Of a DNA stretch of 47,874 nucleotides, positions 1 to 47,874 are shown one piece after another. Under the pieces are notes generated by a model. That model was not told the origin of the DNA, did no database searches, and saw only the letters and a program-made list of their open reading frames with translations. The stretch comes from a virus. The stretch is from positions 1 through 47,874 of the IMG/VR virus record IMGVR_UViG_3300017771_000017. One strand, 5' to 3'. Position 1 is the first letter of the stretch, and the number at the start of each line of letters is the position of its first letter. The position numbers were made by a program, and so were the translations under genes.

Positions 1-1
1 T

Positions 2-490
2 AAGCGTTTTCACAAACAAACAGAGTCGAAATTGATGAAGCCCGCTATGCTAAACCACCCCTCAACCATTTGGGCAAGGCAATCTATCGCCAATTTTCAT
101 TGGCTTTATCAACATGGTTTGGCCCTTTGCGAAGAATATACCCTTCGCTATGGTAAAAGACATCGTTCACATGATAGAATAATTATAGGTATGAGGCGAA
201 GAGATAGAATAAATTATTCTTTCCCCAATAGCGGATTAACTCCTGTAACTATTGCTATGTTTGATAAATATAGATTAGATGAAAAAGAGTATTACAATCG
301 TAACCCTAATGCTAAAGATTGGGATTTTGTAATTGCTTCTTACAAACACTATTACCTTCAAGGTAAATGGGAGTTTGCATCATGGAAAACATCACCGCCT
401 AATTGGTGGCCTAAAGACCATTATAATAATATGATGGCAAGAAAAGTTGCAGCATTCAACGAAACATATAATGCTAAAATGGAGGAATAA
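2..490 (+). CDS. Conserved phage-type protein, 5' end cut by window edge
   Basis: The reading frame is open to the first bases of the window, so the start lies outside it; a TTG at 32 and an ATG at 35 are in frame but neither has a ribosome binding site, and the visible part looks like the middle and end of a longer protein. The motif NHPSTIWARQSIANFHWLYQ followed by a conserved CEEYTLRYGK and HRSHD resembles a widespread phage protein family in which these residues follow an N-terminal half with Asp/His/Lys residues. That family is sometimes labelled pyrimidine dimer glycosylase, but I know of no firm function and do not assert one. The C-terminal half (about residues 55-150) is rich in Tyr and Trp. 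It ends 2 bases before the next small gene. Confidence 0.75.
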   Translation, partial: KRFHKQTESKLMKPAMLNHPSTIWARQSIANFHWLYQHGLALCEEYTLRYGKRHRSHDRIIIGMRRRDRINYSFPNSGLTPVTIAMFDKYRLDEKEYYNRNPNAKDWDFVIASYKHYYLQGKWEFASWKTSPPNWWPKDHYNNMMARKVAAFNETYNAKMEE

Positions 491-492
491 AA

Positions 493-579
493 ATGACTAT
501 AAATGAACAAGTATTGTATTTAATACTACAGGAATTAAGAGAGATAAACAGACATCTAGGGATAGGTGAAGAGGAATGA
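493..579 (+). CDS. Small hypothetical protein, 28 aa
   Basis: Short frame starting 2 bases after the previous stop and ending in an ATGA overlap with the next gene, which is the usual gene junction in this genome. The product MTINEQVLYLILQELREINR... is predicted to be one amphipathic helix. A GGAGG lies just upstream (481-485). Function unknown. Confidence 0.55.
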   Translation: MTINEQVLYLILQELREINRHLGIGEEE

Positions 580-872
580 ATTGTGAGAAATGTGATAATG
601 GTTATTTATTAGTTGCAGATTATCAACATGATGTTATGATGAGAGTTAGATGTGCAGATTGTTTGGCGCACGATAATATGAAGATGTTATTGAGCAAAGA
701 CTTATCTAAGGTATTCGTTCAATTAAGTACAACTCATTTGGCTAAATTACTCGCAGATGTTATGATTTCAATTATGGATAATGAAATAAACCCAGATTTT
801 GATAGACTAAGCGCACTAATAACCACAAAGAACAAAGACTCTCTCGTTGCATGGCTACAGGTGATGGTATGA
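576..872 (+). CDS. Hypothetical zinc-ribbon protein, 98 aa
   Basis: The N-terminus has two Cys pairs, CEKC at residues 3-6 and CADC near 26-29, spaced as in a small zinc ribbon; the rest is predicted helical. Many small proteins in this window carry such zinc knuckles. Preceded by GAAGAGG and linked by ATGA overlaps on both sides, so it is translated in a chain with its neighbours. No specific family recognised; a nucleic-acid or protein-binding role is only a guess from the ribbon. Confidence 0.65.
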   Translation: MNCEKCDNGYLLVADYQHDVMMRVRCADCLAHDNMKMLLSKDLSKVFVQLSTTHLAKLLADVMISIMDNEINPDFDRLSALITTKNKDSLVAWLQVMV

Positions 873-1255
873 GTATCACACATGAGGATTATGATATGTT
901 AGGTAAAGTTGATAGAATATTACTAAATAAACTGTTTAGTTGTGGCTTTATAACTAAAGAAGATGTTATCGAGGGAATGAGAAAATCTACCAATGAATAT
1001 GCAGTTGTCGAATACTTTATTGATGAAGATGAACTTGATATGTTTTGTAAGCAAATACTAATGGAATTACATCAAAGATTTGTAGAAAATGTAGAAGTAC
1101 CATTATTTGTTCCTTTCAATAAAGAACCAAAGAAGTTTGATTTACACCCAGATGCTAAGTGGGTTTTGGAACAAATAATGCAAGAAGAATATGACGAAAA
1201 TGGAGAGGTAGTTGCCAAAGTTCTACCAAATTTTGATATGGAGGAATACCAATGA
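869..1255 (+). CDS. Hypothetical acidic protein, 128 aa
   Basis: I chose the ATG at 869 rather than the in-frame ATG at 851 because it gives the ATGA overlap with the preceding stop seen at most junctions here. The protein is acidic, with a predicted helical first half (about residues 5-80) and a Pro-containing linker before a second helix (HPDAKWVLEQIMQEEYDE). No family recognised. It ends in an ATGA overlap with the next gene. Confidence 0.65.
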   Translation: MSITHEDYDMLGKVDRILLNKLFSCGFITKEDVIEGMRKSTNEYAVVEYFIDEDELDMFCKQILMELHQRFVENVEVPLFVPFNKEPKKFDLHPDAKWVLEQIMQEEYDENGEVVAKVLPNFDMEEYQ

Positions 1256-1518
1256 ATATTACAGAAAAAGAAAAGAAAGTTGAATTTAGGATTGTTGATG
1301 ACAGTGAATTACCACCAATAGTAATTACTATGAATACTGATGATGAACCGAAGGTTATTGTCAATACTTACCATAGAGTATGGATAAGTTATAATAGAAA
1401 AGTTATTGCTGGAATTACAGTAAATTTACAAGAAAAGATGGATGCCATTTTAGATGGCTACCTATTGGAGCAAAGAAACTTTGAAAAAGAAGACAGGATT
1501 TATGAACAGGAATTTTAA
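1252..1518 (+). CDS. Hypothetical protein, 88 aa
   Basis: Starts in an ATGA overlap, preceded by GGAGG at 1241-1245. The first 60 residues alternate hydrophobic and polar positions as expected of beta strands (EFRIVDD, PIVITMN, PKVIVNT, HRVWISYN, KVIAGITVN), followed by a C-terminal helix. It could be a small beta-rich domain. No family recognised. Confidence 0.65.
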   Translation: MNITEKEKKVEFRIVDDSELPPIVITMNTDDEPKVIVNTYHRVWISYNRKVIAGITVNLQEKMDAILDGYLLEQRNFEKEDRIYEQEF

Positions 1519-1531
1519 AGGAAGTGAAATA

Positions 1532-1633
1532 ATGAATAAAACAGAAATGAAAGAAAATAGAAAAACAGGCCCTACGACATCCCTTTATAGGGGTGTAGGA
1601 GATAGCAATATTGTAACGGAGGAATACGAATGA
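1532..1633 (+). CDS. Small hypothetical protein, 33 aa
   Basis: Frame preceded by AAAGGAAGTGAAATA, a fair ribosome binding site, and ending in an ATGA overlap with the Gly-Gly protein gene. The product (MNKTEMKENRKTGPTT...) is hydrophilic and may be unstructured. Its coding sequence carries a hairpin (1571-1599), so translation of this leader-like frame could influence the next gene. Whether the peptide matters or is only a translational coupling device cannot be told from the sequence. Confidence 0.4.
   Translation: MNKTEMKENRKTGPTTSLYRGVGDSNIVTEEYE
1571..1599 (+). other. Hairpin inside leader ORF upstream of Gly-Gly protein gene
   Basis: CCTAC (1571-1575) pairs with GTAGG (1595-1599), and ATCCC (1579-1583) with GGGGT (1590-1594), leaving a 3-base bulge and a TTTATA loop. 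It lies 31 bases before the next start codon. It may be an RNA control element, or chance structure. Confidence 0.3.
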
Positions 1634-1830
1634 TTAAATTAAGGATTTTGAATGAAACAGGACACACCGACTTAGTAATGGAAAGCGAAGGCATTCTTGA
1701 CCAAATAGACTCTCACCCTACCCATTGGGTATTTGTTGATAGTGTAATGGTAACAAGAGAAAACATAGCAGAAATCAACTGGGATGAAGTAACATCTGTG
1801 GATTTAACACCTGCTATCGTTGGCGGATAA
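1630..1830 (+). CDS. Candidate ubiquitin-like beta-grasp protein ending in Gly-Gly
   Basis: A 66-residue protein whose predicted order is strand (IKLRILNET), strand (TDLVMES), helix (EGILDQIDS), strand (HWVFVDSVMV), then a short strand-rich C-terminus (SVDLTPAIVGG). That order fits the beta-grasp fold, and the chain ends exactly in Gly-Gly with nothing after it, as in mature ubiquitin-like modifiers and sulfur carriers of the ThiS/MoaD type. The same operon region encodes an E1/ThiF-like enzyme (6712-7269) and a JAMM protease (8251-8802), the usual partners of such proteins. The GGAGG at 1619-1623 fixes the start. The sequence features are seen; the fold and role are inferred. It could instead be an unrelated small beta protein that happens to end in Gly-Gly. 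Confidence 0.6.
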   Translation: MIKLRILNETGHTDLVMESEGILDQIDSHPTHWVFVDSVMVTRENIAEINWDEVTSVDLTPAIVGG

Positions 1831-1864
1831 ATACATTGATAAGCCGTACATAAGTTGCGAATTT

Positions 1865-1906
1865 GGGGTGGGGTGTGCCGCATAGCGGCATCCCTGCCCC
1901 TTTTTT
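1865..1906 (+). terminator. Hairpin plus T-tract terminator
   Basis: A GC-rich imperfect hairpin (1865-1900) has a perfect GCCGC-ATA-GCGGC top and a GGGG...CCCC base with two wobble pairs and a bulge, followed at once by six T (1901-1906). It stands out in AT-rich DNA and fits a factor-independent terminator closing the first transcript. It falls in an 89-base gap between genes; no clear TATA box is visible after it. Confidence 0.7.
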
Positions 1907-1919
1907 GAGTGTGGCTACT

Positions 1920-2297
1920 ATGGACTTACGCAACTTTATTTCTAAAGAAGCATTAAAGTTGTTTCTTGAAACTAAAGGGTGGAAATTACTAGACCCAATA
2001 GTTATAAATGAACAGGCTGTTTTTAAGCCTGACTTTTATGAAGAAAATTATATTATAGCACATGGCCGATATGGTCGAATATGTGCAAAAGGACATTCAA
2101 TTATAAATTATCGAGGTAATACTTTTGAAAGTGTTTCTTTGCTTCTCGAAAAATGCGGAGAAGACGCTATAAAAGATTTTGATAACTGGAAGTTTATTGA
2201 AGAAAAAGAGTGGGTTGTTCTCAAAAATGAAAACAATTGGTTATTTTTCTTTTCTAGTCTTTTAGAATTACCAAAAGCAAGTAAATATAGGTGTTAA
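1920..2297 (+). CDS. Hypothetical protein, 125 aa
   Basis: I start it at the ATG at 1920 because an in-frame start at 1863 would lie in the terminator hairpin. Upstream GAGTGTGG is a weak ribosome binding site. The protein reads as mixed alpha/beta: a helix (ISKEALKLFLETKGW), then strands around PIVINEQAVFK, YIIAHGRYGRICAKGH and WVVLKNENNWLFFF. No family recognised. It lies one base upstream of the ribonucleotide reductase gene and probably shares its transcript. Confidence 0.6.
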   Translation: MDLRNFISKEALKLFLETKGWKLLDPIVINEQAVFKPDFYEENYIIAHGRYGRICAKGHSIINYRGNTFESVSLLLEKCGEDAIKDFDNWKFIEEKEWVVLKNENNWLFFFSSLLELPKASKYRC

Positions 2298-2298
2298 T

Positions 2299-4164
2299 AT
2301 GACAAAAAATAAAACAATAGAAATACTATCGGATATAACGGTGCATATGAAATATGCTAGGTTTTTACCCGATAAAGAAAGAAGAGAAACATGGGATGAG
2401 ATAGTCTCCCGAAATGAAGAAATGCACATTAAAGCATACCCCCAATTAAGAGATGAAATAAATGAAATCTATACAAATTTTATCAGAACAAGAAAAGTTC
2501 TCCCGTCAATGCGTTCTATGCAATTTGGCGGAAAGCCTGTGGAAATCAGTCCGAACCGTGTGTATAACTGCGCTTATATGCCTATTGACTCTTATGTTGC
2601 TTTTAGTGAATCTATGTTTTTACTTCTCGGTGGAACGGGGGTTGGCTTTTCAGTACAAAGACATCATATCGAACAATTACCCGAAATCCAACAACCTAAT
2701 GACAGCAGAAAGCGTCGTTATCTTATTAATGATTCTATTGAAGGGTGGGCTGATGCTGTTAAAGTATTGATGGAATGTTATATGGGAATTAAGAAAGATA
2801 GCCCTAAATTTGATTATTCTGATATTAGACCTAAAGGTTCTATTTTAAAGACATCTGGTGGAAAAGCGCCGGGACCTCAACCTTTGCGTGAATGTTTAGT
2901 AAAGGTAGAAGGTATTCTACAAAACATGCCTAATGGCTCAAAACTTGATTCTGTTCAAGCACACGATATTATGTGCCATTTAGCCGATGCTGTATTAGCC
3001 GGAGGTATTCGTCGTGCCGCCATGATTAGTTTATTTAGTGCAGATGATTCAAAAATGCTTGCTTGTAAAGCAGGTAACTGGTGGGAAAATAACCCTCAAA
3101 GAGGTAGAGCAAACAATTCTGCTGTTTTATTGCGACATAGAATAGATAAAGAATTTTTTATGTCAGTTTGGGAAAGAATACAAGCAAGTGGTTCGGGAGA
3201 GCCCGGAATTTATTTCAGTAATGATAAAGATTGGGGAACTAATCCTTGTTGTGAAATAGCACTACGACCTTTTCAATTTTGTAATTTAACAGAAGTAAAT
3301 GCTTCTACTATTGAAGGACAAAAAGACTTAGAAGATAGAGTTAAAGCGGCAACATTTATTGGAACATTACAAGCAGGATATACTGATTTTCATTATTTGC
3401 GTGATATTTGGAGAAAGACAACAGAAAAAGATTCTTTACTTGGAGTTTCTATGACAGGTATTGCTTCTAATGTTGTTGAGAAGTTAGACATCGAATCTGC
3501 TTCTCTTCAAGCCAAACTTGAAAACCATAGAGTTGCTAAGATAATAGGAATTAATGAAGCAAGTAGAATTACTTGTGTTAAACCAGCAGGAACAACTTCT
3601 TTAGTTTTAGGAACAAGTAGTGGAATACATGCTTGGCATGATAATTATTATATTCGTCGTGTTCGAGTTGGAAAGAACGAAGCAATATATGGATATTTAT
3701 TGAATAATCACCCAGAATTAGTAGAAGATGAATACTTTAATCCTGATGAACAAGCGGTAATTAGTATTCCTCAAAAAGCACCAGAAAATGCAATTACTCG
3801 GAGCGAAAGCGTATTTGATTTGCTTGAAAGAGTAAAGCAATTCAGTATTCGTTGGGTTAATAATGGACATATTGATGGAATGAATACCCACAATGTATCG
3901 GCAACAATTTCAATCAAAGATGATGAATGGGATGATGTTGCAGAATGGATGTGGTTCAATAGACACTATTACAACGGTCTTGCTGTATTGCCGTATGACG
4001 GAGGAACATACAAACAAGCACCCTTTGAAACGATTACCAAAGAAGAATACAATAACATGTATTCGCTTTTAGGTTCAATTGATTTGACTAAAGTAATCGA
4101 ATCCGAAGACAATACTGACCTTTCGGGTGAACTGGCTTGTGCCGGTGGGCTTTGTGAGATTTGA
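2299..4164 (+). CDS. nrdJ: Adenosylcobalamin-dependent (class II) ribonucleotide reductase
   Basis: Makes deoxynucleotides from ribonucleotides using a B12 radical. The 621-residue chain is of the monomeric RTPR type. It shows the N-terminal redox Cys in YNCAYMPID, the glycine-rich LLLGGTGVGFSVQ, the active-site run NPCCEIAL...FCNLTEVN, and a C-terminal CAGGLC pair that would re-reduce the active site. It is shorter than the roughly 740 residues of the Lactobacillus enzyme. No class I radical subunit gene lies beside it, as expected for class II. The start has AGGTG five bases upstream. Cobalamin would have to come from the host or its surroundings. Ends just before a TTG-initiated gene. Confidence 0.93.
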   Translation: MTKNKTIEILSDITVHMKYARFLPDKERRETWDEIVSRNEEMHIKAYPQLRDEINEIYTNFIRTRKVLPSMRSMQFGGKPVEISPNRVYNCAYMPIDSYVAFSESMFLLLGGTGVGFSVQRHHIEQLPEIQQPNDSRKRRYLINDSIEGWADAVKVLMECYMGIKKDSPKFDYSDIRPKGSILKTSGGKAPGPQPLRECLVKVEGILQNMPNGSKLDSVQAHDIMCHLADAVLAGGIRRAAMISLFSADDSKMLACKAGNWWENNPQRGRANNSAVLLRHRIDKEFFMSVWERIQASGSGEPGIYFSNDKDWGTNPCCEIALRPFQFCNLTEVNASTIEGQKDLEDRVKAATFIGTLQAGYTDFHYLRDIWRKTTEKDSLLGVSMTGIASNVVEKLDIESASLQAKLENHRVAKIIGINEASRITCVKPAGTTSLVLGTSSGIHAWHDNYYIRRVRVGKNEAIYGYLLNNHPELVEDEYFNPDEQAVISIPQKAPENAITRSESVFDLLERVKQFSIRWVNNGHIDGMNTHNVSATISIKDDEWDDVAEWMWFNRHYYNGLAVLPYDGGTYKQAPFETITKEEYNNMYSLLGSIDLTKVIESEDNTDLSGELACAGGLCEI

Positions 4165-4173
4165 GGTGATTTT

Positions 4174-4512
4174 TTGTTATCCGTCAAATCCTACCGTTCC
4201 TTGTCATTCGAGGAACTTAGGAAGGCGGTATTATCACTATTGAATGATTTCAGTAAGGAATCAAGAAAGAGAATACTTCTAGCATTAGAAGTTTGTGAAG
4301 ATTTAGACCCACAAGACAAAAGGTTTCGGTTAGAACAAACAATAAATTTATGTTTATGGGATTTCGACGAAGCAGTTTCTATAGGGTTTGAAAAATGGAA
4401 AACACAGAATTTCTTAATGAGATGCGAAGCAATTAAATATCACGAAGAAAATAAAGATGAATGTGATGGAGATTGCGAGGTTTGTAAAATATCATTTAGG
4501 TGGAAATCATGA
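4174..4512 (+). CDS. Hypothetical protein with C-terminal Cys cluster, 112 aa
   Basis: Starts at TTG (4174), supported by GAGGTG five bases upstream; no ATG is available near the front of the frame. Residues 1-85 are predicted helical; the tail has CDGDCEVC (CxxxCxxC), a likely metal knuckle. It overlaps the next small gene by ATGA. No family recognised. Confidence 0.65.
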   Translation: MLSVKSYRSLSFEELRKAVLSLLNDFSKESRKRILLALEVCEDLDPQDKRFRLEQTINLCLWDFDEAVSIGFEKWKTQNFLMRCEAIKYHEENKDECDGDCEVCKISFRWKS

Positions 4513-4673
4513 AAGAAAAAGACCCAAAATATGTTACTAGTCATAGGACTTATAAGAAGAGAATAGCAACTTCTTGCCGCATTTGCGGCCAACAACTGCT
4601 ATTACCAGAAGAAATAAAAAAAGAGATACATAATGATTGTATTAATAAAAATGACAATATATATATGATGTGA
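4509..4673 (+). CDS. Small zinc-finger protein, 54 aa
   Basis: Frame begins in an ATGA overlap and ends 4 bases before the next start. It encodes a basic N-terminus (MKEKDPKYVTSHRTYKKR), CRICG, and later HNDC, giving a likely Cys2-His-Cys zinc site. Size and layout are like the other short zinc proteins here (22569-22718, 31018-31161). Function unknown. Confidence 0.6.
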   Translation: MKEKDPKYVTSHRTYKKRIATSCRICGQQLLLPEEIKKEIHNDCINKNDNIYMM

Positions 4674-4677
4674 AAAT

Positions 4678-5880
4678 ATGGAAGAAAAAAGAAAAATAAA
4701 TATTTATTTAGAGGTTAAAAAACCAGATGATAGTGGAGAATATTATCCAGAAATTGAGGTTTCGAGTGATGCTTTCGGTGCTAGAAGATATAATGGCACT
4801 GTTTATAAAATAAACTATAATAGAAGCGCAAAAGACCCAATACACGATGCTTTATTTAGTTGGTGGAAAAAGACACTTAGTATGAAATTTTCACAATGGC
4901 GAAATTATGCAAATTTGAATTTCCCTGAGAATGAACCAGTTCTATTGTATATAGGTGAGTTGCCTTTGGCTTTATCTAGACAGAATGGCAGATTCAGATT
5001 AAATGGTAAAACCGAATCAATAGCCACTATTGCAAATGCTTTTGCTAGAGTAACTGTTACTGCTATGAGAGAAAATAACCCAGTAAAATTAATGACAAGC
5101 CTAATGAAAGTTTTGAGCCTTTCTGAGGATGTTAAGTATTGTCTAGAAAATAGAGCACCATTTCATTATTTTATAGATTTTGAAAAAATAGAAGTTCGTT
5201 TAAATGTTCAACAGATTTCCGAAAAGGAATGTGCTATTGAAATAAGCGATGGTCTTTGGGCAAATATATCAAATAAAGATTTAGATAAGTTTTGTACATT
5301 CTTCCTACATGGAAAAAAGATGGGCAAATTTAAGTTCATGGGAATTAAAAAACTATTTACTTATTTAATTGGTCATGAACCATCAAAACATGAACTTCAT
5401 TTGATGAAAGAGTTTTTAAGACAAAACAGACAACAGGATATTGTAGAAACAAGAGCATTAGAATTACTACACGAAATGGTAAATCAACATCCAACTAAAC
5501 TAAAATTAGTAATGGAAGAAAACATTCCTAGCATTCTGTATATCAAAGGTGCAGGATATGATTGGAAACTACAGAACAGCCAATTTAAGTCAGACATACA
5601 GATGGTTTCTACTTATGTTTATCAACCAAAACCACAATTCGATGAAGAAGGAATATCGTTGCCCCTTGCAGAATGTGATTGGACATGGAAAGGCCCGATA
5701 TGTATAGATAATATGGCTAAGGGTTCTTCACTTGGCGACCAGTTCGCTACAAGAGCCTTGGCTTTAATTAACGATACTCACACAATACAAATAGTAAGCA
5801 CTATCAAAAGATATTTGATAGCCCCTGAAAATACAAATAGGATTGAGAATTATGAGATGCTTAGAGTGCAAGACGAATGA
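4678..5880 (+). CDS. Unknown conserved-looking protein, 400 aa; possible E2-like partner
   Basis: I do not recognise a firm family. The N-terminal third (about 5-110) alternates strand-like and charged stretches; the middle (150-270) has HYFIDFEKIEVRLNVQQ and a long helical segment; the C-terminal third has LYIKGAGYDWKL and DWTWKGPICIDNMAKGSSL, followed by helices. The single Cys in GPICID, in a Trp/Gly-rich setting, recalls the loop around the active Cys of E2 conjugating enzymes. The gene sits between the Gly-Gly protein and the E1-like gene. That makes an E2-like role a testable idea, no more. Its last 29 bases overlap the TFB gene. Confidence 0.6.
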   Translation: MEEKRKINIYLEVKKPDDSGEYYPEIEVSSDAFGARRYNGTVYKINYNRSAKDPIHDALFSWWKKTLSMKFSQWRNYANLNFPENEPVLLYIGELPLALSRQNGRFRLNGKTESIATIANAFARVTVTAMRENNPVKLMTSLMKVLSLSEDVKYCLENRAPFHYFIDFEKIEVRLNVQQISEKECAIEISDGLWANISNKDLDKFCTFFLHGKKMGKFKFMGIKKLFTYLIGHEPSKHELHLMKEFLRQNRQQDIVETRALELLHEMVNQHPTKLKLVMEENIPSILYIKGAGYDWKLQNSQFKSDIQMVSTYVYQPKPQFDEEGISLPLAECDWTWKGPICIDNMAKGSSLGDQFATRALALINDTHTIQIVSTIKRYLIAPENTNRIENYEMLRVQDE

Positions 5881-6709
5881 ATTTGAGTACGATGAAGTAA
5901 TGGGTGAAACCGCATGTAAGGAATGTGGTTTGATAGTTCAAACAGAATTGTTTGAAGAAACTGTTAGAAGCATAGACTCTTCCGGCGAAATACATAGTAA
6001 AGAAACGACTTTAGGTACAATTATCGAAACTAATAGCAAGTTGAAGAAGACTCAACTTAGGTATAGTTCTAAAGATAGCCATATTAAAAAAGCAATTGTT
6101 TTCTCACACATGGTTTTATCAAATGTATCTAGCAGTACATCTTTAAGAGATAGAGTAGATGAAGTATATCGAGAATTATATTCAAAGAATATTTTCAATA
6201 ACTCACAGTCATTAGAAATAAGAGCAACAGCAGTTGTTTATTATGTCATGAAAGAAAACAAAACGCCCATCACAATTAAAGAAGCGTGTGTTGAGTTTAA
6301 TTGTTACGGTAAAAGACTTAATCGTTTAATTAGGAAAGTTAACAAACATTACGGTAATAGAATGAAAAAACTACAACCAGACCCACAATTTCTTTTAAAG
6401 AAAACAGCCAATAAGATTACAGATGACTTACTTTACATTTCTCAATGTATGGAAGTATTAGAGTTCTTTGAACCAATTGTAATTAAAATGGATTATAATA
6501 AGCGTAATGCTTATTATGAAAGCATTTGTTGGATAACAAAAAATATTTTTGTTCATCCATCAATAACATTGAAACAGATTGCAGAAAACGCTGATGCGTC
6601 ATGGTCTGCTATACAAAAACAAACCAAAGACCTTTTAGGTTTAATTGGTTTAAAAACTTGCGCCCAAGTAAAAGGCAAACAACTAAGTGAATTAGAAAGG
6701 AGAGAATAA
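5852..6709 (+). CDS. tfb: Transcription initiation factor TFB (TFIIB-like)
   Basis: Archaeal TFB recruits RNA polymerase to TATA/BRE promoters. The N-terminus carries the zinc ribbon CLEC...CKECG (residues 2-5 and 23-26), then a B-reader/linker-like region, then two helical repeats of about 90 residues each that fit cyclin folds (about 85-180 and 190-275, the second with a helix-turn-helix-like LKQIAENADASWSAIQKQ). The length, 285 residues, is close to that of cellular TFB. I take the ATG at 5852; an in-frame TTG at 5843 adds three residues. A viral TFB could redirect host RNA polymerase to viral promoters. It overlaps the previous gene by 29 bases and is followed two bases later by the E1-like gene. 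Confidence 0.85.
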   Translation: MRCLECKTNEFEYDEVMGETACKECGLIVQTELFEETVRSIDSSGEIHSKETTLGTIIETNSKLKKTQLRYSSKDSHIKKAIVFSHMVLSNVSSSTSLRDRVDEVYRELYSKNIFNNSQSLEIRATAVVYYVMKENKTPITIKEACVEFNCYGKRLNRLIRKVNKHYGNRMKKLQPDPQFLLKKTANKITDDLLYISQCMEVLEFFEPIVIKMDYNKRNAYYESICWITKNIFVHPSITLKQIAENADASWSAIQKQTKDLLGLIGLKTCAQVKGKQLSELERRE

Positions 6710-6711
6710 AT

Positions 6712-7269
6712 ATGAGAAAAATACTAATAATTGGAACAGGTGGTATTGGGTCATTCTTGACTCAATACTTAGATAAAGTCGGACTATACAACATTACTGT
6801 TGCAGACCCCGATTCAGTTGAAACTAAAAACTTAACCTATCAAAACTTCAAGAGAGGTCATGTTGGGCAGAATAAGGCCAGTGTAATGATGAATGAATAT
6901 GAATCAGTTAATCATTACTCTAAGTTTCCTATTCTTACAGAAAAGCAAATGCAAGGTTATGAATTAGTAATATGCTGTGTTGATAATTTGAGTGTTCGTC
7001 GAACCTTATACAACACAAGTATTAAATGGTTAGACTTACGGGCTCAAGGTAGGAATGCTGCTATGGTTAGCCATTTAGCAGACCCGAAAATGTATGACAC
7101 TCTTTTAGCAGGAAAAGACGGTTCGTTTAGTTGTCAAGGAGATTCATGGGATGGAACAAATAAGAATGTTCATTTTATGCAAGTAGTAATAGCAGGAATT
7201 GGCGCACAATGGATTCAAAGATTTTTTAATGAAGAAGAAGTGAAAGATTTTATGGTGGTGAATGTATGA
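6712..7269 (+). CDS. E1/ThiF/MoeB-like adenylating enzyme
   Basis: Enzymes of this family use ATP to activate the C-terminal Gly of a ubiquitin-like protein. The chain opens with the nucleotide loop GTGGIGS (residues 8-14), followed by VADPDSVETKNLTYQNF, which matches the family pattern of an Asp strand end and Asn-Leu...Gln, then GQNKA, and CCVDN with the conserved Asp. DLRAQGRNA and SCQGD (Cys near 142, a candidate catalytic or thioester Cys) follow. At 185 residues it is shorter than MoeB/ThiF (about 240) and lacks the zinc CxxC pairs. The Gly-Gly protein at 1630 is the obvious substrate candidate. ATGA overlap with the next gene. Confidence 0.85.
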   Translation: MRKILIIGTGGIGSFLTQYLDKVGLYNITVADPDSVETKNLTYQNFKRGHVGQNKASVMMNEYESVNHYSKFPILTEKQMQGYELVICCVDNLSVRRTLYNTSIKWLDLRAQGRNAAMVSHLADPKMYDTLLAGKDGSFSCQGDSWDGTNKNVHFMQVVIAGIGAQWIQRFFNEEEVKDFMVVNV

Positions 7270-8249
7270 ATAATAAAAAGACTATTTGGACAAAAGAAGT
7301 AATTGAATTTGTTAGAGAACAAAGAGATGCTAAAAATGCAGACTGGCGACAAATTGTTCGTCGGCTTAAACAACACTATAACATTACAACTACTAGCAAG
7401 AACTTACAGACTCAATATTGGCGAAAAAAGCAAAAAGCAAAAAATACAAATAAAAAGGAAAGTGAAAATATGAATTGGAAACATGAACCAGCAACAAGAA
7501 AACAATGCAAATATATTGCGAACTTAACGCAACCAAATGCAAGTAAAGCAATAAAGAAAGGAATAGAAGATGCTCTTTTTGCTCAGTCAATTAGTGGTAA
7601 CTTAACTAAGCAAATGGCTAGTGGACAAATTAATTCTTTGGAAAATATAACCAAAGAAGTAGAGGAAAAGCCTCAATCTAATAATAGAAAGGGCGTTATT
7701 AAGCGAAGATGGACAAAGAAAGAAGATGAACTTCTTATGAATTGCAAAAACGGTCAAGATTTACTTGCTCTTTCAAAAGAGATAGGTCGAACCTTGACAT
7801 CAATACGCCAAAGGTATTATGTAAATAAAAAATCTACAAGGGAGATACCAAAGTTGGAAATATTTCCGAAGAAGAAAACTAAGGCTTCTAAGAAAAAACC
7901 TAAGACGGAGTTAAATAAAAAGAAGCAATATAAAATGTGGACAAAAGAAGAAGATTTTGATTTAGTTTGTAATTTTTATGAATTATCTATTGACCAAGCA
8001 AAATTCCGCTTCAAAGGTCGCTCATATGGTACTATTGCTGCTAGACTAGAAAAGTTGGTAGATAGTGATAAGCCTGAAGTAAAAGCAATGCTTCTAGAAG
8101 CATCTATTATAATTAAGGCTCGAAAGAAGGCAAGCCAAGAACCAACTAAACTAAATCGTAAGCAACGAAGAGAATTACGAAAGCAGAAGAAACTTGATAA
8201 GAAGGCTGCAAAACTTGAAAATAAACTTAATAAGTTAAGAGGTGTTTAA
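7266..8249 (+). CDS. Myb/SANT-like DNA-binding protein with three repeats
   Basis: Three Trp-led helical units resemble Myb/SANT or MADF-like domains: WTKEVIEFVREQRDAKNADW (about 8-55), RRWTKKEDELLMNCKNGQDL...RTLTSIRQRYY (about 147-190) and KMWTKEEDFDLV...GRSYGTIAARL (about 223-268). Between the first two is a segment of the type PATRKQCKYIANLT...LTKQMASGQINSL, like a small 'KQ..YI..L...TK..AS..I' domain found in phage and bacterial proteins. Linkers and the C-terminus are very Lys-rich. A viral DNA-binding regulator or packaging protein is likely; the target is unknown. Encoded between the E1-like and JAMM genes. Confidence 0.7.
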   Translation: MNNKKTIWTKEVIEFVREQRDAKNADWRQIVRRLKQHYNITTTSKNLQTQYWRKKQKAKNTNKKESENMNWKHEPATRKQCKYIANLTQPNASKAIKKGIEDALFAQSISGNLTKQMASGQINSLENITKEVEEKPQSNNRKGVIKRRWTKKEDELLMNCKNGQDLLALSKEIGRTLTSIRQRYYVNKKSTREIPKLEIFPKKKTKASKKKPKTELNKKKQYKMWTKEEDFDLVCNFYELSIDQAKFRFKGRSYGTIAARLEKLVDSDKPEVKAMLLEASIIIKARKKASQEPTKLNRKQRRELRKQKKLDKKAAKLENKLNKLRGV

Positions 8250-8250
8250 A

Positions 8251-8802
8251 ATGGGAAAAATGAGTGATAAAGATATTGAAAACCAAGAAAAGTATGATTT
8301 TGATGATGATTCTGCATTTGAGTGGCATTTGCAAGTTGAAGGTGCAAGAAATGAAATTATTTCTTTCTTGCAAAAAAACTGGTCACATGAGTTTGCACAC
8401 AACGGAGAAGATGCGATTCATTCAATGACATGGATGTATTCTATTTGGTACGCTTCTACTGAAGTTCTGCCTAATTTAGAAGTACAGGTTGTTATTGATG
8501 CTAATAATAGAGCGCATATTTCTTCGGGTACTGCCGGATATGTAGATTTCCCTATGCCACCAAAGGGTTTGACTTTACCTATTAAGTGCTGGTATCATAC
8601 ACATCCTTTCGGTTCTGCTTATTTTAGTGGCACAGATTGGAATACTGTAAATACTTGGCAAAGTAGAATGAAGACAGCGTATGTTATCGGTGGTGATGAA
8701 CATTATGGTTTCTGGGAATATTCCGCCCCAAACATTCTAAGAATTAGAGAGAAAGACGGAAGAGAACGAATACAAAAACAACAAAGGAGTGAAGAAGAAT
8801 GA
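8251..8802 (+). CDS. JAMM/MPN-motif metalloprotease (JAB domain)
   Basis: The motif HTHPFGSAYFSGTD (about residues 118-131) is an exact H-x-H-x7-S-x2-D JAMM zinc site, used by deubiquitinating enzymes such as Rpn11 and AMSH and by bacterial and phage JAB peptidases. The upstream catalytic Glu is probably in YASTEVLPN, about 40 residues before it. The ATG at 8251 is chosen over a GTG at 8242 because GGTG there serves as the ribosome binding site. The N-terminal 20 residues are acidic; the C-terminus is charged and helical. With the E1-like enzyme and the Gly-Gly protein it forms the usual trio for making and removing a ubiquitin-like modification. JAB proteins also occur in phage tail assembly, but this gene lies far from the tail genes. 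Confidence 0.85.
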   Translation: MGKMSDKDIENQEKYDFDDDSAFEWHLQVEGARNEIISFLQKNWSHEFAHNGEDAIHSMTWMYSIWYASTEVLPNLEVQVVIDANNRAHISSGTAGYVDFPMPPKGLTLPIKCWYHTHPFGSAYFSGTDWNTVNTWQSRMKTAYVIGGDEHYGFWEYSAPNILRIREKDGRERIQKQQRSEEE

Positions 8803-9071
8803 AAAAAGGAGATAGTTGTACTTTTATGAGAAAAGGAATACCTATGGCTAATAAAGAGCCTATGCAAACAAAAGACAGAAACGATGCACATAAAGCCCGC
8901 CATCCTAATGATGGTGGTGTGCCCAAAAATAAAGGTATCACATGGGGTAAAGCAGGAAAAGCATCAAAGAAGTTGGATGAATTTTATAAAACACATATCT
9001 ATACTTATATTGATAAAGACATGAATCGTGCTTGGATTAGAATTGCAGGAAATAAGGAGGAAGAAGAATGA
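8799..9071 (+). CDS. Hypothetical basic protein, 90 aa
   Basis: Starts in an ATGA overlap with the JAMM gene and ends in one with the GroES-like gene. The first 60 residues are rich in Lys, Gly, Asn and His and look poorly structured (KARHPNDGGVPKNKGITWGK); residues 60-85 could form strands (HIYTYIDKDMNRAWIRIAG). No family recognised. Confidence 0.6.
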   Translation: MKKGDSCTFMRKGIPMANKEPMQTKDRNDAHKARHPNDGGVPKNKGITWGKAGKASKKLDEFYKTHIYTYIDKDMNRAWIRIAGNKEEEE

Positions 9072-9298
9072 TGTTGAAAGGTTGTGGAGAATGGATTCTG
9101 ATTGAAACCGAACACACAAGCAGAAGCGGTATTGTTATTAAATCAGACAACAAAGGCAAGTGTTTGAGTGCAAGTGCCGACTACAAATATTTAATTGGCA
9201 AAATAGTTTATTTTGACAATACAGGAACAAAATATCAAACTATTGGAAACTTGACTGTAGTTCCTTTTAGTAGAATTTACGGATATGAGGTGCTATAG
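9068..9298 (+). CDS. groES: GroES-like co-chaperonin (Cpn10), short
   Basis: GroES caps the GroEL chamber. The 76-residue product reads in register with Cpn10: GEWILIETEHTSRSGIVIK corresponds to the first strand, mobile loop and GIV motif; GKCLSAS to the 'G-x-V-x-x-x-G' strand; LIGKIVYFDN to 'vGdkVlf'; and VVPFSRIYGYEVL to the final 'iDIla' strand. It is about 20 residues shorter than bacterial GroES and the roof loop is reduced. The GroEL-type gene lies about 600 bases downstream in the same operon, which supports the call. Confidence 0.7.
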   Translation: MMLKGCGEWILIETEHTSRSGIVIKSDNKGKCLSASADYKYLIGKIVYFDNTGTKYQTIGNLTVVPFSRIYGYEVL

Positions 9299-9412
9299 AT
9301 GTGTGGAGCAATAGCAATTGAATGCGAAATTGAAAAATGCAATAATCATGTAAGATATGATACTATTTGTGACAAATGTATTAGTAATATTCTATATCCA
9401 ACGGGGGTTTAA
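9299..9412 (+). CDS. Small Cys-rich protein, 37 aa
   Basis: Frame beginning directly after the GroES-like stop, with GAGGTG upstream (9287-9292), and ending 2 bases before the MazG-like gene. It has five Cys including CDKC, probably a metal-binding knuckle. Too short to assign. Confidence 0.5.
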   Translation: MCGAIAIECEIEKCNNHVRYDTICDKCISNILYPTGV

Positions 9413-9414
9413 GT

Positions 9415-9741
9415 ATGACATTTGAAAAAAATTGGAATAAGATAGCAAAGAAAGTTTATACTAATGCTGTTAATCACGGATTTTGGAAAGAAATGCCGAA
9501 TGATGGTGAAAGAATAGCATTGATTCATGCAGAAGTTAGTGAAGCACTTGAAGCACTTAGGGATGGAAATCCTTCATCTAATAAGATTATAGAGTTTTCT
9601 TCTCTTGAAGAAGAATTGGCAGATGTTATAATAAGAATTATGGATTATTCTTTTGGCAAAGATTTAGATATTGCAGGAGCAATTCTTGCTAAAATTGAAT
9701 ATAACCAAAATAGAGAATATATGCATGGTAAAAGTTTTTGA
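9415..9741 (+). CDS. MazG-like nucleotide pyrophosphohydrolase
   Basis: All-alpha NTP pyrophosphatases hydrolyse (d)NTPs or ppGpp-like nucleotides to monophosphates. The 108-residue protein shows the divalent-metal motif in two parts: EVSEALEAL (about 40-48) and EEELADVIIRIMD (about 66-78), i.e. ExxE and ExxD on facing helices. Size fits the single-domain phage type. Typical phage roles are cleaning the nucleotide pool or blunting host starvation signals. It lies between chaperonin genes and has ATGA-style spacing with neighbours. Confidence 0.82.
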   Translation: MTFEKNWNKIAKKVYTNAVNHGFWKEMPNDGERIALIHAEVSEALEALRDGNPSSNKIIEFSSLEEELADVIIRIMDYSFGKDLDIAGAILAKIEYNQNREYMHGKSF

Positions 9742-9750
9742 GGTGTTAAT

Positions 9751-9894
9751 ATGACAGATAAACATAACAAAGATGCAGAATACTTGATTGAGTTAATTAA
9801 GTTATTCTATAAGGAAATGAATGATGGCCCACCATTAAGGGCAAGAGAAATAATGGAAAAATATGAAAAGTTCTTCAAGGGGCAATTGAAATGA
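9751..9894 (+). CDS. Small hypothetical protein, 47 aa
   Basis: Has GAGGTG seven bases upstream of its ATG and ends in an ATGA overlap with the GroEL-type gene. Predicted to be two helices (AEYLIELIKLFYKEM and RAREIMEKYEKFFKGQ). Function unknown; may serve translational coupling to the chaperonin. Confidence 0.6.
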   Translation: MTDKHNKDAEYLIELIKLFYKEMNDGPPLRAREIMEKYEKFFKGQLK

Positions 9895-11393
9895 TTATAC
9901 ACGGAAAAGAAGTAAAAGAAAAATTATTACAAGGAATTAATTTAGTAGCAGATACAGTATTACCGACTCTTGGCCCACAAGCCAAGACAGTAATTCTTCA
10001 AGGGAATCCACCAGTTATTATTAACGATGGTGTTACCATTACTAAGTATGTATCTCATGATGACCCGTATGTTCAAATGGGCGTTCAAATGGTACAAAAC
10101 TTAGCGAGTAAAGCACAAGATAGTTCCGGTGATGGAACAACAACTGCGTGTATTATAGCGAGAGCATTGTGTGAAAGAATTAATGGGGCAGATGTTTCTA
10201 ACTTACATACTCTTAGTAAAGAGATTAAAGAGGCTCAAAATATTATTATTGAAAGCCTTGAGATGTCATCGACTGATATTGGAGATGCAGATATTATTTC
10301 GGTCGCTACAATTGCCGCAAATAACGATAGTCTTTTGGGTGCTTTGATTGATACAGCATTGAAAGAAGTTGGTAGGGATGGAATTATTACTGTTGAAGAA
10401 TCAAATAGTCACAAAACTAGTATGGTTGTTCGTAAAGGACTAGAAGTTGATGAAGGATATTTGAGTCATTTGATGGCAAACGGTGATGATGGCAAAACAA
10501 CATTCAATAATCCTTTGATTTTTACATCTAACTTAGCACTTAAGAATTTCTCCGAGATATTGCCGATGCTAGAAATGGCTGTGGTCGAGAAAAGACCTTT
10601 GGTTTTATTTGTAAAAGGTATGGATGGAACAGCATTGAATAACATCATCATGAACATCCTCCAAAATACAATTGAAGTTGCAGTTGTAACTGCTCCTAAT
10701 TTTGGTGATGCTCAACTAGATGAACTTGGAGATATTGTTTCTATTGTTGGTGGTAGATTATATACTGATGAAAGTAAAGATGACCCAGAAATAGTAACGC
10801 TTGCCGAACTAGGTAGTTGTGAAAAAATTATTATTACAAAAGAATCAACGACGATTATTGGTGGTAATTCTGCGGAAGATAGAATAAACACACTCAAATC
10901 AGTTTTTGAAACAATTGATGATGATTTTGATAAGAAGCGTCTGAAGAAGCGTATCTCTCGATTGAGTGGAGGTATTGCTACAATTCAAATTGGTGCATCT
11001 TCATCTCTTGAAATGCGTGAAAAGAAAGAACGGTTGGATGATGCTCTAAATGCAACTAAAGCCGCTCTTGCTGAAGGTATTATTGTTGGTGGTGGATATG
11101 GTTTGATAAGTGCTAGAAAGAACCTAGCAATTGAAAAGACAGGACATAAGATTGTTTATGATGCTTTATCTGAACCTGCCCTTGCTTTACTGCGGAATAG
11201 CGGTAAAAGTGGAGTGTCTTTTCAAAACGGCAATCCTCATTATGGTTATAATGCTCTTACTGAAAAATATGAGGATTTATTTGAAGCAGGAGTTATTGAC
11301 CCAGTAAAGGTAACAAAGAGTAGTTTTAATGCGGCAATCTCAATTGCTTCATTGTTCTTAACTACTGAAGTTGCTGTGTTATTGGAGGAATAA
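9891..11393 (+). CDS. groEL: Group I chaperonin (GroEL/Hsp60 type)
   Basis: ATP-driven folding chamber. The equatorial domain has LPTLGPQAKTVIL, NDGVTITK and the ATPase loop GDGTTTA (about residues 82-88); the apical domain has NPLIFTSNL...KRPLVLFVKGM and VVTAPNFGDAQLDELGDI; the return to the equatorial domain has GGIATIQIGA, ALNATKAALAEGIIVGGGYG and SLFLTTEVAVL. The pattern is of GroEL, not of the archaeal thermosome. At 500 residues it lacks the Gly-Met tail and some loops of the 548-residue bacterial protein. Viral chaperonins are thought to fold capsid or other viral proteins; group I chaperonin genes are reported from magroviruses, in keeping with this assignment. Confidence 0.93.
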   Translation: MIIHGKEVKEKLLQGINLVADTVLPTLGPQAKTVILQGNPPVIINDGVTITKYVSHDDPYVQMGVQMVQNLASKAQDSSGDGTTTACIIARALCERINGADVSNLHTLSKEIKEAQNIIIESLEMSSTDIGDADIISVATIAANNDSLLGALIDTALKEVGRDGIITVEESNSHKTSMVVRKGLEVDEGYLSHLMANGDDGKTTFNNPLIFTSNLALKNFSEILPMLEMAVVEKRPLVLFVKGMDGTALNNIIMNILQNTIEVAVVTAPNFGDAQLDELGDIVSIVGGRLYTDESKDDPEIVTLAELGSCEKIIITKESTTIIGGNSAEDRINTLKSVFETIDDDFDKKRLKKRISRLSGGIATIQIGASSSLEMREKKERLDDALNATKAALAEGIIVGGGYGLISARKNLAIEKTGHKIVYDALSEPALALLRNSGKSGVSFQNGNPHYGYNALTEKYEDLFEAGVIDPVKVTKSSFNAAISIASLFLTTEVAVLLEE

Positions 11394-11395
11394 AA

Positions 11396-11797
11396 ATGAA
11401 AAAAAGAGCAGTTACCGTAACACTACCTGCACCACATAATGCGGAAATACCATGTCCTATTTGTGAAGGAAACAAATGTAAAGTATGTGGGAAAAAAGGT
11501 AAATTATCTATAAAGGTAGCACCTAAGATACCTATTCAAAGAGCGCACATAATTAAATATGTTGTAGATAATATCCACGAAGTAGCAAATGAAATTACTA
11601 AAATCTATGGACTAGTACCTGAAATGCACACAATTGAAGTCATTAATGTAAATGAAGGGCAATATGAAATTGTTCAAGTTTCTTCTCTAGGTGGTGCTTG
11701 TTGGGTTGTAAATAGATTAGATGAACTAGATACGCCTAAATATTATACATCTAGAAAAGAATTAGATAAGTTTAAGCAGGGGTGGTTTAATGAGTGA
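11396..11797 (+). CDS. Zinc-finger protein (DnaJ-like Cys motif), 133 aa
   Basis: The N-terminus has CPICEGNKCKVCGKKGKL, a double CxxC with glycines like the zinc repeats of DnaJ. The rest is a mixed fold with YGLVPEMHTIEVINV and YEIVQVSSLGGACWVVNRL. Encoded directly after the chaperonin (2 bases), so a folding-related or substrate role is possible, but no J domain is present. Overlaps the PC4-like gene by 8 bases. Confidence 0.65.
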   Translation: MKKRAVTVTLPAPHNAEIPCPICEGNKCKVCGKKGKLSIKVAPKIPIQRAHIIKYVVDNIHEVANEITKIYGLVPEMHTIEVINVNEGQYEIVQVSSLGGACWVVNRLDELDTPKYYTSRKELDKFKQGWFNE

Positions 11798-11993
11798 TGA
11801 ATTTGAAACACAAGGAACGATTGCGAGAAACTCAACAGATGAGATTCTAATTAAAACAGGAGAGTATTACAATATCAAAGTCTTGGATATCCGTTGGCAC
11901 TCGAACAACAAGCCAACAAGAAAAGGTATTCGGTTGAATATGGAAGAAGCAAAAAAACTATTAAATGTATTAAAGAGGGTTATGGATGAGTGA
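11790..11993 (+). CDS. PC4/Sub1-like ssDNA-binding transcription coactivator
   Basis: The 67-residue protein matches the PC4 core: IARNSTDEILIKTGEYYNIKVLDIRWH (two strands; family pattern 'k.s.dE.i.i...eY.g...vdIR'), then KPTRKGIRLNMEEAKKLLNVL (family 'ptkKGisl..e....L'). PC4 dimers bind melted DNA and help transcription or replication. Related proteins occur in bacteria and phages. With the TFB gene it suggests that the virus modifies transcription initiation. ATGA overlap with the next gene. Confidence 0.75.
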   Translation: MSDEFETQGTIARNSTDEILIKTGEYYNIKVLDIRWHSNNKPTRKGIRLNMEEAKKLLNVLKRVMDE

Positions 11994-12309
11994 AGAAACT
12001 ATATTTCAAGAAAGAAGATTGTCTCAATTACAAGCAAGAAAGGCTTTAAGAAAGGCAAATAACAAAAGACAATACAACAGTAATGCTGTTGGTAGGTTTA
12101 GAACAAAATCAAGTCAAATAATTGACTTATTTGCTTTATTTGTTGAAGAACAAATGATTAAAGCCCCCAATACTGGACACGGTTGTAGAGTTACAGAACA
12201 CCACATAGAAACAGCAAACCATAAATTACAACAAGTAATTATTGAATACATGGAAAAAGAAAGAAAATTAATGAACGATGTAAAATTAGCATTGGAGGAA
12301 GAAGAATGA
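11986..12309 (+). CDS. Hypothetical helical protein, 107 aa
   Basis: Highly charged and predicted all-helical, with basic N-terminal third (RRLSQLQARKALRKANNKRQ) and acidic C-terminus (LALEEEE). The middle stretch RVTEHHIETANHKLQQVI looks faintly like a histone helix but lacks the spacing of the fold, so I do not call it. ATGA overlaps on both sides. Function unknown. Confidence 0.6.
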   Translation: MSEETIFQERRLSQLQARKALRKANNKRQYNSNAVGRFRTKSSQIIDLFALFVEEQMIKAPNTGHGCRVTEHHIETANHKLQQVIIEYMEKERKLMNDVKLALEEEE

Positions 12310-12659
12310 ATTATAAAGATTACTGGAAAACAGATAAAGAACTAAATAAGTGGGCAAAGGCTATGCGAAAGAAACTAGACGGTAGATATTTGGATTCATT
12401 TAATGAGCAAATGCCTACAATGTATAAAGCGAATAATTTTATTCGTGGCTCTTTTGTTATATTCTGGGAACTAAAAACAGACGATGGATTAGCAGAACAC
12501 GCTACATATATTACACAAGCAACCTTGTTAACTCTAGCAGATAATTTTATTGCATTTAATAAAATGCAAGAAGCGAATGCGGCTCATCAAATGATGATTA
12601 ACTTCACTAGACTACTTGCACATTCCCAAGAAGAAAATGAGGGATTAGATGAAGCATAA
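12306..12659 (+). CDS. Hypothetical helical protein, 117 aa
   Basis: Predicted alpha-helical throughout, with Trp/Tyr-rich N-terminus (YKDYWKTDKELNKWAKAM) and a C-terminal acidic tail. GGAGGAAGA upstream. No family recognised. It ends 11 bases inside the next small frame. Confidence 0.6.
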   Translation: MNYKDYWKTDKELNKWAKAMRKKLDGRYLDSFNEQMPTMYKANNFIRGSFVIFWELKTDDGLAEHATYITQATLLTLADNFIAFNKMQEANAAHQMMINFTRLLAHSQEENEGLDEA

Positions 12660-12885
12660 GGACTGGGTATATATCTCACGATTAATGTGGGTATATGCAG
12701 AAAACAACGAAAGGCTGAATCAGCGTATCAGTAGGCTGTTAAAAGAACTGGTAAAAACAATAAATGAAAATAAAGGAGGAATTATAGATGACTATGATAA
12801 AGATGACAAGATTAATGGAAGCAACACAGGATTTGAACCCAACACAACAAGTAACACTGATTTCGAGGGAACTGGAGAATTTTGA
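12649..12885 (+). CDS. Hypothetical protein overlapping the ligase start, 78 aa
   Basis: Starts 11 bases inside the previous gene with GAGGG upstream. Residues 1-40 form a plausible charged helix (VYISRLMWVYAENNERLNQRISRLLKEL). The last 33 residues, which overlap the ligase coding region by 98 bases, are Asn/Thr/Gly/Asp-rich and look unselected, so the functional part may be only the N-terminal half. Without it, 12660-12787 would be unexplained. Confidence 0.45.
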   Translation: MKHKDWVYISRLMWVYAENNERLNQRISRLLKELVKTINENKGGIIDDYDKDDKINGSNTGFEPNTTSNTDFEGTGEF

Positions 12886-14317
12886 AGAAAAAGAAACTTT
12901 CTTTGCTATTCTAGCACAAGAGTACCCATCAAACAATATTGGATTAGCAAAGGCTAAGAAATGGCTTACTAAAATGTATAACTGTTTTGATGATGAAATT
13001 GAACAAAAATATAATGTGCATGATGATTTAGGAGATGCTGTTTATTTCTTAGATGTATCTGCTAAAACACAAACTGAACATAGCCTATCTACATTTCTTA
13101 GAATACTTTCCTTAGATTGTGGTGGCGTAGATTCAAATGCTTATAGGTCAATAGATGCTTTTTTGACTGACCTTTCTGCTTTAGAAGCAAAATGGTTTGT
13201 TCGATTTTGGTTGAAGACAACTCGTAATGGTTTGCGTGATGGTGTGGTTAAAAAGATTATAGCCAAACATTATAATAAGAAAATTTCAGTGGTTAAGAAG
13301 CATTGTAATTTCAATTCTATCAAAGATGTAGTATCTTACTATGAGCGTAATGAAGTACCACCATGTAATTTAACACACGGAAAGTTTATTTCACCAATGC
13401 TTGCTAAAGAAATACCCATGAAGAATTGGCCTAGTAATGCTATTGTTGATTATAAGTATGACGGTAATCGTTATCAAATACACAAGGATAAAGATAGCGT
13501 TATTATTTTTAATAGAAAGGGTAAAATTGTAACGCCCCAATTTTCGGATGTCGCAGAACTTGTTAGAAACTATGAGGTTGTAAAGGCTATATTCGATGGT
13601 GAAATTTATCCGATAAAGCAAGACGGAACGCCCGATGAGCATAAGAAAATGGGTACTAGAGTACACTCTAAAGACCATGCCGATGCTATGGAAAGAGTGC
13701 CGGTTCGGTGGGTAATTTTTGATTGTTTAAAGTGGGAGGAACAGACTATTATGGATTTAACATATTTACAAAGACTTGATACTTTCAAGAATAATCCCGA
13801 CCAAGCACATAGAATGAGTAAGGGTGGCGACATTCTTGCATTTTATAATAATGCAATAAATGATGGTTTTGAAGGCATAATTGTAAAAGACCCTTCATTA
13901 CCTTATCAAGCAGGAAAGCGTAGTGTTGGTTGGGCTAAATACAAACCACCACAAATTGAATTAGATGTAGTTATTCTTGCGGCTTCTTATGGTGAAGGTC
14001 GTAGGTCAAATGTATTCGGTACATTTGAAATAGGCGTTAAATCGGATAATGGATTTGTTAATGTTGGTTCTGTAGGTACTGGCTTTTCAGATGATGATTT
14101 GATTTCACTTACTAATAAATTAAGAACAATTGTTGAAGAATATAAAGATGGCCGGTATGTATTTTTGCCAAGAGTCGTTTTAGAAGTAAAGGCTGACTTA
14201 GTAAGTCAAGATGCAAAAGGAAATTTAGGTCTGCGTTTCCCTAGAAAAACACGAATTAGAAATGATAAGTTCGTAGCAGACATTAACACTATTGAAGATG
14301 TGGAGAGATTAAAATGA
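12788..14317 (+). CDS. lig: ATP-dependent DNA ligase
   Basis: Seals nicks, joining Okazaki fragments. The 509-residue layout matches archaeal LigI-type enzymes: an N-terminal DNA-binding domain (1-195), an adenylation domain with the nucleotidyl Lys in KYDGNR (K223), IFDGEIY, EGIIVKDP and GWAKYKP, and an OB domain from about 385. It is about 50-100 residues shorter than cellular archaeal ligases. Start supported by AAAGGAGG 8-15 bases upstream. The following histone-fold gene overlaps by ATGA. I see no PCNA-binding motif at its N-terminus. Confidence 0.93.
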   Translation: MTMIKMTRLMEATQDLNPTQQVTLISRELENFEEKETFFAILAQEYPSNNIGLAKAKKWLTKMYNCFDDEIEQKYNVHDDLGDAVYFLDVSAKTQTEHSLSTFLRILSLDCGGVDSNAYRSIDAFLTDLSALEAKWFVRFWLKTTRNGLRDGVVKKIIAKHYNKKISVVKKHCNFNSIKDVVSYYERNEVPPCNLTHGKFISPMLAKEIPMKNWPSNAIVDYKYDGNRYQIHKDKDSVIIFNRKGKIVTPQFSDVAELVRNYEVVKAIFDGEIYPIKQDGTPDEHKKMGTRVHSKDHADAMERVPVRWVIFDCLKWEEQTIMDLTYLQRLDTFKNNPDQAHRMSKGGDILAFYNNAINDGFEGIIVKDPSLPYQAGKRSVGWAKYKPPQIELDVVILAASYGEGRRSNVFGTFEIGVKSDNGFVNVGSVGTGFSDDDLISLTNKLRTIVEEYKDGRYVFLPRVVLEVKADLVSQDAKGNLGLRFPRKTRIRNDKFVADINTIEDVERLK

Positions 14318-14763
14318 TAGAAGTTGGAGGATTAACGGTAATAGATTTTAAAACATATACTTGTCTTGAAATTGACGAAGAGGGAATGGCACACCTAAAA
14401 GATGTTACTACTGCCCAAGGAAGACCAAAGAAAATGAGAGCAACACTTGTTCCTTATTTTGAAAATGGAGAATTTATTACTCCCGAACAGGAGCCCCTCG
14501 AAAAGCATAAGATTAAAACTAAACTTAGCATAAGAAAAATAGCAAAAGAAGAAATCGAAATGCCATTAAGTAATTCGGCAGTTAAACTAATAGCAGAATG
14601 GGCAGATACAGCAATAAGAAATATGGCTATAAATGCACAGAAGAATGCAATTCTAAGAGGTAATAATACTATTACTGCCGCCCATATTTTTTGGATGGAA
14701 ACGAATATGCAAGTAGAAGGCTATTGGCCTACTCAGTTAGATTATGTTAAAAAGGAGGATTAG
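14314..14763 (+). CDS. Histone-fold protein with N-terminal extension
   Basis: Residues about 71-126 align without gaps to archaeal histones such as HMfB from the Ser that begins helix 2 to the end of helix 3: S-x-x-A at 86-89, R102, A105, A108, K110, A112, G116, then TI at 119-120, A122 and I125 fall at the same spacing as in HMfB, including the final Gly...Thr-Ile-x-Ala-x-x-Ile loop and helix. Upstream LSIRKIAKEE matches the first helix (IxxIxK). Archaeal histones dimerise and wrap DNA. Residues 1-70 are a strand-rich extension absent from cellular archaeal histones, and about 20 residues follow the fold. It could package or mask viral DNA, or act as a TAF/NF-Y-like regulator. Lies between ligase and clamp-loader genes. 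Confidence 0.75.
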   Translation: MIEVGGLTVIDFKTYTCLEIDEEGMAHLKDVTTAQGRPKKMRATLVPYFENGEFITPEQEPLEKHKIKTKLSIRKIAKEEIEMPLSNSAVKLIAEWADTAIRNMAINAQKNAILRGNNTITAAHIFWMETNMQVEGYWPTQLDYVKKED

Positions 14764-14765
14764 AT

Positions 14766-15161
14766 GTGTTTAGTAAAGATATGTTAATTGGAATTATTCT
14801 TGGCCTATCAAAAACAGATATTCATTTGGATAGAAACGATAAAGCACAAATAGGTTATAGAGTTAGATTGAGAGTTAATTTGAGAGCAAACAGTATTTTT
14901 CTGAAAGCAGTTCAAAGAACTCTCGAACAACATCAAATTGAAACAACATATAGAGATGTCGAACATAGTAGTAGGCAGAAACCAATTCTTAGAATTGGTG
15001 GCATAAAAAACCTATATAAACTATGCGAACTAATTCCTAGTAATTTACCAGATTCAAAGGATGAATGGGTTGTTTTAAGAGAAGCAGTAGATATAGTTGC
15101 TAATGATAGGCATTTACAATTAGAGGGAATAGAAAGACTTTTTGAATTAAAAGGTGTTTGA
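14766..15161 (+). CDS. LAGLIDADG-fold-like protein, 131 aa
   Basis: Starts at GTG (14766), 7 bases after GGAGG. The pattern LIGIILGLSKTDIHLD (about 6-21) followed by strands YRVRLRVNLRANS, helix IFLKAVQRTLEQHQI, strand KPILRIGG and helix IKNLYKLCELIP resembles a single LAGLIDADG homing-endonuclease unit. The acidic G-D-G end of the motif is replaced by S-K-T-D, so nuclease activity is doubtful; such domesticated forms exist as DNA-binding proteins. No intron or intein is visible next to it. Confidence 0.45.
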   Translation: MFSKDMLIGIILGLSKTDIHLDRNDKAQIGYRVRLRVNLRANSIFLKAVQRTLEQHQIETTYRDVEHSSRQKPILRIGGIKNLYKLCELIPSNLPDSKDEWVVLREAVDIVANDRHLQLEGIERLFELKGV

Positions 15162-15162
15162 T

Positions 15163-16014
15163 ATGGGATTTACAAATATGGAGATTAAAAGACCCTTTCT
15201 TTTAACAGGAAAGACCGGAACAGGAAAAACAACAAAGGCTAAAGAACTACTACCTAACGCTCCTATTTATTATGCTAATGAAATGGCAATAAAAGATTTG
15301 GGCTCATTATCAAAAGACAATGGCATTATAATAGAAGACATACATCTCAACCCAAAGAAAGATGAAATACTCAATGTCCTTAGAAAATATAAAGGGCAGA
15401 TTATTATTACATCAATAAATGAAAAAAGTGTACCAAAAGAAATAAAGTCAATGTGCCAAATAAAAAGAGCAGGTTCTTTTAAGTATTTATTAGAGGAAAT
15501 TAAAGAATTAGCACCTCATTCAATTGAGCCACTATCTCTTGAACAAGACACATATTCTTTAGTTTCTTTGTATCTAAAAGAAACAGATAGAGATTTAGTA
15601 GCAAAAATATTGAAACACAACAAACCGTCTGATACTCAAATAGTTTCTTGGCTTGTAGAAAACATACACCCAAACAAATTATTATTTGTAGATGGAGTAG
15701 TAAAAAGAAAATGGCCTCAAGACTATTTTTATGAAATGCTTGCGTATAACCACGCCGGAAAACATTTAGGGCAAGTTAAAATGCCTAAGCGTGGGAAATA
15801 TTCGCAAAAGCCAAAGTTAATAAAAAGAGTTGGGATTAAAACAGGAGAAGAAAGATTACTTCATCAATTCAAAAAAGATGAAGAGTTTGTCGAGTATGCA
15901 AAATCTAAGTTAAATAACGGAGATTGTCGAATACTTGGACTTGGAGAGAAAAGAAGAAGAAGAAAGACTGACCCCGTAAAGGTTCAGCAAAAAACATTAG
16001 GTGATTACTTATGA
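15163..16014 (+). CDS. AAA+ ATPase with C-terminal PCNA-binding motif
   Basis: Has a P-loop GKTGTGKTT (about 15-23) and Walker B IIIEDIH near 56-62, then a helical C-terminal half (110-200) and a very basic stretch (EKRRRRKTD). The last residues, QQKTLGDYL, match the PIP box (Q-x-x-L-x-x-aromatic) that docks on sliding clamps. So this ATPase probably works with the clamp at 20166, either as a second clamp-loader-type subunit (RFC-L also ends in a PIP box) or as another replication factor. Start chosen at the ATG after AAGGTG (15151-15156). The overall size is about half of archaeal RFC-L. Confidence 0.75.
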   Translation: MGFTNMEIKRPFLLTGKTGTGKTTKAKELLPNAPIYYANEMAIKDLGSLSKDNGIIIEDIHLNPKKDEILNVLRKYKGQIIITSINEKSVPKEIKSMCQIKRAGSFKYLLEEIKELAPHSIEPLSLEQDTYSLVSLYLKETDRDLVAKILKHNKPSDTQIVSWLVENIHPNKLLFVDGVVKRKWPQDYFYEMLAYNHAGKHLGQVKMPKRGKYSQKPKLIKRVGIKTGEERLLHQFKKDEEFVEYAKSKLNNGDCRILGLGEKRRRRKTDPVKVQQKTLGDYL

Positions 16015-16310
16015 GTAGAAATAAAAATAATAAAGAAAGAATAAAGAAAATTTTGATGGATGGCCCCCACACAACAGGGGAAATTCTTAATAGATTAAAA
16101 ACAGATAAAACGACTAGAGGCACACAAAAGATAATTAAAAATGGAAAGATAGTAGGTTATAAGAAAGTAAAAAGAAGCAATCGAAGGATTGATACCCCTA
16201 CAATGAATCAACTAAATAATATAATGAGAAGTGTTGCTAAGAAAGATGGGTTTTGTCTATCAACTAGGCAAGTAATTTGGGCTTCTAAAGAAAGCGAAGT
16301 GGTAGCATGA
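16011..16310 (+). CDS. Small winged-helix-like protein, 99 aa
   Basis: Basic protein with RIKKILMDGPHTTGEILNRLK (about 8-30), the typical start of a winged helix ('i...L..gp.tt.eI...l'), and a second helix pair in the C-terminal half (TMNQLNNIMRSVAKKDGF). Probably DNA-binding. It begins in an ATGA overlap with the AAA+ gene and ends in one with the membrane protein gene. Confidence 0.55.
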   Translation: MSRNKNNKERIKKILMDGPHTTGEILNRLKTDKTTRGTQKIIKNGKIVGYKKVKRSNRRIDTPTMNQLNNIMRSVAKKDGFCLSTRQVIWASKESEVVA

Positions 16311-16723
16311 ATGACGAATACATAAAAATTAGAAGGATTTCATTAGGGCTATTTTTTGCAGCAAACATTTGGATTATGTTTTCATATTTTATGATTTATG
16401 ATGATGGTTTGAGAGTAGATTGTTGGACAAGCAATAGTAGCGGTAATACTTACTGTGATTCCGAACAAAGAAACTTTCCCGAACTCTTTTTATTACCTTT
16501 AATATATACAGTGGCTTTTCCTCTTGTTTATTGGATATTCTTTTATCCATTGAAGTTCATTCAAGACTATACTAATCTTTTGAAGAACAGCAAAGAACAA
16601 GAGATTCGGTATTTACCCATGCCGAATTTACCAATTGAAAAGGTAAATGAAACCACACAAGAAACTCCAAACATTGTAATCAAGAACATCAATGTAAAGG
16701 ATGGAGTAATTACGGAGGAATAA
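16307..16723 (+). CDS. Membrane protein with two transmembrane segments, 138 aa
   Basis: Two hydrophobic segments (about 12-30, ISLGLFFAANIWIMFSYFM; and about 60-80, LFLLPLIYTVAFPLVYWIFF) flank a loop of some 30 residues with two Cys (CWTSNSSGNTYC), probably disulfide-linked outside the cell. The hydrophilic C-terminus ends in NIVIKNINVKDGVITEE; many membrane proteins of Marine Group II archaea end in a similar 'nItynIqDSv' stretch, which hints at a host origin. That likeness is from memory and unsearched. Located, oddly, between replication genes. Confidence 0.65.
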   Translation: MNDEYIKIRRISLGLFFAANIWIMFSYFMIYDDGLRVDCWTSNSSGNTYCDSEQRNFPELFLLPLIYTVAFPLVYWIFFYPLKFIQDYTNLLKNSKEQEIRYLPMPNLPIEKVNETTQETPNIVIKNINVKDGVITEE

Positions 16724-16725
16724 AT

Positions 16726-17640
16726 ATGTTATGGACAGAAAAATATAGACCAAATAAAATAGGAGATATAGTAGGGCAAGAGCATTTTGTTATGGATGCT
16801 TCTACATGGATTGAAGAAGGTAATATGCCAAATGTATTGCTATTTGGAAATGCAGGTACAGGTAAAACTGCGGCAGGTGTTTCTTTAGCAAAGAATATAT
16901 TAGGTGATAGTTTTAACGATAACTTTGTAGAGATAAATGCTTCGGATGATAGACGACTTGAAGTAGTTAGAACTACTATTAAGAATATTGCTCAAAGTGG
17001 AACTATAGGTGATGTTCCGTTTAGAATTATATTGCTTGATGAAATGGGCGGCATGACTAATGATGCACAATCGGCTCTAAAAAGAATCATTGAGAGATAT
17101 GCTAATAATGTTCGTTTTATTATTACTTGTAATGATAGAAGTAGAATTATTCATCCACTTCAAAGTAGGTGTGCTAATTATCATTTTAAGCCGCTTACTA
17201 ATGAGGTCATTTTAGAAGTAATCAAATCAATACTTCAAAAAGAGCAAGTAAATGTATTTGCAGAAGATGAATTAGCAACATTGATATATGAGGTGGATGG
17301 TGACTTGCGTAGGGCGATTACTGAAATACAGGCGGCCAAGTCCTCCGGTTTCTCATTATCGAAACAAATAGAATCATCTCATAAAGAATACAATGAAATA
17401 CTAATAGAAATTTTGAATAAAAATCCAAATAAAGCATTGATAGACCTTCATAAATTAGTTTATGAAGGTAGAAGCGTAAAGCAAATCTGTTTAGGTTTGC
17501 ATAATGCTATTATTGCTTCAATTGGCTTGGATAACACGACCAAGTATAAACTGTTAAGAACAGTAGGGGAAAGCGAATATCGTTCAACAACCATGACCCC
17601 TAAAGTGTTAATATCATGGATGGTTGGACAATTAATATGA
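16726..17640 (+). CDS. rfcS: Replication factor C small subunit (clamp loader)
   Basis: Loads the sliding clamp using ATP. Starts with the RFC box LWTEKYRP, then P-loop GNAGTGKT (about 42-49), NASDDR, Walker B ILLDEMGGM, sensor ITCNDRSRI and the arginine-finger SRC motif in LQSRCANYHF, followed by domain II and a helical collar domain. Walker B reads DEMG, not the usual DEAD/DEAE. At 304 residues it is a normal RFC-S length (about 320). Good GGAGG upstream (16714-16718). Near the putative RPA, RecA-like ATPase and clamp genes. Confidence 0.93.
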   Translation: MLWTEKYRPNKIGDIVGQEHFVMDASTWIEEGNMPNVLLFGNAGTGKTAAGVSLAKNILGDSFNDNFVEINASDDRRLEVVRTTIKNIAQSGTIGDVPFRIILLDEMGGMTNDAQSALKRIIERYANNVRFIITCNDRSRIIHPLQSRCANYHFKPLTNEVILEVIKSILQKEQVNVFAEDELATLIYEVDGDLRRAITEIQAAKSSGFSLSKQIESSHKEYNEILIEILNKNPNKALIDLHKLVYEGRSVKQICLGLHNAIIASIGLDNTTKYKLLRTVGESEYRSTTMTPKVLISWMVGQLI

Positions 17641-17656
17641 AAAAGGAAGTGAAAAT

Positions 17657-18877
17657 ATGGTAAGCGAAATTATGCAAACTGAATTGAAAAGAAGCGCACA
17701 ATACCTGAATATGACGGTAGAGGAAGCAACAGAAAAATATAAGGCAATTTGTTCCGAGAACAATATTGAAGCCAATGATGAACTAGGAGTTGGTCTTTGG
17801 CGAAACTTTGCGGCACAAGTAAAGCGTCGAGAAAAGCAAGGAGAAACAGCAAATACTGGTAGTAATTCTTTAACAAAACAATGTTTTGGTTTCTTTGTTG
17901 CTTTAGAAGCACCAAGAGATATGATGTCTTGGAATCGAAATAAGGCTAAAGAAGAATATAACCGTGATTCGGATAATGCTTTGAATGAAGGCCATGTGGC
18001 AATTGCTACACAAAACGCTTTAGGTAAGTGGATGATTAGCCGATATCATAATGGTGAATATCAAGAGAGAATGGTTTCTAAAATACCTGAAGGTGCAGAA
18101 GAAATGTCCGATGGTGTAATGGCTATTCCTTTGGATAATACTAAAACATACATGAATGGTGGAGAAAACAGAAACTATGGAAAGCCTTTGCCTTTGGAGC
18201 AAATGCGAAGAAGTGGTGTTTTCTATGGAAGTGTTGATGGGGCAGAAATGAAACCTTATCAGTTCTCTTACAAGAATCAAGGTGGAGTAGAATTTACTCC
18301 CGATTGTTTTGACTTTGTACATTTTGTTGGTATTCCTTCCGAAGATGGAAATAACATCTATGGAATGACAATGACAACAAAACAAAGTCTTATTCGTAAT
18401 GCTGACTTAGACCCAGAAAATTCTGATTATAGAGATATGGGAGATGTTGATTGGCTTAATGTTCTAAACGAAAACTTTGAAAGTCATATGGTAGAATTGG
18501 TAGAAATTGATAGAGCGCATATTACTCGACAAACTCTTCCTGCAAAGGATAGATTTGTTGTTACAAGCGGTACTGTTTGTAATATGAATATGATGCCAAC
18601 ATCTAATGGAAATCGCATTCTTAACATTACTGACCTAAATGCCGAGTTTGATTATGATAATGAGTCTAACATGACAACATGCTGGATTCCCGAACATATC
18701 AGCATTGACTTTGGAATAGGTTCAACAATTGTTGTTATTGGTCGAACTTCTCAACGATTGATTGATGGAGTTGCAGACCCAGTTACTATCAATGTTTCAT
18801 CAGTGTTAGTTACAGATAAAAGGGGCTCTCCGGTTGAAGTAGATGCTCCGGTAGAAGAATCATACGATTGGTTCTGA
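17657..18877 (+). CDS. Putative RPA/SSB-like single-stranded DNA-binding protein
   Basis: Position between clamp loader and clamp genes suggests a replication role. Residues 1-50 are a helical segment (LNMTVEEATEKYKAICSENNIE) like the helical part that precedes OB folds in archaeal RPA. The remainder is strand-rich with many aromatics (CFGFFVALEAPRDMMSW, DFVHFVGIP, DRFVVTSGTVCNMN, TIVVIGRTSQ, INVSSVLVTDK), consistent with two OB folds near 70-250 and 295-390. The tail PVEESYDWF is acidic and ends in aromatics, like the protein-binding tail of SSBs. No family match is certain. GGAAGTG upstream of ATG. Confidence 0.55.
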   Translation: MVSEIMQTELKRSAQYLNMTVEEATEKYKAICSENNIEANDELGVGLWRNFAAQVKRREKQGETANTGSNSLTKQCFGFFVALEAPRDMMSWNRNKAKEEYNRDSDNALNEGHVAIATQNALGKWMISRYHNGEYQERMVSKIPEGAEEMSDGVMAIPLDNTKTYMNGGENRNYGKPLPLEQMRRSGVFYGSVDGAEMKPYQFSYKNQGGVEFTPDCFDFVHFVGIPSEDGNNIYGMTMTTKQSLIRNADLDPENSDYRDMGDVDWLNVLNENFESHMVELVEIDRAHITRQTLPAKDRFVVTSGTVCNMNMMPTSNGNRILNITDLNAEFDYDNESNMTTCWIPEHISIDFGIGSTIVVIGRTSQRLIDGVADPVTINVSSVLVTDKRGSPVEVDAPVEESYDWF

Positions 18878-18963
18878 TATTAAATTAAAGTTCGTGTGTA
18901 GTCTTACTCCAATGAATGTAGGCCATTTGGGTGCAAAGCCCATCCTTAAAGGAGGAAAAATAA
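18878..18963 (+). promoter_or_regulatory. Intergenic leader, possible promoter
   Basis: One of few real gaps in the rightward block (86 bases). It opens with an AT-rich TATTAAATTAAAG that could be a TATA box, then a stretch with a weak TGGG...CCCA hairpin (about 18929-18943), and a strong AAAGGAGG before the next ATG. It could start a new transcript for the clamp and polymerase genes. Evidence is weak. Confidence 0.3.
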
Positions 18964-19230
18964 ATGAATGATATTATAGAAGAAAGATTCATTCTTAAGG
19001 GAGAAAGTTATATTGCCGATTTAGAAAAGGTAGATTTTCTCACTTGGAATGAAAACGATAAAATAGCGGAAACCTACTTTGTAAAGTTTCATATGGGACA
19101 AAAAGAAGTAAGGTATATTTGCTCAAGTAAAAAAGAATTACTGAACATTATTAAAGCATGGTGTTCTGTCAAAGGTAAAAATATAGATATAAATGAAAAT
19201 AACATAGGTGATTGGCTTGCTAGGGACTAA
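18964..19230 (+). CDS. Hypothetical protein, 88 aa
   Basis: Preceded by a strong AAAGGAGG. Predicted strands in the first half (ERFILKGESYIADLEKVDFL, TYFVKFHMGQKEVRYICSS) and a helix in KKELLNIIKAWCSVKG. No family recognised. Its last 14 bases overlap the RecA-like ATPase gene. Confidence 0.6.
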   Translation: MNDIIEERFILKGESYIADLEKVDFLTWNENDKIAETYFVKFHMGQKEVRYICSSKKELLNIIKAWCSVKGKNIDINENNIGDWLARD

Positions 19231-19981
19231 GAAAGAAAAAGTAAATTTTAAAGAATTGATGGCTCAAAAAAGAGCGCAACGAAAAGCACGAAAAGTTTTA
19301 GGTATTTGGGGAGAACCCAAGACCGGAAAAACCGGAATTGCATTAGACTTCCCCGATAAGAATATTTATGTTCTTGATTGGGATAGAGGTGTTGAATCAA
19401 CATGGTTTGAACATCACGATGCAACCGACCGAATTAATGTGTATTGTCCTATTGTAATGCGAAAGGATAACATTTTGGATATTGATAAGAGTGAACAAAA
19501 CTCTCTTGACTTCATTAACTTTGCTAAAGAACAAATGGAAGCGGGTGAAGACATTGTATTCGTTATGGATGGTGTTGATACTTGGCTTGACAGTTGTATT
19601 CTAAAGGTTAATCCTAATCCAAGAGTAGTTACAAAGATTATGCCATTTCAGTATGGTAATAGAAACAAGACTTTCTATTTCCTATTGGAAGTAATTTATC
19701 AATTAAATTGTGATGTAATTTATATTACTCATGAAACTGAAAAGTATATTGATAATTCACCTGTTGGTGTTCAACCTGCTTGGAAAGATTGGGGCGGAAA
19801 ACTAGAACAAGAGATTTACTGCTCAAAGAAGAAGGTAAAGAATGAATTACATTTCTTTGCTGAATTGATTGGTTCAAGAACTAACGGTAACTTGGTTGGA
19901 AAGAAATGGACTGTGCGTGAAGGAACTCCCCCTAATATTCAATGGAATGGTATTCCTGAATTAAGGGAGGGAAAGATTTGA
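19217..19981 (+). CDS. RecA-superfamily ATPase (Sak4-like)
   Basis: The P-loop GEPKTGKTG (about 33-41), a following YVLDWDRGVE like the 'lldtE.g' strand of Sak4/RadA-type phage ATPases, Walker B IVFVMDGVDTW and IYITHETE mark a single-domain RecA-like ATPase of the annealing/recombination type. It lacks the N- and C-terminal domains of RadA. I choose TTG at 19217 because AGGTG lies 6 bases before it; a GTG at 19208 would put that motif inside the start. Neighbouring the putative RPA and the clamp, it fits recombination-dependent replication or repair. Confidence 0.75.
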   Translation: MLGTKKEKVNFKELMAQKRAQRKARKVLGIWGEPKTGKTGIALDFPDKNIYVLDWDRGVESTWFEHHDATDRINVYCPIVMRKDNILDIDKSEQNSLDFINFAKEQMEAGEDIVFVMDGVDTWLDSCILKVNPNPRVVTKIMPFQYGNRNKTFYFLLEVIYQLNCDVIYITHETEKYIDNSPVGVQPAWKDWGGKLEQEIYCSKKKVKNELHFFAELIGSRTNGNLVGKKWTVREGTPPNIQWNGIPELREGKI

Positions 19982-20169
19982 ACCCAATGTGGAAACAACA
20001 AGTCGGTAAAAGTTTTGTAATAGCGTCTAAAGTAGGAGAAGTTTTTTCAAGGAGAAAACTACAACTAACTGACTATATTTCTCCTAATTTTTTCTTTGTT
20101 GATAAAATAGAAGGAATTACAATAATAATTAAAAATAACAACATAATGCAAATGGAAGAGATAAAATGA
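19978..20169 (+). CDS. Hypothetical protein, 63 aa
   Basis: Starts at TTG (19978) in a TTGA overlap, with GGGAGG 7 bases before it; an in-frame ATG at 19987 is the alternative. Short, basic in the first half, strand-like in the second (FFFVDKIEGITIIIKNN). Ends in ATGA overlap with the clamp gene. Function unknown. Confidence 0.5.
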   Translation: MNPMWKQQVGKSFVIASKVGEVFSRRKLQLTDYISPNFFFVDKIEGITIIIKNNNIMQMEEIK

Positions 20170-20933
20170 AATTCGTAGTAAATAATAAACAAATGGAGAA
20201 AGCACTTTCGGACATACAAGGTAAAGGAAAGTATCTAGGTAATGGTGGGCTAAGTTCATCAAAAATGGGAACATACTTCTATATGACATTAACAGACAAT
20301 GTACTGGAAATATGGAACGGAGATATGACATTTGGATTAAACATTACAGTTGAAGTAACTGGAATAAGAAACGGTGCTTTTATTGGCGATGCCGCATTAA
20401 TTATACCTTATCTCAAAAAGTTTGGTGAAGATGTATTGTTTGATGTTGGTGACTTTTTGAAACTTACTTCGGGTAATAGAAAGGCTTCTTTGCCAATGGT
20501 AGTTAATCATCCAAATATGGAATCTATTTCCCGTATTAGGGAAATGGTGAAGCACATATCCTATGAAGAAGAATTAGATAAACTTTGGTCTTTTGGAGCG
20601 CATAATTTTGAAGGTGCATTTAAACTGAGTAGTGAAACATTTAAAGAAGCATTAGGGCTTTGTGAATTAGTGAAGAGTGGTGTTTATAAATTAAATTATC
20701 TTGGTGGTAATGTAACCTTTTCAAGTAGAACAACTGCTTCAAATCAATATGAACAAACAATTCAATTAGCATTAGCGATGGGAGAAGATGCAACCCTTGA
20801 GTATTCGGGGCCTTTGCACAATTTCTTTGATAAAGAACAAATCTTAAACTTTTATATTAAGGATGAATTTCCTTTACTTATTGTAGCAAACGATAGAAAA
20901 ATATTGAAAGCCCCGTATTCGGGTGGTAATTAA
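20166..20933 (+). CDS. pcn: Putative sliding clamp (PCNA/beta-clamp family)
   Basis: A 255-residue protein, the length of PCNA, lying between clamp-loader partners and polymerase. Domain pattern: LNITVEVTGIRNGAFIGDAALIIPYLKKFGEDVLFDVGDFLKLTSGNRKASLPM follows the clamp order of a strand, the helix that holds 'L...lk', and the strands 'v.f...d..l.l..g..k..l'. The C-terminus FPLLIVANDRKILKAP matches the last clamp strands before the 'LAP' end. Two such domains can be traced. Direct sequence likeness is weak, so the family is inferred from pattern and context. Two other proteins here carry PIP-box tails that would bind it. Confidence 0.65.
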   Translation: MKFVVNNKQMEKALSDIQGKGKYLGNGGLSSSKMGTYFYMTLTDNVLEIWNGDMTFGLNITVEVTGIRNGAFIGDAALIIPYLKKFGEDVLFDVGDFLKLTSGNRKASLPMVVNHPNMESISRIREMVKHISYEEELDKLWSFGAHNFEGAFKLSSETFKEALGLCELVKSGVYKLNYLGGNVTFSSRTTASNQYEQTIQLALAMGEDATLEYSGPLHNFFDKEQILNFYIKDEFPLLIVANDRKILKAPYSGGN

Positions 20934-20934
20934 A

Positions 20935-22572
20935 ATGATAATTAGTAAATGTATAGATGATAAACATATTTATTCTGCATGGAGAGAAAACGGAGAGCGT
21001 AAGTTTAACTTAGAAGCGTTTGACCCTTATTTCTTTATTGAAGATAGTGAGTTTGAACATGAGAAATATTCTGCTAGTAAGCATATTACTAGGCCCTTTA
21101 AATATGAAAAGGGTGATTGGGTTTCTTTAAAAGGAAAGCCATTGAAAAAAGTAATAGTAGAAAAAGCCAGTGATATTTACAAGGCTCGTAAAATGTGGAA
21201 TACTACTTATGAAGCAGATGTACCTTTTGGCTTTCGATATGCCATTGATAAGGTAGATAACATGCCGGAATATAAACTGCGTAAATGGTACTGGGATATG
21301 GAATGGCAACAAGGTGGAGAACATCATGATAAGATTACTACTATTGTAATGTATGATAATTATGATAAAGAGTATTATCAGTGGGCTTGGTTTCCTAATT
21401 ATGAAGGAGAAGAGTATTTACACTTTGATAATGAAAAAGAAATGATTGAATCCTTTATTCGAGTTATGGTAGATAAAGACCCTGATATGTTAATAGCATG
21501 GTTTGGATTGAAATTCGATTTGCCTAAATTGCTTGAAAGGTGTTGTGCATTGGACATCAACCCTATGCTTATGTCTCCAATTAACCGAATAGAAGGCGTT
21601 AAGAAAGCCGGAAATGGGTTTGTTTTCAGTAAGGGTGAAAGTGGATTCTCGCCCATACAACAACCATTAGGGGGCCGCATAACCCTCAATTTAGACCTAG
21701 CCTTTGAGAGACAGTGGAATGATTCACAAAGAGGAACATTACCCTCAATGAGTCTTGAATATGTTTCTCAAACATTATTCGGTGAAGGCAAATCAAAGGA
21801 AACTATTTTTGAAGACCCCAATGAATTTTATCGTAGGGGTTGGCTTGAAGATACAGAAGCATATTTAAAATATGCTATAATAGATGTTGAATTACTTGTA
21901 AGAATAGATGAAACAAACTTCTGTAGTGAGGCTATTATTGCTTTACAAAGATTGCTCAAAGCACCGTTTGAAGCGTGTTTTTATGCAAGCCATATGGGTT
22001 CTATTTACTTTATGCGTAATGCAGATTGGATTTGTAAGACTGGAAGTAAAGTCGATAAAAGAGAAGAATATGAAGGTGCTATGATATACGACCCTCTTAG
22101 TGAAGGTACAAATGGATTACATCTTAATGTAGCGGCTTTTGATTTTGCCGGATTGTACCCATCAATGATGATTGCTAGAAATATTTCTTGGGAAACTAAA
22201 AGTGAAGAACAGACTGAATTTGCAGTTAATATTGCAACTCCAAGAGACTTTAGCCCTGTAGAAAGAAAGCACATGTTGTATTATAAAACAGATAAATTAG
22301 GACTATTGCCGAGAGCAGTTCTTGAATTGAAAGAGTTGCGAAATGAATATAAGCGTCTTATGCGAGATGCAAGAGAAAGCGGGGATGATTTAGAAGCAGT
22401 TAAGTGGCATAATAATCAAATGGCTGTAAAGCGTTTAATGGCATCTTTTTATGGCATTGTTGCATTTCAAGGGTTTGGTTGGGCCGATGTTAATTTGGCC
22501 GCAAGCATTACTGCGAGTGCAAGAGAAGCAATTAGATTAGCGGCGTTTAAGGCAAAGGAGATGAAAGTATGA
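20935..22572 (+). CDS. polB: DNA polymerase family B, N-terminal fragment (exonuclease, motifs A and B)
   Basis: Replicative polymerase, first part of a split gene. It has the exonuclease motifs (D-x-E in WYWDMEW, about 121-123; FDLP in WFGLKFDLP; YAIID) and polymerase motifs A (DFAGLYPSMM) and B (KRLMASFYG). The chain stops right after LAASITASAREAIRLAAFKAKEMKV, where intact enzymes continue into motif C. The missing part is the gene at 24521. The last nine sense bases, ATGAAAGTA, are repeated as the first nine of that gene; joining them would give one frame of about 836 residues, a usual PolB length. Start at ATG 20935 after GGTGG, not the GTG at 20923. Confidence 0.92.
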   Translation: MIISKCIDDKHIYSAWRENGERKFNLEAFDPYFFIEDSEFEHEKYSASKHITRPFKYEKGDWVSLKGKPLKKVIVEKASDIYKARKMWNTTYEADVPFGFRYAIDKVDNMPEYKLRKWYWDMEWQQGGEHHDKITTIVMYDNYDKEYYQWAWFPNYEGEEYLHFDNEKEMIESFIRVMVDKDPDMLIAWFGLKFDLPKLLERCCALDINPMLMSPINRIEGVKKAGNGFVFSKGESGFSPIQQPLGGRITLNLDLAFERQWNDSQRGTLPSMSLEYVSQTLFGEGKSKETIFEDPNEFYRRGWLEDTEAYLKYAIIDVELLVRIDETNFCSEAIIALQRLLKAPFEACFYASHMGSIYFMRNADWICKTGSKVDKREEYEGAMIYDPLSEGTNGLHLNVAAFDFAGLYPSMMIARNISWETKSEEQTEFAVNIATPRDFSPVERKHMLYYKTDKLGLLPRAVLELKELRNEYKRLMRDARESGDDLEAVKWHNNQMAVKRLMASFYGIVAFQGFGWADVNLAASITASAREAIRLAAFKAKEMKV

Positions 22573-22718
22573 GAACTAATATTCTTAACGGAGGTTGGTC
22601 GCTAAATCCTCCTAATCCAAAATTTAGATGTTGGAAATGTGATAAATATAAAGTATCAAAGAAAATGAATAAATTGGGTAATTATTGCTTACAGTGCTAT
22701 AAGGAGATGAAAATATGA
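22569..22718 (+). CDS. Small zinc-ribbon protein, 49 aa
   Basis: Starts in ATGA overlap with the first polymerase fragment. Contains CWKC (residues 21-24) and CLQC (40-43), a zinc ribbon, and ends KEMKI, whose codons form the ribosome binding site of the next gene. Similar short ribbons often accompany homing endonucleases or act alone. Function unknown. Confidence 0.6.
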   Translation: MRTNILNGGWSLNPPNPKFRCWKCDKYKVSKKMNKLGNYCLQCYKEMKI

Positions 22719-22852
22719 AATATGTTACCCAAACAGTTCTTGATGAAGAATACTATAAACTTTCTAAAGTAATCAAGAAAAACCTAGACCCCCTTTCTAA
22801 AGACGAATTAATTTATTTACTAATTAGGTATTTGATAGAGGTGAAAGTATGA
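22715..22852 (+). CDS. Small hypothetical protein, 45 aa
   Basis: ATGA overlaps on both sides. Predicted two helices (LDEEYYKLSKVIKKNL and SKDELIYLLIRYLIEV). No family recognised. Confidence 0.5.
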   Translation: MKYVTQTVLDEEYYKLSKVIKKNLDPLSKDELIYLLIRYLIEVKV

Positions 22853-22944
22853 AATGTAAAAAACCAATAAAACACAACCCTCAATTTGAAGGAAAGATTA
22901 ACTGCAAACAATGTGAAAGAGAAGCAAAGGAGATGAAAGTATGA
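22849..22944 (+). CDS. Small Cys-containing protein, 31 aa
   Basis: ATGA overlaps on both sides. Contains a lone Cys at residue 3 and CKQC near the end, then KEMKV, the repeated tail. Could be a degraded zinc ribbon related to the 49-residue protein two genes upstream, made by the same duplication. Confidence 0.45.
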   Translation: MKCKKPIKHNPQFEGKINCKQCEREAKEMKV

Positions 22945-23564
22945 GTTGCGTATATTTTATTAGACATAAGACTACTAAACCTATTAAGATAGGTTATACC
23001 GAAAAAGACACACCCTTAGATAGAATTGCTACTATGGAAACAGGTAGTCCTTTTGGAATTGAATTATTGGGCTTTATTGAAACAAATAATGCTAAAAAAC
23101 TAGAAGTAGAACTACATGAAAAATATGATTCTTTTAGAACAAAAGGTGAATGGTTTGATATTTCTGAAGAAGAGGTAAAATCTATTCTTAAAGAACATAG
23201 CACAATAAATATAAATTCTCTTCAAATACTTAGGGCTTTCTTAATTAAAGAAAGGTTAACTCCAAAAGAAGTGACTGACATAGTTAAATGGCATAAACAA
23301 TATTATAGCCACCCAATAGATGAAGAAGTTCTTAGTTCAAGAAAAGAGTCGTTTAGTTTGGCAGTTAGTAAGTTTTACAAGGAAAAACTTATTCCTAAAA
23401 ATGAACAGATTGCTACAAAAGTCATAGTGACTTGGCTTTGTAAAGAACTTAACTTAAGTCGTTCACAAGTTTATAAATATATGAAAGAGTATAGAAGTGA
23501 ATTTTTTATAAATAAGAAAAAGGGAAGAGCGTCTTTTTTGTTGCTTAAGGAGTTGAAAGAATGA
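22941..23564 (+). CDS. GIY-YIG-type (T5orf172/MUG113-like) endonuclease
   Basis: Residues 1-90 follow the pattern of this GIY-YIG subfamily: VYFIRHKTTKPIKIGYT, Arg in LDRIATMETGSP, LLGFIETNNAKKLEVELHEKY and RTKGEWFDIS. The rest (about 100-207) is basic and helical with a helix-turn-helix-like LCKELNLSRSQVYKYMKEY, suited to DNA recognition. Such proteins are often homing endonucleases. Lying inside the split polymerase gene, it is the likely cause of the split. An alternative is an ordinary viral nuclease or DNA-binding regulator. Confidence 0.75.
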   Translation: MSCVYFIRHKTTKPIKIGYTEKDTPLDRIATMETGSPFGIELLGFIETNNAKKLEVELHEKYDSFRTKGEWFDISEEEVKSILKEHSTININSLQILRAFLIKERLTPKEVTDIVKWHKQYYSHPIDEEVLSSRKESFSLAVSKFYKEKLIPKNEQIATKVIVTWLCKELNLSRSQVYKYMKEYRSEFFINKKKGRASFLLLKELKE

Positions 23565-23752
23565 AATTATTAGAAAGATGGATATATGAAGCGATGTTTG
23601 AATTTAATGGAATATTTACCGTTGACGAATTAAGAGACAAAATTGTAGCAAAGAAAGGCAATAGTATTTATATTGGAAGCAATACACAAATTGCATCTTA
23701 TTGTAAAAAGTACGGTACGCTTGTTGCTCCTAGAACATACAGGAGGAAATAA
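23561..23752 (+). CDS. Small winged-helix-like protein, 63 aa (paralogue 1)
   Basis: ERWIYEAMFEFNGIFTVDELRDKIVAKKGNSIYIGSNTQIASYCKK is like a short winged helix. The next gene encodes a clear relative: both share the order 'W..eA......f...e...ki...GNS.YI.S...i..Y', so they are tandem paralogues. ATGA overlap with the endonuclease gene, possibly as its partner or regulator. Confidence 0.6.
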   Translation: MKLLERWIYEAMFEFNGIFTVDELRDKIVAKKGNSIYIGSNTQIASYCKKYGTLVAPRTYRRK

Positions 23753-23753
23753 C

Positions 23754-23972
23754 ATGACAAAGATAAATGGGCGAATGAAAAAATGGGTTAAAGAAGCAAT
23801 TCAAAACCAAGAAGAACCATTTACTGCAAGTGAGATATATTCAAAGATTTTAGAAGACAGGGGCAATAGTATGTATATTACTAGCGTATATTCTGTTGGT
23901 GCTTACTTGAGTCAAATATGCGAAAAGAAAAAAACAAAAGAAAAAAATTTATATTGGAGAAGAGAAAAATGA
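23754..23972 (+). CDS. Small winged-helix-like protein, 72 aa (paralogue 2)
   Basis: I start it at the ATG after AGGAGG (23741-23746), which removes an upstream extension that only reads the previous gene out of frame. KKWVKEAIQNQEEPFTASEIYSKILEDRGNSMYITSVYSVGAYLSQI parallels the 63-residue neighbour. The C-terminus is very Lys-rich. Probably a DNA-binding protein. ATGA overlap with the next gene. Confidence 0.6.
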   Translation: MTKINGRMKKWVKEAIQNQEEPFTASEIYSKILEDRGNSMYITSVYSVGAYLSQICEKKKTKEKNLYWRREK

Positions 23973-24139
23973 GAACTAAATTTGTAACAGTTAAAGTATC
24001 ATATGATACAGAAGAGACTTGGGATATTACTTTACAAGAAGTAAAAGAAATATTTCAAATGATGAATAACTTGAAGCGTCACGCTATCATTGTAAATATA
24101 GAACAAGGTGTGAATAAGAATGATGATGGACAGGACTAA
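23969..24139 (+). CDS. Small hypothetical protein, 56 aa
   Basis: ATG at 23969 gives the ATGA overlap and follows GGAGAAGAG. Strand-strand-helix-strand order (KFVTVKVSYDT, TWDITLQEVKEIFQMMNNL, RHAIIVNIEQG). An upstream in-frame extension is ignored. No family recognised. Confidence 0.55.
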   Translation: MRTKFVTVKVSYDTEETWDITLQEVKEIFQMMNNLKRHAIIVNIEQGVNKNDDGQD

Positions 24140-24251
24140 TCAGTTATTAGAAGAATTGCTCGCTATGATAGCAAGGTCAAATAAGATATTGATGATGGTA
24201 AATATCGTGAACATAGCAACCATTATAACAATAATTACGGTGGTAATATGA
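24120..24251 (+). CDS. Small membrane protein, 43 aa
   Basis: Overlaps the previous gene by 20 bases. A polar helix (DRTNQLLEELLAMIARSNK) leads into a hydrophobic C-terminal segment (ILMMVNIVNIATIITIITVV), one likely membrane anchor. ATGA overlap with the next gene. Function unknown. Confidence 0.45.
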   Translation: MMMDRTNQLLEELLAMIARSNKILMMVNIVNIATIITIITVVI

Positions 24252-24412
24252 ATAAACTAGAGAAAATGGAAAAGAAAATAAAGATGCTAGAAGAGGAAGT
24301 GGAGGATTTGTACTCTATAAATAAAAAACTATTAAAGATGTATAAAGCAATACAGGAACTACAAGACCAGTTTGACTCTCCCGCTATGAAATTTATATAT
24401 TATTTGGAGTGA
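24248..24412 (+). CDS. Small coiled-coil protein, 54 aa
   Basis: Heptad-like pattern from residue 4 to about 40 (LEKMEKKIKMLEEEVEDLYS...) predicts a coiled coil. Starts in ATGA overlap. Function unknown; within the polymerase insertion. Confidence 0.5.
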   Translation: MNKLEKMEKKIKMLEEEVEDLYSINKKLLKMYKAIQELQDQFDSPAMKFIYYLE

Positions 24413-24416
24413 TAAA

Positions 24417-24524
24417 ATGTTTTTACTTATTAAAATACTAGTACGCTTTATTATTAACGATTTGAAAACATTCTATAATGGAGTAATTATGATTATTAGT
24501 GAAGGTGTGGAGGCTCAAAAATGA
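24417..24524 (+). CDS. Small hydrophobic protein, 35 aa
   Basis: Starts MFLLIKILVRFIINDLK, a short amphipathic or membrane-bound helix, and ends in an ATGA overlap with the second polymerase fragment; the last codons hold the GGAGG-like ribosome binding site of that gene. It may serve mainly to couple its translation. Confidence 0.4.
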   Translation: MFLLIKILVRFIINDLKTFYNGVIMIISEGVEAQK

Positions 24525-25405
24525 AAGTAGTATATGGACATACTGATTCTATTTATGTTCAAATAGATTCAGTTGAAGAAGCACAAGCGGCTATAAAAGA
24601 AATAGAATCTTCAGTGAGAGAACATTTTCCTAATGTAATGGGTCTTGAAAAACATCCTGTTGTTTTGGAATTTGAAAAGTATTATTCCGCATTGGGTGTC
24701 GGAGCAACAAAGAATAGAAATGCCGGTATGATTACTTGGGATGATGGAGAATGGTTAGAAAAACCAAAATTTACAATGACTGGATTTACTGCTAAGAGAG
24801 TAAGTGAAACTCCTTTTGCTAAAGAAATACAATTATCTATTCTAAAAAAGTGGGTTACAAAAGAACCATTAGGTAAAATAAATATTCATTTATTTGAAAT
24901 ATATCGTTCTGTTAAGAATGGAGAAATACCCATTTCTTCCTTAGTAAAACGAAGCAGATTAAAAAGTGAGAGATTTAAAGTAAAGTGTGTAGAATGTAAT
25001 TCTAAATATAACTTAGAAGATTGTATTAATTTTAAATGGTGTAAAAAATGCGGCACCGAAACAAGTAGATTTGTTACCTTACAAAACAAAAGACCTAGCG
25101 TAGGTTCAGGTATTGCCGGTGTTTTGTATGCTAAACAAAAGTTAGATATGACATTTGATGATTCATATTTATTTCTAAAAGTCAACCACGACGATACATT
25201 TATCAACCCGTTGACTAAGGAGGAAAAAGCAGTACAGTATATATCCGGCACAACCTATGAAGACTTCAATGATTATGAACCGGATTGGCTTCACTACGCA
25301 GAACAGGTCTTGAAAAAGGCAGAGCCCGTTTATAGGGCTATGGATTGGGACTTATCAAGCATAAGAACAGGAAAATTACAAACAAAATTGGATGAGTGGT
25401 TTTAA
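24521..25405 (+). CDS. polB: DNA polymerase family B, C-terminal fragment (motif C, thumb)
   Basis: Second part of the split polymerase. It opens with MKVVYGHTDSIYVQ, motif C, in which the first Asp of the usual YGDTDS is His; the second Asp, the metal ligand in RB69-type enzymes, is kept. A KxY-like motif (FTAKRVSETPF region) and the thumb follow, with a four-Cys zinc site (CVECN...CKKCGTE, about 147-177). The C-terminus LQTKLDEWF matches a PIP box, so this half carries the clamp-binding tail. It must assemble with the first fragment to be active. The ribosome binding site GGAGG lies at 24509-24513. Confidence 0.9.
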   Translation: MKVVYGHTDSIYVQIDSVEEAQAAIKEIESSVREHFPNVMGLEKHPVVLEFEKYYSALGVGATKNRNAGMITWDDGEWLEKPKFTMTGFTAKRVSETPFAKEIQLSILKKWVTKEPLGKINIHLFEIYRSVKNGEIPISSLVKRSRLKSERFKVKCVECNSKYNLEDCINFKWCKKCGTETSRFVTLQNKRPSVGSGIAGVLYAKQKLDMTFDDSYLFLKVNHDDTFINPLTKEEKAVQYISGTTYEDFNDYEPDWLHYAEQVLKKAEPVYRAMDWDLSSIRTGKLQTKLDEWF

Positions 25406-26311
25406 ATGAATAATGATGAAAAATATAATGCAGTAATTTCTGCTATGAGCGAATACACCTATGACTGGAAACCGGAGAATTATGATGACCCGACTAAACC
25501 TATATTAAAAATAACTAAGTCTTCTCTTGGGTCATTCGATTGGTGTAATAAAAAGTACGACTTTTCTTACATTCAAAGATTACCTCAAGACCAAACGGAG
25601 GCTATGCGTAAAGGAACGGTTTTACACAACCATAGAGAGGACTTTTTTAATGACTTTGATATTAAGAAAGCAGAAAGCATGACACCTCTTGAGGTTGAAC
25701 AATATGTTAATGCTTTAACTCCCATTGATGAGTATTATGATATCTCACTAAATGTAGCATCCTTTGAAACTAAGAGGTACTTAGAATCAAGAGCAGAAAA
25801 TAAGACAGATGAGTATTTGCCGGTTTGTAATGAAGGTATGTTTGATGCCGAAATAACTATTGATGCAAATACAAACCCTAAATTTCCTTTGACTAGAGAC
25901 TACAAGATACATATTCAAGGTATTATTGATAGGATTTTTATGGAGAATGGTGGCTATGTACCTTTTGAATACAAAACTGGGCCTTGGAAGGATTATAAAG
26001 CAACAGGAATGCGTAAAGAAATGGCATTTTATCAATTACTGATTGAGAATGCAGAACCGGAAGTATTGATTAAGAATGGATTACAACCAAATGTGCCTGT
26101 AACTCATTGGGGTTGGTACTATCCTGTTTCTAATTATGTCTTTGCACAACCTGTAAAGTCTAGGTCTATGACTTCTGTTATGAATAATATAGCAAAACTA
26201 ATTTGGGCCTATGAACAGAAGCAGTTTCCTACTAAGTTCTTTTGGAAAACATGTTCTTTTTGTAGTTTCTTTGGAATATGTGATGCAGCACAAGAAGATA
26301 CATGGGTGTGA
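25406..26311 (+). CDS. Cas4/RecB-like PD-(D/E)xK nuclease with Fe-S cysteines
   Basis: Shows the RecB-family nuclease motifs in order: AMRKGTVLHNHRED (His, about 65-78), IQGIIDRIF (Asp, about 172-180), PFEYKTG (Glu-x-Lys, about 188-194) and MAFYQLL. One Cys near residue 47 (WCNKKYDF) and the C-terminal CSFCSFFGIC would bind a 4Fe-4S cluster, as in Cas4 and AddB/Dna2. Such enzymes cut single-stranded DNA ends in repair and replication. It directly follows the polymerase and precedes the primase, so a Dna2-like role is plausible. No CRISPR array or cas1 is nearby. Confidence 0.85.
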   Translation: MNNDEKYNAVISAMSEYTYDWKPENYDDPTKPILKITKSSLGSFDWCNKKYDFSYIQRLPQDQTEAMRKGTVLHNHREDFFNDFDIKKAESMTPLEVEQYVNALTPIDEYYDISLNVASFETKRYLESRAENKTDEYLPVCNEGMFDAEITIDANTNPKFPLTRDYKIHIQGIIDRIFMENGGYVPFEYKTGPWKDYKATGMRKEMAFYQLLIENAEPEVLIKNGLQPNVPVTHWGWYYPVSNYVFAQPVKSRSMTSVMNNIAKLIWAYEQKQFPTKFFWKTCSFCSFFGICDAAQEDTWV

Positions 26312-26315
26312 TTAT

Positions 26316-26447
26316 ATGGACAATATGCATAAAGTTGCTAAAGATGCAATAACAATTTTATTACATCTTGGCAAACATGATGAAGATATACAAGGATATG
26401 CAGAAGCACTTCTAAATAGATTCGAGGCGATAAAGTATGAACAATGA
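26316..26447 (+). CDS. Small hypothetical protein, 43 aa
   Basis: Starts 4 bases after the Cas4-like gene; helical (MDNMHKVAKDAITILLHLGK...YAEALLNRFEAIK). An upstream in-frame start would run deep into the nuclease gene and is rejected. Ends 11 bases inside the next gene. Confidence 0.5.
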   Translation: MDNMHKVAKDAITILLHLGKHDEDIQGYAEALLNRFEAIKYEQ

Positions 26448-26811
26448 AATAATTAAAATAAAGGTATTGGCTAGGTCTTGGACATTTAGCGAAATATCAA
26501 ATCTCAAAAAGACAATTGATTCTTTATGTAATGAAATATATAGCGAATCAAAACTCATTGAAAGATTTGAACTTATCCGAGAGGTAAAAATAAACGAAGG
26601 TTTCGTAGGGCATACTTTTGAAGATGTAATGCGGGATGCAATAAAAATTAAACTCTCCGGTGAAATTGCCGGAGTAATTAGAGATATGCTAGATACAGCA
26701 ACAGTAGATTTTGGAGGGAATAAAAATGAAATATCCGAGGGAAGTATGGGCGGGGAGCCACATAAAGAACGCACCACAAATGAAAAGAAGAATAGCATTC
26801 TCGAAGAATGA
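26437..26811 (+). CDS. Hypothetical helical protein overlapping primase start, 124 aa
   Basis: Residues 1-95 are predicted helical with regular hydrophobic spacing (FSEISNLKKTIDSLCNEIY, FEDVMRDAIKIKLSGEIAGVIRDML). The last 28 residues, which overlap the primase coding sequence by 86 bases, are polar and probably disordered. GAGG lies upstream. No family recognised. Confidence 0.55.
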   Translation: MNNEIIKIKVLARSWTFSEISNLKKTIDSLCNEIYSESKLIERFELIREVKINEGFVGHTFEDVMRDAIKIKLSGEIAGVIRDMLDTATVDFGGNKNEISEGSMGGEPHKERTTNEKKNSILEE

Positions 26812-27778
26812 TTACATTGATTTTGTAAATGCACAAAACAATAGGACTAATGTATATACTACTGTATATGATTTTGAACACTTTTCGGAAACTGCAAAAA
26901 TAGATTCGTCAGTAATATTAGATAGAATTTTTCTAGATTTTGATGCACATGGAGAAAGAATCGAAAAAGCATTTCGTGATGTTAAAGTAGTTATGGAATT
27001 AGTTTTAGAACAAGAATTTGAATATACATTATTTTTCTCAGGTCGTGGTTTTCATATGTTTATTTTTGGTGAAGAAGTTGAGGACATGAGAAGTATTCAA
27101 TATTTCTTTAGGGAAATAAAAACATATTTGATTTCAAAGGTGGGTAATGATATCACTCTTGATGATAGGGTCGGACAAAAGACTCGATTAAGAAGAGTAC
27201 CGAATACTGTAAATATGGCATCTTCTGATAATAACGGCAATCCTTACTATTGCATACCTCTACTTGAAAAAGACCTTTCAAAAGACATAAACCACATTCT
27301 TTCTTTAGCATCAACTATGCGCCTTTTACCATTCAAAAAAGGTGGCAAAAACAAGGTCAAGTTTCCCAATGCACCCCCCATCGAAGAGGTTGAAGGCGAG
27401 ATTTCTGTACCCTCCCACAATGGAAAATTACCGATACTACCATGTTTGCACAATGCTATCATGGTAGAAAATCCCTCTCATATGGCAAGAGCGTACCTCG
27501 TTTCTTGGTATAGAGATTTGTTGACACAAAGAAGAAAATTAATAACAACCGAACAAAAGAAAAAAGTATTAGAGATAATAGTATCAGAAATTAAAAACTT
27601 AGTAGATAATAACGAAGGAATATGGCTAGACTGGAATGAAAACGAAACAAGAAAACATGCACGATTTACAGTGTTTGGGAATTACAAAACCCCTTTCTGT
27701 AAAACTGTGCTAATCCCCGATGGATATTGCGTGGGGAAGTGTTGGCGATATCCAACCTTTTTAGATAAGGAGGAATAA
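26726..27778 (+). CDS. priSL: Archaeo-eukaryotic primase, PriS and PriL-like domains in one chain
   Basis: Makes RNA/DNA primers. The catalytic half has IFLDFDAHG (D71, D73), SGRGFHMF (105-112) and LDDRVGQKTRLRRVPNT, the AEP triad of DxD, sGxxH and the late Asp/Arg region. The C-terminal half has LPCLHNAI, SHMARAYLVSWYRDLL and FCKTVLIPDGYCVGKCW, giving four Cys (C240, C325, C335, C339) in the spacing of the PriL 4Fe-4S domain. So a small (350-residue) fused PriS-PriL enzyme. Start at ATG 26726 after GGAGGG. Followed by XPF-like nuclease and helicase genes. Fusions of this kind occur in some archaeal viruses and plasmids. Confidence 0.87.
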   Translation: MKYPREVWAGSHIKNAPQMKRRIAFSKNDYIDFVNAQNNRTNVYTTVYDFEHFSETAKIDSSVILDRIFLDFDAHGERIEKAFRDVKVVMELVLEQEFEYTLFFSGRGFHMFIFGEEVEDMRSIQYFFREIKTYLISKVGNDITLDDRVGQKTRLRRVPNTVNMASSDNNGNPYYCIPLLEKDLSKDINHILSLASTMRLLPFKKGGKNKVKFPNAPPIEEVEGEISVPSHNGKLPILPCLHNAIMVENPSHMARAYLVSWYRDLLTQRRKLITTEQKKKVLEIIVSEIKNLVDNNEGIWLDWNENETRKHARFTVFGNYKTPFCKTVLIPDGYCVGKCWRYPTFLDKEE

Positions 27779-27779
27779 T

Positions 27780-28475
27780 ATGTTAATTATAGACAGTAGA
27801 GAAAAAGAAGGTTCTAGATTAGTAAAACTAGTCGAGAATAAAGCGAAGGCCCTAAATATTCAAACAGAAAAAAAGTGGCTTGAAATAGGTGATTATGTAT
27901 TTGATGATGTTTGTTTTGAAGCAAAGTCAACAACTGATTTCCTAGGTTCAGTAATAAGTAAAAGACTTTGGACACAAATAGATAACATGGATAGGCATTA
28001 CAAAACAAATGTAGTTATTATTTATGGCACGATTGAAGATGCAATCTTTGATGTAAAGAAGTATTCAAAATCTAATATTCAAGAACCTGCAAGAAGTATT
28101 ATGTTAAATAATAAATTCTTAGGTGCAATAGGTAGAATAACATTAGATACAGACATAAAGGCTTTTTGGGTTCCCACTGAAGAAGAAGCGTCACTAATTA
28201 TTACAGCAATATGTAAAATGAAACCTATACAAAGGGATGTAATAAGACCTGAAATATTTAAGCGGATTTCGACTGATGATTTAAGACTTGATGTTCTCAC
28301 AAGTATTAAAGGAGTATCAATCAAAAAAGCCAAACTCTTAATAAAAGAGTATGGTTCTATTATGGAAATAGGAGAACAAACAGAAGAGGAATTGCAGTAC
28401 CTCGATGGCGTAGGGCAAGTTTTAGCAACACGCATTTTAAATACTCTAAATTCTGAAAAGAAGGTGAAAATATGA
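27780..28475 (+). CDS. XPF/ERCC4-type structure-specific nuclease (Hef-like)
   Basis: Cuts branched or flap DNA. The nuclease core has IIDSREK, LEIGDYVFDDVCFEAKSTTDF and SKRLWTQIDNM, corresponding to the GDxxF...ERKxxxD signature, but with Glu-Ala-Lys in place of ERK, so the central Arg is missing. A tandem helix-hairpin-helix domain follows (LTSIKGVSIKKAKLLIKEYGSI and LQYLDGVGQVLATRILNTL, about 175-225). At 231 residues it equals the short crenarchaeal XPF. ATGA overlap with the helicase gene. Confidence 0.88.
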   Translation: MLIIDSREKEGSRLVKLVENKAKALNIQTEKKWLEIGDYVFDDVCFEAKSTTDFLGSVISKRLWTQIDNMDRHYKTNVVIIYGTIEDAIFDVKKYSKSNIQEPARSIMLNNKFLGAIGRITLDTDIKAFWVPTEEEASLIITAICKMKPIQRDVIRPEIFKRISTDDLRLDVLTSIKGVSIKKAKLLIKEYGSIMEIGEQTEEELQYLDGVGQVLATRILNTLNSEKKVKI

Positions 28476-30049
28476 ATAATGATGAATATGATGAAGAATA
28501 TGGAAATGAAATTTATGAAGATTATAAACAGGCGAGTGCTGTTTTTAAACAAAGCCTACCGGAGGTAGTAAAAGACTTTCAAGAAAAAGCGATGAATATA
28601 TCGCACTTTAATGAAACTCCTGCTGTGATTAGTTTCTTTACAATATTAGGGCAAATATGTAAAGATTTTATTGCAATACCTTTTGAAGAAGAATATGAAG
28701 ATACTAGAATACATTTTCTTCACATTCAAACTTCGGGTACAGGTAAAACAACATTGTCTAATTTTGTTCAACCAATTGCTAGAAATGTCTTTGAAAAAAT
28801 AAACGAAAAACAAAAGCATCCATTTAATATGAATGTAGAAGTTCCTCTAAAAAATGAAAATGGTAACATTGAAAAAGATGCTAACGGTAATCCTATAATG
28901 CACTATGAAAGAAAAAGGTTTGATGTTTTTTCTGTTCAAGTAGCAACATCCGCCGCACTTGTTGGACATTACGCTATTCAAGATGAAATGGAAACAGACG
29001 ATAATGGTAACTCTAGATTTACCGGACAAAAAATCCAAGTTAAAATGAATGGTGCTTTAGAAGGAAGTGGCTTGGCTCATTGGGATGAGTTTGAAAGGTC
29101 TGGTATTTTTAGCCCTAATTCTCATCAAGTGGATATGGTTGTATTTTTAAATACTATGCTAAATACATTACATGGTGATTCTTGGGTCATGAAAAAACAA
29201 CTTAAAGAAGGAGATACAGTTGAAACATTCGGAGAGCGTTCAGTATTAGCCATGACTTATCCTCCAACTGAATTAAATAGAATTATGACAGAAACAGGTT
29301 TGCTCCAAAGAATGCTTTGTTATATTCGAGAAGTTCCCGAATCAATTCAACATAATATACGAAAGAAGAAAATTAGCAAGTTTGGAAAGTTTAAAGATAG
29401 ACAAGGGGCTATGGATAATTTTTCAGATAAGTTTATAGAAATGTATGACTTAGTATTAGAAAGATATGAAGAAATGAAAAAGGAAGGAAACTCAGATATT
29501 GAAACAAAATGTAATATGATGGTTTATACTAAAGATGCAAATGACTATCTTGATTTGGAATATGAAAATATGATTGGTTACATAAATGACTGTGGATTGT
29601 TTGTGAGAGAAGTATCAAACCTGTTTATTAACAGGCTATATATCATTACTTGCAAATTAGCAGTATTGTGTTCAGTGGCCCAAGCACCTTATATTAAAGA
29701 TGAATCAAAGAGATTTCAAGTAACAAGTCAAAATGTTAGACAGGCAGGGGCCATCACCCGACAATGTTATATGTCATTGGTAGAATGGCTTGAACGGAGC
29801 CTAAAGGAGAAGCGTATGGCCTCTCCCGTTTTCAATACAAAGCCATTTAAAGAAAAATACGAAGAGATGGCTAAAAAGACAGAAGATGGTTGGGTGAATA
29901 GAAAATTATATTTAGCAGAAATGAGAACTATAATTAAGAAAGGGGCTACAAGAACACATGAAATATTTAATCAACATGTAGCATCTAAATTTGAAATAAA
30001 ATATATTGGTAGAGGTCAATATATTAAACTAAAGGAAGTGAAAATATGA
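28472..30049 (+). CDS. AAA+/RecA-fold ATPase, putative replicative helicase
   Basis: A 525-residue ATPase placed after primase and nuclease genes. N-terminus acidic and helical, then HIQTSGTGKTTLSNF (P-loop, about 88-96), a long insert, and Walker B GLAHWDEFERSG (about 195-205), then LAMTYPP as a sensor-like strand and GLLQRMLCYIREV. The C-terminal 150 residues look like winged helices (GATRTHEIFNQHVASKFEIK). The layout recalls MCM or DUF3987-type virus helicases, but I cannot place it firmly in either. As no other replicative helicase is visible here, it is the best candidate. Overlaps its neighbours by ATGA. Confidence 0.7.
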   Translation: MNNDEYDEEYGNEIYEDYKQASAVFKQSLPEVVKDFQEKAMNISHFNETPAVISFFTILGQICKDFIAIPFEEEYEDTRIHFLHIQTSGTGKTTLSNFVQPIARNVFEKINEKQKHPFNMNVEVPLKNENGNIEKDANGNPIMHYERKRFDVFSVQVATSAALVGHYAIQDEMETDDNGNSRFTGQKIQVKMNGALEGSGLAHWDEFERSGIFSPNSHQVDMVVFLNTMLNTLHGDSWVMKKQLKEGDTVETFGERSVLAMTYPPTELNRIMTETGLLQRMLCYIREVPESIQHNIRKKKISKFGKFKDRQGAMDNFSDKFIEMYDLVLERYEEMKKEGNSDIETKCNMMVYTKDANDYLDLEYENMIGYINDCGLFVREVSNLFINRLYIITCKLAVLCSVAQAPYIKDESKRFQVTSQNVRQAGAITRQCYMSLVEWLERSLKEKRMASPVFNTKPFKEKYEEMAKKTEDGWVNRKLYLAEMRTIIKKGATRTHEIFNQHVASKFEIKYIGRGQYIKLKEVKI

Positions 30050-30267
30050 AATACGAAAATACATATGTCGTTTTTGACATAACGAAAGGCCCGAAGGTAA
30101 TAATAGAAACTCTCGATACTTATGGTGATGAGGGTTGGGAATGTTGCAGTATGCTATCAGTAGCAAATACTAATATTGTAGCATTCCTAAAGCGCAAAAT
30201 TGGCGGAGAAGAACATGTCGATGAAGAAAGCGCAAAGATTTCTAAACTTTGGTCTAACGGTTCGTGA
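30046..30267 (+). CDS. DUF4177-like small protein, 73 aa
   Basis: Pattern YENTYVVFDI...LDTYGDEGWECCSML...IVAFLKRK follows the small DUF4177-type domain ('yEy.vv......lN.yG.eGWElv......i.flKR'). Function of that family is not known. ATGA overlap with the helicase gene. Confidence 0.65.
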   Translation: MKYENTYVVFDITKGPKVIIETLDTYGDEGWECCSMLSVANTNIVAFLKRKIGGEEHVDEESAKISKLWSNGS

Positions 30268-30866
30268 TGTTTATGTCAGTATTAGCACTAGATATTGAAA
30301 CTAAAAACATGTCACATGAAATTGGTGGATTTGCCAATACTCATATGTTTCAAGTTTCAACAGTCGCTACTTGGGATGGAAACACAGGAACGGTTTATGT
30401 TGATGAGCCGGTTGGTTCTTTTGCTAAAAGTGGGCATATAGTTAAATCATTACAAGAATTAAAATATGATTTAGATGACCATTTTCAAAAGGGTGGAAAA
30501 TTACTAGGTCATAATATAGTAGCGTTTGATTTACCCATTCTTAGAGACTCAATGGATATATACTGTATTCATAAATATTTAAACAATAAACAATACATTG
30601 ATACTAGTAAAGACTTATTAAAGGGACACGGTGAAAGATTTCAACTAAAAAACTTAGTTAAATGTACGATGGATGATTTCAAACTCATGGATAGTGCAGA
30701 TGCTCCTAGGTTATGGAAAATGGGTAAATATGACGAAGTAGTAGAATATTGTATGAAAGACACACAGTTAGTATATGACTTGTGGGGATATGGAAAAGAG
30801 AATGGTATTGTTAAAGCATTCTCTATTGAAAAAGAAGAATTTATAGATTTAGGAGTTGAATGGTAA
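30267..30866 (+). CDS. DnaQ/RNase H-like 3'-5' exonuclease
   Basis: Exonuclease motifs are clear: ALDIETK (D-x-E, about 7-12), GHNIVAFDLPIL (Exo II, Asn/Asp) and VVEYCMKDTQLVYDL (Exo III, Y-x3-D). This is close in kind to PolB-type exonuclease domains standing alone. The split polymerase already has its own exonuclease motifs, so this enzyme may serve in repair or end trimming. I use the ATG at 30267; a GTG at 30264 and an ATG at 30273 are alternatives, and the ribosome binding site is weak. Confidence 0.8.
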   Translation: MFMSVLALDIETKNMSHEIGGFANTHMFQVSTVATWDGNTGTVYVDEPVGSFAKSGHIVKSLQELKYDLDDHFQKGGKLLGHNIVAFDLPILRDSMDIYCIHKYLNNKQYIDTSKDLLKGHGERFQLKNLVKCTMDDFKLMDSADAPRLWKMGKYDEVVEYCMKDTQLVYDLWGYGKENGIVKAFSIEKEEFIDLGVEW

Positions 30867-31021
30867 TGTCTACAGCAGAATGGTTCGGACTCTTTATTTT
30901 CTTAATAGTAGTTTCTCTACTATTCTTTGCCGCATTCGGTGGTTCTAATATCACCGAACAAAGCGTCGATGAATATATTAAGAGACTACTTGGAGAAGAT
31001 AAAGAAGGCGAAAACAAATGA
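30866..31021 (+). CDS. Small membrane protein, 51 aa
   Basis: One transmembrane segment near the N-terminus (about 6-24, WFGLFIFLIVVSLLFFAAF) followed by a charged helical tail (SVDEYIKRLLGEDKEGENK). ATGA-type overlap at both ends. A holin-like or anchoring role cannot be told. Confidence 0.55.
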   Translation: MSTAEWFGLFIFLIVVSLLFFAAFGGSNITEQSVDEYIKRLLGEDKEGENK

Positions 31022-31161
31022 GTTTAAAACAAACTTGTAAGTATTGCGGAGAAGGTACTCTAGCGAAGCGTATCTTAGGTTTTTATGTTGGTTCTAGTGA
31101 CCAAGTTAAATTGTGGGAATGTAGAGAATGCTTTAGTATTTGGAGTGTTAAAACAAAATAA
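31018..31161 (+). CDS. Small zinc-ribbon protein, 47 aa
   Basis: CKYC (7-10) and CREC (36-39) make a zinc ribbon; the rest is short strands. Last gene of the rightward block, just before the terminator. Confidence 0.6.
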   Translation: MSLKQTCKYCGEGTLAKRILGFYVGSSDQVKLWECRECFSIWSVKTK

Positions 31162-31169
31162 ATTAAATA

Positions 31170-31205
31170 GTGGGTCGGCTCTTTTGAGTCGGCTCACTTT
31201 TTTTT
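31170..31205 (+). terminator. Terminator between convergent gene blocks
   Basis: A 12-bp stem (31170-31181 with 31186-31197, three wobble pairs) with a TTTT loop is followed by eight T (31198-31205), then more T-rich sequence. It is oriented for rightward transcripts. There is no matching A-run on the other side, so leftward transcripts probably end elsewhere. Confidence 0.75.
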
Positions 31206-31251
31206 GTGATTTTTTTTGGTCTTTAAAATTTAATAGTTATTTCATTTGCAT

Positions 31252-31335
31252 TTAAAATACATCTTCAGATAAAAACCAAGTCGTAATAAAGCCAAAAATA
31301 AGACTAATTATAAAAGCAATAGATAAAGGTATCAT
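31252..31335 (-). CDS. Small hydrophobic peptide, 27 aa
   Basis: Frame following the last virion gene, with AAGG about 9 bases upstream of ATG. Product MIPLSIAFIISLIFGFITTW... is a single hydrophobic helix. It fills part of the 31162-31357 gap. Possibly a membrane peptide (holin-like by size only), possibly chance. Confidence 0.35.
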   Translation of the reverse strand: MIPLSIAFIISLIFGFITTWFLSEDVF

Positions 31336-31357
31336 TTTAAAACAACCTTAAAAATAA

Positions 31358-31837
31358 TCACAATATTGCTATATCTACTATGAATAGAGTTGTCGTTGTT
31401 CCTGCTGTATTAGTTACTGCCAATTCAATTTCGTAAGTGGATTGATGAGATGCTTGACCACTACCATTTATTGTAAAAACAGGGTCAAATCCTGCACTTG
31501 TCCCACTAGTAGGGGAAAAGGCAGTAACTAAATTATCAGGGTTACTTCCTTCTGTCAAAGACCAAGCAATAGAAGTTTCTGTTCCTGTCCAATTACCATT
31601 GAAACCTAATGTTACACTATCTCCTGCCGATACAGGTACAAGTTCTGGGGGAACATCGTCTTCTGCGAATCCACCAATAGTTACAGTTATTCTACTATTA
31701 GTTGCTCCGAAATCATCTCCTGCTGCTCCATTACCCGAATCATCTTTACTAAATAAGTCACTAACTGCCGAAACCGATGCACCATAAGCATAAGAATTAA
31801 TAATTATAGTTCCCATAGTATCATGTCCTATATCCAT
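31358..31837 (-). CDS. Ig-like virion-associated protein, 159 aa
   Basis: The C-terminal 100 residues (VPVSAGDSVTLGFNGNWTGTETSIAWSLTEG... to TTLFIVDIAIL) alternate as in an Ig/PKD-type beta sandwich, common in tail fibres and surface decorations. The N-terminus (GTIIINSYAYGASVSAVSDLF) is Gly/Ser/Ala-rich. It overlaps the fibre gene end by 17 bases. Probably part of the fibre or receptor-binding apparatus. An ATG at 31816 is an alternative start. Confidence 0.6.
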   Translation of the reverse strand: MDIGHDTMGTIIINSYAYGASVSAVSDLFSKDDSGNGAAGDDFGATNSRITVTIGGFAEDDVPPELVPVSAGDSVTLGFNGNWTGTETSIAWSLTEGSNPDNLVTAFSPTSGTSAGFDPVFTINGSGQASHQSTYEIELAVTNTAGTTTTLFIVDIAIL

Positions 31838-34055
31838 AAAGTGTGACCTTTAAACCTTTACCGGCTGTCGAAGAGCCTATTTGGTCTATATCAAAAGTAA
31901 TTAAAGCATCATTCGCTAAAGCGGGGCCAGCACCACCAATAACTGCGGCAGTTGCAGCAGTTAAAGAAGTTTTTTCACCTGCATCTATTGATAGTTTAGT
32001 AGTTAAAATAGTAGAACCTGCTTCATTAATATCTACAACTATTGTTGAACCCACTGGGGCAGTATTTACAGTAGCCTTAACTGATGTTAATGTCATAGCA
32101 AAAGGCATATTAAAAGTAGCCTTTGAAGTTCCAGTTGCTAAGTTAGTGCTTTCATCCGACAAGGAAATAATAAATACTTCTTCATCTAAACGGATATCAT
32201 TACCAGCGTCATTAGTAAAATATAATTGATTTGGCGTAGCGTCTTTAACCCAAAGTTGTCCATAAGAGTCTAAGTCAGCAGTAGCCGCCGATTGTTCTTT
32301 AAACATCATTGAACCTTCAAGAGATAATTTAGAAGTATGGGCAGAAGTAGGAGTAACTCCAATTCCAACCTTATCTTCTCCTGCATCACAAATAAGAAGT
32401 TCTGCATCACCATTACCTTCTACTCTAAAATCAACATCTTTAGAATCTTCATTTATTACAGTTTCTCCTGCTACAATAGAAATTCTTTTATTCACTGTGT
32501 TGTTTTTTGCTGTTCTTATGTGTAATTTTCCGTCTTCGGAACCTGTAGTTACAGTCTGCGCTTCGGTGAATATGTCTGCATAAGTAAAAGTAGCAAGAGT
32601 TCCCGAACCATTATCATTTTTACCTTGAAATTTTAAATGTCCTAAATCATCACCATTTGCAGGAGAAGGTGAATCTCTAAAGAATACAACATCGGGTGCA
32701 GCAGAACTCCCACTTTCGGTTGATTCTATTAGTATTTGGGCAGTTGAAGCACTTGAACTTTGAATGTGTAATGTCGCTGAAGGAGAAGTATTGCCAATTC
32801 CTACATTACCGGATGAACCTTGAACAAAAAAGGCATGAGATTTAGTTCCGCCTTCAACACGGAAATCAATATCTATTTGCCCTTCATTTATACTTACTTC
32901 ACTACCACCCATTCGCATATATTCAACTAAATCTGTTCCTGCTCTAGCAAGACTAAACAACATTCTTCCATCTTCTGTACCTCCTGTTTCATCTAACATA
33001 TCAGCAAAAATACTAGCGTAACTGTGGACATTTCCTCCATCATCTTTTCCTTTCCACTTAATATGTCCTATATCTAAAGAACTACCTGTAGGGGTGGCAC
33101 TTCTAAGAAAAACAAGTTCAGGTTCATTAGCATCTGTTCCAGTGTTTTCTATTAAGATAGTAGGTTTAGACGCCGCAGTAGACGCTAGATGAAGCATTTC
33201 ACTAGGAGATGAAGTTCCAATACCAATACTATCACCATCAAAAGTAATATTAGAAGAAACTAGGTTTTTACTAGCATCAGTAGCAACTGCTTTACTTGCA
33301 GTTAAACCACTAAAATTAGCACCAGTAGCAGCAATAGCATTATTAAAGATTGCTTTACCCGCTTCGGACATATCTAATGTTAATGCAGTTATTCCACTAC
33401 CACCATCGTTTCCTTTAAAAATAATATCTTTATCTGAGACAGCAGAAGTAATTTCTGTATCGCCACTATTTGAAGCAATAGATAAAGTTTCAGTGTAGCC
33501 CGAAGAATCATATCCTACACTTAATGTATTCTCTTTTTTACTTGTTGTGAAGTATTGAACCATTCTTGTTGATGTTGAAGTATCATCATCGGCAGAACCC
33601 CCAACAATTTTAATCAAAGCGATAGGAACATCACCGTCAACAAAAGCAGGAACAGCATTAGTTGTTGTATTAACACCTCTTAATACCATAGTGTCATTAC
33701 TTCCACCACCATCAATAGCAACTAAAAACAAATACATGTCAGAAGAAACTGGAGTAATATCTACTGCACCAGTTCCCGAATTATATGAAGTATTCATGTT
33801 AGTTGCAGATAAAGCATCTACTGTGTGTAATTTGCCATCTCTATATACTTTACCGGCAGTAACAGCAATAGTTGTAAAACTACCACCATCAGCAAAAGTA
33901 ATATTAAAATCACTTGCGGTCTTAACTGCATAGTTTCCTCTAAGTGCTTGACTTAATGCTTTTACTAATCCAGTATGAGGAAAATCTATTGAGTCAGTTA
34001 TTTGTGTTGTTGGCGTACCGGAAAGGGTGCTGTAAAAATAAGGATTATTAACCAT
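31821..34055 (-). CDS. Tail fibre protein with repeated units, 744 aa
   Basis: Shows at least three repeats beginning GIGTSSPSEMLHL, GIGNTSPSATLHI and GIGVTPTSAHTSKLSL, each followed by an ILIENTG/ILIESTE-type strand and F-L/F-R...LGHLKFQGKNDNG segments. Such repeats are typical of trimeric phage tail fibres. The N-terminal 200 residues are Thr/Ser/Asp-rich and would attach to the baseplate; the C-terminal 130 form a separate beta-rich tip that may bind the host surface. Start has GGAGGTAG upstream. Follows the small baseplate-type gene. Confidence 0.8.
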   Translation of the reverse strand: MVNNPYFYSTLSGTPTTQITDSIDFPHTGLVKALSQALRGNYAVKTASDFNITFADGGSFTTIAVTAGKVYRDGKLHTVDALSATNMNTSYNSGTGAVDITPVSSDMYLFLVAIDGGGSNDTMVLRGVNTTTNAVPAFVDGDVPIALIKIVGGSADDDTSTSTRMVQYFTTSKKENTLSVGYDSSGYTETLSIASNSGDTEITSAVSDKDIIFKGNDGGSGITALTLDMSEAGKAIFNNAIAATGANFSGLTASKAVATDASKNLVSSNITFDGDSIGIGTSSPSEMLHLASTAASKPTILIENTGTDANEPELVFLRSATPTGSSLDIGHIKWKGKDDGGNVHSYASIFADMLDETGGTEDGRMLFSLARAGTDLVEYMRMGGSEVSINEGQIDIDFRVEGGTKSHAFFVQGSSGNVGIGNTSPSATLHIQSSSASTAQILIESTESGSSAAPDVVFFRDSPSPANGDDLGHLKFQGKNDNGSGTLATFTYADIFTEAQTVTTGSEDGKLHIRTAKNNTVNKRISIVAGETVINEDSKDVDFRVEGNGDAELLICDAGEDKVGIGVTPTSAHTSKLSLEGSMMFKEQSAATADLDSYGQLWVKDATPNQLYFTNDAGNDIRLDEEVFIISLSDESTNLATGTSKATFNMPFAMTLTSVKATVNTAPVGSTIVVDINEAGSTILTTKLSIDAGEKTSLTAATAAVIGGAGPALANDALITFDIDQIGSSTAGKGLKVTLYGYRT

Positions 34056-34056
34056 T

Positions 34057-34404
34057 TTATTCTACCTCCAAAAAGAAAAAGAGTTCTAGTGTTTCACTTG
34101 TTCCGAATGGGCCAAGTCCATCAAAATTATGTCGAATCAATAAGTTACCCGAAGAATCAAATATTCCTGCTTCTCTAATAACTGAACTTGACATTCCAGC
34201 AGCATTTCCAGAAATACTCAAATGAACCTCAATAGTATTTTCATCCGACTTAGTTGCTGCTAAAGAAACTGATGTTCCCAAATCAACATCCAAAGCAGTT
34301 TGTGTAGAATATGTTGAATTACCGCCAACTCCAATTTTACCATTATTTACTAATGTGCCTTGTATGTGAGTTGCAATCAATTCTTTCATTTTATCAGTTA
34401 TCAA
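34057..34404 (-). CDS. Baseplate/fibre-associated protein, 115 aa
   Basis: Starts at TTG (34404) in a TTGA overlap with the giant upstream gene, with GGAGG 7 bases before. The C-terminal part, SSVIREAGIFDSSGNLLIRHNF...ETLELFFFLEVE, matches a motif common in phage tail-fibre or baseplate proteins ('i.EaGlfd..g.lLar..f.......l.v...i.v'). It probably connects the fibre to the baseplate. Confidence 0.65.
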   Translation of the reverse strand: MITDKMKELIATHIQGTLVNNGKIGVGGNSTYSTQTALDVDLGTSVSLAATKSDENTIEVHLSISGNAAGMSSSVIREAGIFDSSGNLLIRHNFDGLGPFGTSETLELFFFLEVE

Positions 34405-37400
34405 AATTCTTCCTCCAATAAATCTGTCGTTGTTGTGCCAGCCCCTACAAACCCAAGTGTGAAGGTTCCCGTATTTAAAGCCCCGCTAAATCCTAGTTTT
34501 GTTCCTGCTGTGGATGCTCTTTTTTGAGCAACAAACTTAATCAATTTTAAATTAACATCATCTAAGAAATTTAATTCTATTTTATCAGGAACATCACCTG
34601 CTGTTTCTGCTAATGCTTGTTGTTGAGTTATTTGTATTTCGGCAAACCTATCTTCTAACTGTTTGCTATATCTACCCAACTCTAGAATTAACATTCCTCT
34701 CATAGTATGAGTTATTTGCAATACTAAATATTCTGCAAACTTTATATTTTCTCTAGGCAATTCTAAAGACACAATATCTCCTGCTTTTAATTGGCCTAAT
34801 CCCTTATGCCCAACTTCAACTTTAAGTTTAGAATTAAATTCACCATGTAGTTTCAACAGTTCATTTGCTCTTTTATTAACTTCTTCCTGTGTTACTAATT
34901 GAGCATCATATTCTCTTAAAGACTTTACACCTATTTTATTTATGCTTCTTAAGTTTTTCTTTGTGCTTTTGTGTTCATTACCAACAACAGTTACGCTATT
35001 GCTAAAGTTATACATTGTATTTAATTTTTCTACTCTAAAAACATCAATGTTAGTATTTTCAGTACTTATATTAACTCCCGAAAAGTTATCAACGCTAGTT
35101 TTATCAACAATCGTTAAAACTCCATTTACTTCCGTCAATACTTTATTCTTTTTACTCATGATAAAACTGATTGCTTGAAATAGATTCACTCCTTTAAAAT
35201 CGGGTGCTAAAAAGAAAGGATATACTGTATTCTTTGTTAAAGAAAAATTAATATTATTTTCTTGAAGCATTTCTTCAATAAGGTCTTCTGCTTCCCTACA
35301 GATGCTAACACCTGTACCTATGGTCGCTCTTTTAACACTGTTAGGTATTCTTCCTTCAACTTTCAATTCTATAATTTCCGAAACAGAAGGAATGCCTAGC
35401 ATTTCTTTTTGTTCTCCAATTGACATATAATAACCAATTGATGTGCTGTCTTTACTAAATGTAATTCCAGTAACATTAGTATTTTCTCCATCTGCAATGC
35501 ATATTGTTTCTTTTGATAATCCATCGTCATTTAGATTCCAGATATTTGTTAATTTATCCGGTGTTCTTATTACTACATGGTCTGCTGTCGAAACATCATT
35601 AGGGTCAGCAACTACATACATAGATAAAACTGCTTCTCCTTCACCTGCTAATGTTCTTTTACCGGAACCTCCTTGAACAAAATAACTATTTGGAGTATCA
35701 TACATTTTTTCACTGTAAGGTTGTTTTGTGTACCTTGACGAAAGTTCATTTAGTTTTATATCATTAGGGCTAAAATCATAAAAGCAAGTATGATTAGGTT
35801 GAAGTATTCTATAAAAAATATCTCCGGAAGCAACAGTATCATCTAATGTAATAATATGAATATTTTCTATAGCGTTTGTTATATCTATTTCATGAGACAT
35901 AACATAAATTAACTTGTCGGGAGTTACACCATTTAAACTCTCTCCATCTGAGTGAGTACCTAAAGATATGCTATCTTCATCATTTACAATATATTTTCCA
36001 TTTTCGGGTGCTAAATAACAACCCGTTAAATCTACCATGTCTAACCAAGGGAAATTTGAGGAACCTAATACTATTCGGACAACTGTTGTATTATTTGGTC
36101 CTTTGTCAGTAGATAATACATCTGCTGCGCTATTTATTTTAACTAACGCTTTGAAGCCAAATATCACACCATCTGCATCAGTAGATTCATTTGTTCTCGA
36201 AGTTCCTGTGTCTTTTCTACTAGCATAGTCTCCATCTAAAGAAATACCGTATATTCCAAATTCGTCTTCTACTGTTCTTAAACTCATTCCTAGAACCCTT
36301 GGGCAGCACATCCCAATATCTGCATTAGCAGTTGTTCCTTCTTCGATATTAAATCTATCAAAAATTATTGGCATATGGTGTTTATATAGCCTTTCTCCTA
36401 ATAGAGTGCTACTTGTTCCAAATCCATTACTTGTTTGTAATAATTCAGTGAATCCGCTTCTAAAAGTATTTAATACTAAAGAAGGTTGTCCACTACCTGC
36501 TAATTTTACAGCAGCAGAATCCGAATCAATATCAATAGGCAACCATAAATTAGGTTGTCTTGCACTTGCATTTATTGTTCCTGCTAGAGTATTACTGCTA
36601 TATTTAGTATGAAAGTCACTACCGGATTTCCCATACTTACTTGAAGTAGTATTTGTCATAATTGCACTTTTAAGCAAATGTATGTCGTCATCAAAATTAA
36701 TAAAAGTATCTTGTTTTCCATGGCCTTTAATTGGCCCATACCCACTATCTGCATTTGTCAATCTTACTGCTGGTATGATGAATAATGGCGTATCTGTTCC
36801 ACTTGCAGCAACATAATAATCTGCTCCACCGCTACCATCATGGATTGTTTTAAATATATTCTCATCACAAGTAATATCAGTAGTTGAGACACTAGCAACA
36901 ACTCCCATAAATTTACCTGCGGAATCAACAATAACATCATTAGCAGAAACAACTGGATTTCCACTACATCTAATTACTTTTGAAGAAGGTATAGAACGAG
37001 CATATATGGCATTAGTAGAAGCATCTAATACTGCGCTCTTTCCATGCATTGTATATTGAAATGAAGGAACTACTCTATTGTTACTTGGTGGATTTTCTGG
37101 GTCGAATTGATTAAAGCAAAAATCAAAAACAACTTCTGTTAGTCTCATTATTGAAAAGTTTTTAAATGTAGGGTTTGCTGAACCTACAGATTTACTTGAT
37201 GATTTTATTGCACCAAAAGAATATGCTGAATCTTTAGAAGTAATTCTTTTTGTTTCTCCGAGAACATTAGTTTTAGTGTCGGCAGAATCTACTAATAAAT
37301 TTTCATCCATAAACATTATGCTATATTTAGTCAAATCCCTAGTATTATTAGGATTGAATAAACTATCTATCCTACTTCCAGAATAGGGTAGTAAATCACA

Positions 37401-40400
37401 ATTAGAAAACAAAAACATCCTTGATGCTTTCGGGTCTTTGTTGTCTAAAACATCTTGTGCTATGTATGGGCTTCTTCCTAATGGTGTAGAATTATAAAGA
37501 GTTGGATTAGAGGGAATATAGAAACTATTTGAATAAGGATAAATATTTGCGCTGAATCTAAGTTGATTAAGGAATCTAGAACCAGTTGGTGAATCAAAAC
37601 CTCTCGATTCTATTAAACTATGTCCTATTGAACCTTGAAAATCAGGGCAGGTAATATCAGTTCCTATAATATTATCTTCTAATACTCCATCAATATAAAA
37701 ACCCGGATTAAATCTATATGCTGTAGAATAATATTTAACTTTGCTTAATTTTTCTCCGTAGAAATTAAATTCTTCCGAACTTGTGTAGCCAGTAATACTA
37801 GAATTAACTAAGTTAAAATTACCTTTTTCTATGTTCATTAATCTATAATAAGGACTACCAAACTTATGTGCATAAGAAGTTCTCGCTAAATCTGAATTAT
37901 ATGCTAATGGATAATCAAAAAGGCTTAATGTATTATCGGGAACAGTTGTAGAAGTTGCAGAATTAGCAGCACCAATTGTAGGATGTAATAAACCAACCAT
38001 TTTTCCTGTATGTAAATGACCGCCATTTAAGAAATTCAATTCATAATTTTGTTTAGAACTCCCAGAATTGGTTCGCTCACCAAAATCTAATGATTCAACT
38101 ACTGAATTTACTGCAATATTATTAACATTTCTATCTAAGTAAATTTTTTGATTTGTACCGTCGTGTTCCGAACCAACAAAGAAACCAACAAAAGTACCCG
38201 CAACATAGATAGATTTCCCATACTGTTCTCTAGGTGAAGTTAATGTACCTAAAGCAGTTCCGCTTGACGCAACATCTTGTAAAAAGTTTTGTTCGGAAGA
38301 AACAGCAGCACATTTAAAAAATCTATTTCTTCCCGTTAAAAGAGTATCTAACTGATTTGCATAGTTTATATCAACCCTACCTAAAGTTAATGGCACATAA
38401 GGAGCAACTAAAACTGTAGTATCAAATTTACCACGCTTAATACCTATTACTGTAAAATCCATTAATGTATTTATTGTTTCAAAGGTTGAAAAACTACTAT
38501 GTGCATTATTATCTAATCTTGCTTGAAATGCTGAATCGCTTTTCATTTTAGTTGCAGAACTTAAATAGTAACCTCTTGCTTCGGAATCGCTAGAAATAGA
38601 TGTTCCAATTAACTTACTACTTTCTTGACCATCTATGGTTGTTCCTGTACCTGCGCCGGAATGGGCAATAATAGTTCCACTGTCAAAATATAGTCCTTTA
38701 TTTGATACTCCATCTAAACTAGAAACCGACTCAACTAGTGAATTAGAAGCAAGGGCTTTATTGAATATATAATTTTTTGTAGATGAGGTGTAAAGAGTCA
38801 TAGTTCCTTCTGCTCTAGGAAAGTCTTCTAAAACTACTGTATTTGCACCTGATGTAGCGGTAGTGGTTCTACCAATATAACTCATCATTCCATTATTATA
38901 TTCGCCAAATAAAGATGTTCCAGCCGATATTGAAACTGTTGCTGCTACTGAGATATCTGCTGCTGTTTTTAAAGCAATAGTTTTACTTCCTAAATCATAA
39001 GTAATTGCCGCCTGTACTCCATTATCCGAATCATCTAAGAGAGTAGTTAATTTATTGTATGGACTATCACTAGAATAAATCATATCTTTTGAAAATAAAG
39101 TATTTTTATCAATTATATTTGAAATTAATTTTCTAGATTGGCTGTTAGCAACAATTGTCATTAAGTTAGTTCCATTTTCTATTGAGTTTTCTATGCTTTC
39201 TATTTCACCGTTTAATCTTTCTATTTCAATTGTATAATTACCCGATGCATAAATTAATTGATTAGTTAAACTATACGAAGAATTATTAAAATCAAGAGTT
39301 AATAATTTCTTTTTAGCATCGGAGGAAGTTACAGTTGCTTCAAGTGACTCTAATTTAGAATTACCTAAAACAACATATAAAACAGAACTACGATTATCTA
39401 TTATTGGATAATCTGTTAATAGTGTTTTATCTGTTTGATTATATGCTCTTCTATAAATAACATCATTTTCTGTAAGAGCATATGTGGTAGTTGTGAATGC
39501 GGATTCTGTTTCTAGTCTTGTAAAGTCTTCAAAGGTTATATCTTGTGAAAATGTAGAAAATGAATCTATGGTTTTAACAATTAATATTCTTTCCCCTACT
39601 CTTACTTCATCTCCAACATTTATAAAAGAAGAAATATCAAAATCAGTTTTAATTGTATATTCTGGATGAGAACTTACTGCTGTAACCTTAACGGGTAAAG
39701 CAATCCAATCAAAGAAATTTGCTCGATGTACTTGGTGTCTTATTCTTATTGGTGAAAACTCCGGTATTTTAGAAGATAACATTCTAGAACTATCGACAAT
39801 TTTAACTTCACCATATCCACCCCTAGCCCCTATTGATTCTTCTATAAAACAATCAATTGTGTTTTCTGTTGAATTAGATATTGTCGGAGAAAAGTCATAG
39901 TGTAAATATCTTTTTGGCCCAGTGTAGTCTGCACCACCGCTATGATTTCCATATTGGGCTCCATGTGATTCATCGTCTTCTCCTTCGGAATCCCTTCTAG
40001 CATTTACAAAACAAGAATCTCTATCAAAGGGGTTAAATGCAGTATTAGTAACTCCTTCGTTACTAGTATGTACTAATGGGTCATCTTGTTCTTTTAACTT
40101 ATCAACCAATTGCACATTCATAGAAAACTTACTAATATCTACAACGCTAGTACCGAACTCAGGAATAGTAGTAAAAAAACTTCTTTCGTCTATTATAGTA
40201 GATTCCAAACCAGTATTGAATTTAATACCGTATTTTTCGTTGTGATTCAGTTCTCCTTTCTTATCTAAGTATTCGTCAAAAAAGTAAAATAAAGGTCTTG
40301 AGCATATTAAAGAGTCACTTAAGGAAGGACTTATTCCTGCCGAAATTGCATGTGGATGATTAAAAGTAGGTATAGGAAAAGAATAAAGTTTGAACTTAGT

Positions 40401-41258
40401 ACCAATAGGAATTTCATTACCTAATTTTGGCTCAAAGTCAAAAGAGTCACCAGTTGAATCATCGCTATGAATTTCAGTAATTCTAGCAAAGTGGTGTTTT
40501 TTATAATCATCGGAGTGAATTAAAACAAAGTAATAATTATCGGTAATATTTTCAACATGCCCTATTTGAGTTGGACTAAAAGCAAAACCAGTGCTATTGT
40601 TATTATCATGGCACTTTATCCTAAAACCACTAGTTGTTTCCAAATTAGACATTTGTTGTCCAAGCCTTAAGTTTTTAGTGCCGGTAGAAGTAGCAGGGTT
40701 ACTCACAACAATATTAGTAGAATTAGTAATGAAGTTTATAACCGTATTATCAGGAAAACTAAGGTCTGTGCTTTGTATTGATTGCCCTACAAATAAGCCA
40801 CTAGTTGAACTAACTGTGACTGATGTACTTTCATTTGCGGTAGTCGCACTATTTAAAGAAGTAACTCCTAAAGCAGTAAAAGTTCTTGTAGATGAGGGAA
40901 TATCATTTCCACTATCAGTTAGTACATTAGGATAAATAGCGGTAAAGTTTTGTTTTAAAGTAGAAGCAGTAGTAACTTTAAGTTTAGGGTTAGTTGGACA
41001 ATTATAGGCGACTTCTTCAAAGGTTCTATCCGCAGTAGTTGAATCTGTTGCAGAAGCACTTAATGTTACTTGTCTTGAACCGTCAGTTGATTTGGCGGTA
41101 ATCGTTGTTAAAGAAGGAATACCATCGCCAGTAACAAACATACCACGATAAACTTGATTAAATACAGTAGTGTTCGCTAAAGTTAAAGTTGTATTACCAC
41201 CAGTAGTACAAGATAAAGTTAAAACAGATGGATTTTTAGAAATGGCAACTATTGTCAT
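34401..41258 (-). CDS. Giant baseplate/tail hub protein, 2285 aa
   Basis: Largest gene of the window. Most of the chain is Ser/Thr/Asn-rich and beta-predicted, with no repeats I can delimit. The last 400 residues are different: they run from about RIPNSVKRATIGTG through INFSLTKNTVYPFFLAPDFKG, VLTEVNGVLTIVD and GQLKAGDIVSLELPRENIKFAEYLVLQITHTMRG. That part resembles the hub (gp27/GpD-type) domains of tailed viruses, which contain a 'G D.v.l' loop followed by 'vl.i.h'. N-terminal repeats (NTTLTLANT, TSLNSATTANESTSVTVSS) suggest small beta domains. Likely forms the tail tip or host-contact structure. ATGA overlap with the LamG-like gene. Confidence 0.7.
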   Translation of the reverse strand: MTIVAISKNPSVLTLSCTTGGNTTLTLANTTVFNQVYRGMFVTGDGIPSLTTITAKSTDGSRQVTLSASATDSTTADRTFEEVAYNCPTNPKLKVTTASTLKQNFTAIYPNVLTDSGNDIPSSTRTFTALGVTSLNSATTANESTSVTVSSTSGLFVGQSIQSTDLSFPDNTVINFITNSTNIVVSNPATSTGTKNLRLGQQMSNLETTSGFRIKCHDNNNSTGFAFSPTQIGHVENITDNYYFVLIHSDDYKKHHFARITEIHSDDSTGDSFDFEPKLGNEIPIGTKFKLYSFPIPTFNHPHAISAGISPSLSDSLICSRPLFYFFDEYLDKKGELNHNEKYGIKFNTGLESTIIDERSFFTTIPEFGTSVVDISKFSMNVQLVDKLKEQDDPLVHTSNEGVTNTAFNPFDRDSCFVNARRDSEGEDDESHGAQYGNHSGGADYTGPKRYLHYDFSPTISNSTENTIDCFIEESIGARGGYGEVKIVDSSRMLSSKIPEFSPIRIRHQVHRANFFDWIALPVKVTAVSSHPEYTIKTDFDISSFINVGDEVRVGERILIVKTIDSFSTFSQDITFEDFTRLETESAFTTTTYALTENDVIYRRAYNQTDKTLLTDYPIIDNRSSVLYVVLGNSKLESLEATVTSSDAKKKLLTLDFNNSSYSLTNQLIYASGNYTIEIERLNGEIESIENSIENGTNLMTIVANSQSRKLISNIIDKNTLFSKDMIYSSDSPYNKLTTLLDDSDNGVQAAITYDLGSKTIALKTAADISVAATVSISAGTSLFGEYNNGMMSYIGRTTTATSGANTVVLEDFPRAEGTMTLYTSSTKNYIFNKALASNSLVESVSSLDGVSNKGLYFDSGTIIAHSGAGTGTTIDGQESSKLIGTSISSDSEARGYYLSSATKMKSDSAFQARLDNNAHSSFSTFETINTLMDFTVIGIKRGKFDTTVLVAPYVPLTLGRVDINYANQLDTLLTGRNRFFKCAAVSSEQNFLQDVASSGTALGTLTSPREQYGKSIYVAGTFVGFFVGSEHDGTNQKIYLDRNVNNIAVNSVVESLDFGERTNSGSSKQNYELNFLNGGHLHTGKMVGLLHPTIGAANSATSTTVPDNTLSLFDYPLAYNSDLARTSYAHKFGSPYYRLMNIEKGNFNLVNSSITGYTSSEEFNFYGEKLSKVKYYSTAYRFNPGFYIDGVLEDNIIGTDITCPDFQGSIGHSLIESRGFDSPTGSRFLNQLRFSANIYPYSNSFYIPSNPTLYNSTPLGRSPYIAQDVLDNKDPKASRMFLFSNCDLLPYSGSRIDSLFNPNNTRDLTKYSIMFMDENLLVDSADTKTNVLGETKRITSKDSAYSFGAIKSSSKSVGSANPTFKNFSIMRLTEVVFDFCFNQFDPENPPSNNRVVPSFQYTMHGKSAVLDASTNAIYARSIPSSKVIRCSGNPVVSANDVIVDSAGKFMGVVASVSTTDITCDENIFKTIHDGSGGADYYVAASGTDTPLFIIPAVRLTNADSGYGPIKGHGKQDTFINFDDDIHLLKSAIMTNTTSSKYGKSGSDFHTKYSSNTLAGTINASARQPNLWLPIDIDSDSAAVKLAGSGQPSLVLNTFRSGFTELLQTSNGFGTSSTLLGERLYKHHMPIIFDRFNIEEGTTANADIGMCCPRVLGMSLRTVEDEFGIYGISLDGDYASRKDTGTSRTNESTDADGVIFGFKALVKINSAADVLSTDKGPNNTTVVRIVLGSSNFPWLDMVDLTGCYLAPENGKYIVNDEDSISLGTHSDGESLNGVTPDKLIYVMSHEIDITNAIENIHIITLDDTVASGDIFYRILQPNHTCFYDFSPNDIKLNELSSRYTKQPYSEKMYDTPNSYFVQGGSGKRTLAGEGEAVLSMYVVADPNDVSTADHVVIRTPDKLTNIWNLNDDGLSKETICIADGENTNVTGITFSKDSTSIGYYMSIGEQKEMLGIPSVSEIIELKVEGRIPNSVKRATIGTGVSICREAEDLIEEMLQENNINFSLTKNTVYPFFLAPDFKGVNLFQAISFIMSKKNKVLTEVNGVLTIVDKTSVDNFSGVNISTENTNIDVFRVEKLNTMYNFSNSVTVVGNEHKSTKKNLRSINKIGVKSLREYDAQLVTQEEVNKRANELLKLHGEFNSKLKVEVGHKGLGQLKAGDIVSLELPRENIKFAEYLVLQITHTMRGMLILELGRYSKQLEDRFAEIQITQQQALAETAGDVPDKIELNFLDDVNLKLIKFVAQKRASTAGTKLGFSGALNTGTFTLGFVGAGTTTTDLLEEEF

Positions 41259-42658
41259 ATGTCTATCTCCTCAAATCTTAGATAAAGTAAAGTATCGTCA
41301 TAATTAGGTAATAAATTTCTAATGCTGAATGATTTTCTTGGTTTATTTACAACAGACAATTCATGTAAAATTCCCATAAATTGTTTATTTGTAGTAGAAC
41401 TACCTGCCCCAACAGAACCACCTGTTGCTCCAATATAAATATCACTTGCTCCAAAGGAGAAGGTTCCTGTTCCAGAAATTGCATTCGTTTGGCTACCGCC
41501 GGAATCAAATAGTTTTAATTTTTTACCATTTAAAAATAATTCTATGCTTTTATTTGAAGAGTTGAAAGAACAACCTATGTGAAACTGTTGGTTTATGTAT
41601 GCTGCATCTCTCTCAATCGGGAGGTATAAGTCAGTTGTCGTACTACTAATAGAAGCAGTATGCGAGCCACCTGTGACCCCTAAACTACTTGCATTAACAG
41701 CAGTAACACGGCCCAAGGAAACGAAGTCAAAGCCATCTTTGACATAAACAACTTCACCGACTGAAACTATGGCTGTTCCACCACTACTAATTTGATTTAC
41801 TAAAGGACTATGTGCATCACTACCATTAAAATTATCAAAAGTAGCAATTTTTTTATATTGTAATAAACCGTTAGAATCGAAACCTACTTTATCACTAGCA
41901 TCATTATAGAAAAATTGCCTACCACTATTAGCAGTAATTATATTATTACTTGTTAAGGTTGTCGTGGTTGTTCCAATTGTTATTGCTACTTTTAATTTAT
42001 ATTCCGCAGGTTGATTAACATTGGTGCTTGTATTATTTAATAATGAAAGACTTAATCCCGAACTATTAAACACCATCATTTCGTGTGTTATTCTTGCTGC
42101 GTTTGTTAAATATTTTGAAGATTGATAATCTGTTTGGGTTGGCGCAGAAGAAGTTCCATCTAGAGAAGAAGTTGGTGGAGAAGGCATAATTTTATGTGAT
42201 GATGGAGTAACAAAATAAACTCTTGCGTTTGTTCTATTACTACTTGTAATGCTATCCCTAGAAATTGTTATTCTTGTAGCACTTGTTATTTCACTAATAA
42301 AAGTTTCTTCTCCAAAATCTGAATTGTTCACAACTCTCATACCCACCTTTAATTTAGCAGTTGAATCCATATCAATGATAGTTCTAGCACTTGTTGTATA
42401 ATCACAAGTATCATCAATTATTTCACTGGGCCTATCCTTTCCACCAAATTCTGCTGACTTAGTTGCTTGTCCATCACCATTTACATCAAATGGAGTCAAA
42501 ACAGTTTCAAGTGTGAAAGAATCTTCGTGCGAAAATAAACCATATCCCAAATCATATGTAGAGTTGGGAACATTATCGCTATAATCAATCTTTAAATGAC
42601 CATTACACATAACGGGAAAAACCAAACCCCTTTGTTTTCCAGTTAAAATTTTATACAA
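41255..42658 (-). CDS. LamG/concanavalin-like tail protein, 467 aa
   Basis: Starts at TTG (42658) with GAGGTG five bases upstream. The C-terminal 100 residues have QQFHIGCSFNSSNKSIELFLNGKKLKLFD, FGASDIYIGATG and FMGILHELSVVNKPRKSF, the pattern of a LamG/jelly-roll sugar-binding domain ('..va.t.d.s....lYvnG......i.IG........G.i.ei.iyn..ls'). The N-terminal half (LKIDYSDN...SFTLETVLTPFD) may be the other half of the same sandwich. Likely binds glycans on the host surface or decorates the tail tip. Confidence 0.7.
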   Translation of the reverse strand: MYKILTGKQRGLVFPVMCNGHLKIDYSDNVPNSTYDLGYGLFSHEDSFTLETVLTPFDVNGDGQATKSAEFGGKDRPSEIIDDTCDYTTSARTIIDMDSTAKLKVGMRVVNNSDFGEETFISEITSATRITISRDSITSSNRTNARVYFVTPSSHKIMPSPPTSSLDGTSSAPTQTDYQSSKYLTNAARITHEMMVFNSSGLSLSLLNNTSTNVNQPAEYKLKVAITIGTTTTTLTSNNIITANSGRQFFYNDASDKVGFDSNGLLQYKKIATFDNFNGSDAHSPLVNQISSGGTAIVSVGEVVYVKDGFDFVSLGRVTAVNASSLGVTGGSHTASISSTTTDLYLPIERDAAYINQQFHIGCSFNSSNKSIELFLNGKKLKLFDSGGSQTNAISGTGTFSFGASDIYIGATGGSVGAGSSTTNKQFMGILHELSVVNKPRKSFSIRNLLPNYDDTLLYLRFEEIDI

Positions 42659-42667
42659 AATAACACC

Positions 42668-43300
42668 TCAAGGAAAGACTCTTGCTAATTCAAATTCTAA
42701 TGAGAAAGAAAGGTCATGTGATTCTGCTTCAAAATTACAAGTGAAACTACGAACAAACCCAAGCAAACCAGTATCGGTTGAAGTTTCAGGAAATCCTTCT
42801 AAAGGAATAGGAACTAATTCATTTTCAAGAGTATTTGCAGAACCTCTTGAATGAAATGTTAGCGGTACTAAAACTCCCGTACTTCTATCATTAACATCGA
42901 CTCCACTCCTAGTAGCATAGTCATTTCCTACAAAAGAAGGCATTAATATTAGCAATTCGGAGAAGGCTTGGTTTCTTGCAAAACTTGTAGCGTCAACACC
43001 GGAAGCAATCATTTGTGCAACTTCATGGGCAGTAAATGTTCTTGATGTTGCTACTCCGGCAATAGTTTTTTTAATAACTGTATCGCTAATAAAACCACTA
43101 AGAGAAATTGTTTTATTTGCAACCCCTATATCTAAAGCAACTTGTTCAGATTCACCAGTAAAAAATGTCGTAAAAGGAACAGGTAATGCAGGTTGTGTTT
43201 TAGTTACACTTATTCCTACGGTGCTTACATCTAAAGGTATTGTATCTACTGTTAAATCAGTACCAGTAAAATTTTGGGTTTTAAGATATACATAAGTCAT
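42668..43300 (-). CDS. Distal tail-type protein, 210 aa
   Basis: Lies directly downstream of the tape measure gene, the usual place of the distal tail (Dit-like) protein. Beta-rich throughout (TISLSGFISDTVI, GLLGFVRSFTCNFEAESHDLSFSLEFELA), as expected of Dit-like rings. No direct family match; the call rests on position and fold pattern. GAGGTG upstream. Confidence 0.6.
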   Translation of the reverse strand: MTYVYLKTQNFTGTDLTVDTIPLDVSTVGISVTKTQPALPVPFTTFFTGESEQVALDIGVANKTISLSGFISDTVIKKTIAGVATSRTFTAHEVAQMIASGVDATSFARNQAFSELLILMPSFVGNDYATRSGVDVNDRSTGVLVPLTFHSRGSANTLENELVPIPLEGFPETSTDTGLLGFVRSFTCNFEAESHDLSFSLEFELARVFP

Positions 43301-43309
43301 TTTTTCACC

Positions 43310-45346
43310 TCAAATTAAATTACCGAAAGGAACTCTTCTATTTATTTTATTGCCAATCATTTTACCTAATTGTTCTGCAACTCTTCTCATTTCGGCATCG
43401 GAAGTATCTTTAGCATTGATAGTGATATTAAAAACATTAGTATCTCCACCAACCATTCTTTTAGATTGGGAATTAGAATACACCCTTGAACCAGCATTTA
43501 AATTTAAAAGTTCAGGCCCTCTTTCTCCTACTAATGATAAGCCACCATGAGAAGTACCGCCATTAGCAAACTTTCCTTTTATGGTTCCAAATACTCCTTC
43601 TTCTTTTAGACTATCTTTTATTGAGTTATAACCACCTTTTATCTTTTTTACTGGATTTAAGAAATCTCTTATTTGAACGGACAAACCTATCAATTTTCCA
43701 CCCGCATTTTTAATAGAAGTAAGTAGTTGTTCTTTTCTTACTTCTATACTAAATGAGTTTTTAAGTTCTGCAAAGAACTCAGTAAAACCAAAAATAATAT
43801 CATTCTTTGTTTTTATTAAGAAATTTATAGCATCATTATACAATGTAGTAAAGTAATGTTGTATTCCAGCAAGGAAATCATTTATATAATCCTCTATATG
43901 TTGAAATTTTTCATCAAAGTTATCATTTAACCAATACGCTACACTAAATAAAGCCGCTAGAACAGCAACTCCAATAAGAACAGGTAATGCAAAAGTAGCA
44001 GCAATTGACAACGCTAATCCAATTAAAAATTGGACAACAATTAAAGCCACTACTACTAATGCTACTTTCATTATAATACTAGTAACTTTTCTTCTAAAGT
44101 CAGGGTCTTTGTAGAATTTATAGACAGCATCCATAAGCAAATCAAATCCGGCTACTAACGCTAAGAAACCTGCTTCTAAAAGTATTCTTCCAGTTTTCTT
44201 AAGAACTTGAATCCCTTTGTCTACAAATTTTCCAGCATAGTCTAAGGCTTTTGTATAATCACCGTTGATAAAAGCAGAAACCATTTTCCAACCAACTTTT
44301 AAGAAATCGAAGACCATTAAGCCTAACTCCTTTATGTCGTCTATCACCCCAAACTCTTTCAATATTTTAAAATATCTTTCTAAGAATTTAACTATAATAA
44401 ATATTGCTACTATAGCAACCATTCCAAGAATTAAATATTTAAATAGCATTGACATAAGAGGCTGTAGTTTCATAGTAAATTTTCTCATTTTCATTCTAAA
44501 CGCTATTGCATCTTTTGAAAAAGGATTAAATCCAGCATAAAATAACTTAACTGTTTTAGTTATTCCTAAAAGAGGAAACAATAACATTTTAGCACTTTTT
44601 AAATTATCAGTAACTCCCTTTGCATTTGCTCTTGCAGCATCCTTTCTTACTGCTCTACCTGCTTTTAATTGGTCTCTTTTTTGAGCAAATCTTTCTTTAA
44701 TATCTGCTGCTAATGCTGCACCTACTCTACGAAAATCTCCCTTTCCTTCATTCTTTGCTTTCATTTTTGCTAACAGTACAGCATCTTTTATTCTATTCTT
44801 GTCAAAAGCATATTGAATTTTAGCAGTTTTTTGTATCTGTAATTTTTCTTCGTCTAATAAAGAGTTGCGATTCTTCATAAATTTTATCGCTCTTAACATA
44901 GATTTTTCTCTATCACCAGTGGCTTGAAATACACTTTGATATGCTTCCGAAAATACTAATGCTTTTTGGTCGGTGTCAGCCAATTTTTTTGTTCCTTTAA
45001 TTAATTCATATTGACTGTCATTAATTTCTACCATTACTTCATTTAATTTCTCATAGCCTTTTATTTTATCTAAAAGTGACTTTGCTGCCTCAGATTGGGC
45101 TTTCATATTTGCTTTTGACCGAGTTTCAAAACCAGCCAAAATAGAAAGATATGCTCTTATTTTATTTTGTGTACTCCATAAAGGAGTACCGGAGACTAAA
45201 CGACTAAATGTAGTCCAAGCCTTTCCTGCGCCTTCTGTACTAGCCGCCGCAGAAGTAAGAGTCTTGGTTAATCCCTTAAACTCAATACCTGCGCTAATTG
45301 TTCCAGTTCTAAGAGTTTCTAAAGAATTAATAACATCATTAACCAT
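43310..45346 (-). CDS. Tail tape measure protein, 678 aa
   Basis: Sets tail length and passes into the cell membrane. The N-terminal 250 residues are helical and Lys/Ala-rich. Several hydrophobic segments lie between about 295 and 470 (YLILGMVAIVAIFIIVKF, ILLEAGFLALVAGFDLLM, VALVVVALIVVQFLIG, ALPVLIGVAVLAALFSVAYW). The C-terminus SHGGLSLVGERGPELLNLNAGSRVYSNSQ is the standard end of phage tape measures. Length predicts a tail of roughly 100 nm by the usual 1.5 angstrom per residue rule. Follows the tail chaperone genes, as expected. Confidence 0.9.
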   Translation of the reverse strand: MVNDVINSLETLRTGTISAGIEFKGLTKTLTSAAASTEGAGKAWTTFSRLVSGTPLWSTQNKIRAYLSILAGFETRSKANMKAQSEAAKSLLDKIKGYEKLNEVMVEINDSQYELIKGTKKLADTDQKALVFSEAYQSVFQATGDREKSMLRAIKFMKNRNSLLDEEKLQIQKTAKIQYAFDKNRIKDAVLLAKMKAKNEGKGDFRRVGAALAADIKERFAQKRDQLKAGRAVRKDAARANAKGVTDNLKSAKMLLFPLLGITKTVKLFYAGFNPFSKDAIAFRMKMRKFTMKLQPLMSMLFKYLILGMVAIVAIFIIVKFLERYFKILKEFGVIDDIKELGLMVFDFLKVGWKMVSAFINGDYTKALDYAGKFVDKGIQVLKKTGRILLEAGFLALVAGFDLLMDAVYKFYKDPDFRRKVTSIIMKVALVVVALIVVQFLIGLALSIAATFALPVLIGVAVLAALFSVAYWLNDNFDEKFQHIEDYINDFLAGIQHYFTTLYNDAINFLIKTKNDIIFGFTEFFAELKNSFSIEVRKEQLLTSIKNAGGKLIGLSVQIRDFLNPVKKIKGGYNSIKDSLKEEGVFGTIKGKFANGGTSHGGLSLVGERGPELLNLNAGSRVYSNSQSKRMVGGDTNVFNITINAKDTSDAEMRRVAEQLGKMIGNKINRRVPFGNLI

Positions 45347-45347
45347 T

Positions 45348-45560
45348 TTACCTACTCCTACTCTTACGCTCCATTTCTTTTTGCATTTTTTCCATTTCTT
45401 CTGATTTTATAGTTTCAAAAGTCATATGAACTTGTAATAGGTCTTTTACTAAATTTACTGGCATTTTATAAACTTCTAAGGGGCTTATCGCTAAGGCTTT
45501 AGATAAAGTATAAACGGTGATTAAGGACATTATATCAGGAGAAGAATCCTTCCCTCTCAT
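45348..45560 (-). CDS. Tail assembly chaperone, frameshift extension (GpT-like)
   Basis: A 70-residue frame directly after the chaperone gene. It is open upstream of its ATG for exactly the seven codons needed to meet the -1 frame of that gene at the slippery site (45578-45584), so it is likely read mainly as the C-terminal extension of a fusion of about 197 residues. Predicted helical (LITVYTLSKALAI, VNLVKDLLQVHMTFETI) with charged end (EEMEKMQKEMERKSRSR). Independent translation from ATG 45560 is possible but there is no good ribosome binding site. Confidence 0.75.
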   Translation of the reverse strand: MRGKDSSPDIMSLITVYTLSKALAISPLEVYKMPVNLVKDLLQVHMTFETIKSEEMEKMQKEMERKSRSR

Positions 45561-45568
45561 ACAATCCC

Positions 45569-45940
45569 TTATTCTTCCTTTTTTACTTCATCCTCCTGCA
45601 TCATAGCCATTGGATTAGGCAGGATTTCTTTTAATTGATTACCGACATATGGGCTTAATCGTAGCATGTCGAGAGTTGAAAGTGATGGCTCAGTCTTTTC
45701 AATAAAGTTTTCAACCATGTATCTATACATGGCCTGTAAATCAATATCAAAAGATTGAGTTCTTTGGTCTATCTTCATAACTGCATTAAGGGCTTTTTCG
45801 GCTTCTAGCCAAGTAGGTTCCTTAATCCAGACTTTTAAATATTCATCTGATTCGGGAGACACTTTAACATAGTGTTCCTTCGCTTCTACAAGTGCAAATA
45901 AAGCACTCTTTTCTTTAACAATTTTTTTACTGTTTAACAT
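45569..45940 (-). CDS. Tail assembly chaperone (GpG-like), 123 aa
   Basis: Start at ATG 45940 with GAAGGTGG upstream, rather than at 45973. Predicted mixed helices (FALVEAKEHYVKV, WLEAEKALNAVMKI, DLQAMYRYMVENFI) ending in acidic/Lys-rich MQEDEVKKEE. Sits between the tail tube and the tape measure genes. The last codons GTA AAA AAG contain an A_AAA_AAG slippery heptamer, and the -1 frame runs into the next ORF, as in phage lambda G/GT. Both products would be needed in a fixed ratio to build the tail around the tape measure. Confidence 0.85.
   Translation of the reverse strand: MLNSKKIVKEKSALFALVEAKEHYVKVSPESDEYLKVWIKEPTWLEAEKALNAVMKIDQRTQSFDIDLQAMYRYMVENFIEKTEPSLSTLDMLRLSPYVGNQLKEILPNPMAMMQEDEVKKEE
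45578..45584 (-). other. Programmed -1 frameshift site A_AAA_AAG
   Basis: On the minus strand the codons are GTA AAA AAG GAA GAA TAA. Slippage by -1 on AAA AAG gives GGA AGA ATA AGG GAT TGT ATG AGA, which runs without stop into the downstream frame. The site is three codons before the stop. A_AAA_AAG is the most active -1 heptamer known in bacteria. Confidence 0.75.
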
Positions 45941-45995
45941 ATTATCCACCTTCAAAAACCAACAAACAAACAAACGGTGTGTTGGTGGAATATGA

Positions 45996-46118
45996 TTACT
46001 CTAATTTAGAATCCTTTTTTGGAGTCACCTTCGGAGTATCTTTCTTAGCCGGTTTCTTTTTAGAAGCCGCTTTTAATCTTTCTTGAATCAAAATTCCTTT
46101 TTCGCTCTTTGAAACCAT
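45996..46118 (-). CDS. Small lysine-rich protein, 40 aa
   Basis: AGGGGTGATTAT upstream of the ATG is a good ribosome binding site, shared with the end of the tail tube gene. The product MVSKSEKGILIQERL...KKKPAKKDTPKV is very basic and Lys/Pro/Ala/Thr-rich, like a disordered nucleic-acid or protein-binding tail. Sits between tail tube and chaperone genes. Confidence 0.6.
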   Translation of the reverse strand: MVSKSEKGILIQERLKAASKKKPAKKDTPKVTPKKDSKLE

Positions 46119-46122
46119 ATAA

Positions 46123-47745
46123 TCACCCCTGTAAAACCCAATGTGTTTTAACTGTGCATGAATTTAATGTTCTTGGCATTACAGTTCCTTCTACTGTAAT
46201 TGGCCCTTTATCATCAGGAATAGTAAAGTTAGCAGAACTTAAGTAATAATCTTGCAACTTAATAAGAATTTGTTCACCATTTGCCTTATCAAATTGTAAA
46301 GTAAGCAAAGTTGAAGCGGTATCATCTACTTCTGTTTGGTTTAATAATTGTTCAAATAACTTATCATCAGTAACCATAGCAGTAAAAGCAACTTCATAAG
46401 TTCTTTGTGCAGGAATACCTTCTTTTATTGACTTATTACCTACACCAATAAATCTTTTATCCTGTAAGTTATTGTTAATAGTAAGAGTTAAGTTTGTGAC
46501 TTTCAAGAACTGTTGTCCAAAAACACTAAATAAACCACTTGAAAAGAAGAAAGGTTCTAAAAATTCAGCATCGCTGTCTGTTGCACTAGTATCATTAGCA
46601 TGTTCAAAATTAAACAATTGGCGATTGTCAGAAATACCGCCTCTTGCTTCATAAGATTCATCTTGGTCTAAAGAATGAACTGCTCTTGTATTTAAATCCA
46701 AAGTCATTTTAACTTCTTCATTTTCATTAGCGGTCATTGTTAAAGTATTGACACGGTTTCCTCTAGCAATACGAACAAAAGTAGTATCTTCGGAAGCACT
46801 TGCAGTATTAGTAGTCAATGTGGTAGATTTAGCCATTGTTTGTTCCAAAGCAAAAGAGGGTAGTTTTTCCCCATTTGCTTCACCAAAAGTATAAGTAATT
46901 GGATTTGTTACTGCTGTGGCAGTTGATGTTGGCCTTTGTAAAAGTTCTGTATTTGATGCTACATCGAATCCATGAAGTAAAGGCGGAGTTAAAGTATTTG
47001 AGCCTCTAGAAGTTTTATAGAAAATTGGGCCTTGTTCTAAAAATTCACTTGAAGTAATTGTTCCTGTTTCTGCACCACCATTAGTAGTATCAAGATAAAC
47101 ATACCTTCTATCATCGGCGTTACTTAATGCACCATGACCGTTTAATAAATCAGTTGCGGGTTGTGCCTCAAAAGTGGCTACAATTTGTGTGCATTTTCCT
47201 AAAGCATAATATAAGAAAGCACCATGATTTGAAATCAGTGCTAAGTTTCCACCGGATGCAGTTTCAATACCTTTGTATTGGTGGGTAAAGTTTCGGGAAC
47301 CACCAAGAGAAAGATTTAATTGTTTCATTTCTACTTCTAAATTAGGAAAAGAAGAAGTTTCAAGAAGCCCAATCCAATTGTCGGCATTTAACCTTTTAAC
47401 TGTTGAATTTTTTTCTCCAACACAAGGCGCACCATATCCCCTAACATGAATAAAATCACCATCTGCTAAAGTATGAGAATGTGCAGGACTTATAATTAAA
47501 TCTTTTTCGGTATTTGAAGTAACAGTATGAGTAGAAATAACAGTTGTTGCGCCACTAGCGTCATATAATTCAATTATACAACCTGTGTATAAATTAGTAA
47601 CCATTAAAAAATGTGCTTCCCAATCATCATGCGCTCTTAATGTAGTTGTTGTACTACTTGAGTGGTCTAATGGTATATACAAATCCACTTCGGGAATCAT
47701 GGTTAAACTGGCTTGGCTTCCTAAAAATATATCTTCTGCTGACAT
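46123..47745 (-). CDS. Major tail (tube) protein, 540 aa
   Basis: Beta-rich protein directly upstream of the tail chaperones, the normal place of the tail tube protein. It has many strand patterns (HFLMVTNLYTGCIIELYD, DFIHVRGYGAPCVGEK) and a C-terminal half with KVTNLTLTINNNLQDKRFIGVGNKSIKEG and RTYEVAFTAMVTDDKLFEQLL, which resembles the tail tube core; NFTIPDDKGPITVEGTVMPRTL is also typical. Larger than most tubes (about 200-350), so it probably carries surface domains. AAAGGAGAG upstream of ATG. Confidence 0.75.
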   Translation of the reverse strand: MSAEDIFLGSQASLTMIPEVDLYIPLDHSSSTTTTLRAHDDWEAHFLMVTNLYTGCIIELYDASGATTVISTHTVTSNTEKDLIISPAHSHTLADGDFIHVRGYGAPCVGEKNSTVKRLNADNWIGLLETSSFPNLEVEMKQLNLSLGGSRNFTHQYKGIETASGGNLALISNHGAFLYYALGKCTQIVATFEAQPATDLLNGHGALSNADDRRYVYLDTTNGGAETGTITSSEFLEQGPIFYKTSRGSNTLTPPLLHGFDVASNTELLQRPTSTATAVTNPITYTFGEANGEKLPSFALEQTMAKSTTLTTNTASASEDTTFVRIARGNRVNTLTMTANENEEVKMTLDLNTRAVHSLDQDESYEARGGISDNRQLFNFEHANDTSATDSDAEFLEPFFFSSGLFSVFGQQFLKVTNLTLTINNNLQDKRFIGVGNKSIKEGIPAQRTYEVAFTAMVTDDKLFEQLLNQTEVDDTASTLLTLQFDKANGEQILIKLQDYYLSSANFTIPDDKGPITVEGTVMPRTLNSCTVKTHWVLQG

Positions 47746-47775
47746 GTTATCTCTCTCCTTTCCTTTACAAACTTA

Positions 47776-47874
47776 CTAAGGGAGTGTTAATGCGAATCTT
47801 TTTGTTTCTACTGTTAATTTATAGCCGAATAGACGCTTACTACGGTCATTACTTTCACTTCTAGAACCAACAAA
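47776..47874 (-). CDS. C-terminal end of a head-tail connector-type gene, cut by window edge
   Basis: Open minus-strand frame from the window edge to a TAG at 47776-47778, 32 residues ending ...GYKLTVETKRFALTLP. It precedes the tail tube gene by about 30 bases, so by position it may be a tail terminator or connector protein. Too little is visible to assign a family. Confidence 0.55.
   Translation of the reverse strand, partial: FVGSRSESNDRSKRLFGYKLTVETKRFALTLP

Follow-up and report, generated by a model that had tools for sequence, protein, structure and literature searches.

The window, by which we mean the whole stretch of DNA analysed here, is a 47.9-kb viral fragment. It has family matches for a chaperonin, a TFIIB-like transcription factor (TFB) and a ribonucleotide reductase (RNR), while PolB, RFC-S, PCNA and a ligase were read from the sequence. 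Magrovirales have been described as tailed viruses of 90-110 kb with PolB, TFB, RFC-S, PCNA, ligase and chaperonin genes and with oppositely oriented virion genes (PMC10768690). The gene list and the genome plan of the window agree with this description, and on these sequence features it is probably a magrovirus, a virus of marine Poseidoniales archaea. The window carries genes for a ubiquitin-like protein (Ubl), an E1-like enzyme and a JAMM protease, together with several conserved neighbours (Table 1). All three open reading frames (1630-1830, 6712-7269 and 8251-8802), which an earlier note had grouped as a dispersed ubiquitin-like toolkit, are present.

Table 1 Genes of the conserved block in the window.
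Feature	Position	Strand	Basis
Ubl, 66 aa, C-terminus exactly Gly-Gly	1630..1830	+	AF2, Foldseek, relatives (most with 1-2 further residues)
Cys-rich small protein (CxxC...), 57 aa, conserved block member	4500..4673	+	found in 123 loci
Candidate E2-like partner, 400 aa, invariant Cys342 in W-x-G-P-I-C-I-D-N	4678..5880	+	conservation, hhalign, Foldseek
TFB (TFIIB-like transcription factor)	5843..6709	+	family match; homologous to divergent TFB-like gene of many host operons
Compact E1 (ThiF superfamily), 185 aa, candidate catalytic Cys141 (S-x-S-C-Q)	6712..7269	+	Pfam ThiF, conserved residues
Myb/SANT-like protein between E1 and JAMM	7266..8249	+	E 0.012, below cut-off; ~2/3 of loci
JAMM/MPN+ metalloprotease, Glu76, His115, His117, Ser125, Asp128	8251..8802	+	Pfam Prok-JAB, residue conservation

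Conservation of the gene block

Relatives of the Ubl, the E1 and the JAMM protein follow one another in unchanged order at over 120 loci of IMG/VR, far more than chance would give. Moreover, all three are present in each of the 13 independently sampled virus records (sampled through PolB or RFC) that span the region; the 8 of 21 records without the trio all stop short of it, as judged from contig coordinates and the spacing in the window, and were left out of this count. Co-occurrence in related genomes, by which the earlier note proposed to judge its own claim, thus holds in both sets. The genes of the block are syntenic and fixed in order, and the gene at 4678-5880 is always a member. "Dispersed" is therefore apt in that the three genes are not adjacent in the window, but it does not describe a strictly conserved block, nor other viral lineages, in which the E1 gene adjoins the JAMM gene instead of being separated from it by other genes. 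The Ubl, the E1 and the JAMM protease, probably with a carrier enzyme and a transcription factor, are core genes in a large group of ocean archaeal viruses. The small Cys-rich protein has no Pfam match. A link to the RNR, whose gene adjoins that of the Ubl, was considered and dropped, because about half of the loci lack an RNR gene.

The Ubl, the E1 and the JAMM protease

The Ubl ends in ...LTPAIVGG, followed directly by the stop codon. Its AF2 model (pLDDT 93) is a β-grasp with the arrangement ββ-α-β(β)-α-β and a flexible C-terminal tail. The top Foldseek matches are mostly ubiquitin, NEDD8, SUMO and MoaD-type subunits, with probabilities of 0.9-0.98 and E values of only 0.01-0.05, and the search matches include viral ubiquitins of baculoviruses and giant viruses. 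Structure prediction and fold search thus bear out the β-grasp proposed in the earlier note, as does the sequence the exact Gly-Gly end. The single sequence gave nothing useful against Pfam, PHROGs and NCBIfam, the Ubl profile found no relative among PDB sequences, and tblastn against the phage collection returned relatives of neither the Ubl nor the JAMM protein. All 63 distinct viral Ubl sequences keep the Gly-Gly, and 51 of them continue for 1-2 residues, forming 24 different tails; about one fifth of the viral Ubls, that of the window among them, have no tail and end at Gly-Gly. An invariant Gly-Gly with a variable tail is, at the level of sequence, the pattern of processed precursors, like those of ubiquitin. 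Against near relatives, the dN/dS of the Ubl is about 0.02-0.09.

The E1 contains the motifs GTGGIGS and CVDN, and a profile search places it in the ThiF family as the note had proposed (Pfam ThiF, E=2.6e-18, 66.5 bits against a cut-off of 28.1). Alignment with MoeB shows Rossmann-type ATP-binding features, namely G-x-G-G-x-G, the ribose Asp, the Lys and the D-N motif. Residues D32, K55, D91 and R96 and the invariant S-C-Q are shared by the viral E1 and all 44 of the host proteins compared. The E1 begins at the nucleotide-binding strand and lacks the N-terminal Arg-finger region of MoeB and ThiF; the Arg of the MoeB motif N-L-x-R-Q is Tyr in the viral E1 and mostly His in the host E1s. In a tblastn search, the E1 had no relative among the listed haloarchaeal viruses.

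The JAMM reading frame starts with the ATG at 8251, which lies inside a longer frame opening with GTG at 8242. Its active site, HTHPFGSAYFSGTD, corresponds exactly to H-x-H-x7-S-x2-D. The single sequence matches Pfam Prok-JAB with E=3.9e-5 and 23.9 bits, just below the family cut-off of 25. Residues E76, H115, H117, S125 and D128 each show conservation of at least 98.5% in an alignment of 81 rows; the protease site recognised earlier is complete and conserved. The metal-binding and catalytic residues are also kept in 44 of 44 host proteins, with a spacing of x6 or x7. A conserved C-terminal EEE was rejected as a functional feature, as it mostly coincides with the ATGA overlap with the next start codon.

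The candidate E2 and the transcription factors

The product of 4678-5880 is a candidate E2-like carrier. In hhalign, its invariant Cys342 is aligned on the active-site Cys of E2 with a score of 21.8 and a probability of only 4.6%; shuffled controls reach at most 16.8 (0 of 200 attain 21.8) and unrelated profiles at most 13.8. Its top Foldseek matches include MED14, MED17, CENP-O/P and Ctf19-Mcm21, proteins with RWD domains, the non-catalytic form of the E2 fold; the best has E 0.016 and probability 0.3, and the matches are spread over the whole chain. The protein has no HPN motif and no match to Pfam UQ_con or Prok-E2. Searches with the whole protein and with its C-terminal domain gave chance matches only in Pfam, and a PDB sequence search gave the same result. 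One relative in a host is fused to a Ubl (L216).

An hhalign comparison (96.5%, p 8.5e-10) shows homology between the viral TFB and the divergent TFB-like gene of the host operons, which was found in 12 host loci. A divergent TFB travels with the viral set and with many host sets. The C-terminal tail of one host E1 looks Myb-like by eye; phmmer found no match between it and the viral Myb/SANT-like protein.

A sister set in Poseidoniales

A cellular set of Ubl, E1 and JAMM genes is present in about 85-90 of 194 Poseidoniales species and absent from roughly half. In the genomes tested, its occurrence is all-or-none: the Ubl was found in 16 of 16 E1-positive genomes (one a mere fragment at a contig end) and the JAMM protein in 9 of 9, while both were missing from all 10 E1-negative genomes. 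The viral and the host E1s form two sister groups. In the hosts, parts of the set are directly fused, as E1-JAMM in about 11 loci and as Ubl-Ubl-E1 in two (L226 and L227), and tandem repeats of 2-3 Ubl units form polyubiquitin-like genes. The host Ubls have Gly-Gly and tails like the viral ones, except for one that has AG instead (L233). In many Poseidoniaceae, the E1-JAMM pair lies at a constant position on the chromosome, flanked by metabolic genes, which gives it the look of a housekeeping function there. This host counterpart, like the precursor tails, the candidate E2 and the link to TFB, goes beyond what the earlier note had described.

Comparison with known systems

The SAMP/UbaA/HvJAMM1 system of haloarchaea likewise combines an archaeal β-grasp Ubl ending in Gly-Gly with one E1 and one JAMM protease. 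However, the viral E1 reaches 31.7 of 450 bits against the UbaA model and the viral JAMM 10.6 of 130 against the desampylase model, the former far below its cut-off and the latter also below, and the candidate E2, the tails, the tandem Ubl genes and the TFB partner are features of the magrovirus/Poseidoniales set. In Haloferax, TBP2 bears a modification of this type and undergoes degradation (PMC4895103). The operon of Caldiarchaeum subterraneum (CsUb, E1, E2, RING E3, CsRpn11) also has an archaeal Ubl precursor with residues after Gly-Gly, and its Rpn11, a JAMM protein, cuts the ubiquitin precursor exactly after Gly-Gly (PMC6043591). Its E1, E2 and RING are eukaryote-like, whereas the magrovirus set is viral and has a compact E1 and a candidate E2 that Pfam does not recognise; no RING protein was seen in it.

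In Bil (BilABCD), PRTRC and other bacterial Ubl-E1-E2-JAB operons (Iyer 2006; Millman 2022), as here, a Ubl, an E1, a JAB protein and a (candidate) E2 travel together, and bacterial operons include tandem Ubl repeats and RWD/E2-like proteins (PMC1779556). The present set is found in archaeal viruses and their hosts and is linked to TFB. Among the window proteins tested, PRTRC_ThiF scored 43.7 of 144.75 bits and no other PRTRC model matched; no BilD is among the PADLOC matches listed (25 families). Bil has a two-domain E1 of BilD type, while the viral E1 is one domain of 185 aa. The earlier comparison with Bil, PRTRC and type 6 systems is therefore useful for how such sets work, but the NCBIfam and PADLOC scores do not make them families to which this set belongs. 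The crAss-like phages also carry an adjacent Prok-JAB and ThiF pair in a tailed-virus replication region; their E1, likewise compact, is a distant relative that shares 26-33% identity with part of the magrovirus E1. Their other components are not recognisably homologous; gp78 and gp75 have no homology to the 4678-5880 product, and we regard these phages as analogues and not as close relatives.

Possible functions of the viral set

We consider it likely that the viral set is a system of Ubl activation, maturation and probably conjugation, sister to the chromosomal system of Poseidoniales. What we observed is which genes are present, how they are ordered, conserved and fused in the hosts, that they occur together, and the fold predicted for the Ubl; all of the enzymatic steps, the action of the candidate E2, the proteins tagged and the bearing of TFB on the function are inferred. 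Magroviruses would carry this modification system as core early-region genes. The JAMM protease would trim the tail of 1-2 residues from the Ubl precursor and expose Gly-Gly, a step that the Ubl encoded in the window does not require. It should be able to undo conjugates as well. The E1 would adenylate the Gly-Gly carboxylate and probably hold the Ubl on Cys141, and the 4678-5880 product would likely act as E2-like carrier through Cys342. The Ubl is finally predicted to be attached to proteins, which may be those of the host or of the virion, as the earlier note suggested. The constant TFB partner suggests transcription factors or virus transcription as the target or the controlled process. 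Points against this reading are the shortness of the E1 and its lack of the Arg features of MoeB and ThiF, the weak resemblance to E2 and the fifth of viral Ubls that have no tail to trim.

Archaeal SAMP/Urm1 proteins serve in both tagging and sulfur transfer, as does yeast Urm1 (PMC5349211), and the earlier note had rightly named both options for such trios. In a sulfur-carrier module, the E1 would convert the Gly-Gly of a ThiS/MoaD/CysO-like Ubl to a thiocarboxylate, and the Ubl would pass the sulfur on to tRNA, to a cofactor or into cysteine. The JAMM would then free the product, in the way that Mec acts on CysO. The Ubl has the length of ThiS and, with a profile of virus and host sequences, a weak match to E. 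coli ThiS (p 3.9e-4), ThiF and MoeB are the best NCBIfam models for the E1, though far below cut-off, and a bare set of Ubl, E1 and JAMM would suit this role equally. However, the proteins of the block that could be identified, which leave out many of its members, include neither a rhodanese nor a cysteine desulfurase nor a thiolation enzyme. A sulfur carrier would also not be expected to have variable tails, tandem Ubl repeats, a fusion of Ubl with the candidate E2 or TFB as a constant partner. The fusions, the tails and the candidate E2 tip the balance toward tagging, and we regard sulfur transfer as improbable. That an unrelated small protein, a ThiF-like and a JAB-like enzyme merely resemble a set is scarcely credible: other genes lie between them in the window, but their order is unchanged in more than 120 viral loci, and their co-occurrence and fusions in the hosts refute this reading.

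The host set could also serve in antiviral tagging, and the viral set could then work against this defence, a role that the earlier note had raised. As decoy or antagonist, it would compete for Ubl, take off host tags by means of its JAMM or divert them. We know of no cultured host or virus of this group. The sister grouping of the E1s and the patchy presence of the host set would fit such a conflict, as would two precedents: phages are tagged by the Bil systems of bacteria, and the numerous deSAMPylase-like JAMM proteins of Borg elements have been proposed to act against tagging by the host (PMC12660748). Against it, the fixed place of the E1-JAMM pair in many Poseidoniaceae is not in a defence island, a complete and strongly conserved Ubl and E1 would be superfluous for a pure antagonist, and the PADLOC matches are to generic E1-E2 models only. 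We think this role rather unlikely, and are equally tentative about a more far-reaching form of the tagging system. Here, a full cascade of Ubl precursor, E1, a new E2 family and JAMM would have evolved in Poseidoniales and become a core module of a whole order of archaeal viruses, reprogramming transcription through modification of a virus-specific TFB or of the transcription machinery of the host, while the host sister system with its polyubiquitin-like precursors would act on the same machinery.

Baculoviruses and giant viruses encode a viral ubiquitin but depend on the E1 of the host, whereas the magroviruses have their own activating and cleaving enzymes in addition to the modifier. To our knowledge, viruses take ubiquitin or encode proteases, and rarely the activating enzyme. 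Our literature search found no description of this set; the founding magrovirus paper (Philosof et al. 2017, Curr Biol) lay outside that search. Ubiquitin-like modification is usually a cellular story, yet a complete set is near-universal in these globally abundant marine archaeal viruses, and the hosts have a counterpart in which genes are fused and Ubl units are repeated in tandem. This opens the questions of protein tagging by archaeal viruses, of an unrecognised E2 family and of Ubl control of archaeal transcription. Together, the viral set and its match in close to half of the host species sampled point to protein tagging as a neglected tool of these infections, or a neglected field of conflict in them.

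The Ubl, E1 and JAMM proteins

The window, a virus record of 47,874 bases, has family matches for a class II ribonucleotide reductase (RNR), TFB and a chaperonin. One strand carries genes read from the sequence as a clamp loader subunit, a sliding clamp, a family B DNA polymerase (PolB) and a DNA ligase, and the virion genes are on the opposite strand from the replication genes. The published gene list and genome plan of Magrovirales, viruses of marine Poseidoniales, match those of the window (PMC10768690). No tRNA genes were found in it. PolB is made up of two ORFs, separated by about 2 kb, and a GIY-YIG-like ORF lies in the gap; an intron, an intein remnant and a split gene are alternative explanations.

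Features of the window discussed in the text
Feature	Coordinates	Length	Remarks
Pyrimidine dimer DNA glycosylase-like	32-490		weak match (E 5.9e-4, below cut-off)
Ubl	1630-1830	66 aa	C-terminus exactly Gly-Gly
Cys-rich protein	4500-4673	57 aa	
Candidate E2	4678-5880	400 aa	
TFB	5843-6709		
E1	6712-7269		
Myb/SANT-like	7266-8249		
JAMM	8251-8802		
Histone fold-like	14314-14763	149 aa	C-terminal part resembles an archaeal histone fold (Pfam CBFD_NFYB_HMF, E 0.0047, below cut-off)
PolB, piece	20923-22572		
GIY-YIG-like	22941-23564		
PolB, piece	24521-25405		

The earlier note had proposed a toolkit made of a ubiquitin-like protein of beta-grasp fold (Ubl), an E1-like enzyme (E1) and a JAMM protease (JAMM), and all three ORFs were found where it had placed them. 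AlphaFold2 supports the proposed fold of Ubl, predicting a beta-grasp with confidence (pLDDT 93) and a flexible C-terminal end. Compared with the PDB in Foldseek, the model had as top matches mostly ubiquitin, NEDD8 and SUMO, plus one MoaD-type chain, with probabilities of 0.7-0.98 and E-values of 0.01-0.05, none passing 0.001. Such a shortfall is common in Foldseek for folds this short. The second match among viral models was a ubiquitin-like protein of a Klosneuvirus. ThiS matches the Ubl sequence profile weakly, yet end-to-end across the C-terminal two thirds. The segment P-A-(I/V)-V-G-G is invariant across 63 distinct viral Ubl sequences and is followed by no residue in 12, one in 9 and two in 42, with 24 kinds of tail. 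The pattern at the cleavage site is thus kept while the tail varies freely, a feature shared with the precursors of ubiquitin and SUMO; the window Ubl is one of the minority that would need no trimming. The dN/dS of 0.02-0.09 indicates that Ubl is under strong purifying selection.

A profile search agreed with the proposed nature of E1, which matches Pfam ThiF (E=2.6e-18). The residues kept in at least 98.5% of 82 alignment rows include G8, G10, G11, G13, S14, D32, K55, D91, N92, R96 and S140-C141-Q142. An alignment of E1 with MoeB assigns D32, K55 and D91 to the ribose, Lys and D-N positions. The S-C-Q motif, also found in 44/44 host E1s, holds the best candidate for a thioester cysteine. The canonical N-terminal region bearing the Arg finger is missing from E1, as is the Arg of N-L-x-R-Q; at this position the virus has Tyr and the hosts mostly have His.

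The sequence also agrees with the protease claim: JAMM has the motif H-x-H-x7-S-x2-D and matches Prok-JAB (E=3.9e-5). E76, H115, H117, S125 and D128 are present in at least 98.5% of sequences, while most other positions vary. The motif occurs in 44/44 host JAMM proteins, in its x6 or x7 form. The JAMM ORF of the window ends in Glu-Glu-Glu (8791-8803), as do 75 of 80 distinct sequences, mostly encoded as GAAGAAGAATGA and overlapping the next start codon. EE or EEE is also seen at the ends of several other window ORFs.

Co-occurrence in viruses

Scans of IMG/VR gave 46 loci with E1 and, with Ubl, the best 80 of 86 loci. The JAMM scan gave only 2 close relatives, because this protein varies more; tblastn found JAMM in nearly all fetched loci. 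Viral locus counts include near-duplicates, and counts of distinct sequences do not. The viral gene order is Ubl, (RNR), the Cys-rich protein, the candidate E2, TFB, E1, (Myb), JAMM and chaperonin, where the bracketed genes are often missing. So that sampling would not depend on the trio, 21 viral records were drawn via PolB or RFC. E1, Ubl and JAMM were all present in the same 13 of them, in line with the expected co-occurrence in related genomes, and all absent together from the other 8. In the window, the distance upstream from PolB is 19 kb to Ubl and about 14 kb to E1. From this spacing and the position of PolB or RFC relative to the contig end, the region would lie off the contig in 8/8 trio-less records, so the trio is in 13/13 records where the region is present. 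One record of 184,733 bases, IMGVR_UViG_3300021958_000021 (loci L083 and L123; also G199), has each of E1, Ubl and JAMM in two differing copies and is probably two magrovirus genomes joined.

The counterpart in Poseidoniales

The E1 profile, scanned against genomes of cellular species, matched Poseidoniales chromosomes, where E1 and JAMM are either neighbours or fused into one protein. There was a match at E<=1e-10 in 95/194 Poseidoniales species genomes. About nine of the matches cover E1 only in part (residues 2-106 or less, E near 1e-11), and generic ThiF proteins produce matches of this sort too; with these partial matches set aside, roughly 85-90 species with E1 remain. Ubl was found in 16/16 E1-positive genomes tested, one of which has just a fragment of it where a contig ends, and in 0/10 E1-negative ones; for JAMM, the counts were 9/9 and 0/10. 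In one host group, a Ubl in which 1-2 residues follow the Gly-Gly is directly upstream of E1/JAMM. In another, Ubl is located elsewhere and consists of two or three repeats joined head to tail, each with a G-G end, an arrangement that resembles polyubiquitin. Fusions link all parts of the set: about 11 loci have E1-JAMM, L226 and L227 have Ubl-Ubl-E1, and in L216 Ubl is followed by a domain with a D-W-E-G-I-C-I motif.

The host loci are flanked by host metabolic genes and are therefore not proviruses. The E1 tree separates 23 viral from 44 host sequences, and a single branch joins the two groups (support 99/90 for the host group and 83/84 for the virus group, the latter found in 85% of bootstrap trees). 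This tree argues against many recent captures, with the caveats of an unfixed root and some long branches.

In nearly all host loci, JAMM is followed by a helical protein of about 80-100 aa of no known family (L137, L145, L215, L218-L225, L228), which in some is inside a longer ORF; it is a fixed member of the host set. Magrovirus contigs in Maricaulis and Altibacter MAGs (L133, L134, L135) and Poseidoniales-type Ubl operons in Acidimicrobiaceae and Verrucomicrobia MAGs (L146, L158) are probably the result of misbinning.

A candidate E2

The L216 fusion drew attention to the 400-aa protein, which is present in 125/125 viral loci having TFB and E1. Its Cys342 is invariant, within a C-terminal W-x-G-P-I-C-I-D-N. 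Against host loci, its profile gave weak matches (E 0.07 to 30) in ORFs near E1 with the same C-terminal motif, and one Cys and two Asp are invariant in an alignment of 30 such C-terminal domains. An hhalign comparison with four human E2s placed Cys342 at the active-site Cys of E2 (G-P-I-C-I-D aligned to G-S-I-C-L-D; p=0.0088, probability 4.6%). The score was 21.8 versus a maximum of 16.8 in 200 column-shuffled controls and at most 13.8 for unrelated profiles and the reversed profile. When the full-length protein was modelled with AF2 (pLDDT 84, pTM 0.56), the top Foldseek matches of the model were MED14, MED17, CENP-O, CENP-P and Ctf19-Mcm21, with weak scores; these contain RWD domains of the UBC fold. 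The protein has neither an HPN motif nor a Pfam E2 match. E2 is its most likely role, with roughly an even chance of being right.

Related systems and the possible role of TFB

The enzymatic activity of the set is predicted from sequence. The set would work like SAMP, Caldiarchaeum ubiquitin and the bacterial Ubl-E1-E2-JAB operons, but it fails the curated SAMP models, as well as those for PRTRC, ThiF and MoeB; no Bil match was among the matches listed. The adjacent Prok-JAB and ThiF pair of crAss-like phages is a remote parallel. In L130, L131 and L132 this pair (crAss001 gp77, gp76) is in the replication region, and the N-terminus of crAss001 gp79 looks Ubl-like by eye, with no family match. 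Borg elements of Methanoperedens have many JAMM proteins (PMC12660748). In the Methanoperedens-binned contigs L139, L142 and L153, an E1 of this type adjoins a relative of the candidate E2, and the following protein ends in THKGKGG; a primase-like gene nearby suggests that L139 is an extrachromosomal element. A Paceibacterota contig (L156, 9845-10994) has E1 and then a two-domain tandem ThiS-like protein ending in IEGGGW (Pfam ThiS E 7.7e-7). In the literature searched, no account of the set was found for either magroviruses or Poseidoniales; Philosof 2017 and Prabhu 2025 lie outside that search.

The viral TFB is directly upstream of E1. In 12 host loci of the group with an adjacent Ubl, a TFB-like gene lies downstream of E1-JAMM. 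The two are homologous over the zinc ribbon and the following helices (hhalign 96.5%, p 8.5e-10; score 76, controls at most 21). TBP2 in Haloferax is a precedent for the tagging of an archaeal basal transcription factor (PMC4895103). Since the viral and host genes are homologous and linked to the set, a divergent TFB is part of the module in both, and we infer a role for it there.
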